Source of the DNA: Ignavibacteria bacterium
GTDB taxonomy: Bacteria; Bacteroidota; Ignavibacteria; UBA10030
Assembly (NCBI GenBank): GCA_016873805.1
Contig: VGVZ01000023.1
Coordinates: forward strand, 1-54,935
Reading direction: 5' to 3'
DNA length: 54,935 bases
Part shown: positions 1 to 54,935 of the stretch, one piece after another
Numbering within the stretch: the stretch's first letter is position 1
How the letters are laid out: the number at the start of each line of letters is the position of its first letter
The notes under the pieces: model-generated
Told to the model about the DNA's origin: nothing
Database searches by the model: none
Seen by the model: only the letters and a program-made list of their open reading frames with translations
Made by a program: the position numbers and the translations under genes

Positions 1-113
1 TCGTTCCGCTGCTTCTTGCTCAGGTTAACGGGATATTTTTGTTTGCGCACACATCCTCCATTGAATGTGATACATGAGAGAATGCATGCAAGATACTGAA
101 TTTTCAGTTAATT

Positions 114-825
114 ATGGTAACAGTCCACTATGGTCCGATTGATGATGGTACGACCGGGGGTGTGGCCGGCACTGTTACGAAGAAAGGCTATGTCATGTCC
201 CACTATGCGCGGTTTGTTCGACCCGGTTTCGTGCGGGTTCTTGTGGCAATTCCGAGGACGCCGAACCCCGTGTTTTTCACTGCCTATAAAAAGTAGTTCG
301 AAAGTGGTCATTGTCGCTCTCAATATGGGCTCATCGTCGGTGGGCCAGCCGATACGAATTCAGAACATCCCCGGAACGATCACAGCTATGACGCCCTATG
401 TTACTTCTCGAACAAAGAACTGCGAACAGCAAAGCGCTCTCACCGTGACTGCTGGCAGTTTTGTTGCGACTCTCGCGGATTCGAGCATTACAACCTTTGT
501 GGGCGATGTTGTTTCCGACGTTGAAGAGGGTACAACGATTCCGCATTCATTCCAGCTGTTTCAGAACTATCCCAATCCGTTCAATCCCTCAACGACCATC
601 CGGTTTGAAATCGCGTCGACCGCTCACGTGACCCTCACGATCCATGATGTGCTCGGACGAATGGTTGCCAATCTTGTCGACGGGGTTCACGAGCCAAATC
701 GATATACAGTTCGGTGGAGTCCATCCGGCCTGGGGAGCGGGATTTACCTTGTGAGAATCGCCGCCCGAGGGAGAGATGGTTTCGTGAATTTCGTTTCGAC
801 AACGAAAGTTGTTTTCATAAAGTAA
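114..825 (+). pseudogene. GH30-type glucuronoxylanase C-terminal fragment with T9SS sorting domain, frameshifted
   Basis: Two overlapping frames together read like the C-terminal end of a GH30 xylanase. Positions 114-293 encode a stretch with the family-like segments VTKKGYVMSHYARF and VRPGFVRV. A stop then appears at 294-296, and the continuation SSKVVIVALNMG is found in another frame from about 295 to 825. The shift lies in a run of five A at about 288-292; one A fewer would restore the frame. The protein ends in a type A T9SS sorting domain (QNYPNPFNPSTTIRFEI, then a beta-sandwich to the terminal VVFIK), so the intact enzyme would be exported across the outer membrane. The catalytic barrel is missing: upstream of 114 the same frame meets a stop at 75-77, and the first ~110 bases give no convincing GH30 sequence. 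It is either a decayed gene or a misassembled one. Family call from sequence memory only. Confidence 0.6.
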
Positions 826-986
826 TCCATTCTCATTTCGTGCGGTTCCTGCTATGCTTCCCATATTTTGGGTGGGGCAGGCGTGGATGATACCCGGTTG
901 GACGGTGCTCTCACTCCGTCGCGCCAGTGATTGCATAGTGTGACGCGTTGCGAGGCTTCATATTGTTCCGAACCAAGGAAAACCTC

Positions 987-1763
987 ATGTTGAAAATCGA
1001 AGCCTGCCAGAAAACGGTCGTCTGGTGGTGGATTCTTCATATTGCGATTGTCGCGATCTTTGCGTCACCTGCACATGCACAGTCGGATGCCATCCAAACC
1101 AATGTCCCTGCCATCAAAGATGTGTATGCGAAGGATTTTACCTTCGGCTGTCTCCTTTCCTATCGCCATGTCGGCTTTCCCACTGATCCATATGTTCCCG
1201 GGCAATCATCGGTCATCGCGCCCAACGGCGGCAATCTGATAAAGTTCCACATGAATTCGATGTCCCCCGGCAACAACATGAAGCCGCAGTACACCGTCGA
1301 TATCTCCGCAAATGCTGCGGCATATAGCGGCGCAGCGACGCAAGCCGCGCGAGATTCCATCGAGATCAATCCTGTCGTGAGGTTCAACGGCGACCTGATC
1401 GCCCAGCTCAATTGGGCGAAGAGGCAGGGATTCACGTTCCGCGGGCATACGTTGGTCTGGCACAGCCAGACTCCCGGAACAGCTTTTTTTCGGTCGGGAT
1501 ATACAACGACAGGTGCGCGCCTGACCAAAGAAAAGATGACCCAGCGGATGGAGAACTATATCAAAGAGGTCATCCGACTGATCCACGAAGGATGGCCGGG
1601 AATGCTCACGGCGATGGATGTTGTGAATGAAGCTGTGAGCGACGGTTCAGGATCCGATCGCACATCGGACAGTGAGTGGCATGTGACGTTCGGCGATAAC
1701 AGCTACCTGATGAAAGCATTTGAGTTTGCCCGCAAGTACACCGTTCAATACGGCGAAACGTAG
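987..1763 (+). CDS. GH10 endo-1,4-beta-xylanase, N-terminal part, ends at an in-frame TAG
   Basis: This is the first half of a secreted GH10 xylanase, which hydrolyses the beta-1,4-xylan backbone. The start at 987 is chosen because AAGGAA lies just upstream and a signal peptide follows at once (hydrophobic core about residues 11-27, AHA-Q cleavage). An upstream ATG at 948 is also in frame but would bury the signal. The GH10 strands are easy to follow: FRGHTLVWHSQ (the WH after beta-3), then DVVNEAV carrying the acid/base glutamate. The reading frame stops at TAG 1761-1763 after VQYGET, and the next codon, in the same frame, starts MKLYYNDYN, the universal GH10 segment. The nucleophile glutamate is in the second half, so this product alone cannot be active. 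The gene is one enzyme with 987-2741 as its full extent. Confidence 0.8.
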   Translation: MLKIEACQKTVVWWWILHIAIVAIFASPAHAQSDAIQTNVPAIKDVYAKDFTFGCLLSYRHVGFPTDPYVPGQSSVIAPNGGNLIKFHMNSMSPGNNMKPQYTVDISANAAAYSGAATQAARDSIEINPVVRFNGDLIAQLNWAKRQGFTFRGHTLVWHSQTPGTAFFRSGYTTTGARLTKEKMTQRMENYIKEVIRLIHEGWPGMLTAMDVVNEAVSDGSGSDRTSDSEWHVTFGDNSYLMKAFEFARKYTVQYGET

Positions 1764-2741
1764 ATGAAGCTCTACTACAATGACTACAACACCCACGATT
1801 CCAACAAAGCGAACGGCATCGTCCGCATACTCACCCCGATCTTCCAGGCGGGCTACCTGGACGGGATCGGCATGCAGGATCACGATGGACTTACATCTCC
1901 TACCGCCGCACAATGGATCGCGTCCTACGACAAATTCTATCCGATCTGCACGGAGATGTCGGTCACTGAGTTGGATGTGAATCCCGGTAGCAGTACTCCG
2001 TCACCAACCACGCTCCAGATACAGGCGAACCAATACGCCATGCTCTTCAAGCTCTTCGTCGAACGAAATCACGGCTCAGGACGAGGCAAGATCGTGAATG
2101 TCTCCAAAGATGGATTGAATGATCAATATGCATTCGTGGCGAATGCCTCGTTGTGGGATGCCCAGAACAAGTGCAAACCCGCGTTCTATGCCGTCGTTGA
2201 TGTTGGAATTCACTATAACGGGCTGGACTCCCTCATCACGTATGCAAATACGTTGAAACAGGGCGAGTATACCTCATCATCATGGTCCAACTTTGCGACG
2301 GCACTGACCTCAGCAAAAACTGCAAGGGATCAAGATTACTCAGCCAGTCTTTCTGCCGCGGAGGGACTGTATTCGGCAAGGCAGAATCTGACGACCGCCA
2401 TCCAAAATCTTGTGAAGGTGCTCGTAAGCGTCGGCCATGGCAACCAAAGTCAACCGACCTCTTTTGCCCTCAACCAAAACTATCCCAATCCATTCAATTC
2501 CTCCACTGTCATTCGTTTTGAACTCCCCGTCTCGAGTCGCGTCTCCCTCAATGTCTTCGATGTTCTGGGTCGCAAGGTTGCGTCCCTTGTGCAGGGAGAG
2601 ATACCGGCCGGATATCACGAGGTTCGATGGAATGCTGAAGACGCCTCTTCTTCCTTCTACTTCTATCGCATGGAAGCAAGGCCGGCCGATCGGGACGGAA
2701 TGCAGGTGGTCGATACTCGAAGGATGCTCCTCCTGCGATAG
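1764..2741 (+). CDS. GH10 endo-xylanase, C-terminal part with FIVAR-like and T9SS domains
   Basis: In-frame continuation of the GH10 xylanase after the internal TAG. It begins with KLYYNDYN and carries the nucleophile in SVTELDVNPG, then the end of the barrel (DAQNKCKPAF). Next comes a helical stretch of about 60 residues (YTSSSWSNFATAL through LTTAIQNLV) that resembles a FIVAR domain, often seen in extracellular glycosidases. Last is a type A T9SS sorting domain (LNQNYPNPFNSSTVIRFEL to RRMLLLR). There is no signal peptide and no good ribosome site at the ATG of 1764, so independent translation would leave a cytosolic, truncated protein. The product is meaningful only if the TAG is read through or is a sequence error. 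The downstream GH35-like gene follows after about 40 bases. Confidence 0.8.
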   Translation: MKLYYNDYNTHDSNKANGIVRILTPIFQAGYLDGIGMQDHDGLTSPTAAQWIASYDKFYPICTEMSVTELDVNPGSSTPSPTTLQIQANQYAMLFKLFVERNHGSGRGKIVNVSKDGLNDQYAFVANASLWDAQNKCKPAFYAVVDVGIHYNGLDSLITYANTLKQGEYTSSSWSNFATALTSAKTARDQDYSASLSAAEGLYSARQNLTTAIQNLVKVLVSVGHGNQSQPTSFALNQNYPNPFNSSTVIRFELPVSSRVSLNVFDVLGRKVASLVQGEIPAGYHEVRWNAEDASSSFYFYRMEARPADRDGMQVVDTRRMLLLR

Positions 2742-2779
2742 GACCATCTGTGACAAATCTATCAAACAGGTAAGAAGCT

Positions 2780-4444
2780 ATGAGATCATATCCGATCGGC
2801 CGCTACGGCCGTTTCCTCCGGAACCATGTCGTTCCGTGTATTCTAGTGCCCATCCTCATCCTGCTCGGTGGTTGTGCGCCTGAGCAGGAGTCTCAGATAC
2901 CCCAACTGAGAAAGCAAGAATCTGCCACTCAGCTTATCGTTCAGGGCAAACCTTTCCTGATGCTCGGAGGCGAGCTTGGAAACTCGACCGCGTCGAGTCT
3001 CGAGTATTTGCGGCCGCACTGGAAAACATTCCGCGCAGCAGGGATCAACACAATCCTTGCGCCGGTGTACTGGGAGCTGATCGAACCCCGAGAAGGAGAA
3101 TTCGATTTCTCTCTGGTCGACAGTTTGATCACAGACGCTCGGCAACACAACATCAAACTGGTCTTGTTGTGGTTTGGATCATGGAAGAACAGCATGTCGT
3201 GTTACGTGCCCTCGTGGATGAAGAGAGACTTTGAGCGATTCCCGCGCTCGCAGGACAAGAAGGGCAGAAGCATAGAGATGGTTACCGCGTTCAGCCGGAA
3301 CAACCTCGAAGCCGATCGAAAGGCCTTCGTGGAGATGATGCAACACCTTCAGAGGATCGACGGACGCGAGCACACCGTGATCATGATTCAAGTCGAGAAT
3401 GAAATTGGAATGATTCCAGAGGCGAGAGACTACTACTCCGGGGCCACATCGGCATTCCAATCGGCGGTGCCTCAGGAACTGATGGCCTATTTGCAGGAAC
3501 ACAAGGAGCACCTCCAGCCGGAGTTCAAGGCCATGTGGGATAGGGGCGGGTTCAAGTCCTCCGGAACGTGGGAGGAGATCTTCGGCAAGGGATTGCATAC
3601 CGATGAGATCTTTACCGCGTGGTACTGTGCCCGGTACGTGGAGGAAATCACCGCTGCCGGCAAGAAGGAATATGCACTCCCCATGTTCGTGAATGCGGCG
3701 CTGATTCGGGAGGGGTATCGCCCCGGCCAGTATCCGAGCGGCGGACCGCTTCCACACCTCATGGATATCTGGAAAGCGGGAGCTCCTTCGATCGACTTTC
3801 TCGCACCCGATATCTATCACGGCAGTTTCGTCGATTGGAGCAGCAAATTCCACCGAGCAGACAACCCGCTCTTCATCCCCGAGGCGGGACTTTCGCATCG
3901 ATCCGCTGCCGATGCATTCTATGTCTTCGGCCAGCACGATGCGATGGGTTTCTCCCCTTTCGCGATCGAATCGATCGATCCAGAAGGACACCGCCTCACG
4001 AGAGCGTACGCCCTGTTGAACCAGATGACCCCGGTCATTCTGGAGCACCAGGGGAAAGGGGTGATGGCAGGAGTCTCGGTCGATCAGAGCCGCCCTGTGA
4101 CCCGAAGGCAGTTCGGTGAGTACATGTTCACGGCGTCATTTGAGCCGCTCGACCGGTGGGCTGCCAGACCGGCCGACACGGATCCGCGAGGCGGCGCAGT
4201 CATCATTCAGGTGGGGAGGGATGAATTCATTGTCGCCGGTTCCGGCGTGATCGTGACATTCGAGTCGCTGAATTCAGAGCGTCCGCTTGCCGGAATTCTC
4301 AGCATCGACGAGGGAGTCTATGAAAATGGCGTGTGGAAGCCGGGACGGCGACTTAACGGCGACCAGAGCCACCAGGGACGGCACATGAGACTCGCGTACG
4401 GAAACTTCCAGATTCAGCGACTGATCTTGTATCAGTACAAATAA
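2780..4444 (+). CDS. GH35-like beta-galactosidase family lipoprotein
   Basis: A 554-residue exported glycosidase. The N-terminus has arginines, a hydrophobic run and a lipobox (LLGGC), so it is likely a lipoprotein. The body follows the GH35/GH42-like TIM barrel: GGELGN near the start, LAPVYWELIEPREGEFDF, LVLLWFGSWKN, and MIQVENEIG, where the NE pair is the expected acid/base site. A second acidic site lies in the FIPEAGL segment. The size and C-terminal beta-rich tail match the GH35 group with a DUF5597-like C-terminal domain. Substrate cannot be read from sequence; in this arabinoxylan locus it may remove beta-galactosyl or alpha-L-arabinopyranosyl side groups (inference). It lies 38 bases after the GH10 and 34 bases before the GH127 gene, consistent with one operon. 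Confidence 0.75.
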   Translation: MRSYPIGRYGRFLRNHVVPCILVPILILLGGCAPEQESQIPQLRKQESATQLIVQGKPFLMLGGELGNSTASSLEYLRPHWKTFRAAGINTILAPVYWELIEPREGEFDFSLVDSLITDARQHNIKLVLLWFGSWKNSMSCYVPSWMKRDFERFPRSQDKKGRSIEMVTAFSRNNLEADRKAFVEMMQHLQRIDGREHTVIMIQVENEIGMIPEARDYYSGATSAFQSAVPQELMAYLQEHKEHLQPEFKAMWDRGGFKSSGTWEEIFGKGLHTDEIFTAWYCARYVEEITAAGKKEYALPMFVNAALIREGYRPGQYPSGGPLPHLMDIWKAGAPSIDFLAPDIYHGSFVDWSSKFHRADNPLFIPEAGLSHRSAADAFYVFGQHDAMGFSPFAIESIDPEGHRLTRAYALLNQMTPVILEHQGKGVMAGVSVDQSRPVTRRQFGEYMFTASFEPLDRWAARPADTDPRGGAVIIQVGRDEFIVAGSGVIVTFESLNSERPLAGILSIDEGVYENGVWKPGRRLNGDQSHQGRHMRLAYGNFQIQRLILYQYK

Positions 4445-4478
4445 TCCGCGATGATCTTCTGCATGATGGGAGGAAGAT

Positions 4479-6902
4479 GTGATAAGCACGCGCACTGAAA
4501 AACTGGTCGTCGGCCTCCTTGCTCTTTTTGTCAGTCTTCTTTCTTCGGTCTACGCGCAACCTGCGCATCAATACCCGATTCTCCCCGTCGATCTCAATCA
4601 GGTTCAGATCGTCGATGGCTTCTGGCAGAAAAGAATCGAGACGAATCATCAGGCAACCATCCCCCACGTTCTCAACAAATGCTACGAAACGGGACGAGTG
4701 GATAACCTCATGTTCGCGGCGGGATTGAAAATAGGGGAGTACTGTACCGTCTACCAGTTCGACGACTCGGATGTATTCAAGTCGATCGAAGCGGCAAGCT
4801 ACTCGCTCATGAGCAAACCCGACACATATCTCGAGGCCCGGATCGACAGCCTGATCATTCTCATTGCCGCGGTACAAGAGCAGGATGGCTATCTGTACTC
4901 TCCGCGGAAAGCGCCGTCGGAGAGGATCACAAAGGGGATCGGCCCTGAGCGTTGGTCAAACCTGCAGTGGAGCCATGAGCTGTACACGCTCGGTCATCTC
5001 TTCGAGGCGGCTGCCGCCCACTATCGGGCAACCGGAAAGCGGACACTGCTCGACGTCGCGCTGAAGAGTGCGGGATTGGTCGTTCACACATTTAACCCTC
5101 AGGGCCTCCGGATTCCACCCGGGCATCAGGAAGTCGAGTTGGGATTGATCGAGCTGTATGAAGTCACAAGTGACGAGAGGTATCTGCGTCAGGCAAAGTA
5201 CTTCCTGGATATTCGCGGCAGGGGAAAGAAGTTGACGGGGCGCAGTTCATGGGGAGAATATGCCCAGGACCACGCACCGGTGCTCGAACAGCGTGAGGCG
5301 GTCGGTCATGCGGTTCGAGCCGGATACATGTATGCCGCGATGGCGGACGTCGCCGCTCTGACTGGCGACCAGAATTACGCAAAGGCGTTGGATGTTCTCT
5401 GGAATAATGTGGTCGGGAGAAAACTCTATGTGACGGGCGGAGTCGGGGCAACCGGATACGGTGAGGCGTTCGGAGGCGAGTACGATTTGCCAAATGCCAG
5501 CGCCTACAACGAAACCTGTTCTTCCATTGCCAACATGATGTGGAACTATCGGATGTATCGGCTGTTTGCCGACGCGAAGTTTCTGGATGTCTTCGAGCGG
5601 ACGCTGTACAATGCGTTCCTCTCCGGCGTCGGAATGGACGGCACATCGTTCTTCTATCCCAACCCGCTGCAATCGTTTGGGACTCACGTTCGCACTCCTT
5701 GGTTCACCTGTGCCTGTTGTCCCCCCAACGTCGCGCGCTTCATCGCGTCGCTCCCCTCCAAAGTCTATTCAACCAGCGGGACAAATCTGTTTGTCAATCT
5801 CTTCGCCAGCAGTGACGCGCGGTTGTCGATCGGGAATGCGACGGTAAGCGTCCGTCAGCAAACTGGCTATCCGTGGGATGGAGACGTCCGCATCACCCTC
5901 CAACCCGATAGCCCGGAATCGCACTTCACTCTTCTGGTCCGGATCCCCGGCTGGTGTGTGAACAAGCCCATCGAAGGGGATTTGTACCGATTCAAGGAAG
6001 AAGGAGCAAGGCCCGTGCTCATGGTGAATGGCACTCTTGTGCCGTTAAATGTGGAGCGAGGGTTTGCGACCATCTCCCGACGATGGAAACCGGGCGATGT
6101 AGTCGAGCTCCGACTTCCAATAGATATCCGCCGGATAGAAGCGAACGAGCGCGTCGAAGCTGATCGCGGGAGGATCGCACTTCAGCGCGGACCGATTGTC
6201 TACTGCATCGAGTGGCCTGATACCAAGGACGGCTCAGTCCGAAACCTCATGCTTCCGGACAATTCATCCCTCTCCGCATCGCTCCACAAAGATCTGCTCA
6301 ACGGCATCGTGAGTATCAAAGGTGCAGCTGTTGGATATGCCTTTGTGAAGGATGGAAGGATGGTGGGGGAGGAGCAGTCGTTCTCGGCCATTCCCTATTA
6401 CGCGTGGGCACATCGAGGTCCGGGGGAAATGAGTGTGTGGATTGCACGCGAGGAAAAGGCTGTGTCGCCTCTCCATGGACCGACACTGGCTTCGCGCAGC
6501 GCTGTCACGGTCTCCTCTCGGAAGAACGCAAAAGCGATCAACGACCAGATTGAGCCGAAGAGTTCGGGAGACGAATCGGTTCCATTCTTCCACTGGTGGC
6601 CAAACAAAGGAACAGTCGAGTGGGTGCAGTTCGACTTCCCTGACGCAGTGGAGGTTTCGCAGATCGAGATCTATTGGTTTGATGACACAGGCAGAGGGGA
6701 GTGCAGGGTCCCGCAAGAGTGGAAAGTGCTGTACAGAGTTGACGGAAAGTGGAATCCCGTCTATTCAACCGATCCTTACGGTGTTGTGAAGGATAAGTAC
6801 AACACGGTGACCTTCGAGACTATAAGGACGACGGCTCTGAGAATCGAGACCCGATCCCAGCCGGATGTCGCTGGCGGCATCCACGAAATCAGATTGAAAT
6901 AA
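4479..6902 (+). CDS. GH127 beta-L-arabinofuranosidase (DUF1680 family), exported, with C-terminal discoidin-like domain
   Basis: 807 residues from a GTG start at 4479, chosen because GGGAGGA sits just upstream and a clean signal peptide follows (LVVGLLALF, cleavage after VYA). The family is recognised by the (alpha/alpha)6 barrel segments (WSNLQWSHELYTLGHL, YAQDHAPVLEQREAVGHAVR) and the metal/nucleophile residues known from GH127: glutamate and cysteine in NETCSS (about E345, C347) and the paired cysteines in TCACCPPN (about C413, C414), one of which is the family's nucleophile. GH127 enzymes remove beta-linked L-arabinofuranose. From about residue 690 there is an F5/8 (discoidin-like) beta-sandwich (VEWVQFDFPDAVEVSQIEIYW), probably carbohydrate binding. 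It follows the GH35-like gene closely. Likely acts in the periplasm or at the surface. Confidence 0.85.
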   Translation: MISTRTEKLVVGLLALFVSLLSSVYAQPAHQYPILPVDLNQVQIVDGFWQKRIETNHQATIPHVLNKCYETGRVDNLMFAAGLKIGEYCTVYQFDDSDVFKSIEAASYSLMSKPDTYLEARIDSLIILIAAVQEQDGYLYSPRKAPSERITKGIGPERWSNLQWSHELYTLGHLFEAAAAHYRATGKRTLLDVALKSAGLVVHTFNPQGLRIPPGHQEVELGLIELYEVTSDERYLRQAKYFLDIRGRGKKLTGRSSWGEYAQDHAPVLEQREAVGHAVRAGYMYAAMADVAALTGDQNYAKALDVLWNNVVGRKLYVTGGVGATGYGEAFGGEYDLPNASAYNETCSSIANMMWNYRMYRLFADAKFLDVFERTLYNAFLSGVGMDGTSFFYPNPLQSFGTHVRTPWFTCACCPPNVARFIASLPSKVYSTSGTNLFVNLFASSDARLSIGNATVSVRQQTGYPWDGDVRITLQPDSPESHFTLLVRIPGWCVNKPIEGDLYRFKEEGARPVLMVNGTLVPLNVERGFATISRRWKPGDVVELRLPIDIRRIEANERVEADRGRIALQRGPIVYCIEWPDTKDGSVRNLMLPDNSSLSASLHKDLLNGIVSIKGAAVGYAFVKDGRMVGEEQSFSAIPYYAWAHRGPGEMSVWIAREEKAVSPLHGPTLASRSAVTVSSRKNAKAINDQIEPKSSGDESVPFFHWWPNKGTVEWVQFDFPDAVEVSQIEIYWFDDTGRGECRVPQEWKVLYRVDGKWNPVYSTDPYGVVKDKYNTVTFETIRTTALRIETRSQPDVAGGIHEIRLK

Positions 6903-7033
6903 GCGTCGAAACGGACGAGGTCGATTCACTGTGTTCCTTCAAGGTAACGCGATTCGCAATGAGTCAGACTGTTTACCGGAACTACTGCCGCTCCCAAAAA
7001 TAGATGTTGTGTTTTGATGCGGGATCGGTTAAT

Positions 7034-7103
7034 GGGAGCGAGCACTAGTGCTCGTTCCAACTTGATGCTCGATGATCGGACACAAGATTGCTTTGTTGGA
7101 ACG
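7034..7103. promoter_or_regulatory. Inverted repeats upstream of the arabinose metabolic genes
   Basis: The 224-base gap between GH127 and the isomerase contains a strong palindrome at 7035-7058: arms GGAGCGAGCAC and GTGCTCGTTCC around a two-base centre, with one mismatch. A second, spaced inverted repeat GTTCCAAC (7054-7061) / GTTGGAAC (about 7096-7103) overlaps it. There is no T-run after the hairpin, so it is a poor intrinsic terminator; the position before the catabolic genes fits an operator for a sugar-responsive regulator, or an mRNA stem. No regulator gene is present in this part of the window. The rest of the gap shows nothing I can name. Confidence 0.3.
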
Positions 7104-7126
7104 GCACTAGCTTGAGAGGAGGCACT

Positions 7127-8533
7127 ATGACAACAACCACGCTTGGAGTTCTTGTCGGAAACCGCGGGTTCTTTCCGGCTCACTTGTGTGAATCCGGCCG
7201 CGCAACCGTTCTCAAGGTTCTCGAAGAGGAAGGAATTGGTTCCGTTGCCCTCCCGACCGATGCAACACAATTCGGTGCGGTGGAGAGTTACGCAGATGCG
7301 CAGAAGAGTGCGGCGCTCTTTCGCGAACATCGCGAGACGATCGACGGCGTTCTTGTCACGCTCCCGAACTTCGGTGACGAGCGTGCCATCGCAGATACGC
7401 TTCGGCTGGCCGGGCTCAACGTTCCCGTCCTTGTGCACGCGTTCAACGATGATCAGACCAAGATGGGCATCAAGTACCGGCGCGATAGTTTTTGCGGCAA
7501 GATGTCGGCGTGCAACAACCTCCGGCAATACGGCATCAAGTATTCGCTCACGCGGCTTCATACCATCGATCCGGCAAGCGATTCGTTTCGCGAAGAGCTA
7601 GGCGCGTTCGCGGCAACGTGTCGTGTGGTGCGTCGACTGAGGAACGCGAGAGTTGGAGCTTTGGGCGCCAGACCGGCAGCGTTCAATACCGTCCGCTTCA
7701 GCGAAAAGCTCCTCGAGGCATCCGGTATTTCGGTCGAAACGCTCGATCTCTCGGAAGCGCTCGGCTGGGTACGAAAGATGAACGATTCCGACAAAGCCGT
7801 GCAGGAAAAGCTCTCCGGCATCAGTGCCTACACGACCATCAAGGGGGTTCCTCAGGAAAGCCTCATGAAGATGGCGAAACTCGGCGTTGCCATCGACCGG
7901 TGGGTGAAAGAAAAACAACTCACGGCGACCGCCATCCAGTGCTGGACTGCCTTGGAGGAATTCTACGGCATCGTCCCGTGTACGTTGATGAGCATGATGT
8001 CCGATTCTCTCATGCCAAGCGCTTGCGAGACGGATGTGGCGGGACTCGTGGGGATGCTGATTCTCCAATCGGCATCCAACAAACCGGCTGCGCTTCTCGA
8101 CTGGAACAACAACTACGGGACCGATCCTGACAAGGGAGTCGTGTTTCATTGCTCGAACCTGCCGAAGTCGTTCTTCAGCCATCAGAAGATGGACTACCAG
8201 GAAATCATCGCGGGGACTGTCGGGAAAGAAAATACGTTTGGTGCGATTGTGGGGCGGATTGCGCCGGGGCCATTTACATACTGCCGCGTTTCGACCGACG
8301 ATCTCCGCGGGCGCATCACCTCGTATGTCGGCGAGGGGGAGTTCACGGACGAGCCCCTCGAAACCTTCGGCGGGTATGGCGTGATCAGAGTGCCAAACTT
8401 CCAGGCACTCCTGCAGCATATCTGTCGGAATGGGCTGGAACATCACGTGGCGGCGACGCGCGCGAGCGTCGGCAATGCCATCGCTGAGGCAGTGCAGAAT
8501 TATCTTGGCTGGGAAGTCCATCACCATCACTAA
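7127..8533 (+). CDS. L-fucose/L-arabinose isomerase family protein, probable L-arabinose isomerase
   Basis: 469 residues from ATG 7127, which has GAGGAGG at ideal distance; the open frame extends to 7088 but without a better start. The protein has the Rossmann-like opening LGVLVGNRGFFP, the central YRRDSFCGKMSACNNL block and the C-terminal metal-site domain seen in the FucI/AraA-C group (DWNNNYGTDPD, FHCSNLP). It is related to, but not the same as, classical AraA (about 500 residues). Because ribulokinase and ribulose-5-phosphate 4-epimerase follow and no classical araA is in the window, its likely job is to convert L-arabinose to L-ribulose (inference); fucose or D-arabinose isomerisation is the alternative. 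The C-terminus is a natural run of four histidines. It begins the metabolic operon, 14 bases before the symporter. Confidence 0.75.
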   Translation: MTTTTLGVLVGNRGFFPAHLCESGRATVLKVLEEEGIGSVALPTDATQFGAVESYADAQKSAALFREHRETIDGVLVTLPNFGDERAIADTLRLAGLNVPVLVHAFNDDQTKMGIKYRRDSFCGKMSACNNLRQYGIKYSLTRLHTIDPASDSFREELGAFAATCRVVRRLRNARVGALGARPAAFNTVRFSEKLLEASGISVETLDLSEALGWVRKMNDSDKAVQEKLSGISAYTTIKGVPQESLMKMAKLGVAIDRWVKEKQLTATAIQCWTALEEFYGIVPCTLMSMMSDSLMPSACETDVAGLVGMLILQSASNKPAALLDWNNNYGTDPDKGVVFHCSNLPKSFFSHQKMDYQEIIAGTVGKENTFGAIVGRIAPGPFTYCRVSTDDLRGRITSYVGEGEFTDEPLETFGGYGVIRVPNFQALLQHICRNGLEHHVAATRASVGNAIAEAVQNYLGWEVHHHH

Positions 8534-8547
8534 CAGGAAGACCGAAC

Positions 8548-10311
8548 ATGGCGTCTCTCGACTGGCTGGTCATCGCACTCTATTTTGGTGGTATGTTGGG
8601 TCTGGCGTGGTGGGTCATCAAGAAGGGAAAAGACACAACTGACGATTACTTCCTCGCCGGAAGAAACCTCGGTTTCTGGATCATCGGGGCCTCCATCTTC
8701 GCCTCGAATATCGGGTCAGAACATCTTGTCGGACTTTCCGGCTCGGGAGCCACCAGCGGCGTGGCGCTGGCGCACTATGAACTCCATGCGTGGTGTCTTC
8801 TTGTCCTCGGATGGGTTATGGCGCCGTTCTATATCCGTTTCCGCGTCTTCACGATGCCCGAGTTTCTCGAAAGGCGGTTTTCCGCAACGGCGAGGTGGGT
8901 CCTTTCCCTTATCTCACTCGTCGCATATGTTCTCACGAAAATCGCCGTCGGTATTTTTGCCGGCGGAGTTGTCTTCAGCACCTTGCTTCCCGAGATACAA
9001 CTCCAGATCGGCTCTGTGATCTTCGACAGCTTCTGGATCGGGTCGGTGCTCGTGATTCTTCTCACCGGATTGTACACGGTCCTCGGCGGAATGCGCGCCG
9101 TTGCGTATACCGAAGCCGTCCAAACTTTCGTGCTGATCGTCGGTTCGGTCCTCCTGACGTGGTTCGGTCTCTCAAAACTCGGCGGGTGGAGCGAGCTTCG
9201 GGCCATTGTCGATCCCGACATGTTCAATCTCTGGAGGCCGCTCGTCCCCGCCGGCATGGAGGGAACGTGGGCGCCGGTGAAGGAGTCGACCCGCATCGCG
9301 TGGTACTTTAACACCAACTACCCGTGGGTCGGGATGTTGCTCTGTGCACCGATCATCGGACTCTGGTACTGGACAACCGACCAATATATTGTGCAAAGGG
9401 CGCTCGGGGCTCCTACCGAGCGCGAGGCGCGTCGCGGCAGTATCTTTGCTGCATTCCTAAAACTGTTGCCGGTCTTCATCTTCATCATTCCGGGCATCAT
9501 CTGGCTCGCACTCGCGAAGAGCGGGAAAGTGCCGGAGTTTGCTTCCATGATCGGTCCGGATGGGAACGCCATCGTGGGTTACGCGCAGTCCTCGTTCGCA
9601 CTCCTGGTCCAGTACGTCATGCCGGCCGGACTGCGGGGACTTGTTGTTGCCGGACTGCTCGCGGCGTTGATGAGTTCGCTGGCAGGAGCGTTCAACGCAA
9701 GCTCGACGCTATTCACGATCGACTTCTATCAGAAGATGAAGCCGCAGGCATCGCAGCACCATCTTGTCTGGATCGGACGCGTCGCCACGACAATCCTCGT
9801 TCTCATCGGACTGATGTGGATCCCTGTCATTCGCGGCGGCAAAGGGCTTTACGAGTACCTGCAGGGCGTGCAGGGGTATCTCGCGCCCCCGATCTTCGTG
9901 GTGTTCTTCTTCGGAATCTTCATGAAGAGGTTGAATGCCAAGGGATGCCTCTCCGCGCTTGTGGTCGGATTCATCCTCGGCATCTTCCGGCTGATCGTTG
10001 ACACGCCGGTGACGCTGAAGCTCGCGGGATTTGAAAACGGGTATTCCGAAGGTTCGCTCTTCTGGCTCGTCAATAATATCTATTTCCAATACTATAGTCT
10101 CTTCATCTTCCTTGTCTCAGTCGTTGTGATGATCGTCGTGAGTTACATGACCGAGAAACCGGAAGAGGAACACCTGCGGAATCTCACATTCTCGACGATG
10201 ACGGAAGACCATCGACTCGAATCCCGCAAAAGCTGGAACAAATGGGATGTGATCAATTCCGGAATCGTCATGCTGCTTATTCTCGCAGCGTACCTGTACT
10301 TCACCGGCTGA
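8548..10311 (+). CDS. Sodium:solute symporter (SSS family), probable sugar transporter
   Basis: A 587-residue polytopic inner-membrane protein with about 14 hydrophobic segments. The N-terminal signature DYFLAGRNLGFWIIGASIFA, followed by SNIGSEHLVGLSGSG, is typical of the SGLT branch of the sodium:solute symporter family, as is YWTTDQYIVQRALGA in the middle. AGGA precedes the ATG at 8548. Placed between the isomerase and ribulokinase genes, it most likely imports L-arabinose, or another pentose freed from arabinoxylan, by sodium symport. Specificity is inferred from context. The C-terminal cytoplasmic tail (EKPEEEHLRNLTFSTMTEDHR) is usual in Bacteroidota homologues. Confidence 0.88.
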   Translation: MASLDWLVIALYFGGMLGLAWWVIKKGKDTTDDYFLAGRNLGFWIIGASIFASNIGSEHLVGLSGSGATSGVALAHYELHAWCLLVLGWVMAPFYIRFRVFTMPEFLERRFSATARWVLSLISLVAYVLTKIAVGIFAGGVVFSTLLPEIQLQIGSVIFDSFWIGSVLVILLTGLYTVLGGMRAVAYTEAVQTFVLIVGSVLLTWFGLSKLGGWSELRAIVDPDMFNLWRPLVPAGMEGTWAPVKESTRIAWYFNTNYPWVGMLLCAPIIGLWYWTTDQYIVQRALGAPTEREARRGSIFAAFLKLLPVFIFIIPGIIWLALAKSGKVPEFASMIGPDGNAIVGYAQSSFALLVQYVMPAGLRGLVVAGLLAALMSSLAGAFNASSTLFTIDFYQKMKPQASQHHLVWIGRVATTILVLIGLMWIPVIRGGKGLYEYLQGVQGYLAPPIFVVFFFGIFMKRLNAKGCLSALVVGFILGIFRLIVDTPVTLKLAGFENGYSEGSLFWLVNNIYFQYYSLFIFLVSVVVMIVVSYMTEKPEEEHLRNLTFSTMTEDHRLESRKSWNKWDVINSGIVMLLILAAYLYFTG

Positions 10312-10331
10312 GCGAGACAAGATAATCGTCC

Positions 10332-12020
10332 ATAAACAAAAGATACTCCATCGGACTTGATTTCGGCACGAATTCCGTTCGCGCCTTGGTTGTCGATACT
10401 GCCACCGGTCGGGAGGTCGGTACGGCAGTCTGGAACTATGAACACGGGACGGAGGGAGTCATCCTTTCACGCGATCCCAATCTCGCACGCCAGCATCCGG
10501 CTGACTACGTGAAGGGAACAGAAGTCAGTCTGCGGAAAGCGCTGGCGAATGCCCGGCGCCGCGTGCGAGAATTCGGACCGGAGCAGGTGATCGGGATCGA
10601 CACGACAGGAAGCACACCTCTGCCCGTCGATGCAAGAGGCCGACCGCTCGCGTTTCAGAAGAAATTCTCGAAAAACCCGGATGCGATGGCGTGGCTCTGG
10701 AAAGACCACACGGGCGTTGCAGAAGCAGAGGAAATCACCCGACTTGCCGCATCGATCCGCCCTCAATATCTCGTAGCGTGCGGCGGTGTGTACTCAAGCG
10801 AGTGGTTCTTCAGCAAAATCCTCCACTGCATCCGAACGAATCCCGGTGTCGCACAACATGCGGCATTGTGGGTTGAGATCGCGGACTGGATTCCCGCGAT
10901 GCTGACCGCCACCGAGACGCCGGAATCGATCACGCTCGGAATCTGTGCAGCGGGGCACAAGGCAATGTACAACGAGGAGTGGGGCGGTTATCCGGACCGT
11001 GAGTTCCTGGGGCAACTGCATCCAACTCTTGCGGAGCTCCGGGAGAGGATGAAGTTCAAACCGAGAACGGTGAGACACGCTGTTGGCGGCCTGACCCGCG
11101 AATGGGCTCGCAGGACGGGACTTCAAGAAGGTACGCCTGTCGCGGTAGGGGCGTTCGATGCCCATCTCGGCGCGATTGGCGCGGGAATCTCTGAAGGCGC
11201 GCTCGTCAAGATTATCGGCACCAGTACATGCGATATCGCCATTGCCCCGGACGATCGGAAGTTGCCGGCCATTCCGGGCCTGTGCGGCATCGTCCGCGGC
11301 AGCGTTCTCCCCGGTTATTACGGGCTCGAGGCGGGCCAGTCTGCGGTCGGTGATATCTTCAACTGGTTCGTGAGCTACATCCGGCCCGACGGCAAAAAAG
11401 GAACGCACGCATTGCTGGCTGCCGCGGCCGCAAAATTGAAGCCGGGAGAATCGGGCCTTCTCGCGCTCGACTGGAATAATGGGAACAGGACCATACTCGT
11501 CGATCAGCGCCTCACCGGTCTCCTTGTCGGTCAGACCCTCTATACGACCCCAGCCGAAATTTATCGCGCGCTCGTGGAGGCGACGGCATTCGGTGCGCTC
11601 GCGATCATTCAGCGGTTCGAAGAGTACGGTGTGACGATCGAACGCGTGATCAACTGCGGCGGAATCGCGGAGAAGAACCCGTTCGTGATGCAGATCTACG
11701 CAGATGTCACAGGCAGACCCATGATGCTCAGCCGCTCGGCCCAGACGTGCGCGCTCGGATCAGCTATTGCCGGAGCGGTCGCGGCCGGAAAACGGGCGGG
11801 AGGTTATGATGATTTCAGCGAGGCACAGAGAGCGATGACCGGATTGAAGACGCGCGTCTTCACGCCTGATCCATCCGCCTACGCAGTCTACAAAGAGCTG
11901 TATCAGGTATACCGCACGCTGCACGACGCATTCGGAACGAGCCAGTGGCAAGGGAGCTTGTCCCATGTTATGAAACAACTCATCGAGATTCGCAACAGAA
12001 CAAGGAGTCGTCTGTCATGA
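10332..12020 (+). CDS. araB: Ribulokinase, with no canonical start codon before the conserved N-terminus
   Basis: A FGGY-family sugar kinase, phosphorylating L-ribulose at O5. Reading the frame upstream from TTG 10386 gives [20 protein letters not shown], the ribulokinase N-terminal beta-hairpin and phosphate loop, bounded by a stop at 10323-10325. Between that stop and the motif there is no ATG, GTG or TTG; the best candidate is ATA at 10332-10334, exactly where a start is expected (562 residues). Starting at TTG 10386 would delete the DFGT nucleotide-binding loop and should kill activity. Other family marks are present: KDHTG for substrate binding, [11 protein letters not shown], and ALDWNNGNR. 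The gene follows the symporter by 20 bases and overlaps the GH51 start by ATGA, so translational coupling is likely. Either ATA is used, or a G-to-A change destroyed the start. Confidence 0.85.
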
Positions 12021-13600
12021 ACTCGCATGTGCTCAGGTGCATAGCTGTTTTCTTCCTCACTGCGGGGTTGCTGATCGCCGCAGAGGATCCTGGAAAAACA
12101 GCGAGCTCACATACGCTGACCATTCATGCCGATCGCGGTACGCACACGATCAGTCGGCATATCTACGGCCATTTCGCTGAGCATCTCGGTGGCTGCATCT
12201 ACGGGGGCGTTTGGGTGGGACCGGAAAGTTCAATTCCGAATACGCGGGGGATCCGGAACGATGTTACTGCCGCGCTCCGGAAAATCAAGGTGCCGAACAT
12301 CCGCTGGCCCGGGGGCTGTTTTGCCGATGACTATCATTGGAAGGACGGAATTGGCCCGCGCGAACAGCGTCCTCCTCTCATCAATACGTCATGGGGCGTC
12401 GTCGTCGAGAACAATCATTTCGGCACGCATGAGTTCATGGATTTCTGTGAACAGGTTGGCGCTGAGCCATTCATCTGCGGCAACATCGGCAGCGGAACGG
12501 TGAAGGAGATGGCCGAGTGGGTTCAATATCTTACCTCTGACCACGGAAATGCTATGGCCGAACTGCGCAAGAAGAACGGCAGAGAAAAACCGTGGAAGGT
12601 GAAGTATTGGGCAATCGGAAATGAAACATGGGGATGCGGTGGCATCATGTCGGCCGATCACTATGCCAACGAGTTCGCGAGGTACTCCTTCTTCCTGAAA
12701 AACTACGGCGACAACTCCCTCTACAAAATTGCCTCCGGCGGACTCCCGCAGGACTACGTCTGGACGGAAACGATCATGGAGAAATGGAGCCGCACCGACG
12801 GGTGGCTTCAGGGGTTCTTGGGCGGGTTTTCACTCCATTTCTATGCGGTAACGGACTGGGGTAAGAAGGGCTCGGCAACGAAGTTTACCGAAAACGAATG
12901 GTTTACCGGGATTTCAAAAGCCCTCGAAATGGATCAGTTGGTCGTAAGACACTCTGCCGTGATGGACAAGTATGACCCGCAAAAGAAAATCGGACTCATC
13001 GTTGACGAATGGGGGAATTGGTACGACGTCGAGCCGGGAACCAACTCAGCGTTCCTCTATCAACAGAACAGTCTGAGGGATGCCGTCACCACGGCCATCA
13101 ACCTCAACATCTTCAACAATCGAGCCGAGCGGGTGAAGGTGGCAAACATCGCGCAGCTCGTCAACGTCCTGCAGGCCCCGATTCTGACGGATACAGAGAA
13201 GATGATCCTCACGCCGACGTATCACGTGTTCGAGATGTACACCGTACATCATGACGCGACGCTTTTGCCCGCTGAGATCAAAGGCGAAGAGTACTCGTTC
13301 GGCGGTAGGAAGCTTCCGGGGGTCACGGTTTCCGCTTCACGCGATCAAGCCGGCGCGATCCACGTTTCCCTCTGTAACCTCGATCCGAATCGTCCGGCCA
13401 CCGTGAGCGCCCAGTTCCGTGGGGCTTCGCCGAAAACAGTTTCCGGCAGAGTACTAACGGCGTCCGAAATGACGGCGCACAACACGTTTGCCAATCCCAA
13501 CGCCGTCACGCCCCAGCGATTCACCGACGCCCGGATTGCCAAGGATGGATTCTCTGTGACCTTGCCTCCAAAATCGGTGGTAGTCCTTCAGTTGAAATGA
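12017..13600 (+). CDS. GH51 alpha-L-arabinofuranosidase, exported
   Basis: 527 residues from ATG 12017, which overlaps the araB stop (ATGA) and has AAGGAG upstream; longer in-frame starts would mask the signal peptide ([17 protein letters not shown]). The GH51 barrel opens with [21 protein letters not shown], contains [20 protein letters not shown], the acid/base in GNETWGCGG (about E203) and the nucleophile in VDEWGNWYD (about E331), and ends in the small beta-sandwich typical of the family. It removes alpha-linked L-arabinofuranose from arabinoxylan or arabino-oligosaccharides. Most bacterial GH51 enzymes are cytoplasmic, but Bacteroidota members are often exported, and this one has a signal peptide. 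It sits between araB and araD within the arabinose operon. Confidence 0.9.
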
Positions 13601-13673
13601 ATGAAGTCGTACCCTCCCGACCGCGAAAGGGATCAGGGAGAGCAATCGACGCGTATGAGGAATCGATCGACCT

Positions 13674-14372
13674 ATGCTTGAGAAACTCAAACAAGAAGTG
13701 TATGATGCGAACCTTCGGCTTGTCAGGGAAGGTCTGGTACTCCTGACGTGGGGTAATGCCAGCGCGGTGGACAGAACCGAACGAGTAGTCGTCATCAAGC
13801 CTTCGGGCGTTCCCTACGCCGAGATGAGGCCTGAGCATATGGTACTCGTCTCGCTCGATACCGGTCAGATCATCGGTGGTCAACTTGCGCCGAGCGCCGA
13901 TACGCCGACGCACATCGCATTGTATACGGCCTTCACGGAAATCGGCGGAATCGCACATACCCACAGTCTCTATGCAACCGCCTGGGCGCAGGCGAAGCGT
14001 GAGATTCCTCCTTTCGGCATGACTCACGCAGACCATTTCCACGGCGCGGTTCCGTGTACGCGAATGCTGAAAGACAGCGAGATCAGGACCAACTACGAGA
14101 AGAATACTGGCAAAGTGATCGTCGAGCGATTCAAGAAGCTCGATCCGCTCGCCCGCCCGGGAGTCCTTGTGGCCAACCACGCCCCGTTTACTTGGTGCAC
14201 GACTGTTGGGAACGCGGTTGAAAATGCCGTTGTGCTCGAGCGTATCGTGCAAATGGCGAGCGAGACCCTGATGCTTAACCGGTCAACCACGCCTTTAAAG
14301 AAATCGCTTCTGGAAAAACACTTTCTTCGGAAGCATGGCAAGCAGGCATACTATGGTCAGAAGGACAAATAG
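13674..14372 (+). CDS. araD: L-ribulose-5-phosphate 4-epimerase
   Basis: 232 residues, the usual size for this class II aldolase-like family. It converts L-ribulose-5-phosphate to D-xylulose-5-phosphate. Visible marks are the N-terminal LVREGLVLLTWGNASAVDR (substrate phosphate loop), KPSGVPY, the zinc-binding histidines in GGIAHTHSLYATAW, and the catalytic region TWGN/ADHFHGAVPCTR and VANHAPFTWC. The start at 13674 is the first ATG before the conserved helix. The gene lies 73 bases after the GH51 gene and 9 before the HAD gene. It completes the isomerase-kinase-epimerase set for arabinose. Confidence 0.95.
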   Translation: MLEKLKQEVYDANLRLVREGLVLLTWGNASAVDRTERVVVIKPSGVPYAEMRPEHMVLVSLDTGQIIGGQLAPSADTPTHIALYTAFTEIGGIAHTHSLYATAWAQAKREIPPFGMTHADHFHGAVPCTRMLKDSEIRTNYEKNTGKVIVERFKKLDPLARPGVLVANHAPFTWCTTVGNAVENAVVLERIVQMASETLMLNRSTTPLKKSLLEKHFLRKHGKQAYYGQKDK

Positions 14373-14381
14373 TCACGAGAG

Positions 14382-15053
14382 ATGAAGAACATTCAGAGCG
14401 TCGTGTTCGATTTGGACGGACTGCTTGTCGACAGCGAGCCGGTCTGGTTTCGCGTGAGGCAGGAGATGTTTGGACGATATCGGCTCACATGGACCGACGA
14501 CGATCAGAAAGCCCTTATGGGGAAAAGCACGGCGGCCTGGATCGAGTATGTGGATGAGAAGCTCCAGGGACAGCTTCGGCGGGATGAGATATTTGATGAA
14601 ACGATCCAAGGGATGGTTTCGCAGTACCGTGCAGGGAATGTCCGCGTGATGCCCGGTGCTGATGAGGCCCTGAGATCCTGTGCGCGAAACTCTAAGCTCG
14701 GTCTTGCCTCCGGCTCGCCGCGGATTCTGATCGATTCAGCTCTCGCAGCAAATCGCTGGGAGCACTATTTTTCTCAGATCATTTCGAGTGATGAGGTGCT
14801 ACGTGGGAAGCCCGCGCCAGACGTCTATGCTGAAGTGATGAAGCGCCTCGAGGCAGATCCTGCCGGGACTGTTGTCCTCGAAGATTCCGAAAGCGGTATC
14901 ATTGCCGGCAAGGCGGCCGGTGCCGCGGTGATTGCAGTCCCGAACGAACACCTGATGCCTTCTCCCGAAGTTCTTCGGACCGCAGATGTCGTTATCCCTT
15001 CACTCAAGATGATCGAAGCGGCGATGAAGAAAATCGAATCGAGCAGGACCTGA
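14382..15053 (+). CDS. HAD-superfamily sugar-phosphate phosphatase / beta-phosphoglucomutase-like
   Basis: 223 residues with the full HAD subfamily IA pattern: motif I FDLDGLLVDSEPVW (nucleophile and acid/base aspartates), motif II LASGSPR, the lysine in RGKPAPDVY, and motif IV VVLEDSESG. The cap is helical and inserted after motif I. This group includes 2-deoxyglucose-6-phosphate phosphatase (YniC/HxpB-like) and beta-phosphoglucomutases; the sequence does not settle which. Within an arabinose operon it may clear sugar-phosphate side products. It starts 9 bases after araD. Confidence 0.8.
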   Translation: MKNIQSVVFDLDGLLVDSEPVWFRVRQEMFGRYRLTWTDDDQKALMGKSTAAWIEYVDEKLQGQLRRDEIFDETIQGMVSQYRAGNVRVMPGADEALRSCARNSKLGLASGSPRILIDSALAANRWEHYFSQIISSDEVLRGKPAPDVYAEVMKRLEADPAGTVVLEDSESGIIAGKAAGAAVIAVPNEHLMPSPEVLRTADVVIPSLKMIEAAMKKIESSRT

Positions 15054-15076
15054 GTCAAATAGGACGGAGCGCTTCC

Positions 15077-16225
15077 ATGCGAACAACAACCCGATGCTCA
15101 CCGGCACCATCAACGCTGATTCCTTTGATACTCTTGATTCTCATCCTCACACTTCTTCCGGCGTGTGCAGACAAGGAAGCACGAAACATGAATATCACAA
15201 CAGAGCTATACGGAAAAATGCCGGACGGCAAAGACGTTTCGCTCTTCACGCTGACGAACGGTGTCACGCGCGTGAAAATCACCAACTACGGTGGAACCAT
15301 CACGGAACTCTGGGTCCCTGATCGACAGGGCATGTCCGGCGACATTGTCCTTGGCTATGAGCGACTGGAAGACTACCTTCGCTCCAGCCCGTACTTCGGC
15401 TGCATCGTCGGTCGGTATGCGAACAGGATTGCGAAGGGAAGATTCACGCTGGACGGCGTCGAATATTCTCTCTCCACAAACGACGGTCCAAATCACCTCC
15501 ATGGCGGTATAAAGGGATTTGACAAGGTTGTCTGGGAGGCGGCAACAACCCGTGGTCACGACTCCGTTTCGCTCATCCTGAAGTACTCCAGCAGGGATGG
15601 AGAGGAAGGATATCCAGGCAATCTTGATGCGACAGTCATCTACACGCTCGATGCTCACGACCGGCTGACGGTATCATACGAGGCGACAACCGACAAGCCG
15701 ACAATCGTGAACCTCAGCCATCACAGCTATTTCAATCTTGCCGGCGCGGGGAACATCCTCGGTCACCATCTGACGATCAACGCCAAACGCTACACGCCGG
15801 TCGATGAGACGCTGATTCCGACCGGAGCTCTGGGGCCGGTCGAAGGAACTCCGATGGATTTCCTCACCCCCCAGATCGTTGGTGCGCGCATCGGCGAGGT
15901 CCCAGGCGGATATGACCACAACTATGTGCTGGATCGGGAGGGAAGCGGATTGGAGCTCGCGGCCAGAGTGACAGAGGAACAGAACGGGCGCACGCTGGAG
16001 ATCTGGACGACGGAGCCGGGGATTCAATTCTACAGCGGTAACTTTCTTGACGGATCGCTCTCGGGAAAAGGCGGACAGAAGTATGAAAAACATTTCGGTT
16101 GCTGCCTTGAGCCGCAGCACTACCCCGACTCTCCGAACAGGCCGGAGTGGCCCACCAGCGTCCTCAGGCCCGGCGAAAAGTACCAATCGCAAACGGTTTT
16201 TCACTTTGGAGTTATCGGAGAATAG
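15077..16225 (+). CDS. galM: Aldose 1-epimerase (mutarotase), lipoprotein
   Basis: 382 residues with a lipoprotein signal (ILLILILTLLPAC, cysteine about residue 28), so it acts in the periplasm, interconverting alpha and beta anomers of sugars freed by the neighbouring glycosidases. The GalM fold is clear: GGTITELWVPDR, NRIAKGRFTLDG, the histidines in NHLHGGIKGFD and NLSHHSYFNLAG, and the catalytic glutamate in CCLEPQHYPDSPN. Length matches exported GalM of Bacteroidota. The stop TAG at 16223-16225 is followed in the same frame by a decayed GH115 tail. The gene lies 23 bases after the HAD gene. Confidence 0.92.
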   Translation: MRTTTRCSPAPSTLIPLILLILILTLLPACADKEARNMNITTELYGKMPDGKDVSLFTLTNGVTRVKITNYGGTITELWVPDRQGMSGDIVLGYERLEDYLRSSPYFGCIVGRYANRIAKGRFTLDGVEYSLSTNDGPNHLHGGIKGFDKVVWEAATTRGHDSVSLILKYSSRDGEEGYPGNLDATVIYTLDAHDRLTVSYEATTDKPTIVNLSHHSYFNLAGAGNILGHHLTINAKRYTPVDETLIPTGALGPVEGTPMDFLTPQIVGARIGEVPGGYDHNYVLDREGSGLELAARVTEEQNGRTLEIWTTEPGIQFYSGNFLDGSLSGKGGQKYEKHFGCCLEPQHYPDSPNRPEWPTSVLRPGEKYQSQTVFHFGVIGE

Positions 16226-16393
16226 ATTTCTTTCCACCGTGTTGAGAAACCCGGCCATGACGTTGTGAAATTCTGGATGGTCGATCCCGGTGTCGTTTTG
16301 TAGAAGATCATGGTGGAGACCGGCTCTGTGACACTGAGGACCCTGGGTCCGCCGAAAAGTATTGGCATTCTCCCACGGAAAGGAGACAAATGA
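16226..16393 (+). pseudogene. C-terminal stump of a GH115-type alpha-glucuronidase, with in-frame TAG
   Basis: The intergenic stretch between galM and the second GH10 gene translates (frame of 16226) to a conserved-looking tail: FHRVEKPGHDVVKFWMVDPG, then VVL, a TAG at 16301-16303, KIMVETG and LGPPKS, ending at TGA 16391-16393. The pattern 'vKFWMVDPGVVLQKIvvdtG...LGPPeS' is one I associate with the extreme C-terminus of GH115 xylan alpha-1,2-(4-O-methyl)glucuronidases and some related glycosidases. The TAG occupies the place of the usual glutamine (CAG to TAG). No start and no catalytic domain remain, so this is a remnant. Family assignment is from memory of the motif. Confidence 0.5.
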
Positions 16394-17700
16394 TGGTGAA
16401 CGTAACAGCAACAGCACAGAAATTGAAGAACGCGTTGATTCTCGTCGGCGTTCTGTCGACGATGATCACGGCGGAAGCTTTCGCACAAATGGCTGTGGGA
16501 AAAGGAAAATACCTTGGAAATGTATGGGGAGCATTTGGTTCACCCCCGCTCAATTACGATCTGTACTGGAACCAAATCACGCCGGAAAACGCTTCGAAAT
16601 GGAGTTCAGTTGAGGGGACGAGGAACAGTTACAACTGGGCTCGTGTCGACGAAATCCTCAACTATTGCCTCGACAAAAAATACCCGTTTAGGTTTCACAC
16701 CCTGATCTGGGGACAACAATATCCAAGCTGGCTGACATCGCTCGATTCCCTCAGCATTGCGCAAGAGGTTGAGGAGTGGATCAGGCTGACGGGAGAACGA
16801 TATGTCAGTGCGTCGTTTGTTGACGTGGTAAACGAACCGCTCTCTGGGCATAACCCTCCGCCCGCGCCGGTCATCAACGCGCTCGGTGGAACCGGGGCGA
16901 CGGATTGGGATTGGGTCATTCGATCATTTCAATGGGCGCGCCAGTATATGGCGAAGAGGGTCAAACTGCACCTGAACGACTTCGGCATCATCAATGACAC
17001 TCAGGCCACAAACAACTACCTCGTCATCATCAATCTTCTCAAGGAACGAAACCTGATTGATGGGATCGGCGTTCAGGGACACCTGTTCGAGTTGGAAAAT
17101 ACAGATACGACCACGATCAAGAGAAATCTTGATGCGCTCGCTGCCACAGGGTTGCCGATTTACATCACAGAACTAGATATCCAACCGGGAAATCAACTCA
17201 GCGACGCCACGCAGCTGGCCGAAATGCAGCGTATCTTTCCCCTCCTGTGGCGGCATCCGGGTATCAAAGGCATTACGTTCTGGGGGTACATCCAAGCGCA
17301 AATCTGGCAGCAGAATGCTTATTTGATCACGTCGACGGGAGCTGAACGGCCCGCGATGCAGTGGCTCAGATCCTTCATGGCGAGTATTCCCTCCGATGTG
17401 ACCGGCGGACAGGATCTTCCAACCAAGTTTGCTCTGGCGCAGAATTATCCCAACCCATTCAATCCAAGCACAACGATTGAGTATTCGTTGCCGACGAGGT
17501 CGAAGGTCAACATCTCCATCTACAATCTCCTCGGAATAAGGATTCGAACACTCGTCGACTTACATCAACAGGCTGGCAGTTACTCTGCCCAGTGGGATGG
17601 ATTGGATGAACGCGGCATGGCGGTACCGTCAGGGGTGTATTTCTATCGTCTCACGTCGGGGCAAAACGTACAGCAGAGAAAAATGAACCTGATCAGATAG
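16390..17700 (+). CDS. GH10 endo-1,4-beta-xylanase, secreted by T9SS
   Basis: 436 residues, intact, unlike the first GH10 gene. AGGAG lies six bases before ATG 16390 (a second ATG at 16393 is equally possible). A signal peptide (ALILVGVLSTMITAEAFA) precedes the barrel. GH10 marks: NQITPENASKWSSVE, FRFHTLIWGQQYPSW, acid/base in VDVVNEPLS (about E149), HLNDFGI, GIGVQGH, nucleophile in ITELDIQPG (about E261) and GITFWGY. The C-terminal ~85 residues are a type A T9SS sorting domain beginning ALAQNYPNPFNPSTTIEYSL and ending RKMNLIR, so the enzyme is released or anchored at the cell surface. It cuts the xylan backbone. It precedes the methyltransferase operon by 20 bases. Confidence 0.95.
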   Translation: MMVNVTATAQKLKNALILVGVLSTMITAEAFAQMAVGKGKYLGNVWGAFGSPPLNYDLYWNQITPENASKWSSVEGTRNSYNWARVDEILNYCLDKKYPFRFHTLIWGQQYPSWLTSLDSLSIAQEVEEWIRLTGERYVSASFVDVVNEPLSGHNPPPAPVINALGGTGATDWDWVIRSFQWARQYMAKRVKLHLNDFGIINDTQATNNYLVIINLLKERNLIDGIGVQGHLFELENTDTTTIKRNLDALAATGLPIYITELDIQPGNQLSDATQLAEMQRIFPLLWRHPGIKGITFWGYIQAQIWQQNAYLITSTGAERPAMQWLRSFMASIPSDVTGGQDLPTKFALAQNYPNPFNPSTTIEYSLPTRSKVNISIYNLLGIRIRTLVDLHQQAGSYSAQWDGLDERGMAVPSGVYFYRLTSGQNVQQRKMNLIR

Positions 17701-17720
17701 TATCGAAAGGCAAAGGCAAC

Positions 17721-18776
17721 ATGAGGCCAGAGCAGTGGCACATGTTCAAGACGGCGGCGAGACTTGAGAAACTGGACAAAATTCCGATGGCGCTCATCAT
17801 CGACAGTCCGTGGATACCGGGGTACCTCGGTCTCAACCATATGGACTACTATCTCGATCCTGAGTTGTGGTTTCAATCGAATCTCAAGATTCACAAGGAA
17901 TTCCCGGATATCATTTTTGTCCCTTCGTGGTGGATGGAATACGGGATGGCCGCAGAACCGTCGGCACTCGGAGCAAAGATCAAATTCTGGCAGGATAACA
18001 CGCCAAGTGAATATCACACCTTGTATCAGATCGAGGACATCGAGAAGTTTCCGGAGTATGAAGTCGAGGCCGACGCATTCATGGGATTGACGCTGCATAG
18101 GATCCGGATGCACAGGCAGCGGATCCTCGACACGGGAGAGATACTGCCTCTGGTGACGGCTCGCGGCCCTCTTTGCACAGCCGGATTTGTCCGGGGGACA
18201 ACCGATTTCATGATCGACATCGTGGAAAAGCCGGAGTGGGTTCACAAATTGATCGATCTCTGCACGGGACTTGTTATCGATTGGCTCAAAGCCCAGTACA
18301 ACGCGATGGGCAATACAGTTGAAGGAATCTTCATTCTGGATGATATCGTCGGGTTCATCAACGAGGAGCACTATCAGGAGTTCGCACATCCCTATCTCAA
18401 GCGAATCTGCGACGCCTTTCTAAAAGACTGGGTGAAAATCTATCACAATGATGCGGATGTGAATGCCTGTCTCGAACATCTCCCCGAATGCGGATTCAAT
18501 GTCCTGAACTGGGGAAAACAAACCGACATCGCTAAGGTCAGAGAGCGGATCGGCGGACGAATGTGCTTGATGGGAAATGTGAATCCCCTCGAAGTGGGCG
18601 TCAGCGGGACGCCCGAAGAAGTGCGTGAAGCGACGCTCGAGGTTCTCGAAAAAAGCGGTGGTGAAGGGCTCATTCTCTCGGTCGGAGGCGGAACCAGTCC
18701 GGGCATGCCCCGAGAAAACATCCTTGCGATGGTAGGAGCTCTCGAAGAATTCAACGCGGCCCATGCCAGACCGTAG
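17721..18776 (+). CDS. UroD-family corrinoid-dependent methyltransferase (MtaA/MT1-like)
   Basis: 351 residues with the uroporphyrinogen decarboxylase fold used by methylcobamide methyltransferases: an N-terminal helix that sets up the barrel (MFKTAARLEKLDKIPM), VTARGPLCTAGFVRGT in the middle, IFILDDIVGFINEEHYQEF, a candidate zinc site in KIYHNDADVNACLEHL, and the C-terminal GGTSPGMPRENILAM. It is not a haem enzyme: no other haem gene is near, and a corrinoid protein gene follows 20 bases later. The role proposed is methyl transfer between a substrate and the corrinoid protein, either as the donor-specific enzyme or as the second methyltransferase. The substrate is unknown; the position right after xylanase genes suggests a methoxylated sugar (inference). 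AAAGG precedes the ATG. Confidence 0.78.
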   Translation: MRPEQWHMFKTAARLEKLDKIPMALIIDSPWIPGYLGLNHMDYYLDPELWFQSNLKIHKEFPDIIFVPSWWMEYGMAAEPSALGAKIKFWQDNTPSEYHTLYQIEDIEKFPEYEVEADAFMGLTLHRIRMHRQRILDTGEILPLVTARGPLCTAGFVRGTTDFMIDIVEKPEWVHKLIDLCTGLVIDWLKAQYNAMGNTVEGIFILDDIVGFINEEHYQEFAHPYLKRICDAFLKDWVKIYHNDADVNACLEHLPECGFNVLNWGKQTDIAKVRERIGGRMCLMGNVNPLEVGVSGTPEEVREATLEVLEKSGGEGLILSVGGGTSPGMPRENILAMVGALEEFNAAHARP

Positions 18777-18796
18777 GTGCAGAAAGGAATTGTCGG

Positions 18797-19447
18797 ATGC
18801 CTGACTATGCATTGCTGAATCAGTATCTTTACGAAGGCAAAGCGAAAGAAGTGGAGCAGATGACCAAGGACGCGATCGCGGAGGGGCGGAGCGTCCAGGA
18901 GGTGCTGTCGGATGGACTCATCGCCGGAATGAAGGTCGTCGGAGAGGACTTCAAGCACAATATTCTCTACGTCCCGGAAGTCCTGATTGCGGCGCGCGCG
19001 ATGAAGGCAGGCATGACCGTCCTGAAACCACTTCTCACGGCGAAGGAGTCGAACGTGAAGCCGGCAGGAGTTCTGCTGATGGGAACAGTCCGTGGAGATC
19101 TGCACGACATCGGCAAGAACCTCGTTTGCATGATGGCGGAAGGAGCGGGCTTCCAGGTGCACGATATCGGCGTTGATCAAGGCGTCGAGAAGTTCATCGC
19201 AGCGGCTGAAGAGGTCAAACCGGATATTGTCGGCATGAGTGCATTGCTGACGACGACCATGACATATATGAAGGTGGTGATCGACGGATTCAGGGAACGA
19301 GGTCTCGGTCACATCAAAACCGCAATTGGTGGTGCGCCGATCAGCCAGATGTTTGCCGATGAAATCGGCGCGGACGGGTACGGAGCCGATGCTTCCGCTG
19401 CCGTCGATCTGTTTCTTACACTCATGGAACATTCATCTCGGGATTAG
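18797..19447 (+). CDS. Corrinoid (cobalamin-binding) protein of a methyltransferase system
   Basis: 216 residues, the size of MtaC/MtbC/MttC-type proteins. The first ~90 residues form the four-helix cap (ALLNQYLYEGKAKEVEQM through VLIAARAMKAGM). The Rossmann half carries the base-off/His-on motif in GDLHDIGKNLV (DxHxxG), then the SALLTTTMTYM segment and GGAPISQMFADEIGADGYG. It would carry the methyl group as methyl-Co(III) between the UroD-family enzyme and the H4F or homocysteine enzymes encoded next to it. AAAGGA precedes the start. It lies 20 bases after the methyltransferase. Confidence 0.93.
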   Translation: MPDYALLNQYLYEGKAKEVEQMTKDAIAEGRSVQEVLSDGLIAGMKVVGEDFKHNILYVPEVLIAARAMKAGMTVLKPLLTAKESNVKPAGVLLMGTVRGDLHDIGKNLVCMMAEGAGFQVHDIGVDQGVEKFIAAAEEVKPDIVGMSALLTTTMTYMKVVIDGFRERGLGHIKTAIGGAPISQMFADEIGADGYGADASAAVDLFLTLMEHSSRD

Positions 19448-19517
19448 CAGGATCTTTGCCGGGCCAATGGATGAATCTTCCCAGAACGGTCTCACGAATC
19501 CTTCCTGATAACTGCTC

Positions 19518-20423
19518 ATGAAGAGACTTCTTCACGATATCGTGCGTGAACGACGGCTCGTCTGCGACGGCGCGATGGGTACACAGCTGATGCTTGTCGG
19601 ATTGGACGCCGGCGGATGCGGGGAATATTGGAACCTGATTCGCCCGGAGCGTGTCGTGGAAATCCATCGGAGGTATGTTGAGGCCGGAGCGGATTGCATT
19701 ATTACGAATACGTTCGGTGCAAACCGAGTCGTTCTTCGGCGGCATGGCTACGGGGAAAAGGTTCGGGAAATCAACAGCGGGGGAGTGCGACTTGCCCGCA
19801 CGGCTGCGTCAGGCCGGGAAACATACATTCTCGGCGGCGTCGGTCCGCTCGGTGCGATCTTGCAGCCGTACGGCGATTTGCCGGTCGAGGAGGCGAGGAA
19901 CGCATTCGACGAGCAGTGTTCTGCGCTGGTCGAGGCGGGCGTTGATGCGATCATCATCGAAACGCAGACTTCCCTCGAGGAACTCGGTATTGCGATCCAG
20001 GCCGCGAAGAGCGCGTGGGCCAAATGTATTATCGCCTCTCTTGCATTTGATTTATCTGCCAACAAGGAGTTCTTCGTCACGATGATGGGCGTTTTACCGG
20101 AAGCGGCCGCGGAGTTCATCCAGGGAAACGGTGCACACATCGTTGGCCTGAACTGTGGCACCGGCATAGACATGGCGGCCGTCGCAAGTATTGTGCAGAC
20201 ATATCGGAAGCATACTTCTCTCCCGACGATGGGTCAACCCAATGCCGGTCTGCCGGTTTTGGACGGAGGTCGGGCCGTCTACAAACAATCCCCGAAGGAT
20301 ATGGCTTCTGGTGTCCTCAAGGCGCTTGAGGCCGGAACGAACATCATCGGATCTTGCTGCGGGAGTACCCCCGAACATACACGGGCTATTCGCGAAGTCG
20401 TCGATATGTATAACCGTGGCTAA
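19518..20423 (+). CDS. Homocysteine S-methyltransferase (MetH homocysteine-binding module as a separate protein)
   Basis: 301 residues matching the N-terminal homocysteine domain of MetH. Marks: CDGAMGTQLM at the start, TNTFGANR, GGVGPLGAIL, IETQTSLEEL, and the three zinc cysteines in GLNCGTG and GSCCGSTPEH. It transfers a methyl group to homocysteine to make methionine, here presumably from the corrinoid protein encoded upstream, because no B12 domain is fused to it. The start at 19518 lacks a good ribosome site but the conserved helix follows directly. It is 70 bases after the corrinoid gene and 48 before the MetF fusion. Confidence 0.88.
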   Translation: MKRLLHDIVRERRLVCDGAMGTQLMLVGLDAGGCGEYWNLIRPERVVEIHRRYVEAGADCIITNTFGANRVVLRRHGYGEKVREINSGGVRLARTAASGRETYILGGVGPLGAILQPYGDLPVEEARNAFDEQCSALVEAGVDAIIIETQTSLEELGIAIQAAKSAWAKCIIASLAFDLSANKEFFVTMMGVLPEAAAEFIQGNGAHIVGLNCGTGIDMAAVASIVQTYRKHTSLPTMGQPNAGLPVLDGGRAVYKQSPKDMASGVLKALEAGTNIIGSCCGSTPEHTRAIREVVDMYNRG

Positions 20424-20471
20424 GGTCGATTCGCTCGTACTTGACGGCGCGTGTGATTCACTGGAGCAATA

Positions 20472-21989
20472 ATGCAGACACTGCGAGAAAAACTACACGA
20501 GTCAAAGGAATTCCTCTTCGGAGTTGAACTCGTATCGATCCGCGGTTCCATGGGAACGGCAAACGCGGTGAAGGCGCGAACGTTTGCAGGTCAGCTTGTC
20601 GAAAATCCCCGCGTCGATTGGATTTCCGTTACTGACAACGCCGGAGGCAATCCGCAGCTTGCACCTCAAGCTCTCGGACGACCAATCCTCTATGCCGGCA
20701 AGGAAGTGGTTCTACATCTCACCTGCAAAGATCTTAATCGCAACGGACTGGAGAGCAAGGCATGGTTGCTGAACAGCGAGGGATTCCATAACGTTCTCGC
20801 GATGACGGGCGATCACCCTGCTTCGGGGAATGAAAGAATGGCCAAGCCCGTCTTCGATATCGATTCGGTGGGACTCATCTGCATGCTGAGCAAGATGAAT
20901 GCCGGCTTTGACGAACGCCACGAGAAGACGCAGTTCTGCATCGGTGCGGTAACGACAAACTACAAACTGCTGGAAGGGGAGGTCGTTCCGCAATATCTCA
21001 AGTTGAGGAAGAAAATCGAGTGCGGAGCAGAGTTCATCATCAATCAGGTCGGGTTCGATGCCAGGAAGATGCATGAACTGCGGCTCTACATGGACGATCA
21101 TGGGATCGGTCATATCCCGCTGATTGGCAACGTCTACGTGCTCAACGCGCGTGCGGCTCGTTTCTATCACGAGAACAGAGTACCGGGCGTCGTCGTGACT
21201 CCCGCTCTTCTGGAGCTTTGCGTGAAGCACGGCGCATCACCGGACAAGGGAAGAGAGTTCTTTCTCGAGTTCGCAGCGAAGCAAGCGGCAATCTATCGCG
21301 GATTGGGGTATCGCGGGGCCTATCTCGGCGGTCTGCACGATGCGAATGCGGTCCGAAGGATCATGGAACTCGAACGACAATTTGCTGCAGATGATTGGAA
21401 ATCTTTCGCGAAGGAACTGCGGTTCTCCAGACCCGGCGAATTCTTCTACTATGAAGAGGACCGCGAAAGCAGGTTGGCCGATCGAACCCGGGTTGCTCAG
21501 CGCCCGAAGAGACGGACCGTTTCCGGTTCTCTGTTGTATCGCCTCTCGAGGCGAACACATCATTTCATATTTACTCCCGGTTCCGGTCGAGCGCGATGGG
21601 GCGCACGAACGGTCAGCCGTTCGAGTGATCCTCTGCAGGGACCTCTGGTCATGAGAGCTGTCGAACGGGTCAGCAAATCACTCCTGTATCGGTGCAAGGA
21701 TTGTGGAGATTGCTCGCTGCCCGATATCGCGTTCCTCTGTCCGGAATCGCAGTGCGCGAAAAACCAACGCAATGGTCCTTGCGGTGGTTCAAGGGAGGGT
21801 AGCTGCGAGGTCGAGGGTATTGGACCATGCATCTGGCTGCGTGCCTACGAGCGATTGAAATTGGATGGAATGGAGGATAAATTGCTGACACACGCACCGG
21901 TCGTGCAGGATCAGCGACTCCGGGGAACTTCGTCGTGGGCAAATAACTGGCTCGGTCGCGACCACGCATCAAAAGATTCGAAAAAATAG
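20472..21989 (+). CDS. Methylenetetrahydrofolate reductase fused to a MetV-type C-terminal domain
   Basis: 505 residues in two parts. Residues 1 to about 300 are a MetF barrel (FGVELVSIRGS, DWISVTDNAGGNPQLAP, LHLTCKDLNR, LAMTGDHP, GAEFIINQVGFD), binding FAD and methylene-/methyl-H4F. From about residue 395 there is a cysteine-rich MetV-like domain (CKDCGDCSLPDIAFLCPESQ, CAKNQRNGPCGG, CEVEGIGPCIW), which in acetogens is a separate iron-sulfur/zinc partner subunit. The fusion would interconvert methyl-H4F and methylene-H4F, either supplying methyl groups for methionine or oxidising methyl groups delivered by the corrinoid system. Good context with the methyl-H4F:corrinoid methyltransferase 28 bases downstream. 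Confidence 0.85.
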   Translation: MQTLREKLHESKEFLFGVELVSIRGSMGTANAVKARTFAGQLVENPRVDWISVTDNAGGNPQLAPQALGRPILYAGKEVVLHLTCKDLNRNGLESKAWLLNSEGFHNVLAMTGDHPASGNERMAKPVFDIDSVGLICMLSKMNAGFDERHEKTQFCIGAVTTNYKLLEGEVVPQYLKLRKKIECGAEFIINQVGFDARKMHELRLYMDDHGIGHIPLIGNVYVLNARAARFYHENRVPGVVVTPALLELCVKHGASPDKGREFFLEFAAKQAAIYRGLGYRGAYLGGLHDANAVRRIMELERQFAADDWKSFAKELRFSRPGEFFYYEEDRESRLADRTRVAQRPKRRTVSGSLLYRLSRRTHHFIFTPGSGRARWGARTVSRSSDPLQGPLVMRAVERVSKSLLYRCKDCGDCSLPDIAFLCPESQCAKNQRNGPCGGSREGSCEVEGIGPCIWLRAYERLKLDGMEDKLLTHAPVVQDQRLRGTSSWANNWLGRDHASKDSKK

Positions 21990-22017
21990 AAGCCAGTCAC
22001 GAGGAGGTGATACAACG

Positions 22018-22950
22018 ATGACTACTCCAAACATGCACCTTATCGGGGATCTCATCAACAATGCCTACGCCCGGGCCAGGAAGGCGTTCAGTGAACGCGA
22101 CCTGAAAGGATATCAAACCCTGGCAAGACTCCAGACTGAACTCGGAGTACACTATCTGGATGTCAATCTCGACGGGACCCAGAAGATCCAGGTGAGACCT
22201 CAGGAAATGCTGGACTTTCTTCCCGAGATTATTCCCGCGCTGCAGGAAGCCTCTTCACTGCCTCTCTGCTTTGACAATCCCTCCATGGAATACCACAACG
22301 TTGCCCTGAAGCACTACGATCGGGCCCGGGGCGGAAGGCCGATTATCGACTCGATCGCGGCCTCCCGTGAGCGACTCGAAGAGATGATTGAGCTGGTACG
22401 GGAATACGATACGATGGTTGTGGTCATGGCGTCGGAACGGTTCGACGAGGGTGGGACGGCACAATGTGTGAGCCCTCAAGACGTCCATGAGGCCGCGAAG
22501 TACTTTGTCGAGCTTCTGGCGACGAAGGCAGGACGGACTAACGATCAGATCATCATTGATCCCGGGCTTGCGCCTGTGGGGGCGGATACATATGGCTTGG
22601 TCAACATCGGCCTGGACGCAATGCGGTTGATTCGCAAGGACCCGGATCTACGGGGTGTGCATATTACCGTGGGTCTTTCCAATCTTGCGTGGGGGACGCC
22701 GAAGCATATCCGGCCGGAACTTGAGAAGGCGTATCTCACGATCGCAGCAGAGGCGGGTCTGGATTTTCCGATCGTCAACCCGGAATCAGCACGAGAGCCG
22801 TTGCCCGCTAATGACAGGATGGTAGGTCTGCTCCGGGATGCATTGGATAAGGGGAGAGCCTCTGAGGGAGAAAGCATGGAGACCGCTGGGTTCCGGCAGG
22901 CGGAGGCAGTGATGAGGCTCTGGATGGACGCAGAGTCTGATAATGTCTGA
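22018..22950 (+). CDS. Methyltetrahydrofolate:corrinoid methyltransferase (AcsE/MetH pterin-module type)
   Basis: 310 residues of the pterin-binding (DHPS-like) barrel. The opening IGDLINNAYARARKAF resembles 'iGErIN.T..' of AcsE/MetH; LDVNLDGTQ follows, then PLCFDNPSMEYH, the aspartate/asparagine motif IDPGLAPVGAD and HITVGLSNLAWGTP, all typical of methyl-H4F methyltransferases rather than folate synthesis. A strong ribosome site, GAGGAGGTGA at 22001-22010, fixes the start. It moves methyl groups between H4F and the corrinoid protein. Its end at 22950 converges on the minus-strand gene ending at 22970. Confidence 0.9.
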   Translation: MTTPNMHLIGDLINNAYARARKAFSERDLKGYQTLARLQTELGVHYLDVNLDGTQKIQVRPQEMLDFLPEIIPALQEASSLPLCFDNPSMEYHNVALKHYDRARGGRPIIDSIAASRERLEEMIELVREYDTMVVVMASERFDEGGTAQCVSPQDVHEAAKYFVELLATKAGRTNDQIIIDPGLAPVGADTYGLVNIGLDAMRLIRKDPDLRGVHITVGLSNLAWGTPKHIRPELEKAYLTIAAEAGLDFPIVNPESAREPLPANDRMVGLLRDALDKGRASEGESMETAGFRQAEAVMRLWMDAESDNV

Positions 22951-22969
22951 CTGCGTTTGCAATGGTGAT

Positions 22970-23296
22970 TCACATACCGATCAGTATTTCCGAATCGGTC
23001 ATCTTCAACTTGACCCCGGCTGCCGCGGCGGCCTCTTCAAGTGCGGCGGCGAACATGGCGACCGGATCCTCGCTCACCTCAAGTCTTCGCATTAACCCCT
23101 CACCTTTCTTTTCTCCGATTGCCAGAGTGATCTTTAGTCCTTTCCGCTTACAACTCACGCGGGTTCCATCCTCGAGACTCTTGTTCATCGGCTTGATGAA
23201 CGCATCAATGTAGTGCACACCGATCCCGGATTTGTCCTGACACTTCGGCGGCAGTTTTTCCTTCGCAGACTGGTCGATATCGCAAAGTTTGATCAT
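22970..23296 (-). CDS. Small conserved-looking protein of unknown function in the corrinoid gene set
   Basis: 108 residues from ATG 23296, preceded by AAAGGA; the open frame continues upstream to 23452 but overlaps the neighbouring gene. I do not recognise the family. It contains two cysteines near the N-terminus (LCDIDQ, PPKCQDKSGIG), a third in RVSCKRKGL, a basic central part and an alanine/glutamate-rich helix (AMFAAALEEAAAAAGVKL). It lies 19 bases after the gene for the MetH-type activation domain and appears to be the last gene of the kinase-RACo-activation operon, so a role in corrinoid handling is plausible by position only. Confidence 0.65.
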   Translation of the reverse strand: MIKLCDIDQSAKEKLPPKCQDKSGIGVHYIDAFIKPMNKSLEDGTRVSCKRKGLKITLAIGEKKGEGLMRRLEVSEDPVAMFAAALEEAAAAAGVKLKMTDSEILIGM

Positions 23297-23315
23297 GATG
23301 GCATCCTTTGTGGTT

Positions 23316-24572
23316 TCAATCCGGCTCTCCGTCGACGTGGCTAAGGGCAACGTGAAGCACTTCAAGAACCAGACCCCACTTGTGATTGCGGCTGAGAGGG
23401 TCGCAGTAACATCCTGAAGGGTCGTACGGCCGTTTCCAATCGAAGATATCATTCAGATTTCTTCCCAGCAATGGCTGTTCATCTTTGATCCCCCTCATCA
23501 GTTCTTCGGCGTTCTCAATGTACTTACACATTGATTTGTGGCCCGTATCGCCGGGGGCGGGTTCACAACGGGCTTCCAGAATCCTGTGTCCATCAGATTT
23601 CGGTCCAAGCCGCAGATGATAGTCAAACTCAAGCGGCCGGCCCAAATTGGAACATGTCGTCCCTTCGTACCGGAACCTCGCCGCAATAGAGTGATCAGCA
23701 TCAGTCCTGAATTGCAGTCGATTCCGCGCCCACTTTCTCAATGTGGCGATATTGAACGTATACTGGTGTCTGGCTGAAATCTCGGCGGATCGGTCGACAG
23801 ATGAATCACTTCTGGGCTGGAGTCTCAAGACATCTTCGATTTGCAGTGGTTCATGCGTGTACGGTGCGCGTCGATATTGACACGGAGAGAGTGAGCACTT
23901 CTCGCACGGGGTCAATTCGGTGAGACGATGGGCCTTCCCGACGCAGGAGGTGATTCCGTAGAGTGCGAGGAGAGATTTCTTTGGTGTCAGCATGCCGGTT
24001 TCGTACACATCAAGCTCGCCCGGCAATGTCTGCTTGTCTCCCTGTCGGATTGTTCGCAGAAGTCTTTTCTGGTCCGAAACAGCCCAGCCCGGATATCCCG
24101 GGCTGTAATGGGGCAAGACGGACTTCCGGTTTCTGTCAGCCCACTCACAGAGACGATATGCGGCAACGGTAGTCAGATGCTCGACGACCGCAGATCCGTA
24201 GATCTCGAGAAAGAAATACTCATCCGGTTTCTCCCCCATCCAGAGTCGCCGGGCTTCTTCCTCAAGTTCTTTCCCTGCGCTCACAGCCACGAGCATCGCC
24301 TCGTCAGCATGCGCCTCCATGAGTTGACCATGAAGTCTCGGAGAAGTGATGACCTCACCGTCGATAATCACCGTGCCGTTTGAGATGATGAGTGCCTCGG
24401 CCTGACGGATGTACAGCCATGGTTTTCCGTTCCGCTCGTACCACCGGGCTGCCCAATCAGCGAGTTCACGCGATCGTCCGGTGAGTTCATAGCTGACGGG
24501 AAAGCCAAGCAGTCGCTTGTACTCGGTTTCCTGAACCGCAATTTCTGGACGGTTGTCGGTGAATTCAAACAT
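23316..24572 (-). CDS. MetH-type activation-domain protein with cysteine-containing C-terminal extension
   Basis: 418 residues. The first ~230 resemble the AdoMet-binding activation domain of cobalamin-dependent methionine synthase: a helical start with YKRLLGFP, then VEHLTTVAAYRLCEW, the key YSPGYPGWAVSDQKRLL segment (MetH 'SPGYP.cpd..dq' region that binds AdoMet) and the following MLTPKKSLLALYGI (MetH 'amtPa.Svsg'). After this a motif of cysteines, CEKCSLSPCQYRR, could hold metal, and about 190 further residues resemble nothing I can name, with additional cysteines in PSGCYCDP. The family's function is reductive methylation of inactive cob(II)alamin. Its gene lies 21 bases after the RACo-type gene, so two reactivation routes are encoded side by side. 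Confidence 0.75.
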   Translation of the reverse strand: MFEFTDNRPEIAVQETEYKRLLGFPVSYELTGRSRELADWAARWYERNGKPWLYIRQAEALIISNGTVIIDGEVITSPRLHGQLMEAHADEAMLVAVSAGKELEEEARRLWMGEKPDEYFFLEIYGSAVVEHLTTVAAYRLCEWADRNRKSVLPHYSPGYPGWAVSDQKRLLRTIRQGDKQTLPGELDVYETGMLTPKKSLLALYGITSCVGKAHRLTELTPCEKCSLSPCQYRRAPYTHEPLQIEDVLRLQPRSDSSVDRSAEISARHQYTFNIATLRKWARNRLQFRTDADHSIAARFRYEGTTCSNLGRPLEFDYHLRLGPKSDGHRILEARCEPAPGDTGHKSMCKYIENAEELMRGIKDEQPLLGRNLNDIFDWKRPYDPSGCYCDPLSRNHKWGLVLEVLHVALSHVDGEPD

Positions 24573-24593
24573 CGTGAATTGCTGTCTCTCGCG

Positions 24594-26246
24594 CTAGGAG
24601 TGTTCTGATTTCTTTATTGATTCAACTGGATTGAATTGACATCCTTCTACGAAGTAGTGGAAGAAGTGTGGATCCGACTCGAGACGGCAGTGGGTGACGT
24701 TCTTGACCGTCTGTTCAAGCTCGTTGCGCTTGCTGCGCGATAACAGGGCAAGGCATGCCCCCTCGATCGCGGCATTACCGACCTGCACGATTTTCGACTC
24801 GTCGATATTCGGAATCAGGCCGATCCGTTTGGCAGAGCCGATATCGAGATGCCGTCCAAATCCCCCCGCCAGATAAAAGACATCGAGATCCTCGAATCGT
24901 ATCCCGTATTCCTTGAAAACAATCTGAAGCCCCGCGACGTTCGCTCCCTTGGCCTGCGCGAGTTCATTGATATCGCTTTCGGTCAGCGAAATCTCTCCAT
25001 TCTCGCTTGTTTTAACAACAAGGCGATCTCTCTCCACAACAAAGCGTCCGAGCGTATTGATCCTCCCCGTTCTCAACAGTTCTCCCAGAAGATCGATGAG
25101 CCCGGAGCCGCAGATGCCTTCTGCGGGACGATCCCCGATGACCCTGCAATCAACCGTACCATCACCCCGGATCTTTACTTTGTCGATCGCCCCCGGGAGT
25201 CCGGGCATGCCGCACGAAATCCTTCCCCCCTCGAATGCCGGTCCCGCGGGGCAGGAAGCTGCCAGAATCTTGTGCCTGTTGCCTACGATCAGCTCGGTGT
25301 TGGTGCCGATGTCCATGATGGCGACGAGCCGTTCCTCATTGGCAATGTCGACTGCCAACATACATGCCGCCGCGTCAGCTCCGACGTGGCCGCTGATAAT
25401 CGGCAAGCCGTACACGCGTCCTCGTGGATGAGTGGGAAGACGAAGGGGTTTGGGGGCCGAGATGAGCGAGGTCGTTGTTCGCTTGCCCTCTCCTATCTCC
25501 GATTCGGTGATCGAACGGTACGGGTTCTGACCAATCGAGTGGACGTCGAGCCGGAAGAAGAGATCGCGCATCGTTGAATTGCCAACCACGACCATTTCAT
25601 AGATCGTACGCGGATCCACAGGGAACTGTTCAATGGCGTGCGTGACATACCCGGCGAGGGTCTTCTGGAGGAGCTTTCCCGGGTGAACCGTGTCGAAGTG
25701 AATCCTTGACATCACGTCGGACCCGCCGAAGCGCTGCGGATTTTCGAAGGACGCGTCGGCAACAATTTCACCCGTCCCGAGATTCAACAATCGGATCACC
25801 ACAGTTGTTGTTCCCAGGTCGATCGCGACGCCATGCAATGGCCCATCACGGCTTTCAATTTCCACGCCATCCAGGAGGATCCTTTCGCCATCACGCGTCA
25901 CGCAAGGATCCGGTTCCGCGATCGCACGGTTGATCGGCAGGTTGAACGCGTGGCGCTCGATGTTCATTCCCCCCCGCCGCATCGGATGGCAACGGATGGT
26001 TCCAGCGTCGCCCGTCACCCTTGCGCGGCACGACAAACGGTATTGATCGTTCAGATGTGATTCATGAGGCGTGCGATCGGAGAGGAACTCCATTCCCTCA
26101 ATCACTTCTACCAGACACTCCTTGCACTTCCCCTGTTTCTGGCACGAAGTGGGAATGTACAAGCCAAGCGATTCGGCGCATTCGAACAGTGAAGCACCCG
26201 ACGGCGCCAGAATCTTCCGGTCGTTGATGTGAAGTTCGATACTCAT
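24594..26246 (-). CDS. Reductive activator of corrinoid proteins (RACo-type [2Fe-2S]/ASKHA ATPase)
   Basis: About 550 residues from ATG 26246, chosen because the ferredoxin domain begins right there; an in-frame ATG at 26294 is also possible. The N-terminal ~90 residues form a plant-type [2Fe-2S] domain (PTSCQKQGKCKECLVEV and the fourth cysteine in YRLSCRAR). A linker leads to the ASKHA domain: AIDLGTTTVVIRLLNL (phosphate loop), IMDIGTNTELIVGN, ISCGMPGLPGAID, GICGSGLIDLL and YLAGGFGRHLDI. These are the marks of RACo/RamA-like activators, which use ATP to reduce Co(II) corrinoid proteins back to Co(I). It presumably serves the corrinoid protein encoded at 18797. It is transcribed with xylulokinase upstream. 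Confidence 0.9.
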   Translation of the reverse strand: MSIELHINDRKILAPSGASLFECAESLGLYIPTSCQKQGKCKECLVEVIEGMEFLSDRTPHESHLNDQYRLSCRARVTGDAGTIRCHPMRRGGMNIERHAFNLPINRAIAEPDPCVTRDGERILLDGVEIESRDGPLHGVAIDLGTTTVVIRLLNLGTGEIVADASFENPQRFGGSDVMSRIHFDTVHPGKLLQKTLAGYVTHAIEQFPVDPRTIYEMVVVGNSTMRDLFFRLDVHSIGQNPYRSITESEIGEGKRTTTSLISAPKPLRLPTHPRGRVYGLPIISGHVGADAAACMLAVDIANEERLVAIMDIGTNTELIVGNRHKILAASCPAGPAFEGGRISCGMPGLPGAIDKVKIRGDGTVDCRVIGDRPAEGICGSGLIDLLGELLRTGRINTLGRFVVERDRLVVKTSENGEISLTESDINELAQAKGANVAGLQIVFKEYGIRFEDLDVFYLAGGFGRHLDIGSAKRIGLIPNIDESKIVQVGNAAIEGACLALLSRSKRNELEQTVKNVTHCRLESDPHFFHYFVEGCQFNPVESIKKSEHS

Positions 26247-26301
26247 CTTCTGGTTTGGGGACGAGTCGATGTCGACGAAAAGAGAAACTGCCATGATCGG
26301 G

Positions 26302-27789
26302 CTATTCGGCGAGAGCCCGGTTGAGATGGCTCACCCATCGATTGTAGGCATTCAGAGTGATGCCCCGATTGCCTTCGCGCGGTTCGATGGTATCCAACGA
26401 CGTGAAGGATCGGAAGGCTTCTTCGAAGGTACACGCCTTGCTCCCCACGGCCGCACCTCTCGCAGCCCCCTGAGCGCCATCGGTATCGTACAGTTCGATT
26501 GCCGCACCCGTTACCGTAGAGAATGTCTGACGGAATACGGGACTCAGGAACATATTCGACCTGCCGGCACGAATCACGCGGATGTTCAATCCCATTTCGT
26601 TCATGATGTCGACACCGTATTTCAGCGAAAACGCGATTCCCTCTTGCGCGGCGCGAACAATGTGAGCCAACGAATGCCTGTTGAAATCGAGTCCGAGCAC
26701 GCGGCTGCCGATGTTCCGATTCTCGAGCACGCGTTCTGCACCGTTGCCGAACGGCAGGATGCTCAATCCATCCGCTCCGATCGGCACTCGATCGGCCTGC
26801 CGGTTCATCTCGTCGTATGAAAGTCCTGCCGCCGCGTTCTTCCGGGGCCACGAATTGAGAATCCCCGTTCCGTTCACGCAGAGCAGCACACCAAGTCGGA
26901 TGTGATCGTTGGAATGATTTACGTGTGCGAATTGATTCACGCGTGAGAGTCGATCGTACCGGACCTGATCGATCACTCCGTACACAACGCCGGATGTTCC
27001 TGCTGTCGCCGCGATTTCGCCGGGTTGCAGGACGTGAAGCGACAATGCATTGTTCGGTTGATCTCCCGCGCGGTACGAGACGGCAATCCCCTCTTTCAAT
27101 CCGAGCTCTTGCGCTGCGCTTCGTGTGACGGTTCCCTGAACGGAGAAGGTGGGATGAAGGGTGGGGAGAATTGCGGCGTCGATTTCGTACGTGGTGAGAA
27201 CGTCCCTCGACAACTCATTCTTTCGAAAATCCCAAAACATGCCTTCCGACATGCCGGAAATTGTCGATGAAATTTCACCGGTCAGTCTGTACGCGATGTA
27301 GTCACCTGGAAGCATCGCCTTGAAGATCTTGTCATAGGTTTTCGGCTCGTTCTCTTTGACCCACCGGAGCTTCGAGGCGGTGAAGTTGCCGGGGGAATTC
27401 AGGAGATGTTCAAGACAACGTTGTGGCCCGATCGCTTCGAACGCTTTGTTGCCGATCTCGACCGCGCGGCTGTCGCACCAGATAATCGAGGGACGAAGGA
27501 CCTTCCCCTCCTTGTCGACAAGCACAAGTCCGTGCATCTGGTACGAGATTCCGATCGACATGATCCGCTGAGGATCTGTCGAAGCACGAGAGAGAGCCAT
27601 CTTTGTCACGGTCTTGACATGTTCCCACCATGACTCGGGATCCTGTTCTGCCCATCCCGGTTTGGGTGAGCGAATCTCCATCTCATCGGGGGGATACGAG
27701 GCGTTTGTGATGAGCTTTCCGCTCTCGTAATCGAACAGCGCACACTTGATTGAAGAGCTTCCGATATCATATCCGAGCGCTATGGGCAT
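26302..27789 (-). CDS. xylB: Xylulokinase (FGGY kinase)
   Basis: 495 residues from ATG 27789, which has AGGAAAG upstream; the longer open frame to 27870 is not needed. FGGY marks: LGYDIGSSSIKCALFDY (phosphate loop), KPGWAEQDPESWW, ISYQMHGLVLVD, WCDSRA, the RAGDQPNNAL domain-II motif, and the C-terminal RAGRSNMFLSPVFRQ with DTDGAQGAARGAA. The sequence is closest in feel to Bacteroidota xylulokinases. It phosphorylates D-xylulose from the xylose branch of xylan breakdown. It heads the minus-strand operon that continues into the corrinoid activator genes, an unusual pairing, and diverges from uxuA. Confidence 0.88.
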   Translation of the reverse strand: MPIALGYDIGSSSIKCALFDYESGKLITNASYPPDEMEIRSPKPGWAEQDPESWWEHVKTVTKMALSRASTDPQRIMSIGISYQMHGLVLVDKEGKVLRPSIIWCDSRAVEIGNKAFEAIGPQRCLEHLLNSPGNFTASKLRWVKENEPKTYDKIFKAMLPGDYIAYRLTGEISSTISGMSEGMFWDFRKNELSRDVLTTYEIDAAILPTLHPTFSVQGTVTRSAAQELGLKEGIAVSYRAGDQPNNALSLHVLQPGEIAATAGTSGVVYGVIDQVRYDRLSRVNQFAHVNHSNDHIRLGVLLCVNGTGILNSWPRKNAAAGLSYDEMNRQADRVPIGADGLSILPFGNGAERVLENRNIGSRVLGLDFNRHSLAHIVRAAQEGIAFSLKYGVDIMNEMGLNIRVIRAGRSNMFLSPVFRQTFSTVTGAAIELYDTDGAQGAARGAAVGSKACTFEEAFRSFTSLDTIEPREGNRGITLNAYNRWVSHLNRALAE

Positions 27790-27945
27790 TGGAACTTTCC
27801 TGGATGATTCACAGAGGGGAGAGGCCGCCGTCTCTGACGCCGGTGGTTTCCGGAAAGGTAAGATGGCCAATCAGAATCCCTTTATCAAGAAGAAAGTTGG
27901 ATTGTGGGGTGATGGAACATCCTGGTTTTCGCGGGAGTCAACGGG

Positions 27946-27979
27946 TTGGATAAATGCAAACATATGGATATACTATAAT
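27946..27979 (+). promoter_or_regulatory. Candidate promoter for the mannonate dehydratase gene
   Basis: The 258-base divergent gap between xylB and uxuA contains a perfect TATAAT at 27974-27979, 68 bases before the uxuA start, in an AT-rich stretch. The nearest -35-like hexamer, TTGGAT at 27946-27951, is 22 bases away, longer than ideal, so only the -10 is persuasive. The Bacteroidota-type TAnnTTTG element is not seen. I see no other element in this gap. Confidence 0.3.
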
Positions 27980-28047
27980 TCGTGCTTCGTCCCACTTCAC
28001 GACATCAGGGACTGGAGCGCAGCATCTTCGCGGAGGAACGAAAGGGC

Positions 28048-29238
28048 ATGAGGTTGGAGCAAACATGGAGATGGTTCGGTCCGAAGGATCCGATCACGCT
28101 CCGGGAAATCGGGCAAACAGGAGCGACAGGGATCGTGACGGCGCTTCATCATATTCCCGTCGGGGAAACGTGGAGCGTCGAGGAAATCATGGTTCGGAAA
28201 CGGATGATCGAGGCGGAGGGATTGTCATGGTCCGTGGCGGAGAGCATCCCGGTGCATAAGGAAATCAAGACACGAAGGGGAGACTACGAGTCGCGTATTG
28301 CAAACTATGCCGCATCGATCCGGAACCTGGGACGTTGCGGAATTGATACGGTCTGCTACAACTTCATGCCTGTTCTTGATTGGTCCCGGACCGATCTCAA
28401 GGTCGTCTTCCGCGACGGATCGATTGCGACGAAATTCGAGACACACGTGTTTGCCGCATTCGATCTCTTTCTTCTGAAACGACCGAATGCGGAGAGAGAT
28501 TACACCCCGGATCAAATCGAGAAGGCAAAGGGATTCGTCGCGAGTCTGGGAGAAAAGGAGAAAGAGCAGTTGATCCACACCATCCTTCTCGGATTTCCCG
28601 GTTCGCTTGAATCGTACACTCTCGATGAATTCAGATCAGCGCTCAGGGTATATGACGAGATGGGTGATGTCTCGCTTCGCGAACACCTCGCTTCATTTCT
28701 GAAAGGGATCATTCCTGCTGCAGAAGAATCGGGTGTGCGGATGGCAATGCATCCGGATGATCCACCGTGGTCCCTTCTGGGGCTGCCGAGAATCGTCAGC
28801 AACGCAAGCGATGTCAGACAGTTGCTTGAGGTTGTGGATTCGCCTGCGAACGGGATAACGCTCTGCACAGGCTCGTTTGGGGCGAGCGTGAAGAACGATC
28901 TCGAGGAGATGACAAACACGTTTGCGCACAGGATCAATTTCGTCCATCTCAGGAATGTGAAGAGAAATGCGCATGGTGATTTCCTGGAGGACAATCATCT
29001 GGATGGCGACGTCGACATGTACGGAGTGATGAAGGCCCTTCTGCTTGAACAGAAACGGCGCGCCGACGAGGGACGAGAGGATCTCCGGATGCCTTTCCGC
29101 CCCGATCACGGTCACCTGATGCTGGCTGATCGCCACTGGCAACACATCTATCCCGGCTATTCGCTGTTCGGTCGCATGAGGGGACTGGCCGAGCTGCGCG
29201 GGCTGGAGCTTGGGATCAGGCGTTCGCTGGGCCTGTAG
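28048..29238 (+). CDS. uxuA: Mannonate dehydratase
   Basis: 396 residues from ATG 28048 (AAAGGG just upstream; the longer frame from 27982 has no support). UxuA marks: the N-terminal EQTWRWFGPKDPITLREIGQ, GATGIVTALHHIPVGE, VAESIPVHKEIKTR, CYNFMPVLDWSRTDL, and the metal/catalytic region MAMHPDDPPWSLLGLPRI, CTGSFGA, NFVHLRNVKR and FRPDHGHLM. It dehydrates D-mannonate to 2-keto-3-deoxygluconate in the glucuronate pathway, which links this locus to glucuronic-acid side chains of xylan. The other pathway enzymes (UxaC, UxuB, KDG kinase) are not in the window. It is a single gene, divergent from xylB. Confidence 0.95.
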   Translation: MRLEQTWRWFGPKDPITLREIGQTGATGIVTALHHIPVGETWSVEEIMVRKRMIEAEGLSWSVAESIPVHKEIKTRRGDYESRIANYAASIRNLGRCGIDTVCYNFMPVLDWSRTDLKVVFRDGSIATKFETHVFAAFDLFLLKRPNAERDYTPDQIEKAKGFVASLGEKEKEQLIHTILLGFPGSLESYTLDEFRSALRVYDEMGDVSLREHLASFLKGIIPAAEESGVRMAMHPDDPPWSLLGLPRIVSNASDVRQLLEVVDSPANGITLCTGSFGASVKNDLEEMTNTFAHRINFVHLRNVKRNAHGDFLEDNHLDGDVDMYGVMKALLLEQKRRADEGREDLRMPFRPDHGHLMLADRHWQHIYPGYSLFGRMRGLAELRGLELGIRRSLGL

Positions 29239-29296
29239 GTTGAGAGTGACAGCTCGGACTCTCGTCAGGATTTGAATCCCTACATATCGAGGCACA

Positions 29297-29944
29297 ATGC
29301 GTCCCGGAAAAACTCACGTGTTCGATTCCTTCCTGACATCGAAAGAATCGAAGATCGTCTCCACCCTTGACACACCGGCCAAGATTCAGGCCTACCTTGA
29401 CAGCATCCCGTACAGCGAAGAAGAAGCGTACCGCTGTCCGCTCGCTGTCTTGCGTGATCAGAAAGCGCATTGCTTCGACGGAGCCCTCTTCGGCGCGGCG
29501 ATGCTCCGGCGGATCGGGCATCCACCGGTTCTCGTCGACATGGTTCCCAACGATCGCGATGATGATCACGTGCTGGCCATCTTCAAAGTGAATGGGTATT
29601 GGGGGGCAGTTGCGAAATCGAATTTTTCCGGATTGAGATATCGTGAGCCAATTTTCCGCACGCTCCGTGAACTTGTTCTCTCCTACTTCGAAAACTTCTT
29701 CAATTCACTCGGTGAGAAAACCCTTCGGGCATATACTATTCCTCTCAATCTCAAATCCTTCGATGCGGTCAACTGGATGACGAGCAACGCGCGTCTGGAT
29801 GACATTGCCGACCGGCTCGACGAGCTCAAACAGGTGAAGATCCTGACAAGCAAAATGATCAAGAACCTTGCTCCCGTTGACGAACGTTCTCTTCAGGCAG
29901 GGCTGTTGGGCTCGAACGAGGCGGGGCTCTTCAAGCTGACGTAA
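29297..29944 (+). CDS. Transglutaminase-like (papain-fold) domain protein of unknown function
   Basis: 215 residues, no signal peptide and no membrane segment. The middle has the look of a transglutaminase-like core: cysteine in AHCFDGALFGAAMLRRIGHPP at the head of a helix, followed about 40 residues later by DDDHVLAIFKVNGYWGAVAKSN, giving candidate Cys, His and Asp/Asn residues. The C-terminal third (RLDELKQVKILTSKM) is helical. Members of this small cytosolic group have no known role that I can cite. It stands alone between uxuA and the histidine kinase, 58 bases after uxuA on the same strand. Confidence 0.6.
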   Translation: MRPGKTHVFDSFLTSKESKIVSTLDTPAKIQAYLDSIPYSEEEAYRCPLAVLRDQKAHCFDGALFGAAMLRRIGHPPVLVDMVPNDRDDDHVLAIFKVNGYWGAVAKSNFSGLRYREPIFRTLRELVLSYFENFFNSLGEKTLRAYTIPLNLKSFDAVNWMTSNARLDDIADRLDELKQVKILTSKMIKNLAPVDERSLQAGLLGSNEAGLFKLT

Positions 29945-30095
29945 CGAAAGCGGTCGATCGTCCATTGTGCAGCCCCATGAAAGCATCTCCTATCAGGCAA
30001 AGGAAACTCAAGCGGGGCCCGATAGGATGATACGCGGAGCAATGGTGATCTCGATCATATGATGGATCGTATTGTCGATTCTGGGAACAATTCGA

Positions 30096-30124
30096 TTGAC
30101 GTTGGCCCGCCTTCTTGCTAGCTT
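30096..30124 (+). promoter_or_regulatory. Candidate promoter upstream of the hybrid histidine kinase gene
   Basis: In the 207-base gap after the transglutaminase-like gene, TTGACG at 30096-30101 is followed by a 17-base spacer and TAGCTT at 30119-30124, a weak sigma-70-like arrangement 28 bases before the kinase start. This is a pattern match only. Confidence 0.25.
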
Positions 30125-30151
30125 TTCCTACCCGCAACTCTTCATCCGAGA

Positions 30152-33013
30152 ATGCTCCGCGTGAAATCGTCGAAACTGTGGTCGCTGAAAACTCGTTCAA
30201 TCGTTGTAACCTCCGTCAGCGTTGTGACGTTTGCCGCCGTCGGATGGTGGCTCGATGTTGTTCAACGCGACCGATTGATTGCAGAGAAGCGAGACGAAGT
30301 GAGCCACCATACCACTCCATATGCGAACGCGATCGTCGTTGCCTTTGCGCAGTTGACCTCTAAGCTGGATGGTCTCAGCGTCTTCGTCTCTCTGAACACC
30401 CTTGGACAAATCGTCGATTCAATGAGTTTTGACACGTATGCATCGGGATTGCATGCCGCAAGTCCGTGGGTTCGCACATTTCAGCTTGTCAAAGATGGGA
30501 TCATTCGCTATTCCTATCCCCTCGCAGGTAACGAAAAGATCATCGGTGTAAATCTTTTGAAAGATCCGCGTCCCTTTATCGGGAGGGATGTTCACCGTGC
30601 GATCGAACGCAATGCCCCCACGATCACGGGGCCGACGGATCTGATTCAGGGGGGATATGGTCTCATTATCCGGCAACCCGTGTATGACCGAAACGAGCGA
30701 TTACTTGGACTTGTCGCGGTAGTGATTGATCTTGATGGATTCCTGAAACGAGCGGGGGTGACTGCGCGACCTGAGGAATATCGCATCGCCCTCGCGGATA
30801 CGAGCGATGTGATCTTCTACGGCGAGCATACCGTTCAGGAGTCCTCGCCTGTCGTCATCCACGTTTCCCTCCCGGACGGGCACTGGAGACTGCTGTCGAT
30901 GCCTGCGGTTGGCTGGGAGGAGAGTGTTTCTGCCGGTCGGGGCGCGTTCCGGTTGAACGTTTTGGCGATCATCCTCCTTCTTGGAGGAATCGTATACCTC
31001 GTGGTGAGCAGACAGGAACAACTCTCCGGTCTTGTCCGGGAACGGACAAAAGAGCTCGACACGACAATCGGTTTGCTTGAAACGGACATTCGGGAGAGGG
31101 AAGCTGCGGAACGGTCACTGCGCGAGAGCGAACTGAGATTTCGAACTCTCGCAGAAAACGCGCCGGTGGGTATCTGGCTCGCCGATCCTGACGGGAGCGT
31201 TGGATACATCAATCCGCATCTGGCGGAAATTACCGGACTGAGTATCGAGTCGGCCCACGGAACGGGATGGGCCTCGAGGTTGCACCCGGATGATCGCGAG
31301 AGGGTGTTCGCGGCGTGGACACGCTTCGTCAAGGGAGAGGTCCCTTATGCATTGACCTATCGATTTCAAAGAGCGGACGGCGAGATCAGGTGGGTAATTG
31401 GACAAGCGATGCCATCGAGGTCAAACGAAGGCGAGCTCATGGGTTTCGTGGGAACGCTCGTCGATGTTACTGAGCAAATGCGCGCGGAAGAAGCGCTGCG
31501 AGCCAGTGAGGAGCAATACCGCCAGTTCTTCGAGGATGATCTCACGGGTGACTTCATTTCATCCGCCGATGGAAAGATCCTTTCCTGCAATCCCGCCTTT
31601 GCGCGAATCTATGGCTACGGTTCGGTCGAAGAGATCTTGAAACTGGATGCCAACGTGTTGTACCGAAGCCGGCATCAGCGCGAAGATTTCCTCGAGAGAT
31701 TAAGGGAACAAGGGCGAATCGAATATCTTGAGTCTGAGTATGTCCGTTCGGATGGGTCGGTCGTGTACACCGTTGAGACGGCGGTCGGAATATTCGACGA
31801 GAACGGAAATCTCGCGAGTATCCGGGGATATATCTTCGATGACACCAAGCGGAAACTGCTCGAAAAACAGTTTCTTCAGGCGCAGAAACTTGAAAGTCTC
31901 GGGACGCTGGCCGGGGGGATTGCTCACGATTTCAACAATATCCTCGGGATTATCGTTGGCAACGCGTCTCTCATGGAACGACTCGCCAACAATCCTGAAT
32001 CCGTTGTGAAGCGGTCGGAGGCAATCCTCAAAGCGGGGACACGCGGGGCCAATCTCGTGAAACAGCTTCTGACGTTCGCAAGAAAGACAGAGGTGCAATT
32101 TGAAACAGTTTCTCTCAACGATATCGTGCACGAAGTGTGCGGGATGCTGACGGAAACTTTTCCCAAAAACATCAAGACGACAATGGAACTCGATGGATCA
32201 ATTCCTTCCGTCGTGGTCGATGCGACACAGATCCATCAGGTCCTGCTCAATCTCTGCGTTAATGCACGCGATGCGATGCCCAAAGGGGGAACGCTGACGA
32301 TTTCCTCGACTCGTGTCGCGAGTGCATCGCTCAGACAGAAATTTGATAACCCCTCTGCTCCCGAGTATGTCAGGATTGCCGTTGGGGATACCGGAACCGG
32401 GATGGACGAGCAGACGCGCGTACGGATCTTTGAGCCGTTCTTCACAACGAAGGATAGAGGAAAGGGAACCGGACTTGGCCTCTCGCTCGTCTTCGGAATC
32501 ATGGAGAGTCATAATGGCTTTGTCGACGTCGAAAGCGTTGTAGGATCGGGATCGACATTTGCACTTTACTTCCCTGTGTCAGGATCGATCGATGAGCCGT
32601 CCGACATTCCCCGGGAGAGAATCGAAGATGTCCCCGGTGGAACCGAGACGATTCTCTTTGTCGAAGACGAAGCGACGCTGAGGGAGTTGGTGGAATTTGT
32701 TCTGAGCGGAAAAGGCTACACAGTGCTTACGGCCGGCGATGGGCAGGAAGGAATTGAAATGTACAGGAGCAGGAGAGAGGAAATTCATCTCGTCCTCTCA
32801 GATCTCGATCTCCCGAGGTTGAGCGGATTCGAAGTCGTGAAGCAGCTCAAGGAAATCAATCCCTCGGTTCGAATCGTCCTCGCGAGCGGCTTCGTGGCTC
32901 CGGACGCAAAAAACGCCCTTCTGCGCGCCGGCATCGCAGAGTTTGTTCACAAACCCTTTGCCGTCAATGAGCTCCTCAAGATTGTGCGCTTGGTCCTCGA
33001 CCAACGATCGTAG
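30152..33013 (+). CDS. CHASE-PAS-PAS hybrid sensor histidine kinase with C-terminal receiver
   Basis: 953 residues. A first membrane segment (about 17-35) and a second (about 268-288, VLAIILLLGGIVYLVV) enclose an extracytoplasmic CHASE domain (YPLAGNEKIIGVNLLKD, ITGPTDLIQGGYGLIIRQPV, the classic CHASE 'GP..L.qgg.g' run). Two PAS domains follow (about 325-445 and 450-570). The kinase core has the phosphoacceptor in GGIAHDFNNILGI (about H592), the N box VLLNLCVNARDAMPKGG, and GDTGTGMD and FFTTKDRGKGTGLGLS for ATP. A receiver domain ends the protein (ILFVEDEATL, phosphoacceptor about D884 in LVLSDLDLP, and the conserved lysine in HKPF). No partner regulator is adjacent, so the target is unknown. 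CHASE domains sense small extracellular molecules. Confidence 0.93.
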   Translation: MLRVKSSKLWSLKTRSIVVTSVSVVTFAAVGWWLDVVQRDRLIAEKRDEVSHHTTPYANAIVVAFAQLTSKLDGLSVFVSLNTLGQIVDSMSFDTYASGLHAASPWVRTFQLVKDGIIRYSYPLAGNEKIIGVNLLKDPRPFIGRDVHRAIERNAPTITGPTDLIQGGYGLIIRQPVYDRNERLLGLVAVVIDLDGFLKRAGVTARPEEYRIALADTSDVIFYGEHTVQESSPVVIHVSLPDGHWRLLSMPAVGWEESVSAGRGAFRLNVLAIILLLGGIVYLVVSRQEQLSGLVRERTKELDTTIGLLETDIREREAAERSLRESELRFRTLAENAPVGIWLADPDGSVGYINPHLAEITGLSIESAHGTGWASRLHPDDRERVFAAWTRFVKGEVPYALTYRFQRADGEIRWVIGQAMPSRSNEGELMGFVGTLVDVTEQMRAEEALRASEEQYRQFFEDDLTGDFISSADGKILSCNPAFARIYGYGSVEEILKLDANVLYRSRHQREDFLERLREQGRIEYLESEYVRSDGSVVYTVETAVGIFDENGNLASIRGYIFDDTKRKLLEKQFLQAQKLESLGTLAGGIAHDFNNILGIIVGNASLMERLANNPESVVKRSEAILKAGTRGANLVKQLLTFARKTEVQFETVSLNDIVHEVCGMLTETFPKNIKTTMELDGSIPSVVVDATQIHQVLLNLCVNARDAMPKGGTLTISSTRVASASLRQKFDNPSAPEYVRIAVGDTGTGMDEQTRVRIFEPFFTTKDRGKGTGLGLSLVFGIMESHNGFVDVESVVGSGSTFALYFPVSGSIDEPSDIPRERIEDVPGGTETILFVEDEATLRELVEFVLSGKGYTVLTAGDGQEGIEMYRSRREEIHLVLSDLDLPRLSGFEVVKQLKEINPSVRIVLASGFVAPDAKNALLRAGIAEFVHKPFAVNELLKIVRLVLDQRS

Positions 33014-33038
33014 CCAGCCGGCTCACACATCCGCCACG

Positions 33039-33272
33039 CTATCTTTCCCGCGTCAGTTTCGCCGGGTCTCTGATGTACTCGGCGGCAGCTCTACATGTCG
33101 CGAACCAGACCCGCTTGTGCTTCTTCATATGCTCAACAAGTTTCTCGGGAATCATGATTCGCGAACGGTGACCGATCACCTGCGGATGCAGTGTCAGGAG
33201 AAACATCGATTCTCCCACACGCTTCTCGAACTCGTCGACGCATACCTGCAGCACTTCCCCGCGAGAACTCAA
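33039..33272 (-). pseudogene. C-terminal remnant of a polysaccharide deacetylase
   Basis: The minus strand encodes a 77-residue stretch, opening with a TTG, that reads as the last part of a polysaccharide deacetylase (NodB/CE4-like): MFLLTLHPQVIGHRSRIMI, then EKLVEHMKK and VWFATCRAAAEYIRD. In intact relatives this follows the catalytic domain with the metal-binding His/Asp residues, none of which is present here or just upstream. The expected ATH of the WFATH motif has become ATC, another sign of decay. The stump lies between the histidine kinase and msrB genes. Confidence 0.55.
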
Positions 33273-33313
33273 TGTCGGCCGTTGAGAGTGGCGGAATCAG
33301 AATTGTTCAATAG

Positions 33314-33769
33314 CTATTTGGCTGATCGGGATGCTGAGGGGGGAACAAATCTCAGAGAGATGGAATTGACGCAGTGTCGCGTGTTCTTCTTGGTAAAGCC
33401 CTCGCCGAGAAAGACATGACCGAGATGGCCGCCGCAATTTGCGCAGATGATTTCGGTTCGCAGGCCGTCCGGATCGGGAATGCGCTTCACCGCCCCCTTG
33501 ATCTCGTCGTCAAAGCTGGGCCAGCCGCAATGTGAATCGAACTTGTCGTCCGAGCGATAGAGGGGTGCGTCGCACCGCCGGCAAAGGTACGTTCCCACCT
33601 CCTTGTGGTTGTTGTATTCGCCGCTGAATGGCCATTCGGTTCCTTTGTGGAGGATGACGCGTTCTTCTTCGGGGGTGAGGGGATTGTAGGTCATGTTCTT
33701 CTTCGATTGAGAGGGTGTGATGGTCAATGTGCTCAGGAGGAGGACGAGCAGTACGGTCAACTTCTTCAT
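33314..33769 (-). CDS. msrB: Peptide-methionine (R)-S-oxide reductase, exported
   Basis: 151 residues; ATG 33769 is preferred over 33775 because AAAGGTG then has proper spacing. A signal peptide ([20 protein letters not shown]) directs export. The MsrB domain is complete: [19 protein letters not shown], zinc cysteines in CRRCDAP and [24 protein letters not shown], and the catalytic cysteine in [11 protein letters not shown]. It reduces methionine-R-sulfoxide in envelope proteins. It is a lone gene in a repeat-rich region. Confidence 0.95.
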
Positions 33770-33840
33770 CTGCATTCACCTTTCGGACGATGATGAAATC
33801 CGCTGGTATTCAGAACGCCATTACGGGGGTTGGAGTTCCG

Positions 33841-33863
33841 TAGCACAATCAAATTGATTGTTA
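33841..33863. repeat. Left copy of RAYT-flanking palindrome (imperfect)
   Basis: TAGCACAATCAA, a single A, then TTGATTGTTATG. The inner eight bases pair perfectly (ACAATCAA/TTGATTGT), the outer four do not. The left arm is identical to the left arm of the copy at 34853-34881. It abuts and overlaps the stop codon of the RAYT gene. Confidence 0.6.
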
Positions 33864-34442
33864 TGGGAATTGAGAGGATTTGTCGCCGGTGCGGTGCATT
33901 TTGCGGATGAAGGGATTGTTTCTATCATAGAGCCAGCGGGTTGGATTGTCGATGATGTATTGACGAATACGATTGAGATCTCGTTCATCGCGGATGATGT
34001 GTTCAAAATAATTACGTTGCCACAGCGGAACGCCGCGCACCCCGCGAACCGAATTGATCCGACGCGCCGAAAACGTTTTGAACGATCGCACGATTTCCGA
34101 CAACGGGTGTCGTTTGGTTGTATCGATCGCGCCCGTAGGGACAGGTTCTGAACCTGTCCCTACGGTGTTATCGTTTATCAAGAATATTATCCCATGCACA
34201 TGATTCGGCATCACAACAAATTGATCCAATTGAACGTGCCGGTAATGATTTGGCAAATCCCTCCACGCCTCGTCTACCAAAAGACCGTACTCTGATAATC
34301 GTATCCCGTCTGTGGTGATCTCACCGAGGAGACATTCACGGTGGCGAACGCAAATGGTGACGAAATACCCCCCGGGTAGGGAGTAGTCGTACCCCTTGAG
34401 ACGGATAGACCGGCGATGGTGGATGTGTGGGTCGTATTTCAT
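33861..34442 (-). CDS. REP-associated tyrosine transposase (RAYT, Y1/HUH superfamily)
   Basis: 193 residues of the Y1 single-strand transposase group related to IS200/IS605 TnpA. Marks: RSIRLKGYDYSLPGGYFVTI at the start, the HUH motif in VVMPNHVHGIIFL, SFKTFSARRIN, and the catalytic-helix region WQRNYFEHIIRDERDLNRIR followed by YIIDNPTRW. RAYTs act on nearby palindromic repeats, and two copies of one palindrome bracket this gene at 33841 and 34853. The coding sequence also carries a 33-base palindrome at 34133-34165, translated as TVGTGSEPVPTGAI. No accessory tnpB is present. Confidence 0.9.
   Translation of the reverse strand: MKYDPHIHHRRSIRLKGYDYSLPGGYFVTICVRHRECLLGEITTDGIRLSEYGLLVDEAWRDLPNHYRHVQLDQFVVMPNHVHGIIFLINDNTVGTGSEPVPTGAIDTTKRHPLSEIVRSFKTFSARRINSVRGVRGVPLWQRNYFEHIIRDERDLNRIRQYIIDNPTRWLYDRNNPFIRKMHRTGDKSSQFP
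34133..34165. repeat. 33-base palindrome within the RAYT coding sequence
   Basis: Arms CCGTAGGGACAGGTTC (34133-34148) and GAACCTGTCCCTACGG (34150-34165) pair perfectly around a single T. It is translated in frame within a variable loop just after the HUH motif. As I recall, related RAYT genes carry short 'GAGFKPAP'-like inserts at this point, so the hairpin may be an inserted REP-type unit that keeps the frame. Confidence 0.8.
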
Positions 34443-34852
34443 GTTATGGTGGAGAAATGCGAGATGTGAGGGAGGTTGCGGCGAAAAGAGATGTTTGTCA
34501 TGGGTCCCCTTCTATCGCAATCATTTCCTCCTGCGATATGGCTCTTCTGGATGGTTGCGAGGTTGTCCAAAAAGGAGCAAATGTCATTCTGAACGGAGCC
34601 CTGCCTGCCGGTCCGAAGGACCCCTTTGGGGCAGGCAGGGAAGCGGAGTGAAGAATCTGCTTTTTTGAATCAGATTCTTCGTCCAACTTGGGAAGCAGTG
34701 AGACTCAGAATGACTTTTTGGTCAGCCTCGATGCTTCTTCTACTGATGGTGCTAACTTCGAGTGCTGTGTTGCGCAATCGGAGGTGATTGCTTTGCGCTG
34801 TTCGAGCGGGGAGTGACTCGAGTTTGTTTTGGGGAGGTGTTTCGGCGGACTG
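34443..34852. other. Gene-free, repeat-bearing interval between RAYT and the restriction-gene remnant
   Basis: No supportable gene. The interval holds the nested inverted-repeat element at 34583-34714 (described separately). The short open frames here have no recognisable domain and run through the repeat. From 34715 to 34852 I see nothing. Confidence 0.6.
34583..34714. repeat. Nested inverted-repeat element (REP/MITE-like)
   Basis: Three concentric or side-by-side pairings are exact. The outer ends are GTCATTCTGA (34583-34592) and TCAGAATGAC (34705-34714). Inside, CCTGCCTGCC (34600-34609) pairs with GGCAGGCAGG (34630-34639), enclosing GGTCC-GAA-GGACC. Then GAAGAATCTG (34650-34659) pairs with CAGATTCTTC (34671-34680) over an 11-base loop. 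The outer and right-hand sequences resemble the 'CATTCTGA...GAAGAATCT' dispersed repeat that I recall from many environmental bacterial genomes. There is no coding sequence in it. Confidence 0.75.
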
Positions 34853-34881
34853 GTAGCACAATCAAAAATTGATTGTGCTAC
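34853..34881. repeat. Right copy of RAYT-flanking palindrome (perfect)
   Basis: GTAGCACAATCAA, loop AAA, TTGATTGTGCTAC: a perfect 13-base hairpin. It shares its left arm with the imperfect copy at 33841, about 1 kb away on the other side of the RAYT gene, and it overlaps the stop codon of the restriction-gene remnant. Confidence 0.8.
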
Positions 34882-35175
34882 GTGGCTTCGACAATCTTGA
34901 TCTCCTCCTCTGTCAAGCCGTACAGGTTTTACACCAGCTGGTCGATTTTTTTGTCCGTCGCGGTGATCTGGCGCTGCCTGCCCCCCTGCTGTTCAGCGGG
35001 GGATCGGTTCCTTCTCGCTGTCGAAGTCGGCTTTCTTGAGCTTCTTGTGAAGCTCAAGCATCGTTTCGACAGGTACGACGAGATCGTCGTGCATCTTCAT
35101 TTTGGCGGCTTGCCCGCCGTCTTTTTGGCGGGGATCGTTGAAGTCGATGGTGCGGATGGGGGGGGAACCGGTGTC
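34878..35175 (-). pseudogene. Decayed C-terminus of a type II (Eco57I-like) restriction-modification / N6-adenine methylase gene
   Basis: The minus strand shows the typical tail of large restriction-modification proteins in two frames. The first reads IRTIDFNDPRQKDGG, then HDDLVVPVETMLELHKKLKK, and stops at about 34993. A second frame continues RQRQITATDKKIDQLV, meets a TAA where tyrosine is usual, then NLYGLTEEEIKIVEAT and the final stop at 34878-34880. A G/C-rich insertion separates the frames. No methylase or nuclease motifs remain. Upstream sequence toward 35423 is non-coding and includes a hairpin TTTGCCG/CGGCAAA at 35188-35207. Confidence 0.65.
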
Positions 35176-35423
35176 AAATATACATCTTTGCCGCTGAAAC
35201 GGCAAAACCATCTCCCTTCTTTTCTCTGCGAACCTCAGCGAACTCCCCGCCTGCCGCAAAAAGATCCATCAGGCGGGCAGGTGCGGTTCAATGCATCAAG
35301 AGGGTATCAAGAGTTCACCTCACCCCGGTGCACCACGGGGGCCTCCCCGCGAAACTAAACCTCTTTCCGTCCGTTGTATCCAATAATCTGCAAACAGATC
35401 CTCCTCCATTGAATCGTCGAGAT

Positions 35424-38333
35424 ATGAAACCACATCCTCTTCGCCGAATCCCTGAACTTGTCCTACTCTCCATACTGCTCGTGCTGCACGCCTCAGCCCA
35501 GACTCTCTCCCTTCAAGGCACTGTCGTTGATCGGTCGAACAAGAAACCTCTGCAAGACGCCCATGTGATTCTTATGCAGGTCACCGACACCGCAAAACTG
35601 GGTGCCGTGACATCGGCGACCGGTGGATTCAAGTTCAGCCGACTTTCACGCGGGAACTACGTTCTGAAGATCACTCACGTCGGCTACGCGCCGTATCAGG
35701 CCTCTGTTGTTCTCACCGGAGAGGAGGTCAACCTGGGGAATATCGAGCTCGTGGAGATCAGTATTCCGCTCGGAGAAGTGGAGGTACAGGGAAAACTTCC
35801 CCTCGCCGTCGTGAAAGGCGATACGACCGAGTTCTTCGCGGATGCGTTCAAAACAACTCCTGACGCGAACGCGGAAGATCTTGTCGCGAAAATCCCCGGT
35901 GTCACCGTCGAGGAGGGGAGGGTGCAGGCACAGGGGGAGACGGTGAGACAGGTTCTGGTCGACGGCAGGCCATTCTTCGGTGAAGATCCGAACGCGGCGC
36001 TCAGGAATCTCCCGGCCGAAATCGTCGAGCGTGTGCAGGTGTTCGACCGGCAGTCCGAGCAGGCGGAGTTCACGGGCTTCAGCGACGGCAATGAATATCG
36101 CGTTCTGAATCTCATCACGCGCATGGGAATGCGCAATGCGCAGTTCGGGAGGTTTGGAGCCGGATATGGTCCGGACAATCATTACAAAGTGGGGGGGATT
36201 TACAATCGCTTCGAGGGATTCGAGCGCATCACGCTTCTTCTCAATTCGAACAACGTGAACGAGCAGAATTTTTCGTTGGAAGATCTTGTCGGCGCAATCA
36301 ACGCGCCCCGCGCCGGCATGGCGAGACAATTCCTCGGAAGGGGCGGCGGCGGAGGAGGACGAGGCGGCCTCATGGGGATGCAGGGGCGTCTCGGAGGATT
36401 GATGGGCGCAATCGGCGATGTCGGCTCGCGGCTCGGCGGTTTGCTCGGCGGCGCGATGATGGGGGATTTCCTCGTTGCACCCCGCGGGGGAATCTCCACG
36501 ACGCACGCAGCAGGAATCAACTACTCCAACAAGTGGGGGAGCAATCTCGATCTGTCGGGGAGTTACTTCTTCAACCTTAGCGATGCGGATGAGCGGAGCG
36601 ATCTCTTTCGAACGTACATCGTCTCTTCTGATGCCGGACGGACGTACGATGAAGCAGAAAAAACCTCAAGCCGCAACATCAATCATCGCTTCAACATGCG
36701 TCTCGAATGGCACATCGATTCGTCGCACTCTATTCTCGTCAGGCCGCGGCTCTCCGTACAGCAGAATGACGGAAACACCGGGCTCCTTGCCGCGTCGCGT
36801 CTCGGGTCAGCTTCGCTCCAGCAAGCGGGGAGCGACGTTTCGTCTGAGCTGTCTGGACTGAATGCCTCCAATGAATTCCTCTATCGCTATCGCTTCGCGA
36901 CTCGCGGCCGCACTTTTTCCCTCAGCATGAACACGAACTACCGGAAGAATTCAGGAGAGAGCGAACTCGAATCGGTTTCGATGTTCTTTGTTCCGCGCGT
37001 CTCAATCGATTCCATTGCTCAGATTTCCGATCTCAACAAGAACGGATCCACCGTTGGCCTGAATGCAGTCTACACCGAACCTCTCGCTGCCAATCAGCTT
37101 CTCCAGCTCACGTATGCGACGGCCTTCACCTTCGACGACTCGGAGAAGCGGACATTCAATCAATCTCCCATCACATCGCAATTTGACCGACTTGATACGT
37201 CACTGACGAATACCTACTCGAACCGGTACCGCACGCATGCATGGGGAGCAGGATATCGCTTTCAGGGGGAAGAGATGCAATTGATGATTGGTGCCTCGTT
37301 CCAACAAGCAACGCTCAGCGGCGATCAGAAATTTCCGGCATCGGTTCAATTGTCGCGTACGTTCCAGAACATTCTGCCCCAGGCGACACTCCGGTGGCGT
37401 TTCTCAAGCAACCGGAATCTCCAGCTCTTGTATCAAGCGCGCACATCTCCCCCCAGCATCGACCAGCTCCAGAACGTCATCGACAATTCGAATCCAATCC
37501 AACTTTCGGTCGGCAACCCTGCTCTTCGGGAGCAATATCAGCACATACTCACTACCAGATATTCGCTTGCCAATCCGGCCTCGGCAGAGTACTTCTTCGT
37601 GATGATGGGGGGGATGTACAGCACGAACTTCATCGGCAACAGCACGATTCTCGCGATCCGTGATACAACGCTTCCAGGGAATCTCTTCATCCCTTCCGGA
37701 TCGCAGGTGCGCCGACCGGAAAATCTCAGTCCGGCATTTTCCCTTCGCTCGCTCGCCACCTACGGCTTCTGGTGGGAACCGATCGAATCGAACATCAACC
37801 TCAATGTCACGCTGGGAGTGACGAAAACACCGAGTCTGATCAACGGAAAATCGAATGATGCCACGACTCCGACAATTGGTGGAGGCGTCGTGGTGAGCAG
37901 CAACATCAGCGACAAGGTCGATTTCACCATATCCTCACAAACCAGCTACAGTACGGTGCAGAACACGCTGCAGCCCGACCTCGATACCGACTACCTGAAT
38001 CAACGAACGCGGTTCCGTCTCGAGTGGATTTTTGCCGAGGGGTTCGTGGTATCATCAAACATCTTCCATCGATACACGTCAAACCTTTCGACGAACTACA
38101 AAGAGAATTCTCTCATCTGGTATCTCGGGGTCGGCAAAAAGTTCCTCGAGAATAACGCGGCAGAAATCCGACTTTCCGTCTTCGACCTTTTGAATCAGAA
38201 CACAAACATCCAGCGCAATGTCACCGATACGTACATCGAAGACACGCGCACGAATTTGCTCCGGCGGTACATTCTTCTCACCTTCTCCTACAATTTGAGG
38301 AACATCGCCTTTCAGCCGCCGCGGTTCTTCTAG
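35424..38333 (+). CDS. Outer-membrane beta-barrel protein with carboxypeptidase-regulatory-like and plug domains
   Basis: 969 residues from ATG 35424, with a signal peptide (PELVLLSILLVLHASAQ). Residues about 28-115 are a CarboxypepD_reg-like beta-sandwich (GTVVDRSNKKPLQDAHVILM, VTSATGGFKFSRLSRGNYVL). A TonB-plug-like part follows (TTPDANAEDLVAKIPGVTVE, QVLVDGRPFFGEDPNAALRN, LPAEIVERVQVFDR). The remainder is a barrel of amphipathic strands ending in a terminal aromatic pair (RFF), which matches the outer membrane beta-barrel family (OMP_b-brl_3 type) rather than classic SusC. A glycine-rich loop (GRGGGGGGRGGLM through LGGLLGGAMMGDF, about residues 309-350) is inserted after the plug. Substrate unknown; no SusD partner is present. 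A hairpin ACAAGAA/TTCTTGT at 38341-38358 follows the stop but lacks a T-run. Confidence 0.82.
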   Translation: MKPHPLRRIPELVLLSILLVLHASAQTLSLQGTVVDRSNKKPLQDAHVILMQVTDTAKLGAVTSATGGFKFSRLSRGNYVLKITHVGYAPYQASVVLTGEEVNLGNIELVEISIPLGEVEVQGKLPLAVVKGDTTEFFADAFKTTPDANAEDLVAKIPGVTVEEGRVQAQGETVRQVLVDGRPFFGEDPNAALRNLPAEIVERVQVFDRQSEQAEFTGFSDGNEYRVLNLITRMGMRNAQFGRFGAGYGPDNHYKVGGIYNRFEGFERITLLLNSNNVNEQNFSLEDLVGAINAPRAGMARQFLGRGGGGGGRGGLMGMQGRLGGLMGAIGDVGSRLGGLLGGAMMGDFLVAPRGGISTTHAAGINYSNKWGSNLDLSGSYFFNLSDADERSDLFRTYIVSSDAGRTYDEAEKTSSRNINHRFNMRLEWHIDSSHSILVRPRLSVQQNDGNTGLLAASRLGSASLQQAGSDVSSELSGLNASNEFLYRYRFATRGRTFSLSMNTNYRKNSGESELESVSMFFVPRVSIDSIAQISDLNKNGSTVGLNAVYTEPLAANQLLQLTYATAFTFDDSEKRTFNQSPITSQFDRLDTSLTNTYSNRYRTHAWGAGYRFQGEEMQLMIGASFQQATLSGDQKFPASVQLSRTFQNILPQATLRWRFSSNRNLQLLYQARTSPPSIDQLQNVIDNSNPIQLSVGNPALREQYQHILTTRYSLANPASAEYFFVMMGGMYSTNFIGNSTILAIRDTTLPGNLFIPSGSQVRRPENLSPAFSLRSLATYGFWWEPIESNINLNVTLGVTKTPSLINGKSNDATTPTIGGGVVVSSNISDKVDFTISSQTSYSTVQNTLQPDLDTDYLNQRTRFRLEWIFAEGFVVSSNIFHRYTSNLSTNYKENSLIWYLGVGKKFLENNAAEIRLSVFDLLNQNTNIQRNVTDTYIEDTRTNLLRRYILLTFSYNLRNIAFQPPRFF

Positions 38334-39030
38334 TGCTGAAACAAGAAGATGTTCTTGTGTCTTCTACGTCCTCATTTTCAGCATCGACTGTCCGAAGGAC
38401 CCCCTCGGGGAAATCCCTGCTCCCGCTTGCCTAGGAGAATTCATGGAGGCGGGCAGGCGCCTCACCGGGTACCATGGAGGCAGGCGGGGACGCCTATCTT
38501 TATCGGCAGAACCCGTCCGAAGGACCCCTTCGGGGAAGGGTTTGTGATTCACCGAGGGCTCGAGCCGTCAGATTCATCTGATGGCGGTGACAAAGTCAAC
38601 GCCTAGTTTCCCTCGTCAAAACCCGAAGGCTTTGTGGTTCGCAACGCACTCAGCCGTCCCCGCGTTCCGCAAGCACGCGGTCGCGCGCCGAACAGGGATT
38701 CATCCGATGGCGGTGGAGCTGAGTCGACACCGTTCGGCGCAAAACCCTATTCGATATCCATTGAAGGAGTGTGACGACCGTACCTCGATACCTCACTCGG
38801 AGGCAAGAACGCGCAACAATAATGCACATTCACCTCAAGTCTCCTCTTTCCTCACTGGCGTTTCTCCTTGCAGTTCAGGCATTTGTCTTGTAAGTTCTCC
38901 GCTACTGACCAATGCGGATTCACACACCGGTCACAGAACGATTCGTGCTAGGGATTGCCTCAATGTCGCTCTCCACGGGTTCCATACCGAGATCGCGTCC
39001 TTCCATCACAAGAACTTCTCCGTTCCGCTG
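38334..39030. other. Gene-free interval with short repeats before the hydantoinase gene
   Basis: I find no supportable gene. Two copies of GTCCGAAGGACCCC occur (38390-38403 and 38515-38528), also present at 34611. Two copies of a 19-base direct repeat GATTCATC(T/C)GATGGCGGTG lie at 38571-38589 and 38697-38715. An open frame runs from 38581 into the hydantoinase but its translation looks non-coding. A 23-residue signal-peptide-like ORF (MHIHLKSPLSSLAFLLAVQA, 38822-38893) may be the start of a lost exported protein. Confidence 0.55.
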
Positions 39031-40419
39031 ATGTCAATTCTCATCAAGAACGGAACCATTGTCACCGACGAGGGTATTATTGACGCCGATATCTTCGCGG
39101 AGGGAGAATTGATTTCCGCCATCGGAAAAGATCTCTCGTGTGATGCTGATCGAATCGTCGATGCGACGAAAAGGTTGGTCATGCCGGGAGGAATCGATGT
39201 GCACACGCATCTTGAACTTCCCGTTGGAGATATCGTTTCGAGCGATGATTTTGAAACCGGTACACGCGCGGCCGCGTTCGGAGGGACGACGAGCATAATC
39301 GATTTTCCGACGCAGTTGCGCGGACAATCGCTTATGGAGGCGTACGATGTGTGGCGCGCGAAAGCACAAAAAGCGACGATCGACTACGGCTTTCACATGA
39401 TCATTGCGGATGTGAGCGGGAATCAGCTGGATGAAATCGACGAGCTTGTTGCCGAGGGGATCACGAGCTTCAAAGTCTTTACTGCCTATCCCGACCGACT
39501 GATGATCGATGACGAGGCGCTTCAAAAGATCATGGTGAGGGTGGGCCGGCAGGGGGGCATTGTGGCGGTGCATGCCGAGAACGAGGCCTCGATCGCTCCC
39601 CTCGTGAAGAAGGCGCTCGCTGAGGGGCGGAAATCGCCGCTCAACCATGCCCTCACGCGGCCGGCGAGTTCGGAGGCAGAAGCGGTCGCGCGGGTTATTG
39701 CGCTGGCGAGAATTGCGGATGCCCCGATCTACATCGTGCACGTCACATGCGCGGAAGCCCTTGCAGAAATCGCACGTGCGCGGAGGGAGTGGCCAAAAAT
39801 CTTCGGCGAAACGTGTCCGCACTATCTCTTCCTCACGAAGGATGATCTTGACCGCCCCAGCTTTGAGGGGGCAAAGTACGTCCTCACGCCCCCGCTGAGG
39901 GAAACCAGGGATCATGACGCGCTCTGGAACGGCCTCTGTGCCGGCGATCTGCAAGTTGTCTCAACCGATCATTGCCCCTTTATGTTTGAAACGCAAAAGA
40001 AGCGGGGAATCGATGATTTCACGAAGATTCCCAACGGCGGACCGGGTATTGAAAACCGTCTCCAGCTTCTGTATCATTTTGGGGTGAACAAAAAGCGCAT
40101 CAGCGTTCGCGAGTGGGTTGACCTGGTGGCGACGAATCCGGCAAAAATCTTCGGCCTCTATCCCCGCAAGGGGACGCTGAAGGTTGGAGGCGATGCAGAT
40201 ATTGTGATGTGGAATCCGGACCAGATGTATACGATATCGGCGAAGAGCCATCATATGCGCGTTGACTATTCGATGTTTGAGGGATTTGAGGTGCGAGGAA
40301 ATGCTGAGACGGTGATTTCGCGAGGGGAGATTATCGTTGAGAAGAACCAGTGGTTCGGTCGAACGGGTAGGGGAAGGTTCTTGAAACGCGCTCGATTTGA
40401 TGCAAGCGTGATGATGTGA
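39031..40419 (+). CDS. D-hydantoinase / dihydropyrimidinase-type amidohydrolase
   Basis: 462 residues from ATG 39031; the extra 150 codons upstream in the same frame show no conserved sequence. The start ILIKNGTIVTDEGIIDADI is typical of hydantoinases. The binuclear metal site is complete: GGIDVHTHLE, the carboxylated lysine in ITSFKVFTAYPDRL (about K148), HAENE, IYIVHVTCAEAL, and STDHCPF. It opens cyclic imides or ureides such as hydantoins, dihydropyrimidines or related purine-ring products. It begins the purine-degradation cluster and overlaps the next gene by four bases if that uses GTG 40416, comparable to hyuA in the E. coli yge/xdh region. Confidence 0.9.
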   Translation: MSILIKNGTIVTDEGIIDADIFAEGELISAIGKDLSCDADRIVDATKRLVMPGGIDVHTHLELPVGDIVSSDDFETGTRAAAFGGTTSIIDFPTQLRGQSLMEAYDVWRAKAQKATIDYGFHMIIADVSGNQLDEIDELVAEGITSFKVFTAYPDRLMIDDEALQKIMVRVGRQGGIVAVHAENEASIAPLVKKALAEGRKSPLNHALTRPASSEAEAVARVIALARIADAPIYIVHVTCAEALAEIARARREWPKIFGETCPHYLFLTKDDLDRPSFEGAKYVLTPPLRETRDHDALWNGLCAGDLQVVSTDHCPFMFETQKKRGIDDFTKIPNGGPGIENRLQLLYHFGVNKKRISVREWVDLVATNPAKIFGLYPRKGTLKVGGDADIVMWNPDQMYTISAKSHHMRVDYSMFEGFEVRGNAETVISRGEIIVEKNQWFGRTGRGRFLKRARFDASVMM

Positions 40420-41882
40420 ATGAAACGACGATGACGACAAAGACGAACACCATTTCATTTGTGCTCGATGGAAGGTTGGTCGAACTTTCTTTCGCGGGTT
40501 CATCGACACTGACGCCAACGACAACCGTTCTGAACTTTCTCCGGTCATTGCCGCACCATCGTGGTGTGAAGGAGGGATGTGCGGAAGGAGATTGCGGCGC
40601 TTGTACGGTGGCGCTGGGCGAACTGGGGGAGCGTGGCGAAATGAAATATCGTGCATTCGATTCGTGCCTGCTTTTCCTTCCGATGCTCCACGGCAAACAG
40701 CTTATCACGGTAGAGAACCTTCGCGCTCCCTCCGGAGAGCTGCATCCGGTTCAGCGTGCGATGGTTGATGAGCACGGAAGTCAATGCGGATTCTGCACAC
40801 CGGGGATCATGATGACGCTGTTTGCGCTGTACAAGAGCGGCGGCAAACCCTCTCGGATGGATATTGCAGACGCGCTCGCCGGAAATCTCTGCCGGTGCAC
40901 CGGGTATCGTCCGATACTCGATGCGGCGGAAAAGGTATGTCACGGAGACGGGCAGGACCATTTCGTGGGTACCGAAGCGAATATCGCCGCGATGTTGAAG
41001 TCGATTTCCCGGGCGAGTATTTCCGTCTCCACTCGAGGCCAGCGGTACGATCAGCCGTCGACGCTCGAGGAATGCCTCGCCCTGCTCAACGAAGCGCCTG
41101 GCGCAATCGTGATCAATGGTGCAAGCGATATTGCCCTCAGGGTGACCAAGAAATTCGAGCCGCTTTCACATATCATCGACTGCTCGCGCATCAAGGAGCT
41201 GGAAGTCGTGCGGGATGATGGAAAAGTATTGAGCATTGGCGCCGGCATTCGCTTGACTGATGTGATGAAGATTGTCCGGCAAGATTTCCCCGCGCTGCAC
41301 GGTATGCTCGAAGTGTTTGGAGCCCAGCAGATCCGGAACACCGCCACGCTCGGAGGGAATATCGGAACCGCCTCGCCGATCGGTGACACCTTGCCCGTGG
41401 TGATCGCATACGGCGGATCGATTGTCCTGCAGAGTTCAAAAGGAAAACGAACCGTTTCAGCCGATTCGTTTGTGACCGGGTATCGCAAGACCGAGCGGCG
41501 GCCCGAGGAGCTGATCACGGCGATCGAACTGCCGCGTCCCTCGCCGAAGTCCCACATTCACGCTTACAAGATCTCGAAGCGACGGGATCTCGACATTTCG
41601 ACCCTCTCGGGGACATTCCGGCTCGATCTCGATGACGCGGGAACCATCAGCGATGTGTTGCTTGTGTATGGCGGAATGGCTGATCGAACCAGGCGGGCTA
41701 CCTCGGCGGAGAAATTTCTCAAAGGGCAATTGTGGAGTCGCGCCGTTGTTGAGGAGGCACAACGACACATCGACAACGATTTTGCTCCGATATCTGATGT
41801 CCGGGGGAGTGCTGAATTCCGAAGAATCGCGGCCCGCAATTTGCTTTTGAAGTTCTGGTTCGAAACAATTGACCGCGGATAG
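40416..41882 (+). CDS. xdhA: Xanthine dehydrogenase small subunit ([2Fe-2S] plus FAD domains)
   Basis: 488 residues; GTG 40416 overlaps the hydantoinase stop, with ATG 40431 as the alternative start. The first ~165 residues carry both iron-sulfur clusters: GCAEGDCGACTVAL with the following cysteine in DSCLLF, and CGFCTPGIMM with NLCRCTGYRPI. From about residue 200 there is the FAD domain (IVINGASDIALRV, FGAQQIRNTATLGGNIGTAS, ending in the CO dehydrogenase flavoprotein C-terminal part). Fusion of the two domains in one chain is the XdhA arrangement of the two-subunit bacterial xanthine dehydrogenases. It passes electrons from the molybdenum subunit downstream to NAD. Its last codons and stop (DRG, TAG) fall inside an intergenic repeat. 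Confidence 0.92.
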   Translation: MNETTMTTKTNTISFVLDGRLVELSFAGSSTLTPTTTVLNFLRSLPHHRGVKEGCAEGDCGACTVALGELGERGEMKYRAFDSCLLFLPMLHGKQLITVENLRAPSGELHPVQRAMVDEHGSQCGFCTPGIMMTLFALYKSGGKPSRMDIADALAGNLCRCTGYRPILDAAEKVCHGDGQDHFVGTEANIAAMLKSISRASISVSTRGQRYDQPSTLEECLALLNEAPGAIVINGASDIALRVTKKFEPLSHIIDCSRIKELEVVRDDGKVLSIGAGIRLTDVMKIVRQDFPALHGMLEVFGAQQIRNTATLGGNIGTASPIGDTLPVVIAYGGSIVLQSSKGKRTVSADSFVTGYRKTERRPEELITAIELPRPSPKSHIHAYKISKRRDLDISTLSGTFRLDLDDAGTISDVLLVYGGMADRTRRATSAEKFLKGQLWSRAVVEEAQRHIDNDFAPISDVRGSAEFRRIAARNLLLKFWFETIDRG

Positions 41883-41966
41883 ACGCGAAAAAGGCACGGA
41901 TTAGCGCGGATTGAGGATCTCAATTCGCGTACATCCGCGTTTCTTCCGCGTGATCCGTGGCGAATA
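41873..41966 (+). repeat. Intergenic repeat, copy A (between xdhA and xdhB)
   Basis: A ~90-base element beginning CCGCGGATAGACGCG and ending CGTGATCCGTGGCGAAT, with an internal stem (GGATTGAG-GAT-CTCAATTC). Related copies lie at 49175, 50130 and 54434, all in the same orientation. The TAG stop of xdhA is part of the repeat's first bases. Confidence 0.8.
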
Positions 41967-41969
41967 ATC

Positions 41970-44309
41970 ATGACCAAGCACATCCCACATGAAAGCGCAG
42001 AGCTTCACGTATCGGGTGAGGCGCTGTATGTCGACGACATATCGGCGAGTCCGGATCTCCTCGTCGGACGCGTCGTCTACAGCCCCCACGCGCGCGCCCG
42101 GATCATTTCGTTCGATCTGACGGAAGCCAAGCAGGTCCCGGGTGTTGCGGCGATCCTCTCTGCACGCGATATCCCCGGACACAATCAGATGGGTCCGGTC
42201 GTCAAGGATGAACCGTGTCTGGCCTCCGAGGAGGTGACGTTCGTCGGACAGGCGATCTTTCTGATTGCCGCGGAGACCGACGCGCAATGTCGCGCGGCGG
42301 AAAAGAAAATCAAAATCAGTTTCGAACCGCTGGAACCGATTCTGACACTCGATGATGCAATGGCCAGGAATAACCTTCTGGGTCCGCCTCGCACAATGAG
42401 CAGAGGGGATGCGGATTCCGCACTTCAAAAGTCAGTGCATGTCATTGAGGGTGAACTGCGCACCGGCGCGGCGGAACACTGGTATCTCGAAACGCAGAGC
42501 TCCCTCAGCATCCCCGGTGAGGGAGAGGAGATGATGCTCTACAGCTCTTCTCAGAATCCCTCCGAGACCCAAGCCCTCGTGGCCGAAGTGCTGGGGGTGC
42601 AGAAGAAAGACGTCGTCGTCGAAGTCCGAAGGATGGGGGGCGGCTTCGGTGGAAAAGAAACGCAGGGAAACCATGTGGCCTGCTGGAGCGCGTTGCTCGC
42701 CCATGCGACGCGACGGCCGGTGAAGATCCGGCTCTTCCGTGACGATGATATGATCATGACCGGGAAGCGGCACAGGTTTCTGGTTCGATACAAGGTCGGT
42801 TTTGATGACAATGGAAAGCTCGAGGCGTTGAAAGTCGAACTGAACAGCGACGCAGGCGCCGCGACCGATCTGTCGTTTGCGATCATGGAACGTGCGATGC
42901 TCCATTGCGACAACGCGTACGTTGTTCCCCATATGCATGTCGTTGCACGCGTCTGGAAAACCAATCTTCCTTCGAACACGGCGTTTCGCGGGTTTGGCGG
43001 TCCTCAGGCAATCGCGACAATGGAACACATTATTGATCGGATCGCCCGCACGCTCCACAGAGATCCCGCCGAAATCAGACAGAAGAACTTCTACGGTCTC
43101 ACGAACAACAACGTCACCCACTACGGACAGCGTGTGGAAGAAAACCGGCTTCACACGATGTTCGAACAGCTTGTGAAATCGTCGGACTATGCAGAGCGGC
43201 GTCGGGCAATCAGAGCGTTCAACGCTTCAAATGAATTTTTCAAGAAAGGGATTGCGCTCACGCCGGTGAAATTCGGGATCTCGTTCACGACGACATTTCT
43301 GAATCAGGCCGGTGCACTGGTCAATATTTACAACGACGGAACGGTTTTGGTCAATCACGGCGGAACGGAAATGGGACAGGGTCTCCACACGAAAATCCGT
43401 CAGATTGCCGCGAGGGAACTTGGCGTGAGTCTCGATCGCATCCGTGTCAACGCGACGAACACATCGAAAGTCCCGAACACTTCTCCAACTGCCGCATCGA
43501 CCGGCACAGATGTCAATGGGATGGCGGTCCGCAATGCGATCGGGACATTGAAAGAGAGGATCGCAGAATCGATTTCCTCAATGTTCAATGAGGAGAAAAA
43601 GTCTCCGACGACGAATGCGGTTGATATCCGGTTTGAGCGGGACGAAATATTTGATTCAAAACACCCCGCTCGTCGTCTTGCATTCGCCGATGCGATGAGA
43701 ATGATGGTGATGCGTCAGGTCAGTCTGAGCGCGACCGGCTACTATCGTACTCCCGGCATTGGTTGGGACAAGATCAAAGGTCACGGAACGCCGTTTCGGT
43801 ACTTTGCGTTCGGCATGGCTGTCTCGGAGGTGCTGGTGGATGTTCTGACCGGTGCTGTTACTCTCCTGCGAACCGATATCCTGCACGACGCCGGCGATTC
43901 GGTGAATCCCGCGATCGACATCGGTCAGATTGAGGGGGGATATATCCAGGGTGTGGGATGGTGCACGACGGAGGAGATCAAGTGGGATGCCGCCGGTAAT
44001 CTCATGACGCATTCGCCCGATACGTACAAGATTCCGACATCGAAAGATATTCCTCTCGATTTTCGTGTTTCGCTGTTGAAGAACGCCACGAATCCGAATG
44101 CCATTCATGGGAGCAAGACCGTTGCCGAGCCGCCGCTGATGCTGGGGATTTCAACGTGGCTGGCAATCAAAGATGCGATCTCCGCCGTCACCGATCACAA
44201 CGTTGAGCCGGAATTCTCTCTTCCTGCTACGAACGAGGTCGTCCTGCTCTCGATCGAAAAACTCAAATGCCACACCGCAACGAAAGCCTCTCCACACACG
44301 ATCGCATGA
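41970..44309 (+). CDS. xdhB: Xanthine dehydrogenase molybdopterin-binding subunit
   Basis: 779 residues of the molybdenum hydroxylase large subunit. Marks: HVSGEALYVDDI at the start, YSPHARARIISFD, the molybdopterin loop RRMGGGFGGKETQG, FRDDDMIMTGKRHRF (purine-binding arginine region as in true xanthine dehydrogenases), TAFRGFGGPQA, GGTEMGQGLHTK, and the catalytic-glutamate motif SKTVAEPPLMLG. With XdhA it hydroxylates hypoxanthine/xanthine to urate. The stop overlaps the next gene's ATG (ATGA). Assignment as xanthine dehydrogenase rests on the XDH-like substrate segments and the neighbouring genes. Confidence 0.92.
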   Translation: MTKHIPHESAELHVSGEALYVDDISASPDLLVGRVVYSPHARARIISFDLTEAKQVPGVAAILSARDIPGHNQMGPVVKDEPCLASEEVTFVGQAIFLIAAETDAQCRAAEKKIKISFEPLEPILTLDDAMARNNLLGPPRTMSRGDADSALQKSVHVIEGELRTGAAEHWYLETQSSLSIPGEGEEMMLYSSSQNPSETQALVAEVLGVQKKDVVVEVRRMGGGFGGKETQGNHVACWSALLAHATRRPVKIRLFRDDDMIMTGKRHRFLVRYKVGFDDNGKLEALKVELNSDAGAATDLSFAIMERAMLHCDNAYVVPHMHVVARVWKTNLPSNTAFRGFGGPQAIATMEHIIDRIARTLHRDPAEIRQKNFYGLTNNNVTHYGQRVEENRLHTMFEQLVKSSDYAERRRAIRAFNASNEFFKKGIALTPVKFGISFTTTFLNQAGALVNIYNDGTVLVNHGGTEMGQGLHTKIRQIAARELGVSLDRIRVNATNTSKVPNTSPTAASTGTDVNGMAVRNAIGTLKERIAESISSMFNEEKKSPTTNAVDIRFERDEIFDSKHPARRLAFADAMRMMVMRQVSLSATGYYRTPGIGWDKIKGHGTPFRYFAFGMAVSEVLVDVLTGAVTLLRTDILHDAGDSVNPAIDIGQIEGGYIQGVGWCTTEEIKWDAAGNLMTHSPDTYKIPTSKDIPLDFRVSLLKNATNPNAIHGSKTVAEPPLMLGISTWLAIKDAISAVTDHNVEPEFSLPATNEVVLLSIEKLKCHTATKASPHTIA

Positions 44310-45559
44310 ATCCTCCTTCCCATTCTTTTGTGACAGGGCTTCGCTGTCTCGTCTGCAATGCGCAGTATCGATATGGAAATCAGCTCACCTGTCCGGCGTG
44401 TGGGATTGATGGGATCCTCGACGTGCAGTACGACTACGACGCGATTACTTCGATCATGACGCGCGACGCGCTTGCCCGCCGGAAATTCGATCAATGGCGG
44501 TACCGGGAACTCATTCCGATTTTGCCCTCTGCCGAGTTGCCTCATCTGCAGATCGGCTGGACTCCGATATACGATGTTCCGCGGCTTGCGTCGGAGATTG
44601 GAATTGCACAGCTTAGCTTGAAAGACGACGGCCGGAATCCAACAAGCTCGTTCAAGGATCGCGCAAGCGCGGTTGGGGTCCTCAAAGCAAAGGAATTCGG
44701 TTTTCACACGATTGCCTGTGCATCCACGGGAAACGCGGCGTCGTCTCTGGCTGGACTTTCGGCCGCCGTGGGATTGCGGAGCGTCATCTTCGTGCCGCAA
44801 CGAGCCCCTGAACCGAAAGTTACTCAGCTTCTGATCTTTGGAGCGACGGTCGTTCGCGTCAGAGGGACGTACGAAGAGGCCTTTGATCTCTGTCGCGTAT
44901 CGTGCAACACGTATGGCTGGTACGACCGAAACAGCGGGACGAATCCCTATCTCGTGGAAGGAAAGAAGAGCGCGGGCCTGGAAATCGCGGAACAATGTGC
45001 TTCCGATCTCCCCGACTGGGTGGTTGTGCCGGTAGGAGATGGATGCACAATCGGCGGGATCGGAAAGGGATTGCAGGAGATGAAGAAGATTGGATTCATC
45101 AAGAGGGTTCCTCGTCTTCTCGGTGTGCAGGCGCAAGGGGCTCGGCCGATTCTGGATTCCTTCCGCAGCGGAGGTCATCTGGTCCCATCAGTTCCAGATA
45201 CGCTGGCGGATAGTATTGCCGTCGGTACTCCGCGCAACTGGCGGCGCGCGATCGAGCAGGTAAAAGCATCGGACGGCACAATGATCTCCGTCTCTGATGA
45301 AGAGATTCTCGAGGCGATGCGCGTGACCGCGCGACTCGGAGGAGTCTTTGGTGAACCGGCCGGTGTCACAGGAGTCGCGGGATTGAAGAGAGCCGTGAAC
45401 GAAGGAATGATCAAGAGAAATGAATCGGCTCTGGTTATCATTACGGGGAACGGTCTCAAGGATATCGACTCCGCGCGGCGTGCGGCCGGAAACGCAATTG
45501 ATATTGAACCAAAATCTGATCTTCTTGAAAAATCGTTGAGAGAACTCTCCATCATTTGA
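44306..45559 (+). CDS. Threonine synthase-like PLP-dependent (fold type II) lyase
   Basis: 417 residues from ATG 44306, overlapping the xdhB stop. An N-terminal four-cysteine knuckle (CLVCNAQYRYG, CPACG) leads into the fold-type-II core: the PLP lysine in NPTSSFKDRAS, CASTGNAASSLAG, VPVGDGCTIGGIGKG and VIITGNGLKD. The family makes threonine from phosphohomoserine, but no threonine-pathway gene is near. In the E. coli cluster the matching place is held by YgeX, a diaminopropionate ammonia-lyase of the same fold, so a role in deaminating a purine-derived amino acid is possible (inference). Its end runs almost directly into the ssnA-like gene. Confidence 0.8.
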   Translation: MNPPSHSFVTGLRCLVCNAQYRYGNQLTCPACGIDGILDVQYDYDAITSIMTRDALARRKFDQWRYRELIPILPSAELPHLQIGWTPIYDVPRLASEIGIAQLSLKDDGRNPTSSFKDRASAVGVLKAKEFGFHTIACASTGNAASSLAGLSAAVGLRSVIFVPQRAPEPKVTQLLIFGATVVRVRGTYEEAFDLCRVSCNTYGWYDRNSGTNPYLVEGKKSAGLEIAEQCASDLPDWVVVPVGDGCTIGGIGKGLQEMKKIGFIKRVPRLLGVQAQGARPILDSFRSGGHLVPSVPDTLADSIAVGTPRNWRRAIEQVKASDGTMISVSDEEILEAMRVTARLGGVFGEPAGVTGVAGLKRAVNEGMIKRNESALVIITGNGLKDIDSARRAAGNAIDIEPKSDLLEKSLRELSII

Positions 45560-45570
45560 ATCAGAACTCT

Positions 45571-46872
45571 ATGGGCTTTATCCTTAAGAACGCGAGTGTG
45601 ATTCAACTCGAACCGCCGGCGATCGAAGCGTGCGACCTCCACGTTGATGCCGGCGAAATCATCGATCGGTCAAAGAAAATCAAACGAAGATCCGACGATG
45701 AGATCATCGATCTGAACGGCGCCTTTGTGATGCCCGGCTTCGTCTGTTCTCATACGCACCTCTATTCCGTCCTGGCGCGCGGCATGCCTGCGCCGAAGTC
45801 GACGCCGAAAAACTTCGTCGAAATCCTTCAGAACATCTGGTGGAAGCTTGACGAGGCGCTCGACGAAGAATCGATCTACTACAGCGCTCTCGTCGGGGCG
45901 ATGGATGCGGTGAAATTCGGAACGACGACACTCATCGACCATCACGCCTCCCCGAATGCCATTCGCGGTTCGCTGGACCTGATCAAGGAGGGAATGAGTC
46001 AGGTCGGTCTGCGAGGAATCCTTTGCTACGAAACGACAGACCGCGGCGGGATGAAGCGACGCGATCTTGGCATCGAGGAAAACGAACGATTCGTCACGGA
46101 GAATACGAGCAATCACCACTTCCGCGGGACCATTGGTGCCCATGCATCGTTCACGCTGAGCGATGATTCTCTCGACCGGCTGAGCGAGCTGGCGGAATTG
46201 TACGACAGCGGTGTTCACATCCATCTGGCGGAAGACAAGGCAGACGTTCTCCACGCGCGGGCCAAGCACAAAATGGAGATCGTCGATCGATTGGCAAAGC
46301 ATGGTATCCTGAGAAAGAAATCGATCTTCGCTCACGGCGTCCATTGTTCAAAGAAAGAACTGAACAACGTGGATGCATCGGGGGGATGGATGGTGCATAA
46401 CCCGCGGTCGAACATGAATAACGCCGTGGGATACGCTCCCCTCAACTGGTTCGGCTCTCACGCGGCTCTGGGTACAGACGGATTTCCGGCCGATATGTTC
46501 GAAGAAATGAAGTGCGGTTATTTCCGGAATGCCGAATCGGATTCGCGAACCGAATTCACCCGCCTGCCGATGATGCTCCACAATGGTCAACGACTTGTAT
46601 CGGAATTTTTCGGTCGACCATTCGGGGCTTTGAAGAAAGGGAGTCCCGCCGATCTTGTCGTTCTCGATTACAGTCCGCCGACTCCGTTGACGTCAAAAAA
46701 CATCTTCGGTCATTTCATCTTTGGAATGAACTCGACGATGGTGAGTCACGTCATGGTTGATGGGAAATGGATTGTCTGGAACAAGCAGTTAGTAGGGATT
46801 GATGAAGAGGCGGTGCTGCAGAAAGCGCGCAAGGTGGCAACCAAGCTCTGGAAGCGTTTGAATGGGAAGTAA
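45571..46872 (+). CDS. ssnA: SsnA-type amidohydrolase
   Basis: 433 residues from ATG 45571; TTG 45556, overlapping the previous stop, is an alternative. It is an amidohydrolase-superfamily protein: FVMPGFVCSHTHLYSVLARG with the HTH metal site, GTTTLIDHHASPNAI, GAHASFTLSDD, VHIHLAEDKAD, FAHGVHCSKKE and GTDGFPADMFEEMK with the metal aspartate. The spacing and the YSVLARGMPAP and NIWWKLDEAL segments are those I associate with SsnA, a putative aminohydrolase always found near molybdenum hydroxylases in purine clusters. Its substrate is likely a urate- or xanthine-derived heterocycle. It overlaps the next gene by 11 bases. Confidence 0.85.
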   Translation: MGFILKNASVIQLEPPAIEACDLHVDAGEIIDRSKKIKRRSDDEIIDLNGAFVMPGFVCSHTHLYSVLARGMPAPKSTPKNFVEILQNIWWKLDEALDEESIYYSALVGAMDAVKFGTTTLIDHHASPNAIRGSLDLIKEGMSQVGLRGILCYETTDRGGMKRRDLGIEENERFVTENTSNHHFRGTIGAHASFTLSDDSLDRLSELAELYDSGVHIHLAEDKADVLHARAKHKMEIVDRLAKHGILRKKSIFAHGVHCSKKELNNVDASGGWMVHNPRSNMNNAVGYAPLNWFGSHAALGTDGFPADMFEEMKCGYFRNAESDSRTEFTRLPMMLHNGQRLVSEFFGRPFGALKKGSPADLVVLDYSPPTPLTSKNIFGHFIFGMNSTMVSHVMVDGKWIVWNKQLVGIDEEAVLQKARKVATKLWKRLNGK

Positions 46873-49183
46873 ACACAAAATCATTGGAAAGCCCGAACGG
46901 CGCGTTGATGCGTGGGGCAAAGTGACCGGCCGAGCGAAGTTTGCCGAAGATTACAGCGTCGCGCATCAGCTCTGGGGAAAAGTGCTCCGCTCAAAACATC
47001 CTCACGCGAAGATCTTGCGCATCGATACGACGAAAGCGGAAACACTCCCTGGAGTCGAGGCGATTGTGACAGCGAGGGACATCCCGGGAAGCAAGGTCTT
47101 CGGGATCGTCGTCAAGAACCAGCAAATCCTCTGTGAAGATCGCGTACGATACCTCGGCGACGGCATTGCGCTTGTGGCGGCACGATCGAGGGAGATTTGT
47201 GAGGAAGCAGTTGCGCTGATCGAAATCGACTATGAACCGCTTCCGGTGATATCGGATCCCGAGGAGGCATTGAAGCCCGGGGCCCTCCCGATCCATGGGG
47301 ACAAGAACGAATTTGTCCATCACAAAGTCTGCAAGGGAGACGTCGAAAAGGGTTTTGCTGAAGCGGATTTCATCATCGAATGCACGTTCAAAACGCAGTT
47401 CGTCGAGCATTCGTATATCGAACCTGAAGCAGTCCTTGCCGAGCCGGCTGAGCAGGGGGGAGTGGTGATCACCGGCTCAGTCCAGAATCTTTTTTCCAGC
47501 CGCCGGTCGGTGGCAGAGGCCCTCAACCTTCCTCTCAGTCGTGTCCAGATCATCCAGGCGACGCTCGGAGGATCGTTCGGCGGGAAAGACGAAGTGATGA
47601 CGTCGATGTGTTGCCGGGCAGCGATTCTCGCGACGAAGACAGGCAAGCCCGTCAAGATGGTGAATTCGCGTGAAGAGTCGATGCTCGAAAGCTACAAGCG
47701 CCATCCGTATGTGCTCTACTATAAGTGGGGCGCGAAACATGATGGAAGCATCACGGCGATGGAAGTCCGGTGTATTGCGGATGGAGGAGCATACGCTTCG
47801 ATGAGCCCCTTTGTGACGTGGCGATCGGTAGTGCAGGCAACGGGACCGTACTGCTGCGAGAATGTGAAGACGGATATCTACGCCGCATACACGAACAACA
47901 ACTACACCGGCGCGATGCGCGGCTTTGGCTCTCCGCAGGTGAATTTCGCGATCGAATCGATGATGGACGAGCTCGCGGCGAAGGTTGGGATGAATCCGCT
48001 CGAGATTCGGATGAAGAATGGATTCGAGAACGGCGCGGTCACGGCGACGGGTCAGAAACTCACCCATACGGTGAGTCTGAAGGAGGTACTGACAAAGGCC
48101 GCGCAGGAAATCGGGTTCGAGGCAAAATGGCAAAAATATCGTTCGCTGAAAAGCGGCGAAAAGAAACGCGGCGTTGGACTGGCTTGCAGCTACCGCGGCG
48201 TCTCGCTCGGCGCGGAGGGAACTGATGCCGCGGAGACGATCGTCTCGGTCCAAACCGACGGAAGTGTCATCGTTTCTTCCGGTGTGACCGACATGGGTCA
48301 GGGTGCGCAGACGCAGATGTCGCAGATCGCTGCCGAAGTTCTCGGGATTACGATGGATCGAATTCAATTCCTGAACACGAATACCAGTCGAGTCGCGGAC
48401 TCCGGACCGACTGTCGCTTCCCGGGGAACGATCATGGGGGGCACGGCAGCGAAGAATGCCGCGGAAAAAGTGAAAACGACGCTCCTCGAGGTTGGTGCGG
48501 CGATGATCGGCTGTGACGTCGGCTCGCTCGATCTTGCGGAGAACTACCTCATCAACGTAAAGACGAATGAACGACTCGCATCATTCTCCGAGCTCTGCGC
48601 CGAATGCTTCCGCAAAGGGAAACCGATGATGGGATTCGGATGGCATCATTCGCCTCCAACGTCCTGGGATGAGGAGCATGGTCAGGGGGATGCATACTTC
48701 ACCTTCGTGTACGGGGCCAATGCCACGGAAGTCGAGGTGGACACCGAAACGGGTAAGGTCAACGTGATCGATTTTGTGTCTGTTCATGATGTCGGAAAAG
48801 CGATCAACAGAGGAATGGTGATCGGTCAGATGTGCGGCGGCGTGGCGATGGGACTGGGCTACGGATTGCTGGAAGAGTTTGAGATTGAAGAAGGAGTACC
48901 GAAGCAGCTCAACTTCGACGAGTATCTCATCGCGACGGCGATGGATGTTCCCCGTATCAGGACGATCATCGTTGAGAATGAAGATCCGGCAGGACCGTTC
49001 GGTGCCAAATCAGTCGGAGAGCCGACGAATGAGTTGGCGGCTCCGGCGATCGTAAATGCGATTTTCAACGCCACGGGGAGGCGCTTGTACGAAATCCCCG
49101 CAAATCTGGAACGCGTCTTGCTGGGACACAAGCTCACACGCACCGGCAAGCGCGGGTCTGAGGTAAAAGCAAACCACGGATAA
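46862..49183 (+). CDS. Second molybdenum hydroxylase large subunit (XdhD / purine hydroxylase type)
   Basis: 773 residues. Marks: RVDAWGKVTGRAKFAEDY at the start, SKHPHAKILRID, VEHSYIEPEAV, molybdopterin loop ATLGGSFGGKDE, AMRGFGSPQVNF, GVTDMGQGAQTQM and the catalytic-glutamate motif GAKSVGEPTNELAAPAIVNA. The last motif is of the kind seen in XdhD and selenium-dependent molybdenum hydroxylases rather than in true XdhB. It is encoded apart from its FAD and iron-sulfur subunits, which follow. It may be the enzyme acting on another purine or on urate-derived intermediates. The stop (NHG, TAA) lies in an intergenic repeat. Confidence 0.88.
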   Translation: MGSKHKIIGKPERRVDAWGKVTGRAKFAEDYSVAHQLWGKVLRSKHPHAKILRIDTTKAETLPGVEAIVTARDIPGSKVFGIVVKNQQILCEDRVRYLGDGIALVAARSREICEEAVALIEIDYEPLPVISDPEEALKPGALPIHGDKNEFVHHKVCKGDVEKGFAEADFIIECTFKTQFVEHSYIEPEAVLAEPAEQGGVVITGSVQNLFSSRRSVAEALNLPLSRVQIIQATLGGSFGGKDEVMTSMCCRAAILATKTGKPVKMVNSREESMLESYKRHPYVLYYKWGAKHDGSITAMEVRCIADGGAYASMSPFVTWRSVVQATGPYCCENVKTDIYAAYTNNNYTGAMRGFGSPQVNFAIESMMDELAAKVGMNPLEIRMKNGFENGAVTATGQKLTHTVSLKEVLTKAAQEIGFEAKWQKYRSLKSGEKKRGVGLACSYRGVSLGAEGTDAAETIVSVQTDGSVIVSSGVTDMGQGAQTQMSQIAAEVLGITMDRIQFLNTNTSRVADSGPTVASRGTIMGGTAAKNAAEKVKTTLLEVGAAMIGCDVGSLDLAENYLINVKTNERLASFSELCAECFRKGKPMMGFGWHHSPPTSWDEEHGQGDAYFTFVYGANATEVEVDTETGKVNVIDFVSVHDVGKAINRGMVIGQMCGGVAMGLGYGLLEEFEIEEGVPKQLNFDEYLIATAMDVPRIRTIIVENEDPAGPFGAKSVGEPTNELAAPAIVNAIFNATGRRLYEIPANLERVLLGHKLTRTGKRGSEVKANHG

Positions 49184-49264
49184 ACGCGGAAAAAGACGGA
49201 TGGTCGCGAATTGAGGACCTCAATCCGTGTACATTCGCGTGGTTTCGGTGTTCATCCGCGGTAA
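49175..49264 (+). repeat. Intergenic repeat, copy B
   Basis: Starts AACCACGGATAAACGCGG and ends TTCATCCGCGGTAAA, with an internal stem (GAATTGAG-GAC-CTCAATCC). Same orientation as the other copies. It provides the last codons and TAA stop of the XdhD-like gene. Confidence 0.8.
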
Positions 49265-49271
49265 ATATTCT

Positions 49272-50132
49272 ATGAGACTTTTTGAATTCTACTCACCAAG
49301 GACATTTGACGAAGCGACTGCGCTGCTTTCGCAGTACGGCGCGGATGCCAAGATCATTGCCGGCGGAACCGACTTGCTCATTGAACTGCGCAAGCCCGGT
49401 GCGAAAACACCGAAGGCAATCATTGATATCTCGAAGATATCCGAGTTGACCGGAATTCGTGAAGAAGGAGATCTTGTGGTGTTGAATGCCCTCACCACGC
49501 ACTCGGACATTCTTCGTTCCCAAACTCTGCAGAAGCACGCGTCTCTCCTCTGCAGCGCGGCGTCGACGATCGGCTCACCTCAGATTCGTAATCGTGGAAC
49601 GGTCGGCGGCAATATCATGAATGCCGCGACGTGTGCCGACATGGTTCCTCCTCTCATTGCCCTGGATGCTCAGGTTACACTGAAGTCCAGGGGCGGTACA
49701 CGCACTTCGAGTCTGTCGGAGTTCTTCGTCAAGCCGTATGTGACATCAGCCCGACCTGATGAAATTCTGATCGACATCCGGTTTCCGAAACCTCCGGCCG
49801 CGGCGTCCAGTTCATTTGTGAAACTCGGACGGCGCAACGCGGTCTCGATCTCCCGATTGAGCGTTGCGGCCATCCTTCATGTCGAGAAGAACGCCCTGGT
49901 GAAGGAGGCGCGTATTGTACCCGGCTCGGCATTTCCAACATGGCAGAGAGTGATGGAAGCGGAAAGTATCCTCGTCGGTAAGAAACCGTCGCGTGAGTTG
50001 TTCGCGGAAGCGGGGAAGAAAGTCGCAGAAGTTATGATTTCCATCACCGGGAGACGCTGGTCGACAGAATACAAAGAGCCGGTGATTGCCGTACTTGTGC
50101 GCAGGGCGCTCGAAGCTTGCTGGGACAATTAA
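49272..50132 (+). CDS. Molybdenum hydroxylase FAD-binding subunit (YgfM/CoxM-like)
   Basis: 286 residues from ATG 49272 (the frame to 49227 lies within the repeat). FAD-domain marks: FEFYSPRTFDEATALLSQYG, AKIIAGGTDLLIELR, TIGSPQIRNRGTVGGNIMNA, then the CO dehydrogenase flavoprotein C-terminal domain (FVKLGRRNAVSISRLSVAA). It takes electrons from the iron-sulfur subunit and hands them to the external acceptor. It is the middle member of the L-M-S set 46862-50665. The gene begins seven bases after repeat copy B. Confidence 0.92.
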   Translation: MRLFEFYSPRTFDEATALLSQYGADAKIIAGGTDLLIELRKPGAKTPKAIIDISKISELTGIREEGDLVVLNALTTHSDILRSQTLQKHASLLCSAASTIGSPQIRNRGTVGGNIMNAATCADMVPPLIALDAQVTLKSRGGTRTSSLSEFFVKPYVTSARPDEILIDIRFPKPPAAASSSFVKLGRRNAVSISRLSVAAILHVEKNALVKEARIVPGSAFPTWQRVMEAESILVGKKPSRELFAEAGKKVAEVMISITGRRWSTEYKEPVIAVLVRRALEACWDN

Positions 50133-50178
50133 CCGCGGATGACCCTGAAAAAGACGGATTCACGCGGATTGAAGATCA
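50130..50178 (+). repeat. Intergenic repeat, copy C (truncated)
   Basis: Starts AACCGCGGATGACCCTG and keeps GAAAAAGACGGATT and CACGCGGATTGAAGATC, then diverges; the right half present in copies A, B and D is missing. Confidence 0.65.
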
Positions 50179-50197
50179 GACATCAAAGCATCTGAGA

Positions 50198-50665
50198 ATG
50201 AGAGAATCTGTTGGCATAATTGCGACCATAAACAAAAAGAAGTATGAGATCGAGGTCGCACCGAACACAACGCTCCTTGATGTGTTGCGCGATCAGCTTG
50301 GCCTCACAGGCACAAAACGCGGGTGTGAGATCGGGGAATGCGGCGCATGCACCGTGTTGATCGACGGCCAGGCTGTGAATTCCTGTCTGGTCCTCGCAGC
50401 TCAGATCGACGGCCATGAGATCGTCACGATCGAAGGACTCGCCGATGGCAATACGCTTCATCCCCTTCAAGAATCGTTCCTTGATCACGATGCGGTCCAT
50501 TGCGGGTTCTGTACGCCCGGGATGCTGATGAGTGCCAAAGCACTCGTTGATGGAGACATCGATCCCTCCGAGGAAGAGATCCGCATCGCGATCTCCGGAA
50601 ATCTCTGCCGATGCAGCGGCTATCAACAAATTGTCGACGCTGTCAAAGAGATTCCCAAGAAGTAG
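50198..50665 (+). CDS. Molybdenum hydroxylase [2Fe-2S] subunit (XdhC/CoxS-like)
   Basis: 155 residues from ATG 50198; the upstream in-frame part is repeat sequence. Both clusters are visible: GCEIGECGACTVLIDG with the cysteine in NSCLVL, and HCGFCTPGMLM with NLCRCSGYQQI. It links the molybdenum subunit to the FAD subunit. With 46862 and 49272 it makes a three-subunit hydroxylase distinct from the XdhAB pair upstream. Confidence 0.93.
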   Translation: MRESVGIIATINKKKYEIEVAPNTTLLDVLRDQLGLTGTKRGCEIGECGACTVLIDGQAVNSCLVLAAQIDGHEIVTIEGLADGNTLHPLQESFLDHDAVHCGFCTPGMLMSAKALVDGDIDPSEEEIRIAISGNLCRCSGYQQIVDAVKEIPKK

Positions 50666-50726
50666 TTTGTCCAGAATCTGAGATGCACGTCAGCCCTCAT
50701 TCCTTCACATTTCAAACAGTCATCGT

Positions 50727-51977
50727 ATGAATGTCCAACAGGCAAGAATTGAATCGGAGCGCTGTCTCCAATGCTTCGATGCTCCGTGTACGGCAGCGTG
50801 CCCGACGCACATCGATGTGACGAAGTTCATTGGCATGATCCGGAGCGGAAACATCCTTGGTGCGGCTGAAGTCGTGAAGACCTCGAACGCGCTCGCGAAT
50901 ACGTGCGGCAGCGTCTGTCCTCAGGAGATCTTTTGTCAATCGGTCTGCACGCGCGCGCAGCAAGATTCACCGATCCAGATTCGCGAGCTTCATCGCTTCG
51001 CCACACAGTATGAACGCGAACGGGGCTATTCGATCCCTAAGGTGTTTCCGAAAAAAGTGGGAAAGGTCGCGGTGATCGGAGCAGGTCCCTCCGGACTCGG
51101 ATGCGCGTATGAGCTGGCGAAGTTCGGATACGATGTATACGTCTACGATTCCGGCAGACCCGGTGGCGTTCCGAGGAACAGCATTCCGTCGTTTCGTCTT
51201 GCCGACGACGAACTGGACCTCGATACGAAGTTCCTCTCCCAGTTCTTTGCTCTGAAAAGACAGACGATTGATGCGAAATCATTCAAGAACATCGTCCAAT
51301 CGCATGGTGCCACATTCGTGGCAATCGGTTTGGGGCTTGATCGTTCACTCGGTATTCCGGGGGAGAATCTGAAGGGTGTCGTCCCTGTGCTGACATTCCT
51401 GGAGAAGGCAAAGGCGAAACCGCGGAGCATGAAGATCGGCAAAAAGGTGGTCATTGTTGGCGGAGGGAACGTCTCGCTCGATGCCGCAGCAACAGCGAAA
51501 CGATTGGGAGCCGAAAGTGTTATTCTCATCTACCGCCGAAGCGAAAAAGAGATGCGCGTGTGGAAGAGTGAGCTCGAGGAGGCGCGGGCACAGGGTGTTG
51601 AGATTCGATTCCTGACGAATCCCGTCAAAGTTGTTGGAAAATCGAGAGTCACAGGAATCAAATGCCGCAACACCCGTCTCAGCAAAAAGAAAGACAAGAC
51701 CGGAAGACCTATTCCGGTTGAGGTCCAAGGATCTGATTTCGTTCTCGAGGCGAATGCCGTGATCGTTGCGATCGGACAGAAGATCAAAGCCGACTGGCTG
51801 GGGGGGATCAAGCGCACAAGCGCAGGATATATTAAGGTGGACGATGATTTCCAGACCTCTCTACCGGGCGTGTTTGCCGGAGGCGATGTGATTGCCGGGG
51901 AGGGTACGGTTGTTCAGTCGGTTGCCCACGGAAAGCATGCGGCTCAGGCCATTCATGAATTTCTTTCAGCGAAGTGA
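50727..51977 (+). CDS. preT: NAD(P)-dependent dihydropyrimidine dehydrogenase subunit PreT-like
   Basis: 416 residues. The N-terminal ~110 residues hold the cysteine clusters of the GltB/PreT family (CLQCFDAPCTAACPTH, CGSVCPQEIFCQSVC). Then come FAD and NAD Rossmann motifs (VAVIGAGPSGLGCAYEL, VVIVGGGNVSLDAAATA) and the C-terminal FAGGDVIAGEGTVVQSV. Adjacency to PreA makes it the NAD-binding, electron-transferring half of a dihydropyrimidine dehydrogenase-like complex. It could equally act as an oxidoreductase for a purine intermediate. The stop overlaps or nearly touches the preA start. Confidence 0.88.
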   Translation: MNVQQARIESERCLQCFDAPCTAACPTHIDVTKFIGMIRSGNILGAAEVVKTSNALANTCGSVCPQEIFCQSVCTRAQQDSPIQIRELHRFATQYERERGYSIPKVFPKKVGKVAVIGAGPSGLGCAYELAKFGYDVYVYDSGRPGGVPRNSIPSFRLADDELDLDTKFLSQFFALKRQTIDAKSFKNIVQSHGATFVAIGLGLDRSLGIPGENLKGVVPVLTFLEKAKAKPRSMKIGKKVVIVGGGNVSLDAAATAKRLGAESVILIYRRSEKEMRVWKSELEEARAQGVEIRFLTNPVKVVGKSRVTGIKCRNTRLSKKKDKTGRPIPVEVQGSDFVLEANAVIVAIGQKIKADWLGGIKRTSAGYIKVDDDFQTSLPGVFAGGDVIAGEGTVVQSVAHGKHAAQAIHEFLSAK

Positions 51978-51985
51978 GGTGTGTC

Positions 51986-53218
51986 GTGGAATTCAGATCA
52001 TTCAAAGAAATCGAGGTGTACCCCACACGTGATCTCTCGTACGACTTTCTGGGAATCCATTTCGAGAATCCATTCATACTTGCCGCCGCTCCCTCGACCG
52101 ACAACGTTGACATGGTGCGTCGTGCCTTTGACATGGGGTGGGCCGGTGCGATCCTGAAAACGACCTCCGTGGAGGGAACGCGCGTTGATCTCTGCTATCC
52201 AATGATGTCGACGTTCGATCACGAGGGGAAGAAACTGTTCGGGATGGGGAACATCGATCTGATCTCCGAACATCACATCGACAAAGTCGAATACAATGTC
52301 CGGATGCTGAAGAAAGAGTTTCCTGAAAAAATGGTCGCGGCAAGCATCATGGCGGGCCGAAAAGAAGATTGGCAGTCACTCGTCCAGCGGCTGGAGGAAG
52401 CAGGAGCCGATCTGATCGAATGCAGTTTCTCCTGTCCGCAAGGAAATATCGGCGAAGATCCCGGAAAGATGCTGGCACAAAGCGTGAGTGCAACAGAACT
52501 GACTGCGCGCTGGGTGAAGGAAGCGACAAAGAAGATACCGGTCTCGATCAAAATCACGCCTCATGTGACCGATATCGTGGAAGTTGCGAAGGCGGTCAAG
52601 CGGAGCGGATGCGATGCGCTGACGGCGTCGAACTCGATCCAGGCGTTGATGGGAATCGACATCCGAACGTTCTCCCCCTATCCGAGTCTCGGCGGCAGAT
52701 CCACCTACAGCGGAATGACCGGTCCGGCGATCAAGCCGATTACCCTGCGCACGATCGCGGAAATTGCCCGAAATGTCGATATCCCGATTCTCGGTACCGG
52801 AGGCGCGTCGACATGGGGGGATTCCGTTGAATTCATGTCCGTGGGGGCCGGTGTGGTGCAGTTTTGCACGGTTGTGATGCACTACGGTTTCAGGGTCATC
52901 GATGACCTCAAGAGCGGGATGTCACATTATCTGCAGGAGATGAAGTTCTCGTCGCCGGTCGAGATCATCGGCAGGGCGCTCCCGAACATCGTGACGCACG
53001 ATGATCTTCCGCGCCGAACCATCCGAAGTCATATCGACGAAGAACTCTGTATCGCCTGCGATCTGTGCGTTGTCGCATGCCGCGACGGTGGTCACATGGC
53101 GATCGATCAGAGGCCAAGCCGCATACCGTCGGTCGATCACGAGCGGTGTGTGGGATGCGGACTCTGCCAGCATGTCTGTCCAGTCGATGGTTGTATCAGT
53201 ATGCAGGTTGTTCCCTGA
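51986..53218 (+). CDS. preA: Dihydropyrimidine dehydrogenase subunit PreA-like
   Basis: 410 residues from GTG 51986, chosen because GAGGT sits five bases upstream; GTG 51974 overlapping preT is the other option. The first ~300 residues are the FMN barrel of dihydroorotate/dihydropyrimidine dehydrogenases (FENPFILAAAPSTDNVDM, ECSFSCPQGN with the active-site cysteine, SIKITPHVTDI, TASNSIQALMGID, GTGGASTWGDSVEFM). The C-terminal part has two [4Fe-4S] motifs (CIACDLCVVACRD and CVGCGLCQHVCPV). With PreT it reduces uracil/thymine or oxidises the dihydro forms. In this cluster it may handle a ureide-ring intermediate. Confidence 0.9.
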   Translation: MEFRSFKEIEVYPTRDLSYDFLGIHFENPFILAAAPSTDNVDMVRRAFDMGWAGAILKTTSVEGTRVDLCYPMMSTFDHEGKKLFGMGNIDLISEHHIDKVEYNVRMLKKEFPEKMVAASIMAGRKEDWQSLVQRLEEAGADLIECSFSCPQGNIGEDPGKMLAQSVSATELTARWVKEATKKIPVSIKITPHVTDIVEVAKAVKRSGCDALTASNSIQALMGIDIRTFSPYPSLGGRSTYSGMTGPAIKPITLRTIAEIARNVDIPILGTGGASTWGDSVEFMSVGAGVVQFCTVVMHYGFRVIDDLKSGMSHYLQEMKFSSPVEIIGRALPNIVTHDDLPRRTIRSHIDEELCIACDLCVVACRDGGHMAIDQRPSRIPSVDHERCVGCGLCQHVCPVDGCISMQVVP

Positions 53219-53241
53219 ACACACTCAAAGGAAACTGTTCA

Positions 53242-54444
53242 ATGCCGGAAAGACGCATAAGAAAAGGCCACCTGGCCGCGATCAATGAGCTCAAGAAGTT
53301 GAAGCTGAAGCTGTACAACAATGATTTTCTTCTCACATGGGATCGCAGCGATGACGAACTGAGGTCGATTGTTCTTGTGGCGGAGTTGTTCAAAGAACTG
53401 CACAGGGCGGGGATATCGTTTCGAACGTTCGATACAGGTCTGGCGATCTCGATATTCCGAGATAAATCCACTCGCACCCGATTCAGTTTTGCGTCCGCCG
53501 TGAATGCGCTCGGACTCGGACTTTCGGAGCTCGACGAAGAAAAATCCCAGATTTCGCACGGCGAGACCGTGCGCGAGACGGCGAACATGATCTCGTTTCT
53601 GACCGAGACGATCGGCATTCGGGACGATATGTACCTCGGTGAAGGGAACAAGTACATGAGAGAAGTGGCGTCGGCCGTGCAGGATGGATTCGACAACGAA
53701 GTGCTCCATCGCAGGCCAAGCATCATCAACCTGCAGTGCGATATTGATCATCCGACACAGACGCTGGCCGATCTCATGCAGTTGACGCGTTACTTTGGAT
53801 CACTGAAGAACCTGCGTGGCAAGAAGATTGCCATGACGTGGGCGTATTCTCCGAGTTACGGCAAGCCGCTTTCTGTCCCTCAGGGGATTATCGGACTGAT
53901 GACACGGTTCGGCATGAACGTCTCGCTTGCGTATCCGAGAGGATACGACCTCATTCCGGAAGTGATTACGCTCGCCAAGAAGAACTCGGCGCGGAACGGT
54001 GGTTCGTTCGAAATCGTGGATAACATGGAAGACGCGTTTGATCGTGCAGATGTGGTCTATCCGAAATCGTGGGCACCGTACTTGGTGATGCAGAGACGAA
54101 CGGAGTTCTTGCACAACGGCGACGAGAACGGACTCGTTGCATTGGAGAAAGAGTGTCTGGCGAACAACGCCCGCTACAAGAGCTGGGAGTGCGATGAACG
54201 GAAGATGCGTCTCACGGCGAAGGGGAAGGCACTCTATATGCACTGCCTGCCGGCCGATATCTCCGGTGTGAGCTGCGAGCAAGGGGAAGTCTCGAAGAAG
54301 GTGTTTGAAAAATACCGGCTCGCGACGTATGCGGAGGCGGGGTACAAGCCGTTTGTGATCGCCGCGATGATCTTCCTGACCCGCGTCCAGGATCCCGCGA
54401 AGCGTCTGCAGCAGATCATCAGGAAAAACAGTAGTCGCGGATAA
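53242..54444 (+). CDS. ygeW: YgeW-type carbamoyltransferase (knotted AOTCase family)
   Basis: 400 residues from ATG 53242 (AAAGGAA upstream; the track to 53065 overlaps preA). Marks: carbamoyl-phosphate loop FRDKSTRTRFSFASA, QCDIDHPTQTLADL, MTWAYSPSYGKPLSVP, and MHCLPADISGVSCE near the C-terminus. The length and inserts match YgeW rather than OTC (about 330 residues). In E. coli the gene lies in the same type of cluster; a phosphorolytic cleavage of a ureido compound to give carbamoyl-phosphate is the usual proposal. No carbamate kinase is in the window. The last codons (SRG, TAA) are inside a repeat. Confidence 0.88.
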   Translation: MPERRIRKGHLAAINELKKLKLKLYNNDFLLTWDRSDDELRSIVLVAELFKELHRAGISFRTFDTGLAISIFRDKSTRTRFSFASAVNALGLGLSELDEEKSQISHGETVRETANMISFLTETIGIRDDMYLGEGNKYMREVASAVQDGFDNEVLHRRPSIINLQCDIDHPTQTLADLMQLTRYFGSLKNLRGKKIAMTWAYSPSYGKPLSVPQGIIGLMTRFGMNVSLAYPRGYDLIPEVITLAKKNSARNGGSFEIVDNMEDAFDRADVVYPKSWAPYLVMQRRTEFLHNGDENGLVALEKECLANNARYKSWECDERKMRLTAKGKALYMHCLPADISGVSCEQGEVSKKVFEKYRLATYAEAGYKPFVIAAMIFLTRVQDPAKRLQQIIRKNSSRG

Positions 54445-54517
54445 CACGAAAGAAACGGATTCGCGCGGATTGCAGATCCGCGTTTTTCCGTGCTGTTTCA
54501 GCGCGATCCGTGGTTCC
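54434..54517 (+). repeat. Intergenic repeat, copy D
   Basis: Starts GTCGCGGATAACACGAAAG, has GGATTCGCGCGGATTGCAG in the middle and ends GCGATCCGTGGTTCC. It supplies the stop codon of the YgeW gene and fills the gap before the GxxExxY gene. Confidence 0.8.
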
Positions 54518-54534
54518 ATTTCAATGGGGGGAAT

Positions 54535-54813
54535 ATGGGAACACTCATTCACGAGGAATTGTCGAATCGGATCATCGGTTGTTTCTACCAAGTCTACAAC
54601 ACGCTGGGGCACGGATTTCTTGAAAAGGTCTACGAGAATTCATTGTTGATAGAGTTGCGGAAGCAGGGACTTCAAGCGGAGCAACAAATACGGAGAGATG
54701 TATTCTATGATGGTCTTCGGGTGGGAGAGTATTTCGCGGATATCGTGGTCGATGATCGTGTGATAATTGAATTGAAAGCAGCCGATGGTATTGCTCCGGA
54801 ACATGAAGGGTAA
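54535..54813 (+). pseudogene. GxxExxY-family protein, truncated at the 3' end by an insertion sequence
   Basis: 92 residues from ATG 54535 (GGGGGG upstream). It has the family motif in LGHGFLEKVYENSLLIEL, then EYFADIVVDDRVIIELKAAD, the PD-(D/E)xK-like core of the GxxExxY group. Intact members continue after 'HE' with about 35 more residues (AQLL.YLK...GLL.NF). Here the frame ends HEG and a stop at 54811-54813, exactly where insertion-sequence-like DNA starts (GGGTAATGTCAAGAG). So the gene is broken, missing its last third or so. Function of the family is not established. Confidence 0.75.
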
Positions 54814-54815
54814 TG

Positions 54816-54935
54816 TCAAGAGTTATGTGTAAAAGCAGCTGGGCGATTGTTCCAGTTGTGGTTTAAGAGTCCAAAGACGTTGTGATAGATCCGATCAGCA
54901 CTTGCCGGGTTAACGAAGGTACCGCCCATAGGTCG
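54816..54935 (-). mobile_element. C-terminal end of a probable transposase, insertion sequence cut by the window edge
   Basis: The minus strand is open from the window edge to TGA at 54816-54818 and encodes 39 residues (RPMGGTFVNPASADRIYHNV, then LLNHNWNNRP, ending FTHNS). The last residues, followed by the terminal sequence CTCTTGACATTACCC, look like the tail and end repeat of an IS256/mutator-type transposase. The other end lies outside, so the family is uncertain. Confidence 0.45.

Follow-up and report, generated by a model that had tools for sequence, protein, structure and literature searches.

A putative cobalamin-dependent O-demethylase gene set for 4-O-methyl-D-glucuronate in xylan-degrading bacteria

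Introduction

The corrinoid O-demethylases MtvABC, Odm, Vdm and Dhaf0720-0722 of D. hafniense share a UroD-type methyltransferase I (MT I), a small corrinoid protein, a pterin-type methyltransferase II (MT II) and a RACo-type activating enzyme (PMC3727330, PMC13222342). MT I, the corrinoid protein, MT II and RACo together make up the four-part O-demethylase set (PMC3727330). The substrates of these systems, most of which occur in anaerobes, are aryl methyl ethers. The CdmBCA chloromethane system of Acetobacterium also combines a UroD-superfamily MT I with a corrinoid protein and MT II; it is haloalkane-specific, is closest to archaeal MtoB and has neither a homocysteine branch nor a sugar context. 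In the MtgBCDE system, or split methionine synthase, of marine Rhodobacteraceae, the corrinoid (MtgC), folate (MtgD) and homocysteine (MtgE) proteins are separate and are accompanied by a RamA-like activase and MetF, and dual use of this type of set, in methionine synthesis and in demethylation, has been demonstrated (PMC5764234, PMC12478193). Its donor protein, for glycine betaine, is of the MttB type, and the system includes a DUF1638 protein and lacks a PF02965 module.

Glucuronoxylan is among the most abundant plant polymers, 4-O-methylglucuronate is a standard side chain of it, and the alpha-glucuronidases that release this sugar are well studied. A full-text search of open-licence PMC papers found no report of an enzyme that removes its methyl group. 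Here we describe a gene set on a 54,935-nucleotide stretch of DNA from an Ignavibacteria bacterium (contig VGVZ01000023.1 of assembly GCA_016873805.1; hereafter, the window). We consider that the set probably encodes a multi-component cobalamin-dependent O-demethylase for the xylan side-chain sugar 4-O-methyl-D-glucuronate.

Results

The gene set lies within an arabinoxylan locus. A plus-strand gene for a GH10 endo-xylanase with a T9SS sorting tail (16390-17700; PF00331 match at C23:16555-17367, with NCBIfam matches to both xylanase and T9SS tail) immediately precedes and adjoins the gene for a UroD-family protein (17721-18776, plus strand; PF01208, E 6e-44), the putative 4-O-methylglucuronate:corrinoid methyltransferase, or MT I. 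The same strand then carries a corrinoid protein, the predicted methyl carrier (18797-19447), a homocysteine S-methyltransferase module (HMT; 19518-20423; PF02574, E 3e-63), a MetF-MetV fusion predicted to convert methyl-H4F to methylene-H4F (20472-21989; PF02219 and PF12225) and the methyl-H4F module, MT II (22018-22950; PF00809, E 1e-16). On the minus strand are a conserved 108-amino acid protein (22970-23296), an AdoMet activation, or reactivation, protein (23316-24572), a RACo-type ATP-dependent reductive activase predicted to serve corrinoid proteins (24594-26294; PF14574, E 3e-73; PF17651, E 2e-34; Fer2) and, on the activase's strand, a xylulokinase-like FGGY-family sugar kinase (26302-27789; PF00370 and PF02782). 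The mannonate dehydratase UxuA of the glucuronate pathway stands beside the set (28048-29238, plus strand; TIGR00695 above cut-off, E 3e-154). No cobalamin riboswitch or other Rfam element reached the gathering threshold in the window.

Profile and fold comparisons bear out the earlier note, which had named the four modules of cobalamin-dependent methionine synthase (MetH), for homocysteine, B12, folate and activation, as separate genes: three have Pfam matches, and the activation module was identified by hhalign and fold. The convergent arrangement with MetF-MetV described there is also present, with plus-strand genes ending at 22950, minus-strand genes beginning at 22970, and MetF-MetV forming a single fused ORF. 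The corrinoid protein is of the small two-domain type (PF02607 and PF02310), carries the DxHxxG motif as GDLHDIG, and has 1y80 as its top PDB relative (E 5e-57); the genome encodes no other stand-alone PF02607 protein. That the corrinoid protein is shared by several methyl donors and acceptors, as proposed in the same note, is the best reading, since it is the sole protein of its kind and such sharing is known for MtgC of Ruegeria (PMC12478193). HMT has its zinc cysteines in NCG and CCG motifs, and MT II has 4o0q as its nearest PDB entry, followed by AcsE and MetH folate domains.

The protein encoded at 23316-24572 had no Pfam, NCBIfam or PDB sequence match and stayed below the curated PF02965 cut-off, so we had suspected a misassigned activation module. 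This suspicion was dropped after hhalign aligned it with short PF02965-positive proteins (probability 98.8, E 8e-17) and its AlphaFold model matched Thermotoga maritima TM0269 (1j6r), in which the AdoMet activation domain likewise forms a protein of its own (Z 19.9, rmsd 2.1, over 194/197 residues), and MetH structures (Z 14-16). Judged by its predicted fold, the protein is a true relative of the MetH activation domain. Only the N-terminal ~220 residues correspond to the activation module; unlike TM0269, the protein has an extra conserved, cysteine-containing C-terminal part of ~150 residues, and its putative client is a free corrinoid protein rather than a MetH core.

The UroD-family protein scored below the cut-offs of the HemE, MtaA, MtbA and CmuA models, and the same genome encodes a separate HemE. 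In sequence, the UroD-family protein is weakly related to CdmB (9rui). We found the protein at 75-88% identity across 80 loci from at least six phyla (Bacteroidota/Ignavibacteria, KSB1, Verrucomicrobia, Acidobacteria, Phycisphaerae and Gemmatimonadetes). Genes for corrinoid, RACo, activation and HMT proteins surround it. A second UroD clade, at ~35% identity, occurs in operons of the order GH10-GH115-GH43-corrinoid-HMT-activation-UroD; the HNDA motif is invariant in both clades, and the clade-2 counterparts of the activation protein exceed the PF02965 cut-off. Beside the corrinoid, RACo and 108-amino acid genes, HMT is the most constant partner at UroD loci. MT II and MetF-MetV are absent nearby in many relatives; the folate module lies near 6 of 36 clade-1 loci with flanks and none of 14 clade-2 loci, while UroD is present in all. 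Neighbors are UxuA, GH67, GH115, GH43, a KduD/UxuB-like SDR and a glucarate-dehydratase-like enolase, and no aromatic-degradation gene recurred among the neighbor families listed.

We then analyzed co-occurrence with alpha-glucuronidase (GH67/GH115) in 293 genomes of the class. Alpha-glucuronidase was present in 34 of 37 genomes with the UroD gene and in 2 of 256 without it (34 genomes had both, 254 had neither, 3 had UroD but no alpha-glucuronidase and 2 the reverse; Fisher p 1.4e-38). The association held at the genus level, at 21 of 22 genera with UroD against 1 of 133 without (counts 21/1/1/132; p 1e-23). As a xylanase control, we considered GH10 carriers only: the UroD gene occurred in 34/35 carriers with alpha-glucuronidase and in 1/17 without (p 3e-11), ruling out a mere correlation with xylan degraders. 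The nearest alpha-glucuronidase copy lay within 10 kb of UroD in 19/37 genomes, GH67 and/or GH115 appeared in the fetched flanks of 20/80 UroD loci, and one or both were found in 44 of the 51 genomes with the module. GH67/GH115 were not found in the remaining 7/51, some of which are incomplete, nor in 3/37 UroD genomes of the class. In the window genome, GH115 is present on another contig, and UxaC lies at C13. Co-occurrence does not distinguish between glucuronate derivatives as the substrate.

Discussion

All components of an O-demethylase were found in the window, namely a UroD-superfamily MT I, a small corrinoid protein, an MT II using H4F and a RACo-type activase, and the locus looks like corrinoid O-demethylase anatomy with an added homocysteine branch. 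It differs from MtvABC, Odm, Vdm and Dhaf0720-0722 in the proposed aliphatic sugar ether substrate, in its xylan and glucuronate loci, and in its additional homocysteine methyltransferase and AdoMet-activation protein. The separate corrinoid, folate and homocysteine proteins, the activase and MetF are shared with MtgBCDE, from which the set is distinguished by a UroD-type donor (PF01208 rather than the MttB-type PF06253), an activation module and a full MetH encoded besides. O-demethylation of 4-O-methylglucuronate is indicated because the context, which the earlier note had left unused, is one of xylan, alpha-glucuronidase and glucuronate.

In the proposed mechanism, MT I would take the methyl group from 4-O-methylglucuronate, or from an early intermediate derived from this sugar, and load it onto the small corrinoid protein's Co(I). 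MT II would pass it from there to H4F, and the fused MetF-MetV would then oxidize methyl-H4F to methylene-H4F; alternatively, HMT would use homocysteine as the acceptor and yield methionine. The RACo activase, together with the separately encoded AdoMet-activation protein, could restore accidentally oxidized Co(II) to its active state, and the freed glucuronate would enter central metabolism through UxaC and UxuA. KDPG aldolase cleaves between C3 and C4 and requires a free C4 hydroxyl. Demethylation would be needed because the 4-O-methyl group blocks that hydroxyl. We infer the substrate, including the exact sugar intermediate, the direction of methyl flow, the dominant acceptor and the reactivation roles. 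Because many relatives have no MT II and MetF-MetV nearby, the acceptor may be mainly homocysteine.

Could the set instead be a split B12-dependent methionine synthase, with UroD as an accessory and the synthesis of methionine from methyl-H4F as its purpose? The presence of all four MetH modules would fit, as would the constancy of HMT among the partners and the example of Phaeobacter inhibens, where a MetH split into three parts functions alongside a RACo/RamA-like activase (PMC5764234). The earlier note had read the set as a split methionine synthase and had proposed looking for a full-length metH in the whole genome. We found one: an intact MetH of 1206 amino acids with all five Pfam domains (G000:C3), which is the genomic half of what that note had named as counting against it. 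A second MTHFR is encoded at C7, and the MetH activation domain (PF02965) occurs in 37/37 UroD genomes of the class, mostly in frames of ~1200 amino acids. The intact MetH and second MTHFR indicate that the set does not mainly serve as a split methionine synthase, and the intact MetH together with the class-wide PF02965 count rules this out as its sole function. Methionine synthesis would also leave the tie to alpha-glucuronidase without a reason, and the scarcity of the folate module beside an ever-present UroD runs against it. We therefore regard this explanation as very unlikely; of the earlier reading, the module names and the shared corrinoid protein stand, and methionine synthase as the function does not.

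A corrinoid O-demethylase for methoxylated aromatics from lignin (vanillate, syringate or ferulate type), merely co-travelling with plant-cell-wall genes, would account for the four-component anatomy seen in MtvABC, Odm and Vdm and for 4o0q as the closest structure of MT II, and aromatic O-demethylases are found among UroD-superfamily MT I proteins (PMC13222342). Such a substrate is nonetheless unlikely, given that the tie is specific to alpha-glucuronidase and not to xylanase as such, and that the neighbors are UxuA, GH67, GH115, GH43 and the SDR and enolase named above, with no aromatic-degradation gene recurring among the families listed. Slightly less probable still is a demethylase for another methylated compound freed with xylan, such as a different O-methyl sugar, methanol or betaine. 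At some loci no alpha-glucuronidase is visible, and the best scores of the corrinoid protein are to MtgC glycine-betaine models, yet below their cut-offs. The donor proteins of betaine systems (MttB-type) and of methanol systems (MtaB), however, do not belong to the UroD family, and GH67 and GH115 release 4-O-methylglucuronate, the abundant methylated sugar of xylan.

Demethylation of 4-O-methylglucuronate thus being our preferred reading, the two UroD clades, spread over at least six phyla, likely represent a new and widespread catabolic pathway in which this sugar methyl ether of hardwood and grass xylan undergoes B12-dependent demethylation, its methyl group passing to methionine and the folate C1 pool. 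If so, the demethylation step would be corrinoid-dependent, many soil, sediment and groundwater bacteria would need vitamin B12 for xylan use, the range of UroD-type demethylases would widen from aryl ethers to sugars, and methionine and C1 units would be sourced from xylan methyl groups.

Points of chemistry, stoichiometry and gene content speak against the proposal. The aryl methyl ethers and haloalkanes used by known UroD-type enzymes are more activated than an aliphatic sugar ether, and homocysteine as the sole acceptor could hardly absorb methyl groups in the stoichiometric amounts that growth on the sugar would release. The position of GH115 on a different contig in the window genome, and the module and UroD genomes in which neither GH67 nor GH115 was found, also count against it.

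Besides the RACo activase, the earlier note had passed over the gene for the 108-amino acid protein. Its fold had no convincing match (Foldseek top E 0.12; VIA top Z 3.5). The protein has relatives in 50 loci, their alignment shows 27 invariant positions, and its AlphaFold model has a pLDDT of 81.

A corrinoid methyltransferase module in an arabinoxylan locus

Two convergent gene sets occupy positions 17721-26294 of the window. The plus-strand genes, spaced 20 to 70 bases apart, encode a UroD-family protein (17721-18776), a corrinoid protein (18797-19447), a homocysteine methyltransferase module (HMT; 19518-20423), a fused MetF-MetV (20472-21989) and a pterin-type methyltransferase (methyltransferase II; 22018-22950), for which the closest structure is 4o0q. 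The minus strand, followed inwards, carries genes for a sugar kinase of the FGGY family (26302-27789), an activase of RACo type (24594-26294), an activation protein (23316-24572) and, last, a 108-aa protein (22970-23296). Pfam and NCBIfam support every assignment except those of the activation and 108-aa proteins. The module lies within an arabinoxylan locus, with a GH10 xylanase directly upstream, GH127, arabinofuranosidase and pentose-use genes (isomerase, kinase, class II aldolase-type), and the mannonate dehydratase UxuA just past it. UxaC and a GH115 alpha-glucuronidase are encoded in the source genome outside this locus.

The earlier note had read 18797-24572 as a methionine synthase split into four proteins. 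The source genome (3.2 Mb, 99% complete) encodes an intact 1206-aa MetH with all domains (G000:C3), and a MetH activation domain is found in 37/37 UroD genomes of the class, mostly in frames of about 1200 aa; the intact metH that the note had named as genomic evidence against its reading is therefore present, and the window set is probably not the cell's methionine synthase. The genome also has a second MTHFR (contig C7), and its only stand-alone PF02607 protein is the window's corrinoid protein.

Because Pfam and NCBIfam searches gave no match for the activation protein, we put its assignment to the test. An alignment of 26 relatives matched the short proteins of a second gene cluster (hhalign probability 98.8, E 8e-17), one of which passed PF02965. 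The AlphaFold model (pLDDT 82) matched the stand-alone Thermotoga activation domain 1j6r (Z 19.9, rmsd 2.1, 194 residues) and MetH activation domains (Z 14 to 16). The proposed AdoMet activation module thus holds for the N-terminal half, but not for the C-terminal ~150 residues, an added domain with invariant cysteines C307, C349, C388 and C390 whose fold search yielded no strong match (best Z about 5). The 108-aa protein, for which our searches gave neither a family nor a fold match, is conserved in 50 clade-1 loci (close relatives of the window UroD protein) at a frequency similar to that of RACo, and is possibly a partner of that activase.

Association with alpha-glucuronidases

Searching genomes with the UroD protein yielded 80 loci in Bacteroidota/Ignavibacteria, KSB1, Verrucomicrobia, Acidobacteria, Phycisphaerae and Gemmatimonadetes, with identities of 75 to 88%. 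Such identity across phyla suggests transfer and one fixed substrate. In the 36 loci flanked on each side by 6 kb or more, nearby partners were the corrinoid protein (29), the 108-aa protein (29), RACo (27), HMT (27), the activation protein (23), MetF-MetV (7) and methyltransferase II (6). In 11 loci, e.g. L054:1-1317 (-), the genes for MetF-MetV and methyltransferase II have an amidohydrolase (PF01979) gene next to them.

GH67 and GH115 are alpha-glucuronidases, which free 4-O-methylglucuronate from xylan fragments. They recur near UroD loci (GH67 in 15, GH115 in 9), as do a UxuA paralogue, a KduD/UxuB-like SDR, a glucarate-dehydratase-like enolase and GH43. The enolase-superfamily protein adjoins the module at L035:2523-3848 (+) and ten more loci, mostly Acidobacteria, hinting that an oxidative uronate route replaces UxaC/UxuA there.

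Across 293 genomes of the class, UroD (E below 1e-60) occurred in 37, GH67 and/or GH115 in 36, both in 34 and neither in 254 (Fisher p 1.4e-38). GH10 carriage served to control for xylan use in general: UroD was present in 34/35 GH10 genomes with an alpha-glucuronidase and 1/17 without (p 3e-11). These tests ignore phylogeny, for which the genus-level table (21, 1, 1, 132; p 1e-23) is a partial correction only. An alpha-glucuronidase gene lay within 10 kb of UroD in 19/37 genomes. In the cross-phylum set, 44/51 genomes had at least one alpha-glucuronidase.

Eight of the 37 genomes carry close orthologues (82-100%), and 29 carry a second clade (about 35% identity). An HNDA motif is invariant across the two clades, which have many further residues in common. 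A clade-2 operon, at L101, reads GH10-GH115-GH43-corrinoid protein-HMT-activation protein-UroD; RACo, methyltransferase II and the 108-aa protein were not found near clade-2 operons. In these xylan operons an additional, only distantly related member of the UroD family (about 20-23% identity) is often encoded a few genes away (L101:12436-13452, +; L117:6172-7215, -; L104:12903-13928, +).

Proposed demethylation of 4-O-methylglucuronate

Known corrinoid O-demethylases comprise a substrate methyltransferase, a corrinoid protein, an H4F methyltransferase and an activating enzyme (PMC3727330), and the substrate methyltransferases MtvB, OdmB, VdmB and MtoB belong to the UroD superfamily (PMC13222342). 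The window encodes counterparts of all four. Ruegeria MtgC and MtgD, where one corrinoid protein was shown to serve both demethylation and methionine synthesis (PMC12478193), are a precedent for sharing it with an HMT-type branch.

We propose that 4-O-methylglucuronate would be freed by alpha-glucuronidase and that the UroD methyltransferase, acting either on this free acid or on an intermediate formed later, would move the methyl group onto the corrinoid protein. From there, methyltransferase II would transfer it to H4F, for conversion to methylene-H4F by the adjacent MetF-MetV, or HMT to homocysteine as an added branch to methionine; RACo and the activation protein would rescue oxidised cobalt, and glucuronate would enter the UxaC/UxuA route. 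Aldolase cleavage of 2-keto-3-deoxy-6-phosphogluconate needs a free C4 hydroxyl, so chemical reasoning on the known pathway indicates that demethylation is needed. Our caution about this substrate arises mainly because an aliphatic ether is harder to demethylate than an aryl ether. Full-text searches of open-licence literature turned up no publication describing a corrinoid system that demethylates methylglucuronate. The machinery is of a known kind; new here are the proposed type of substrate, the presence of a homocysteine branch within the same operon and the connection with xylan.

Elsewhere in the window, a second GH10 xylanase gene (948-2741, +) has one in-frame TAG at about 1761-1763, followed directly by an ATG in a continuing frame; it is a pseudogene, a readthrough case or an assembly error. 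Translations at 38581-54444 (+) read as a purine/pyrimidine-type catabolic set: a dihydropyrimidinase-like protein, two xanthine-dehydrogenase-like large subunits, an SsnA-like amidohydrolase, a PreT/PreA-like pair and a YgeW-like carbamoyltransferase.
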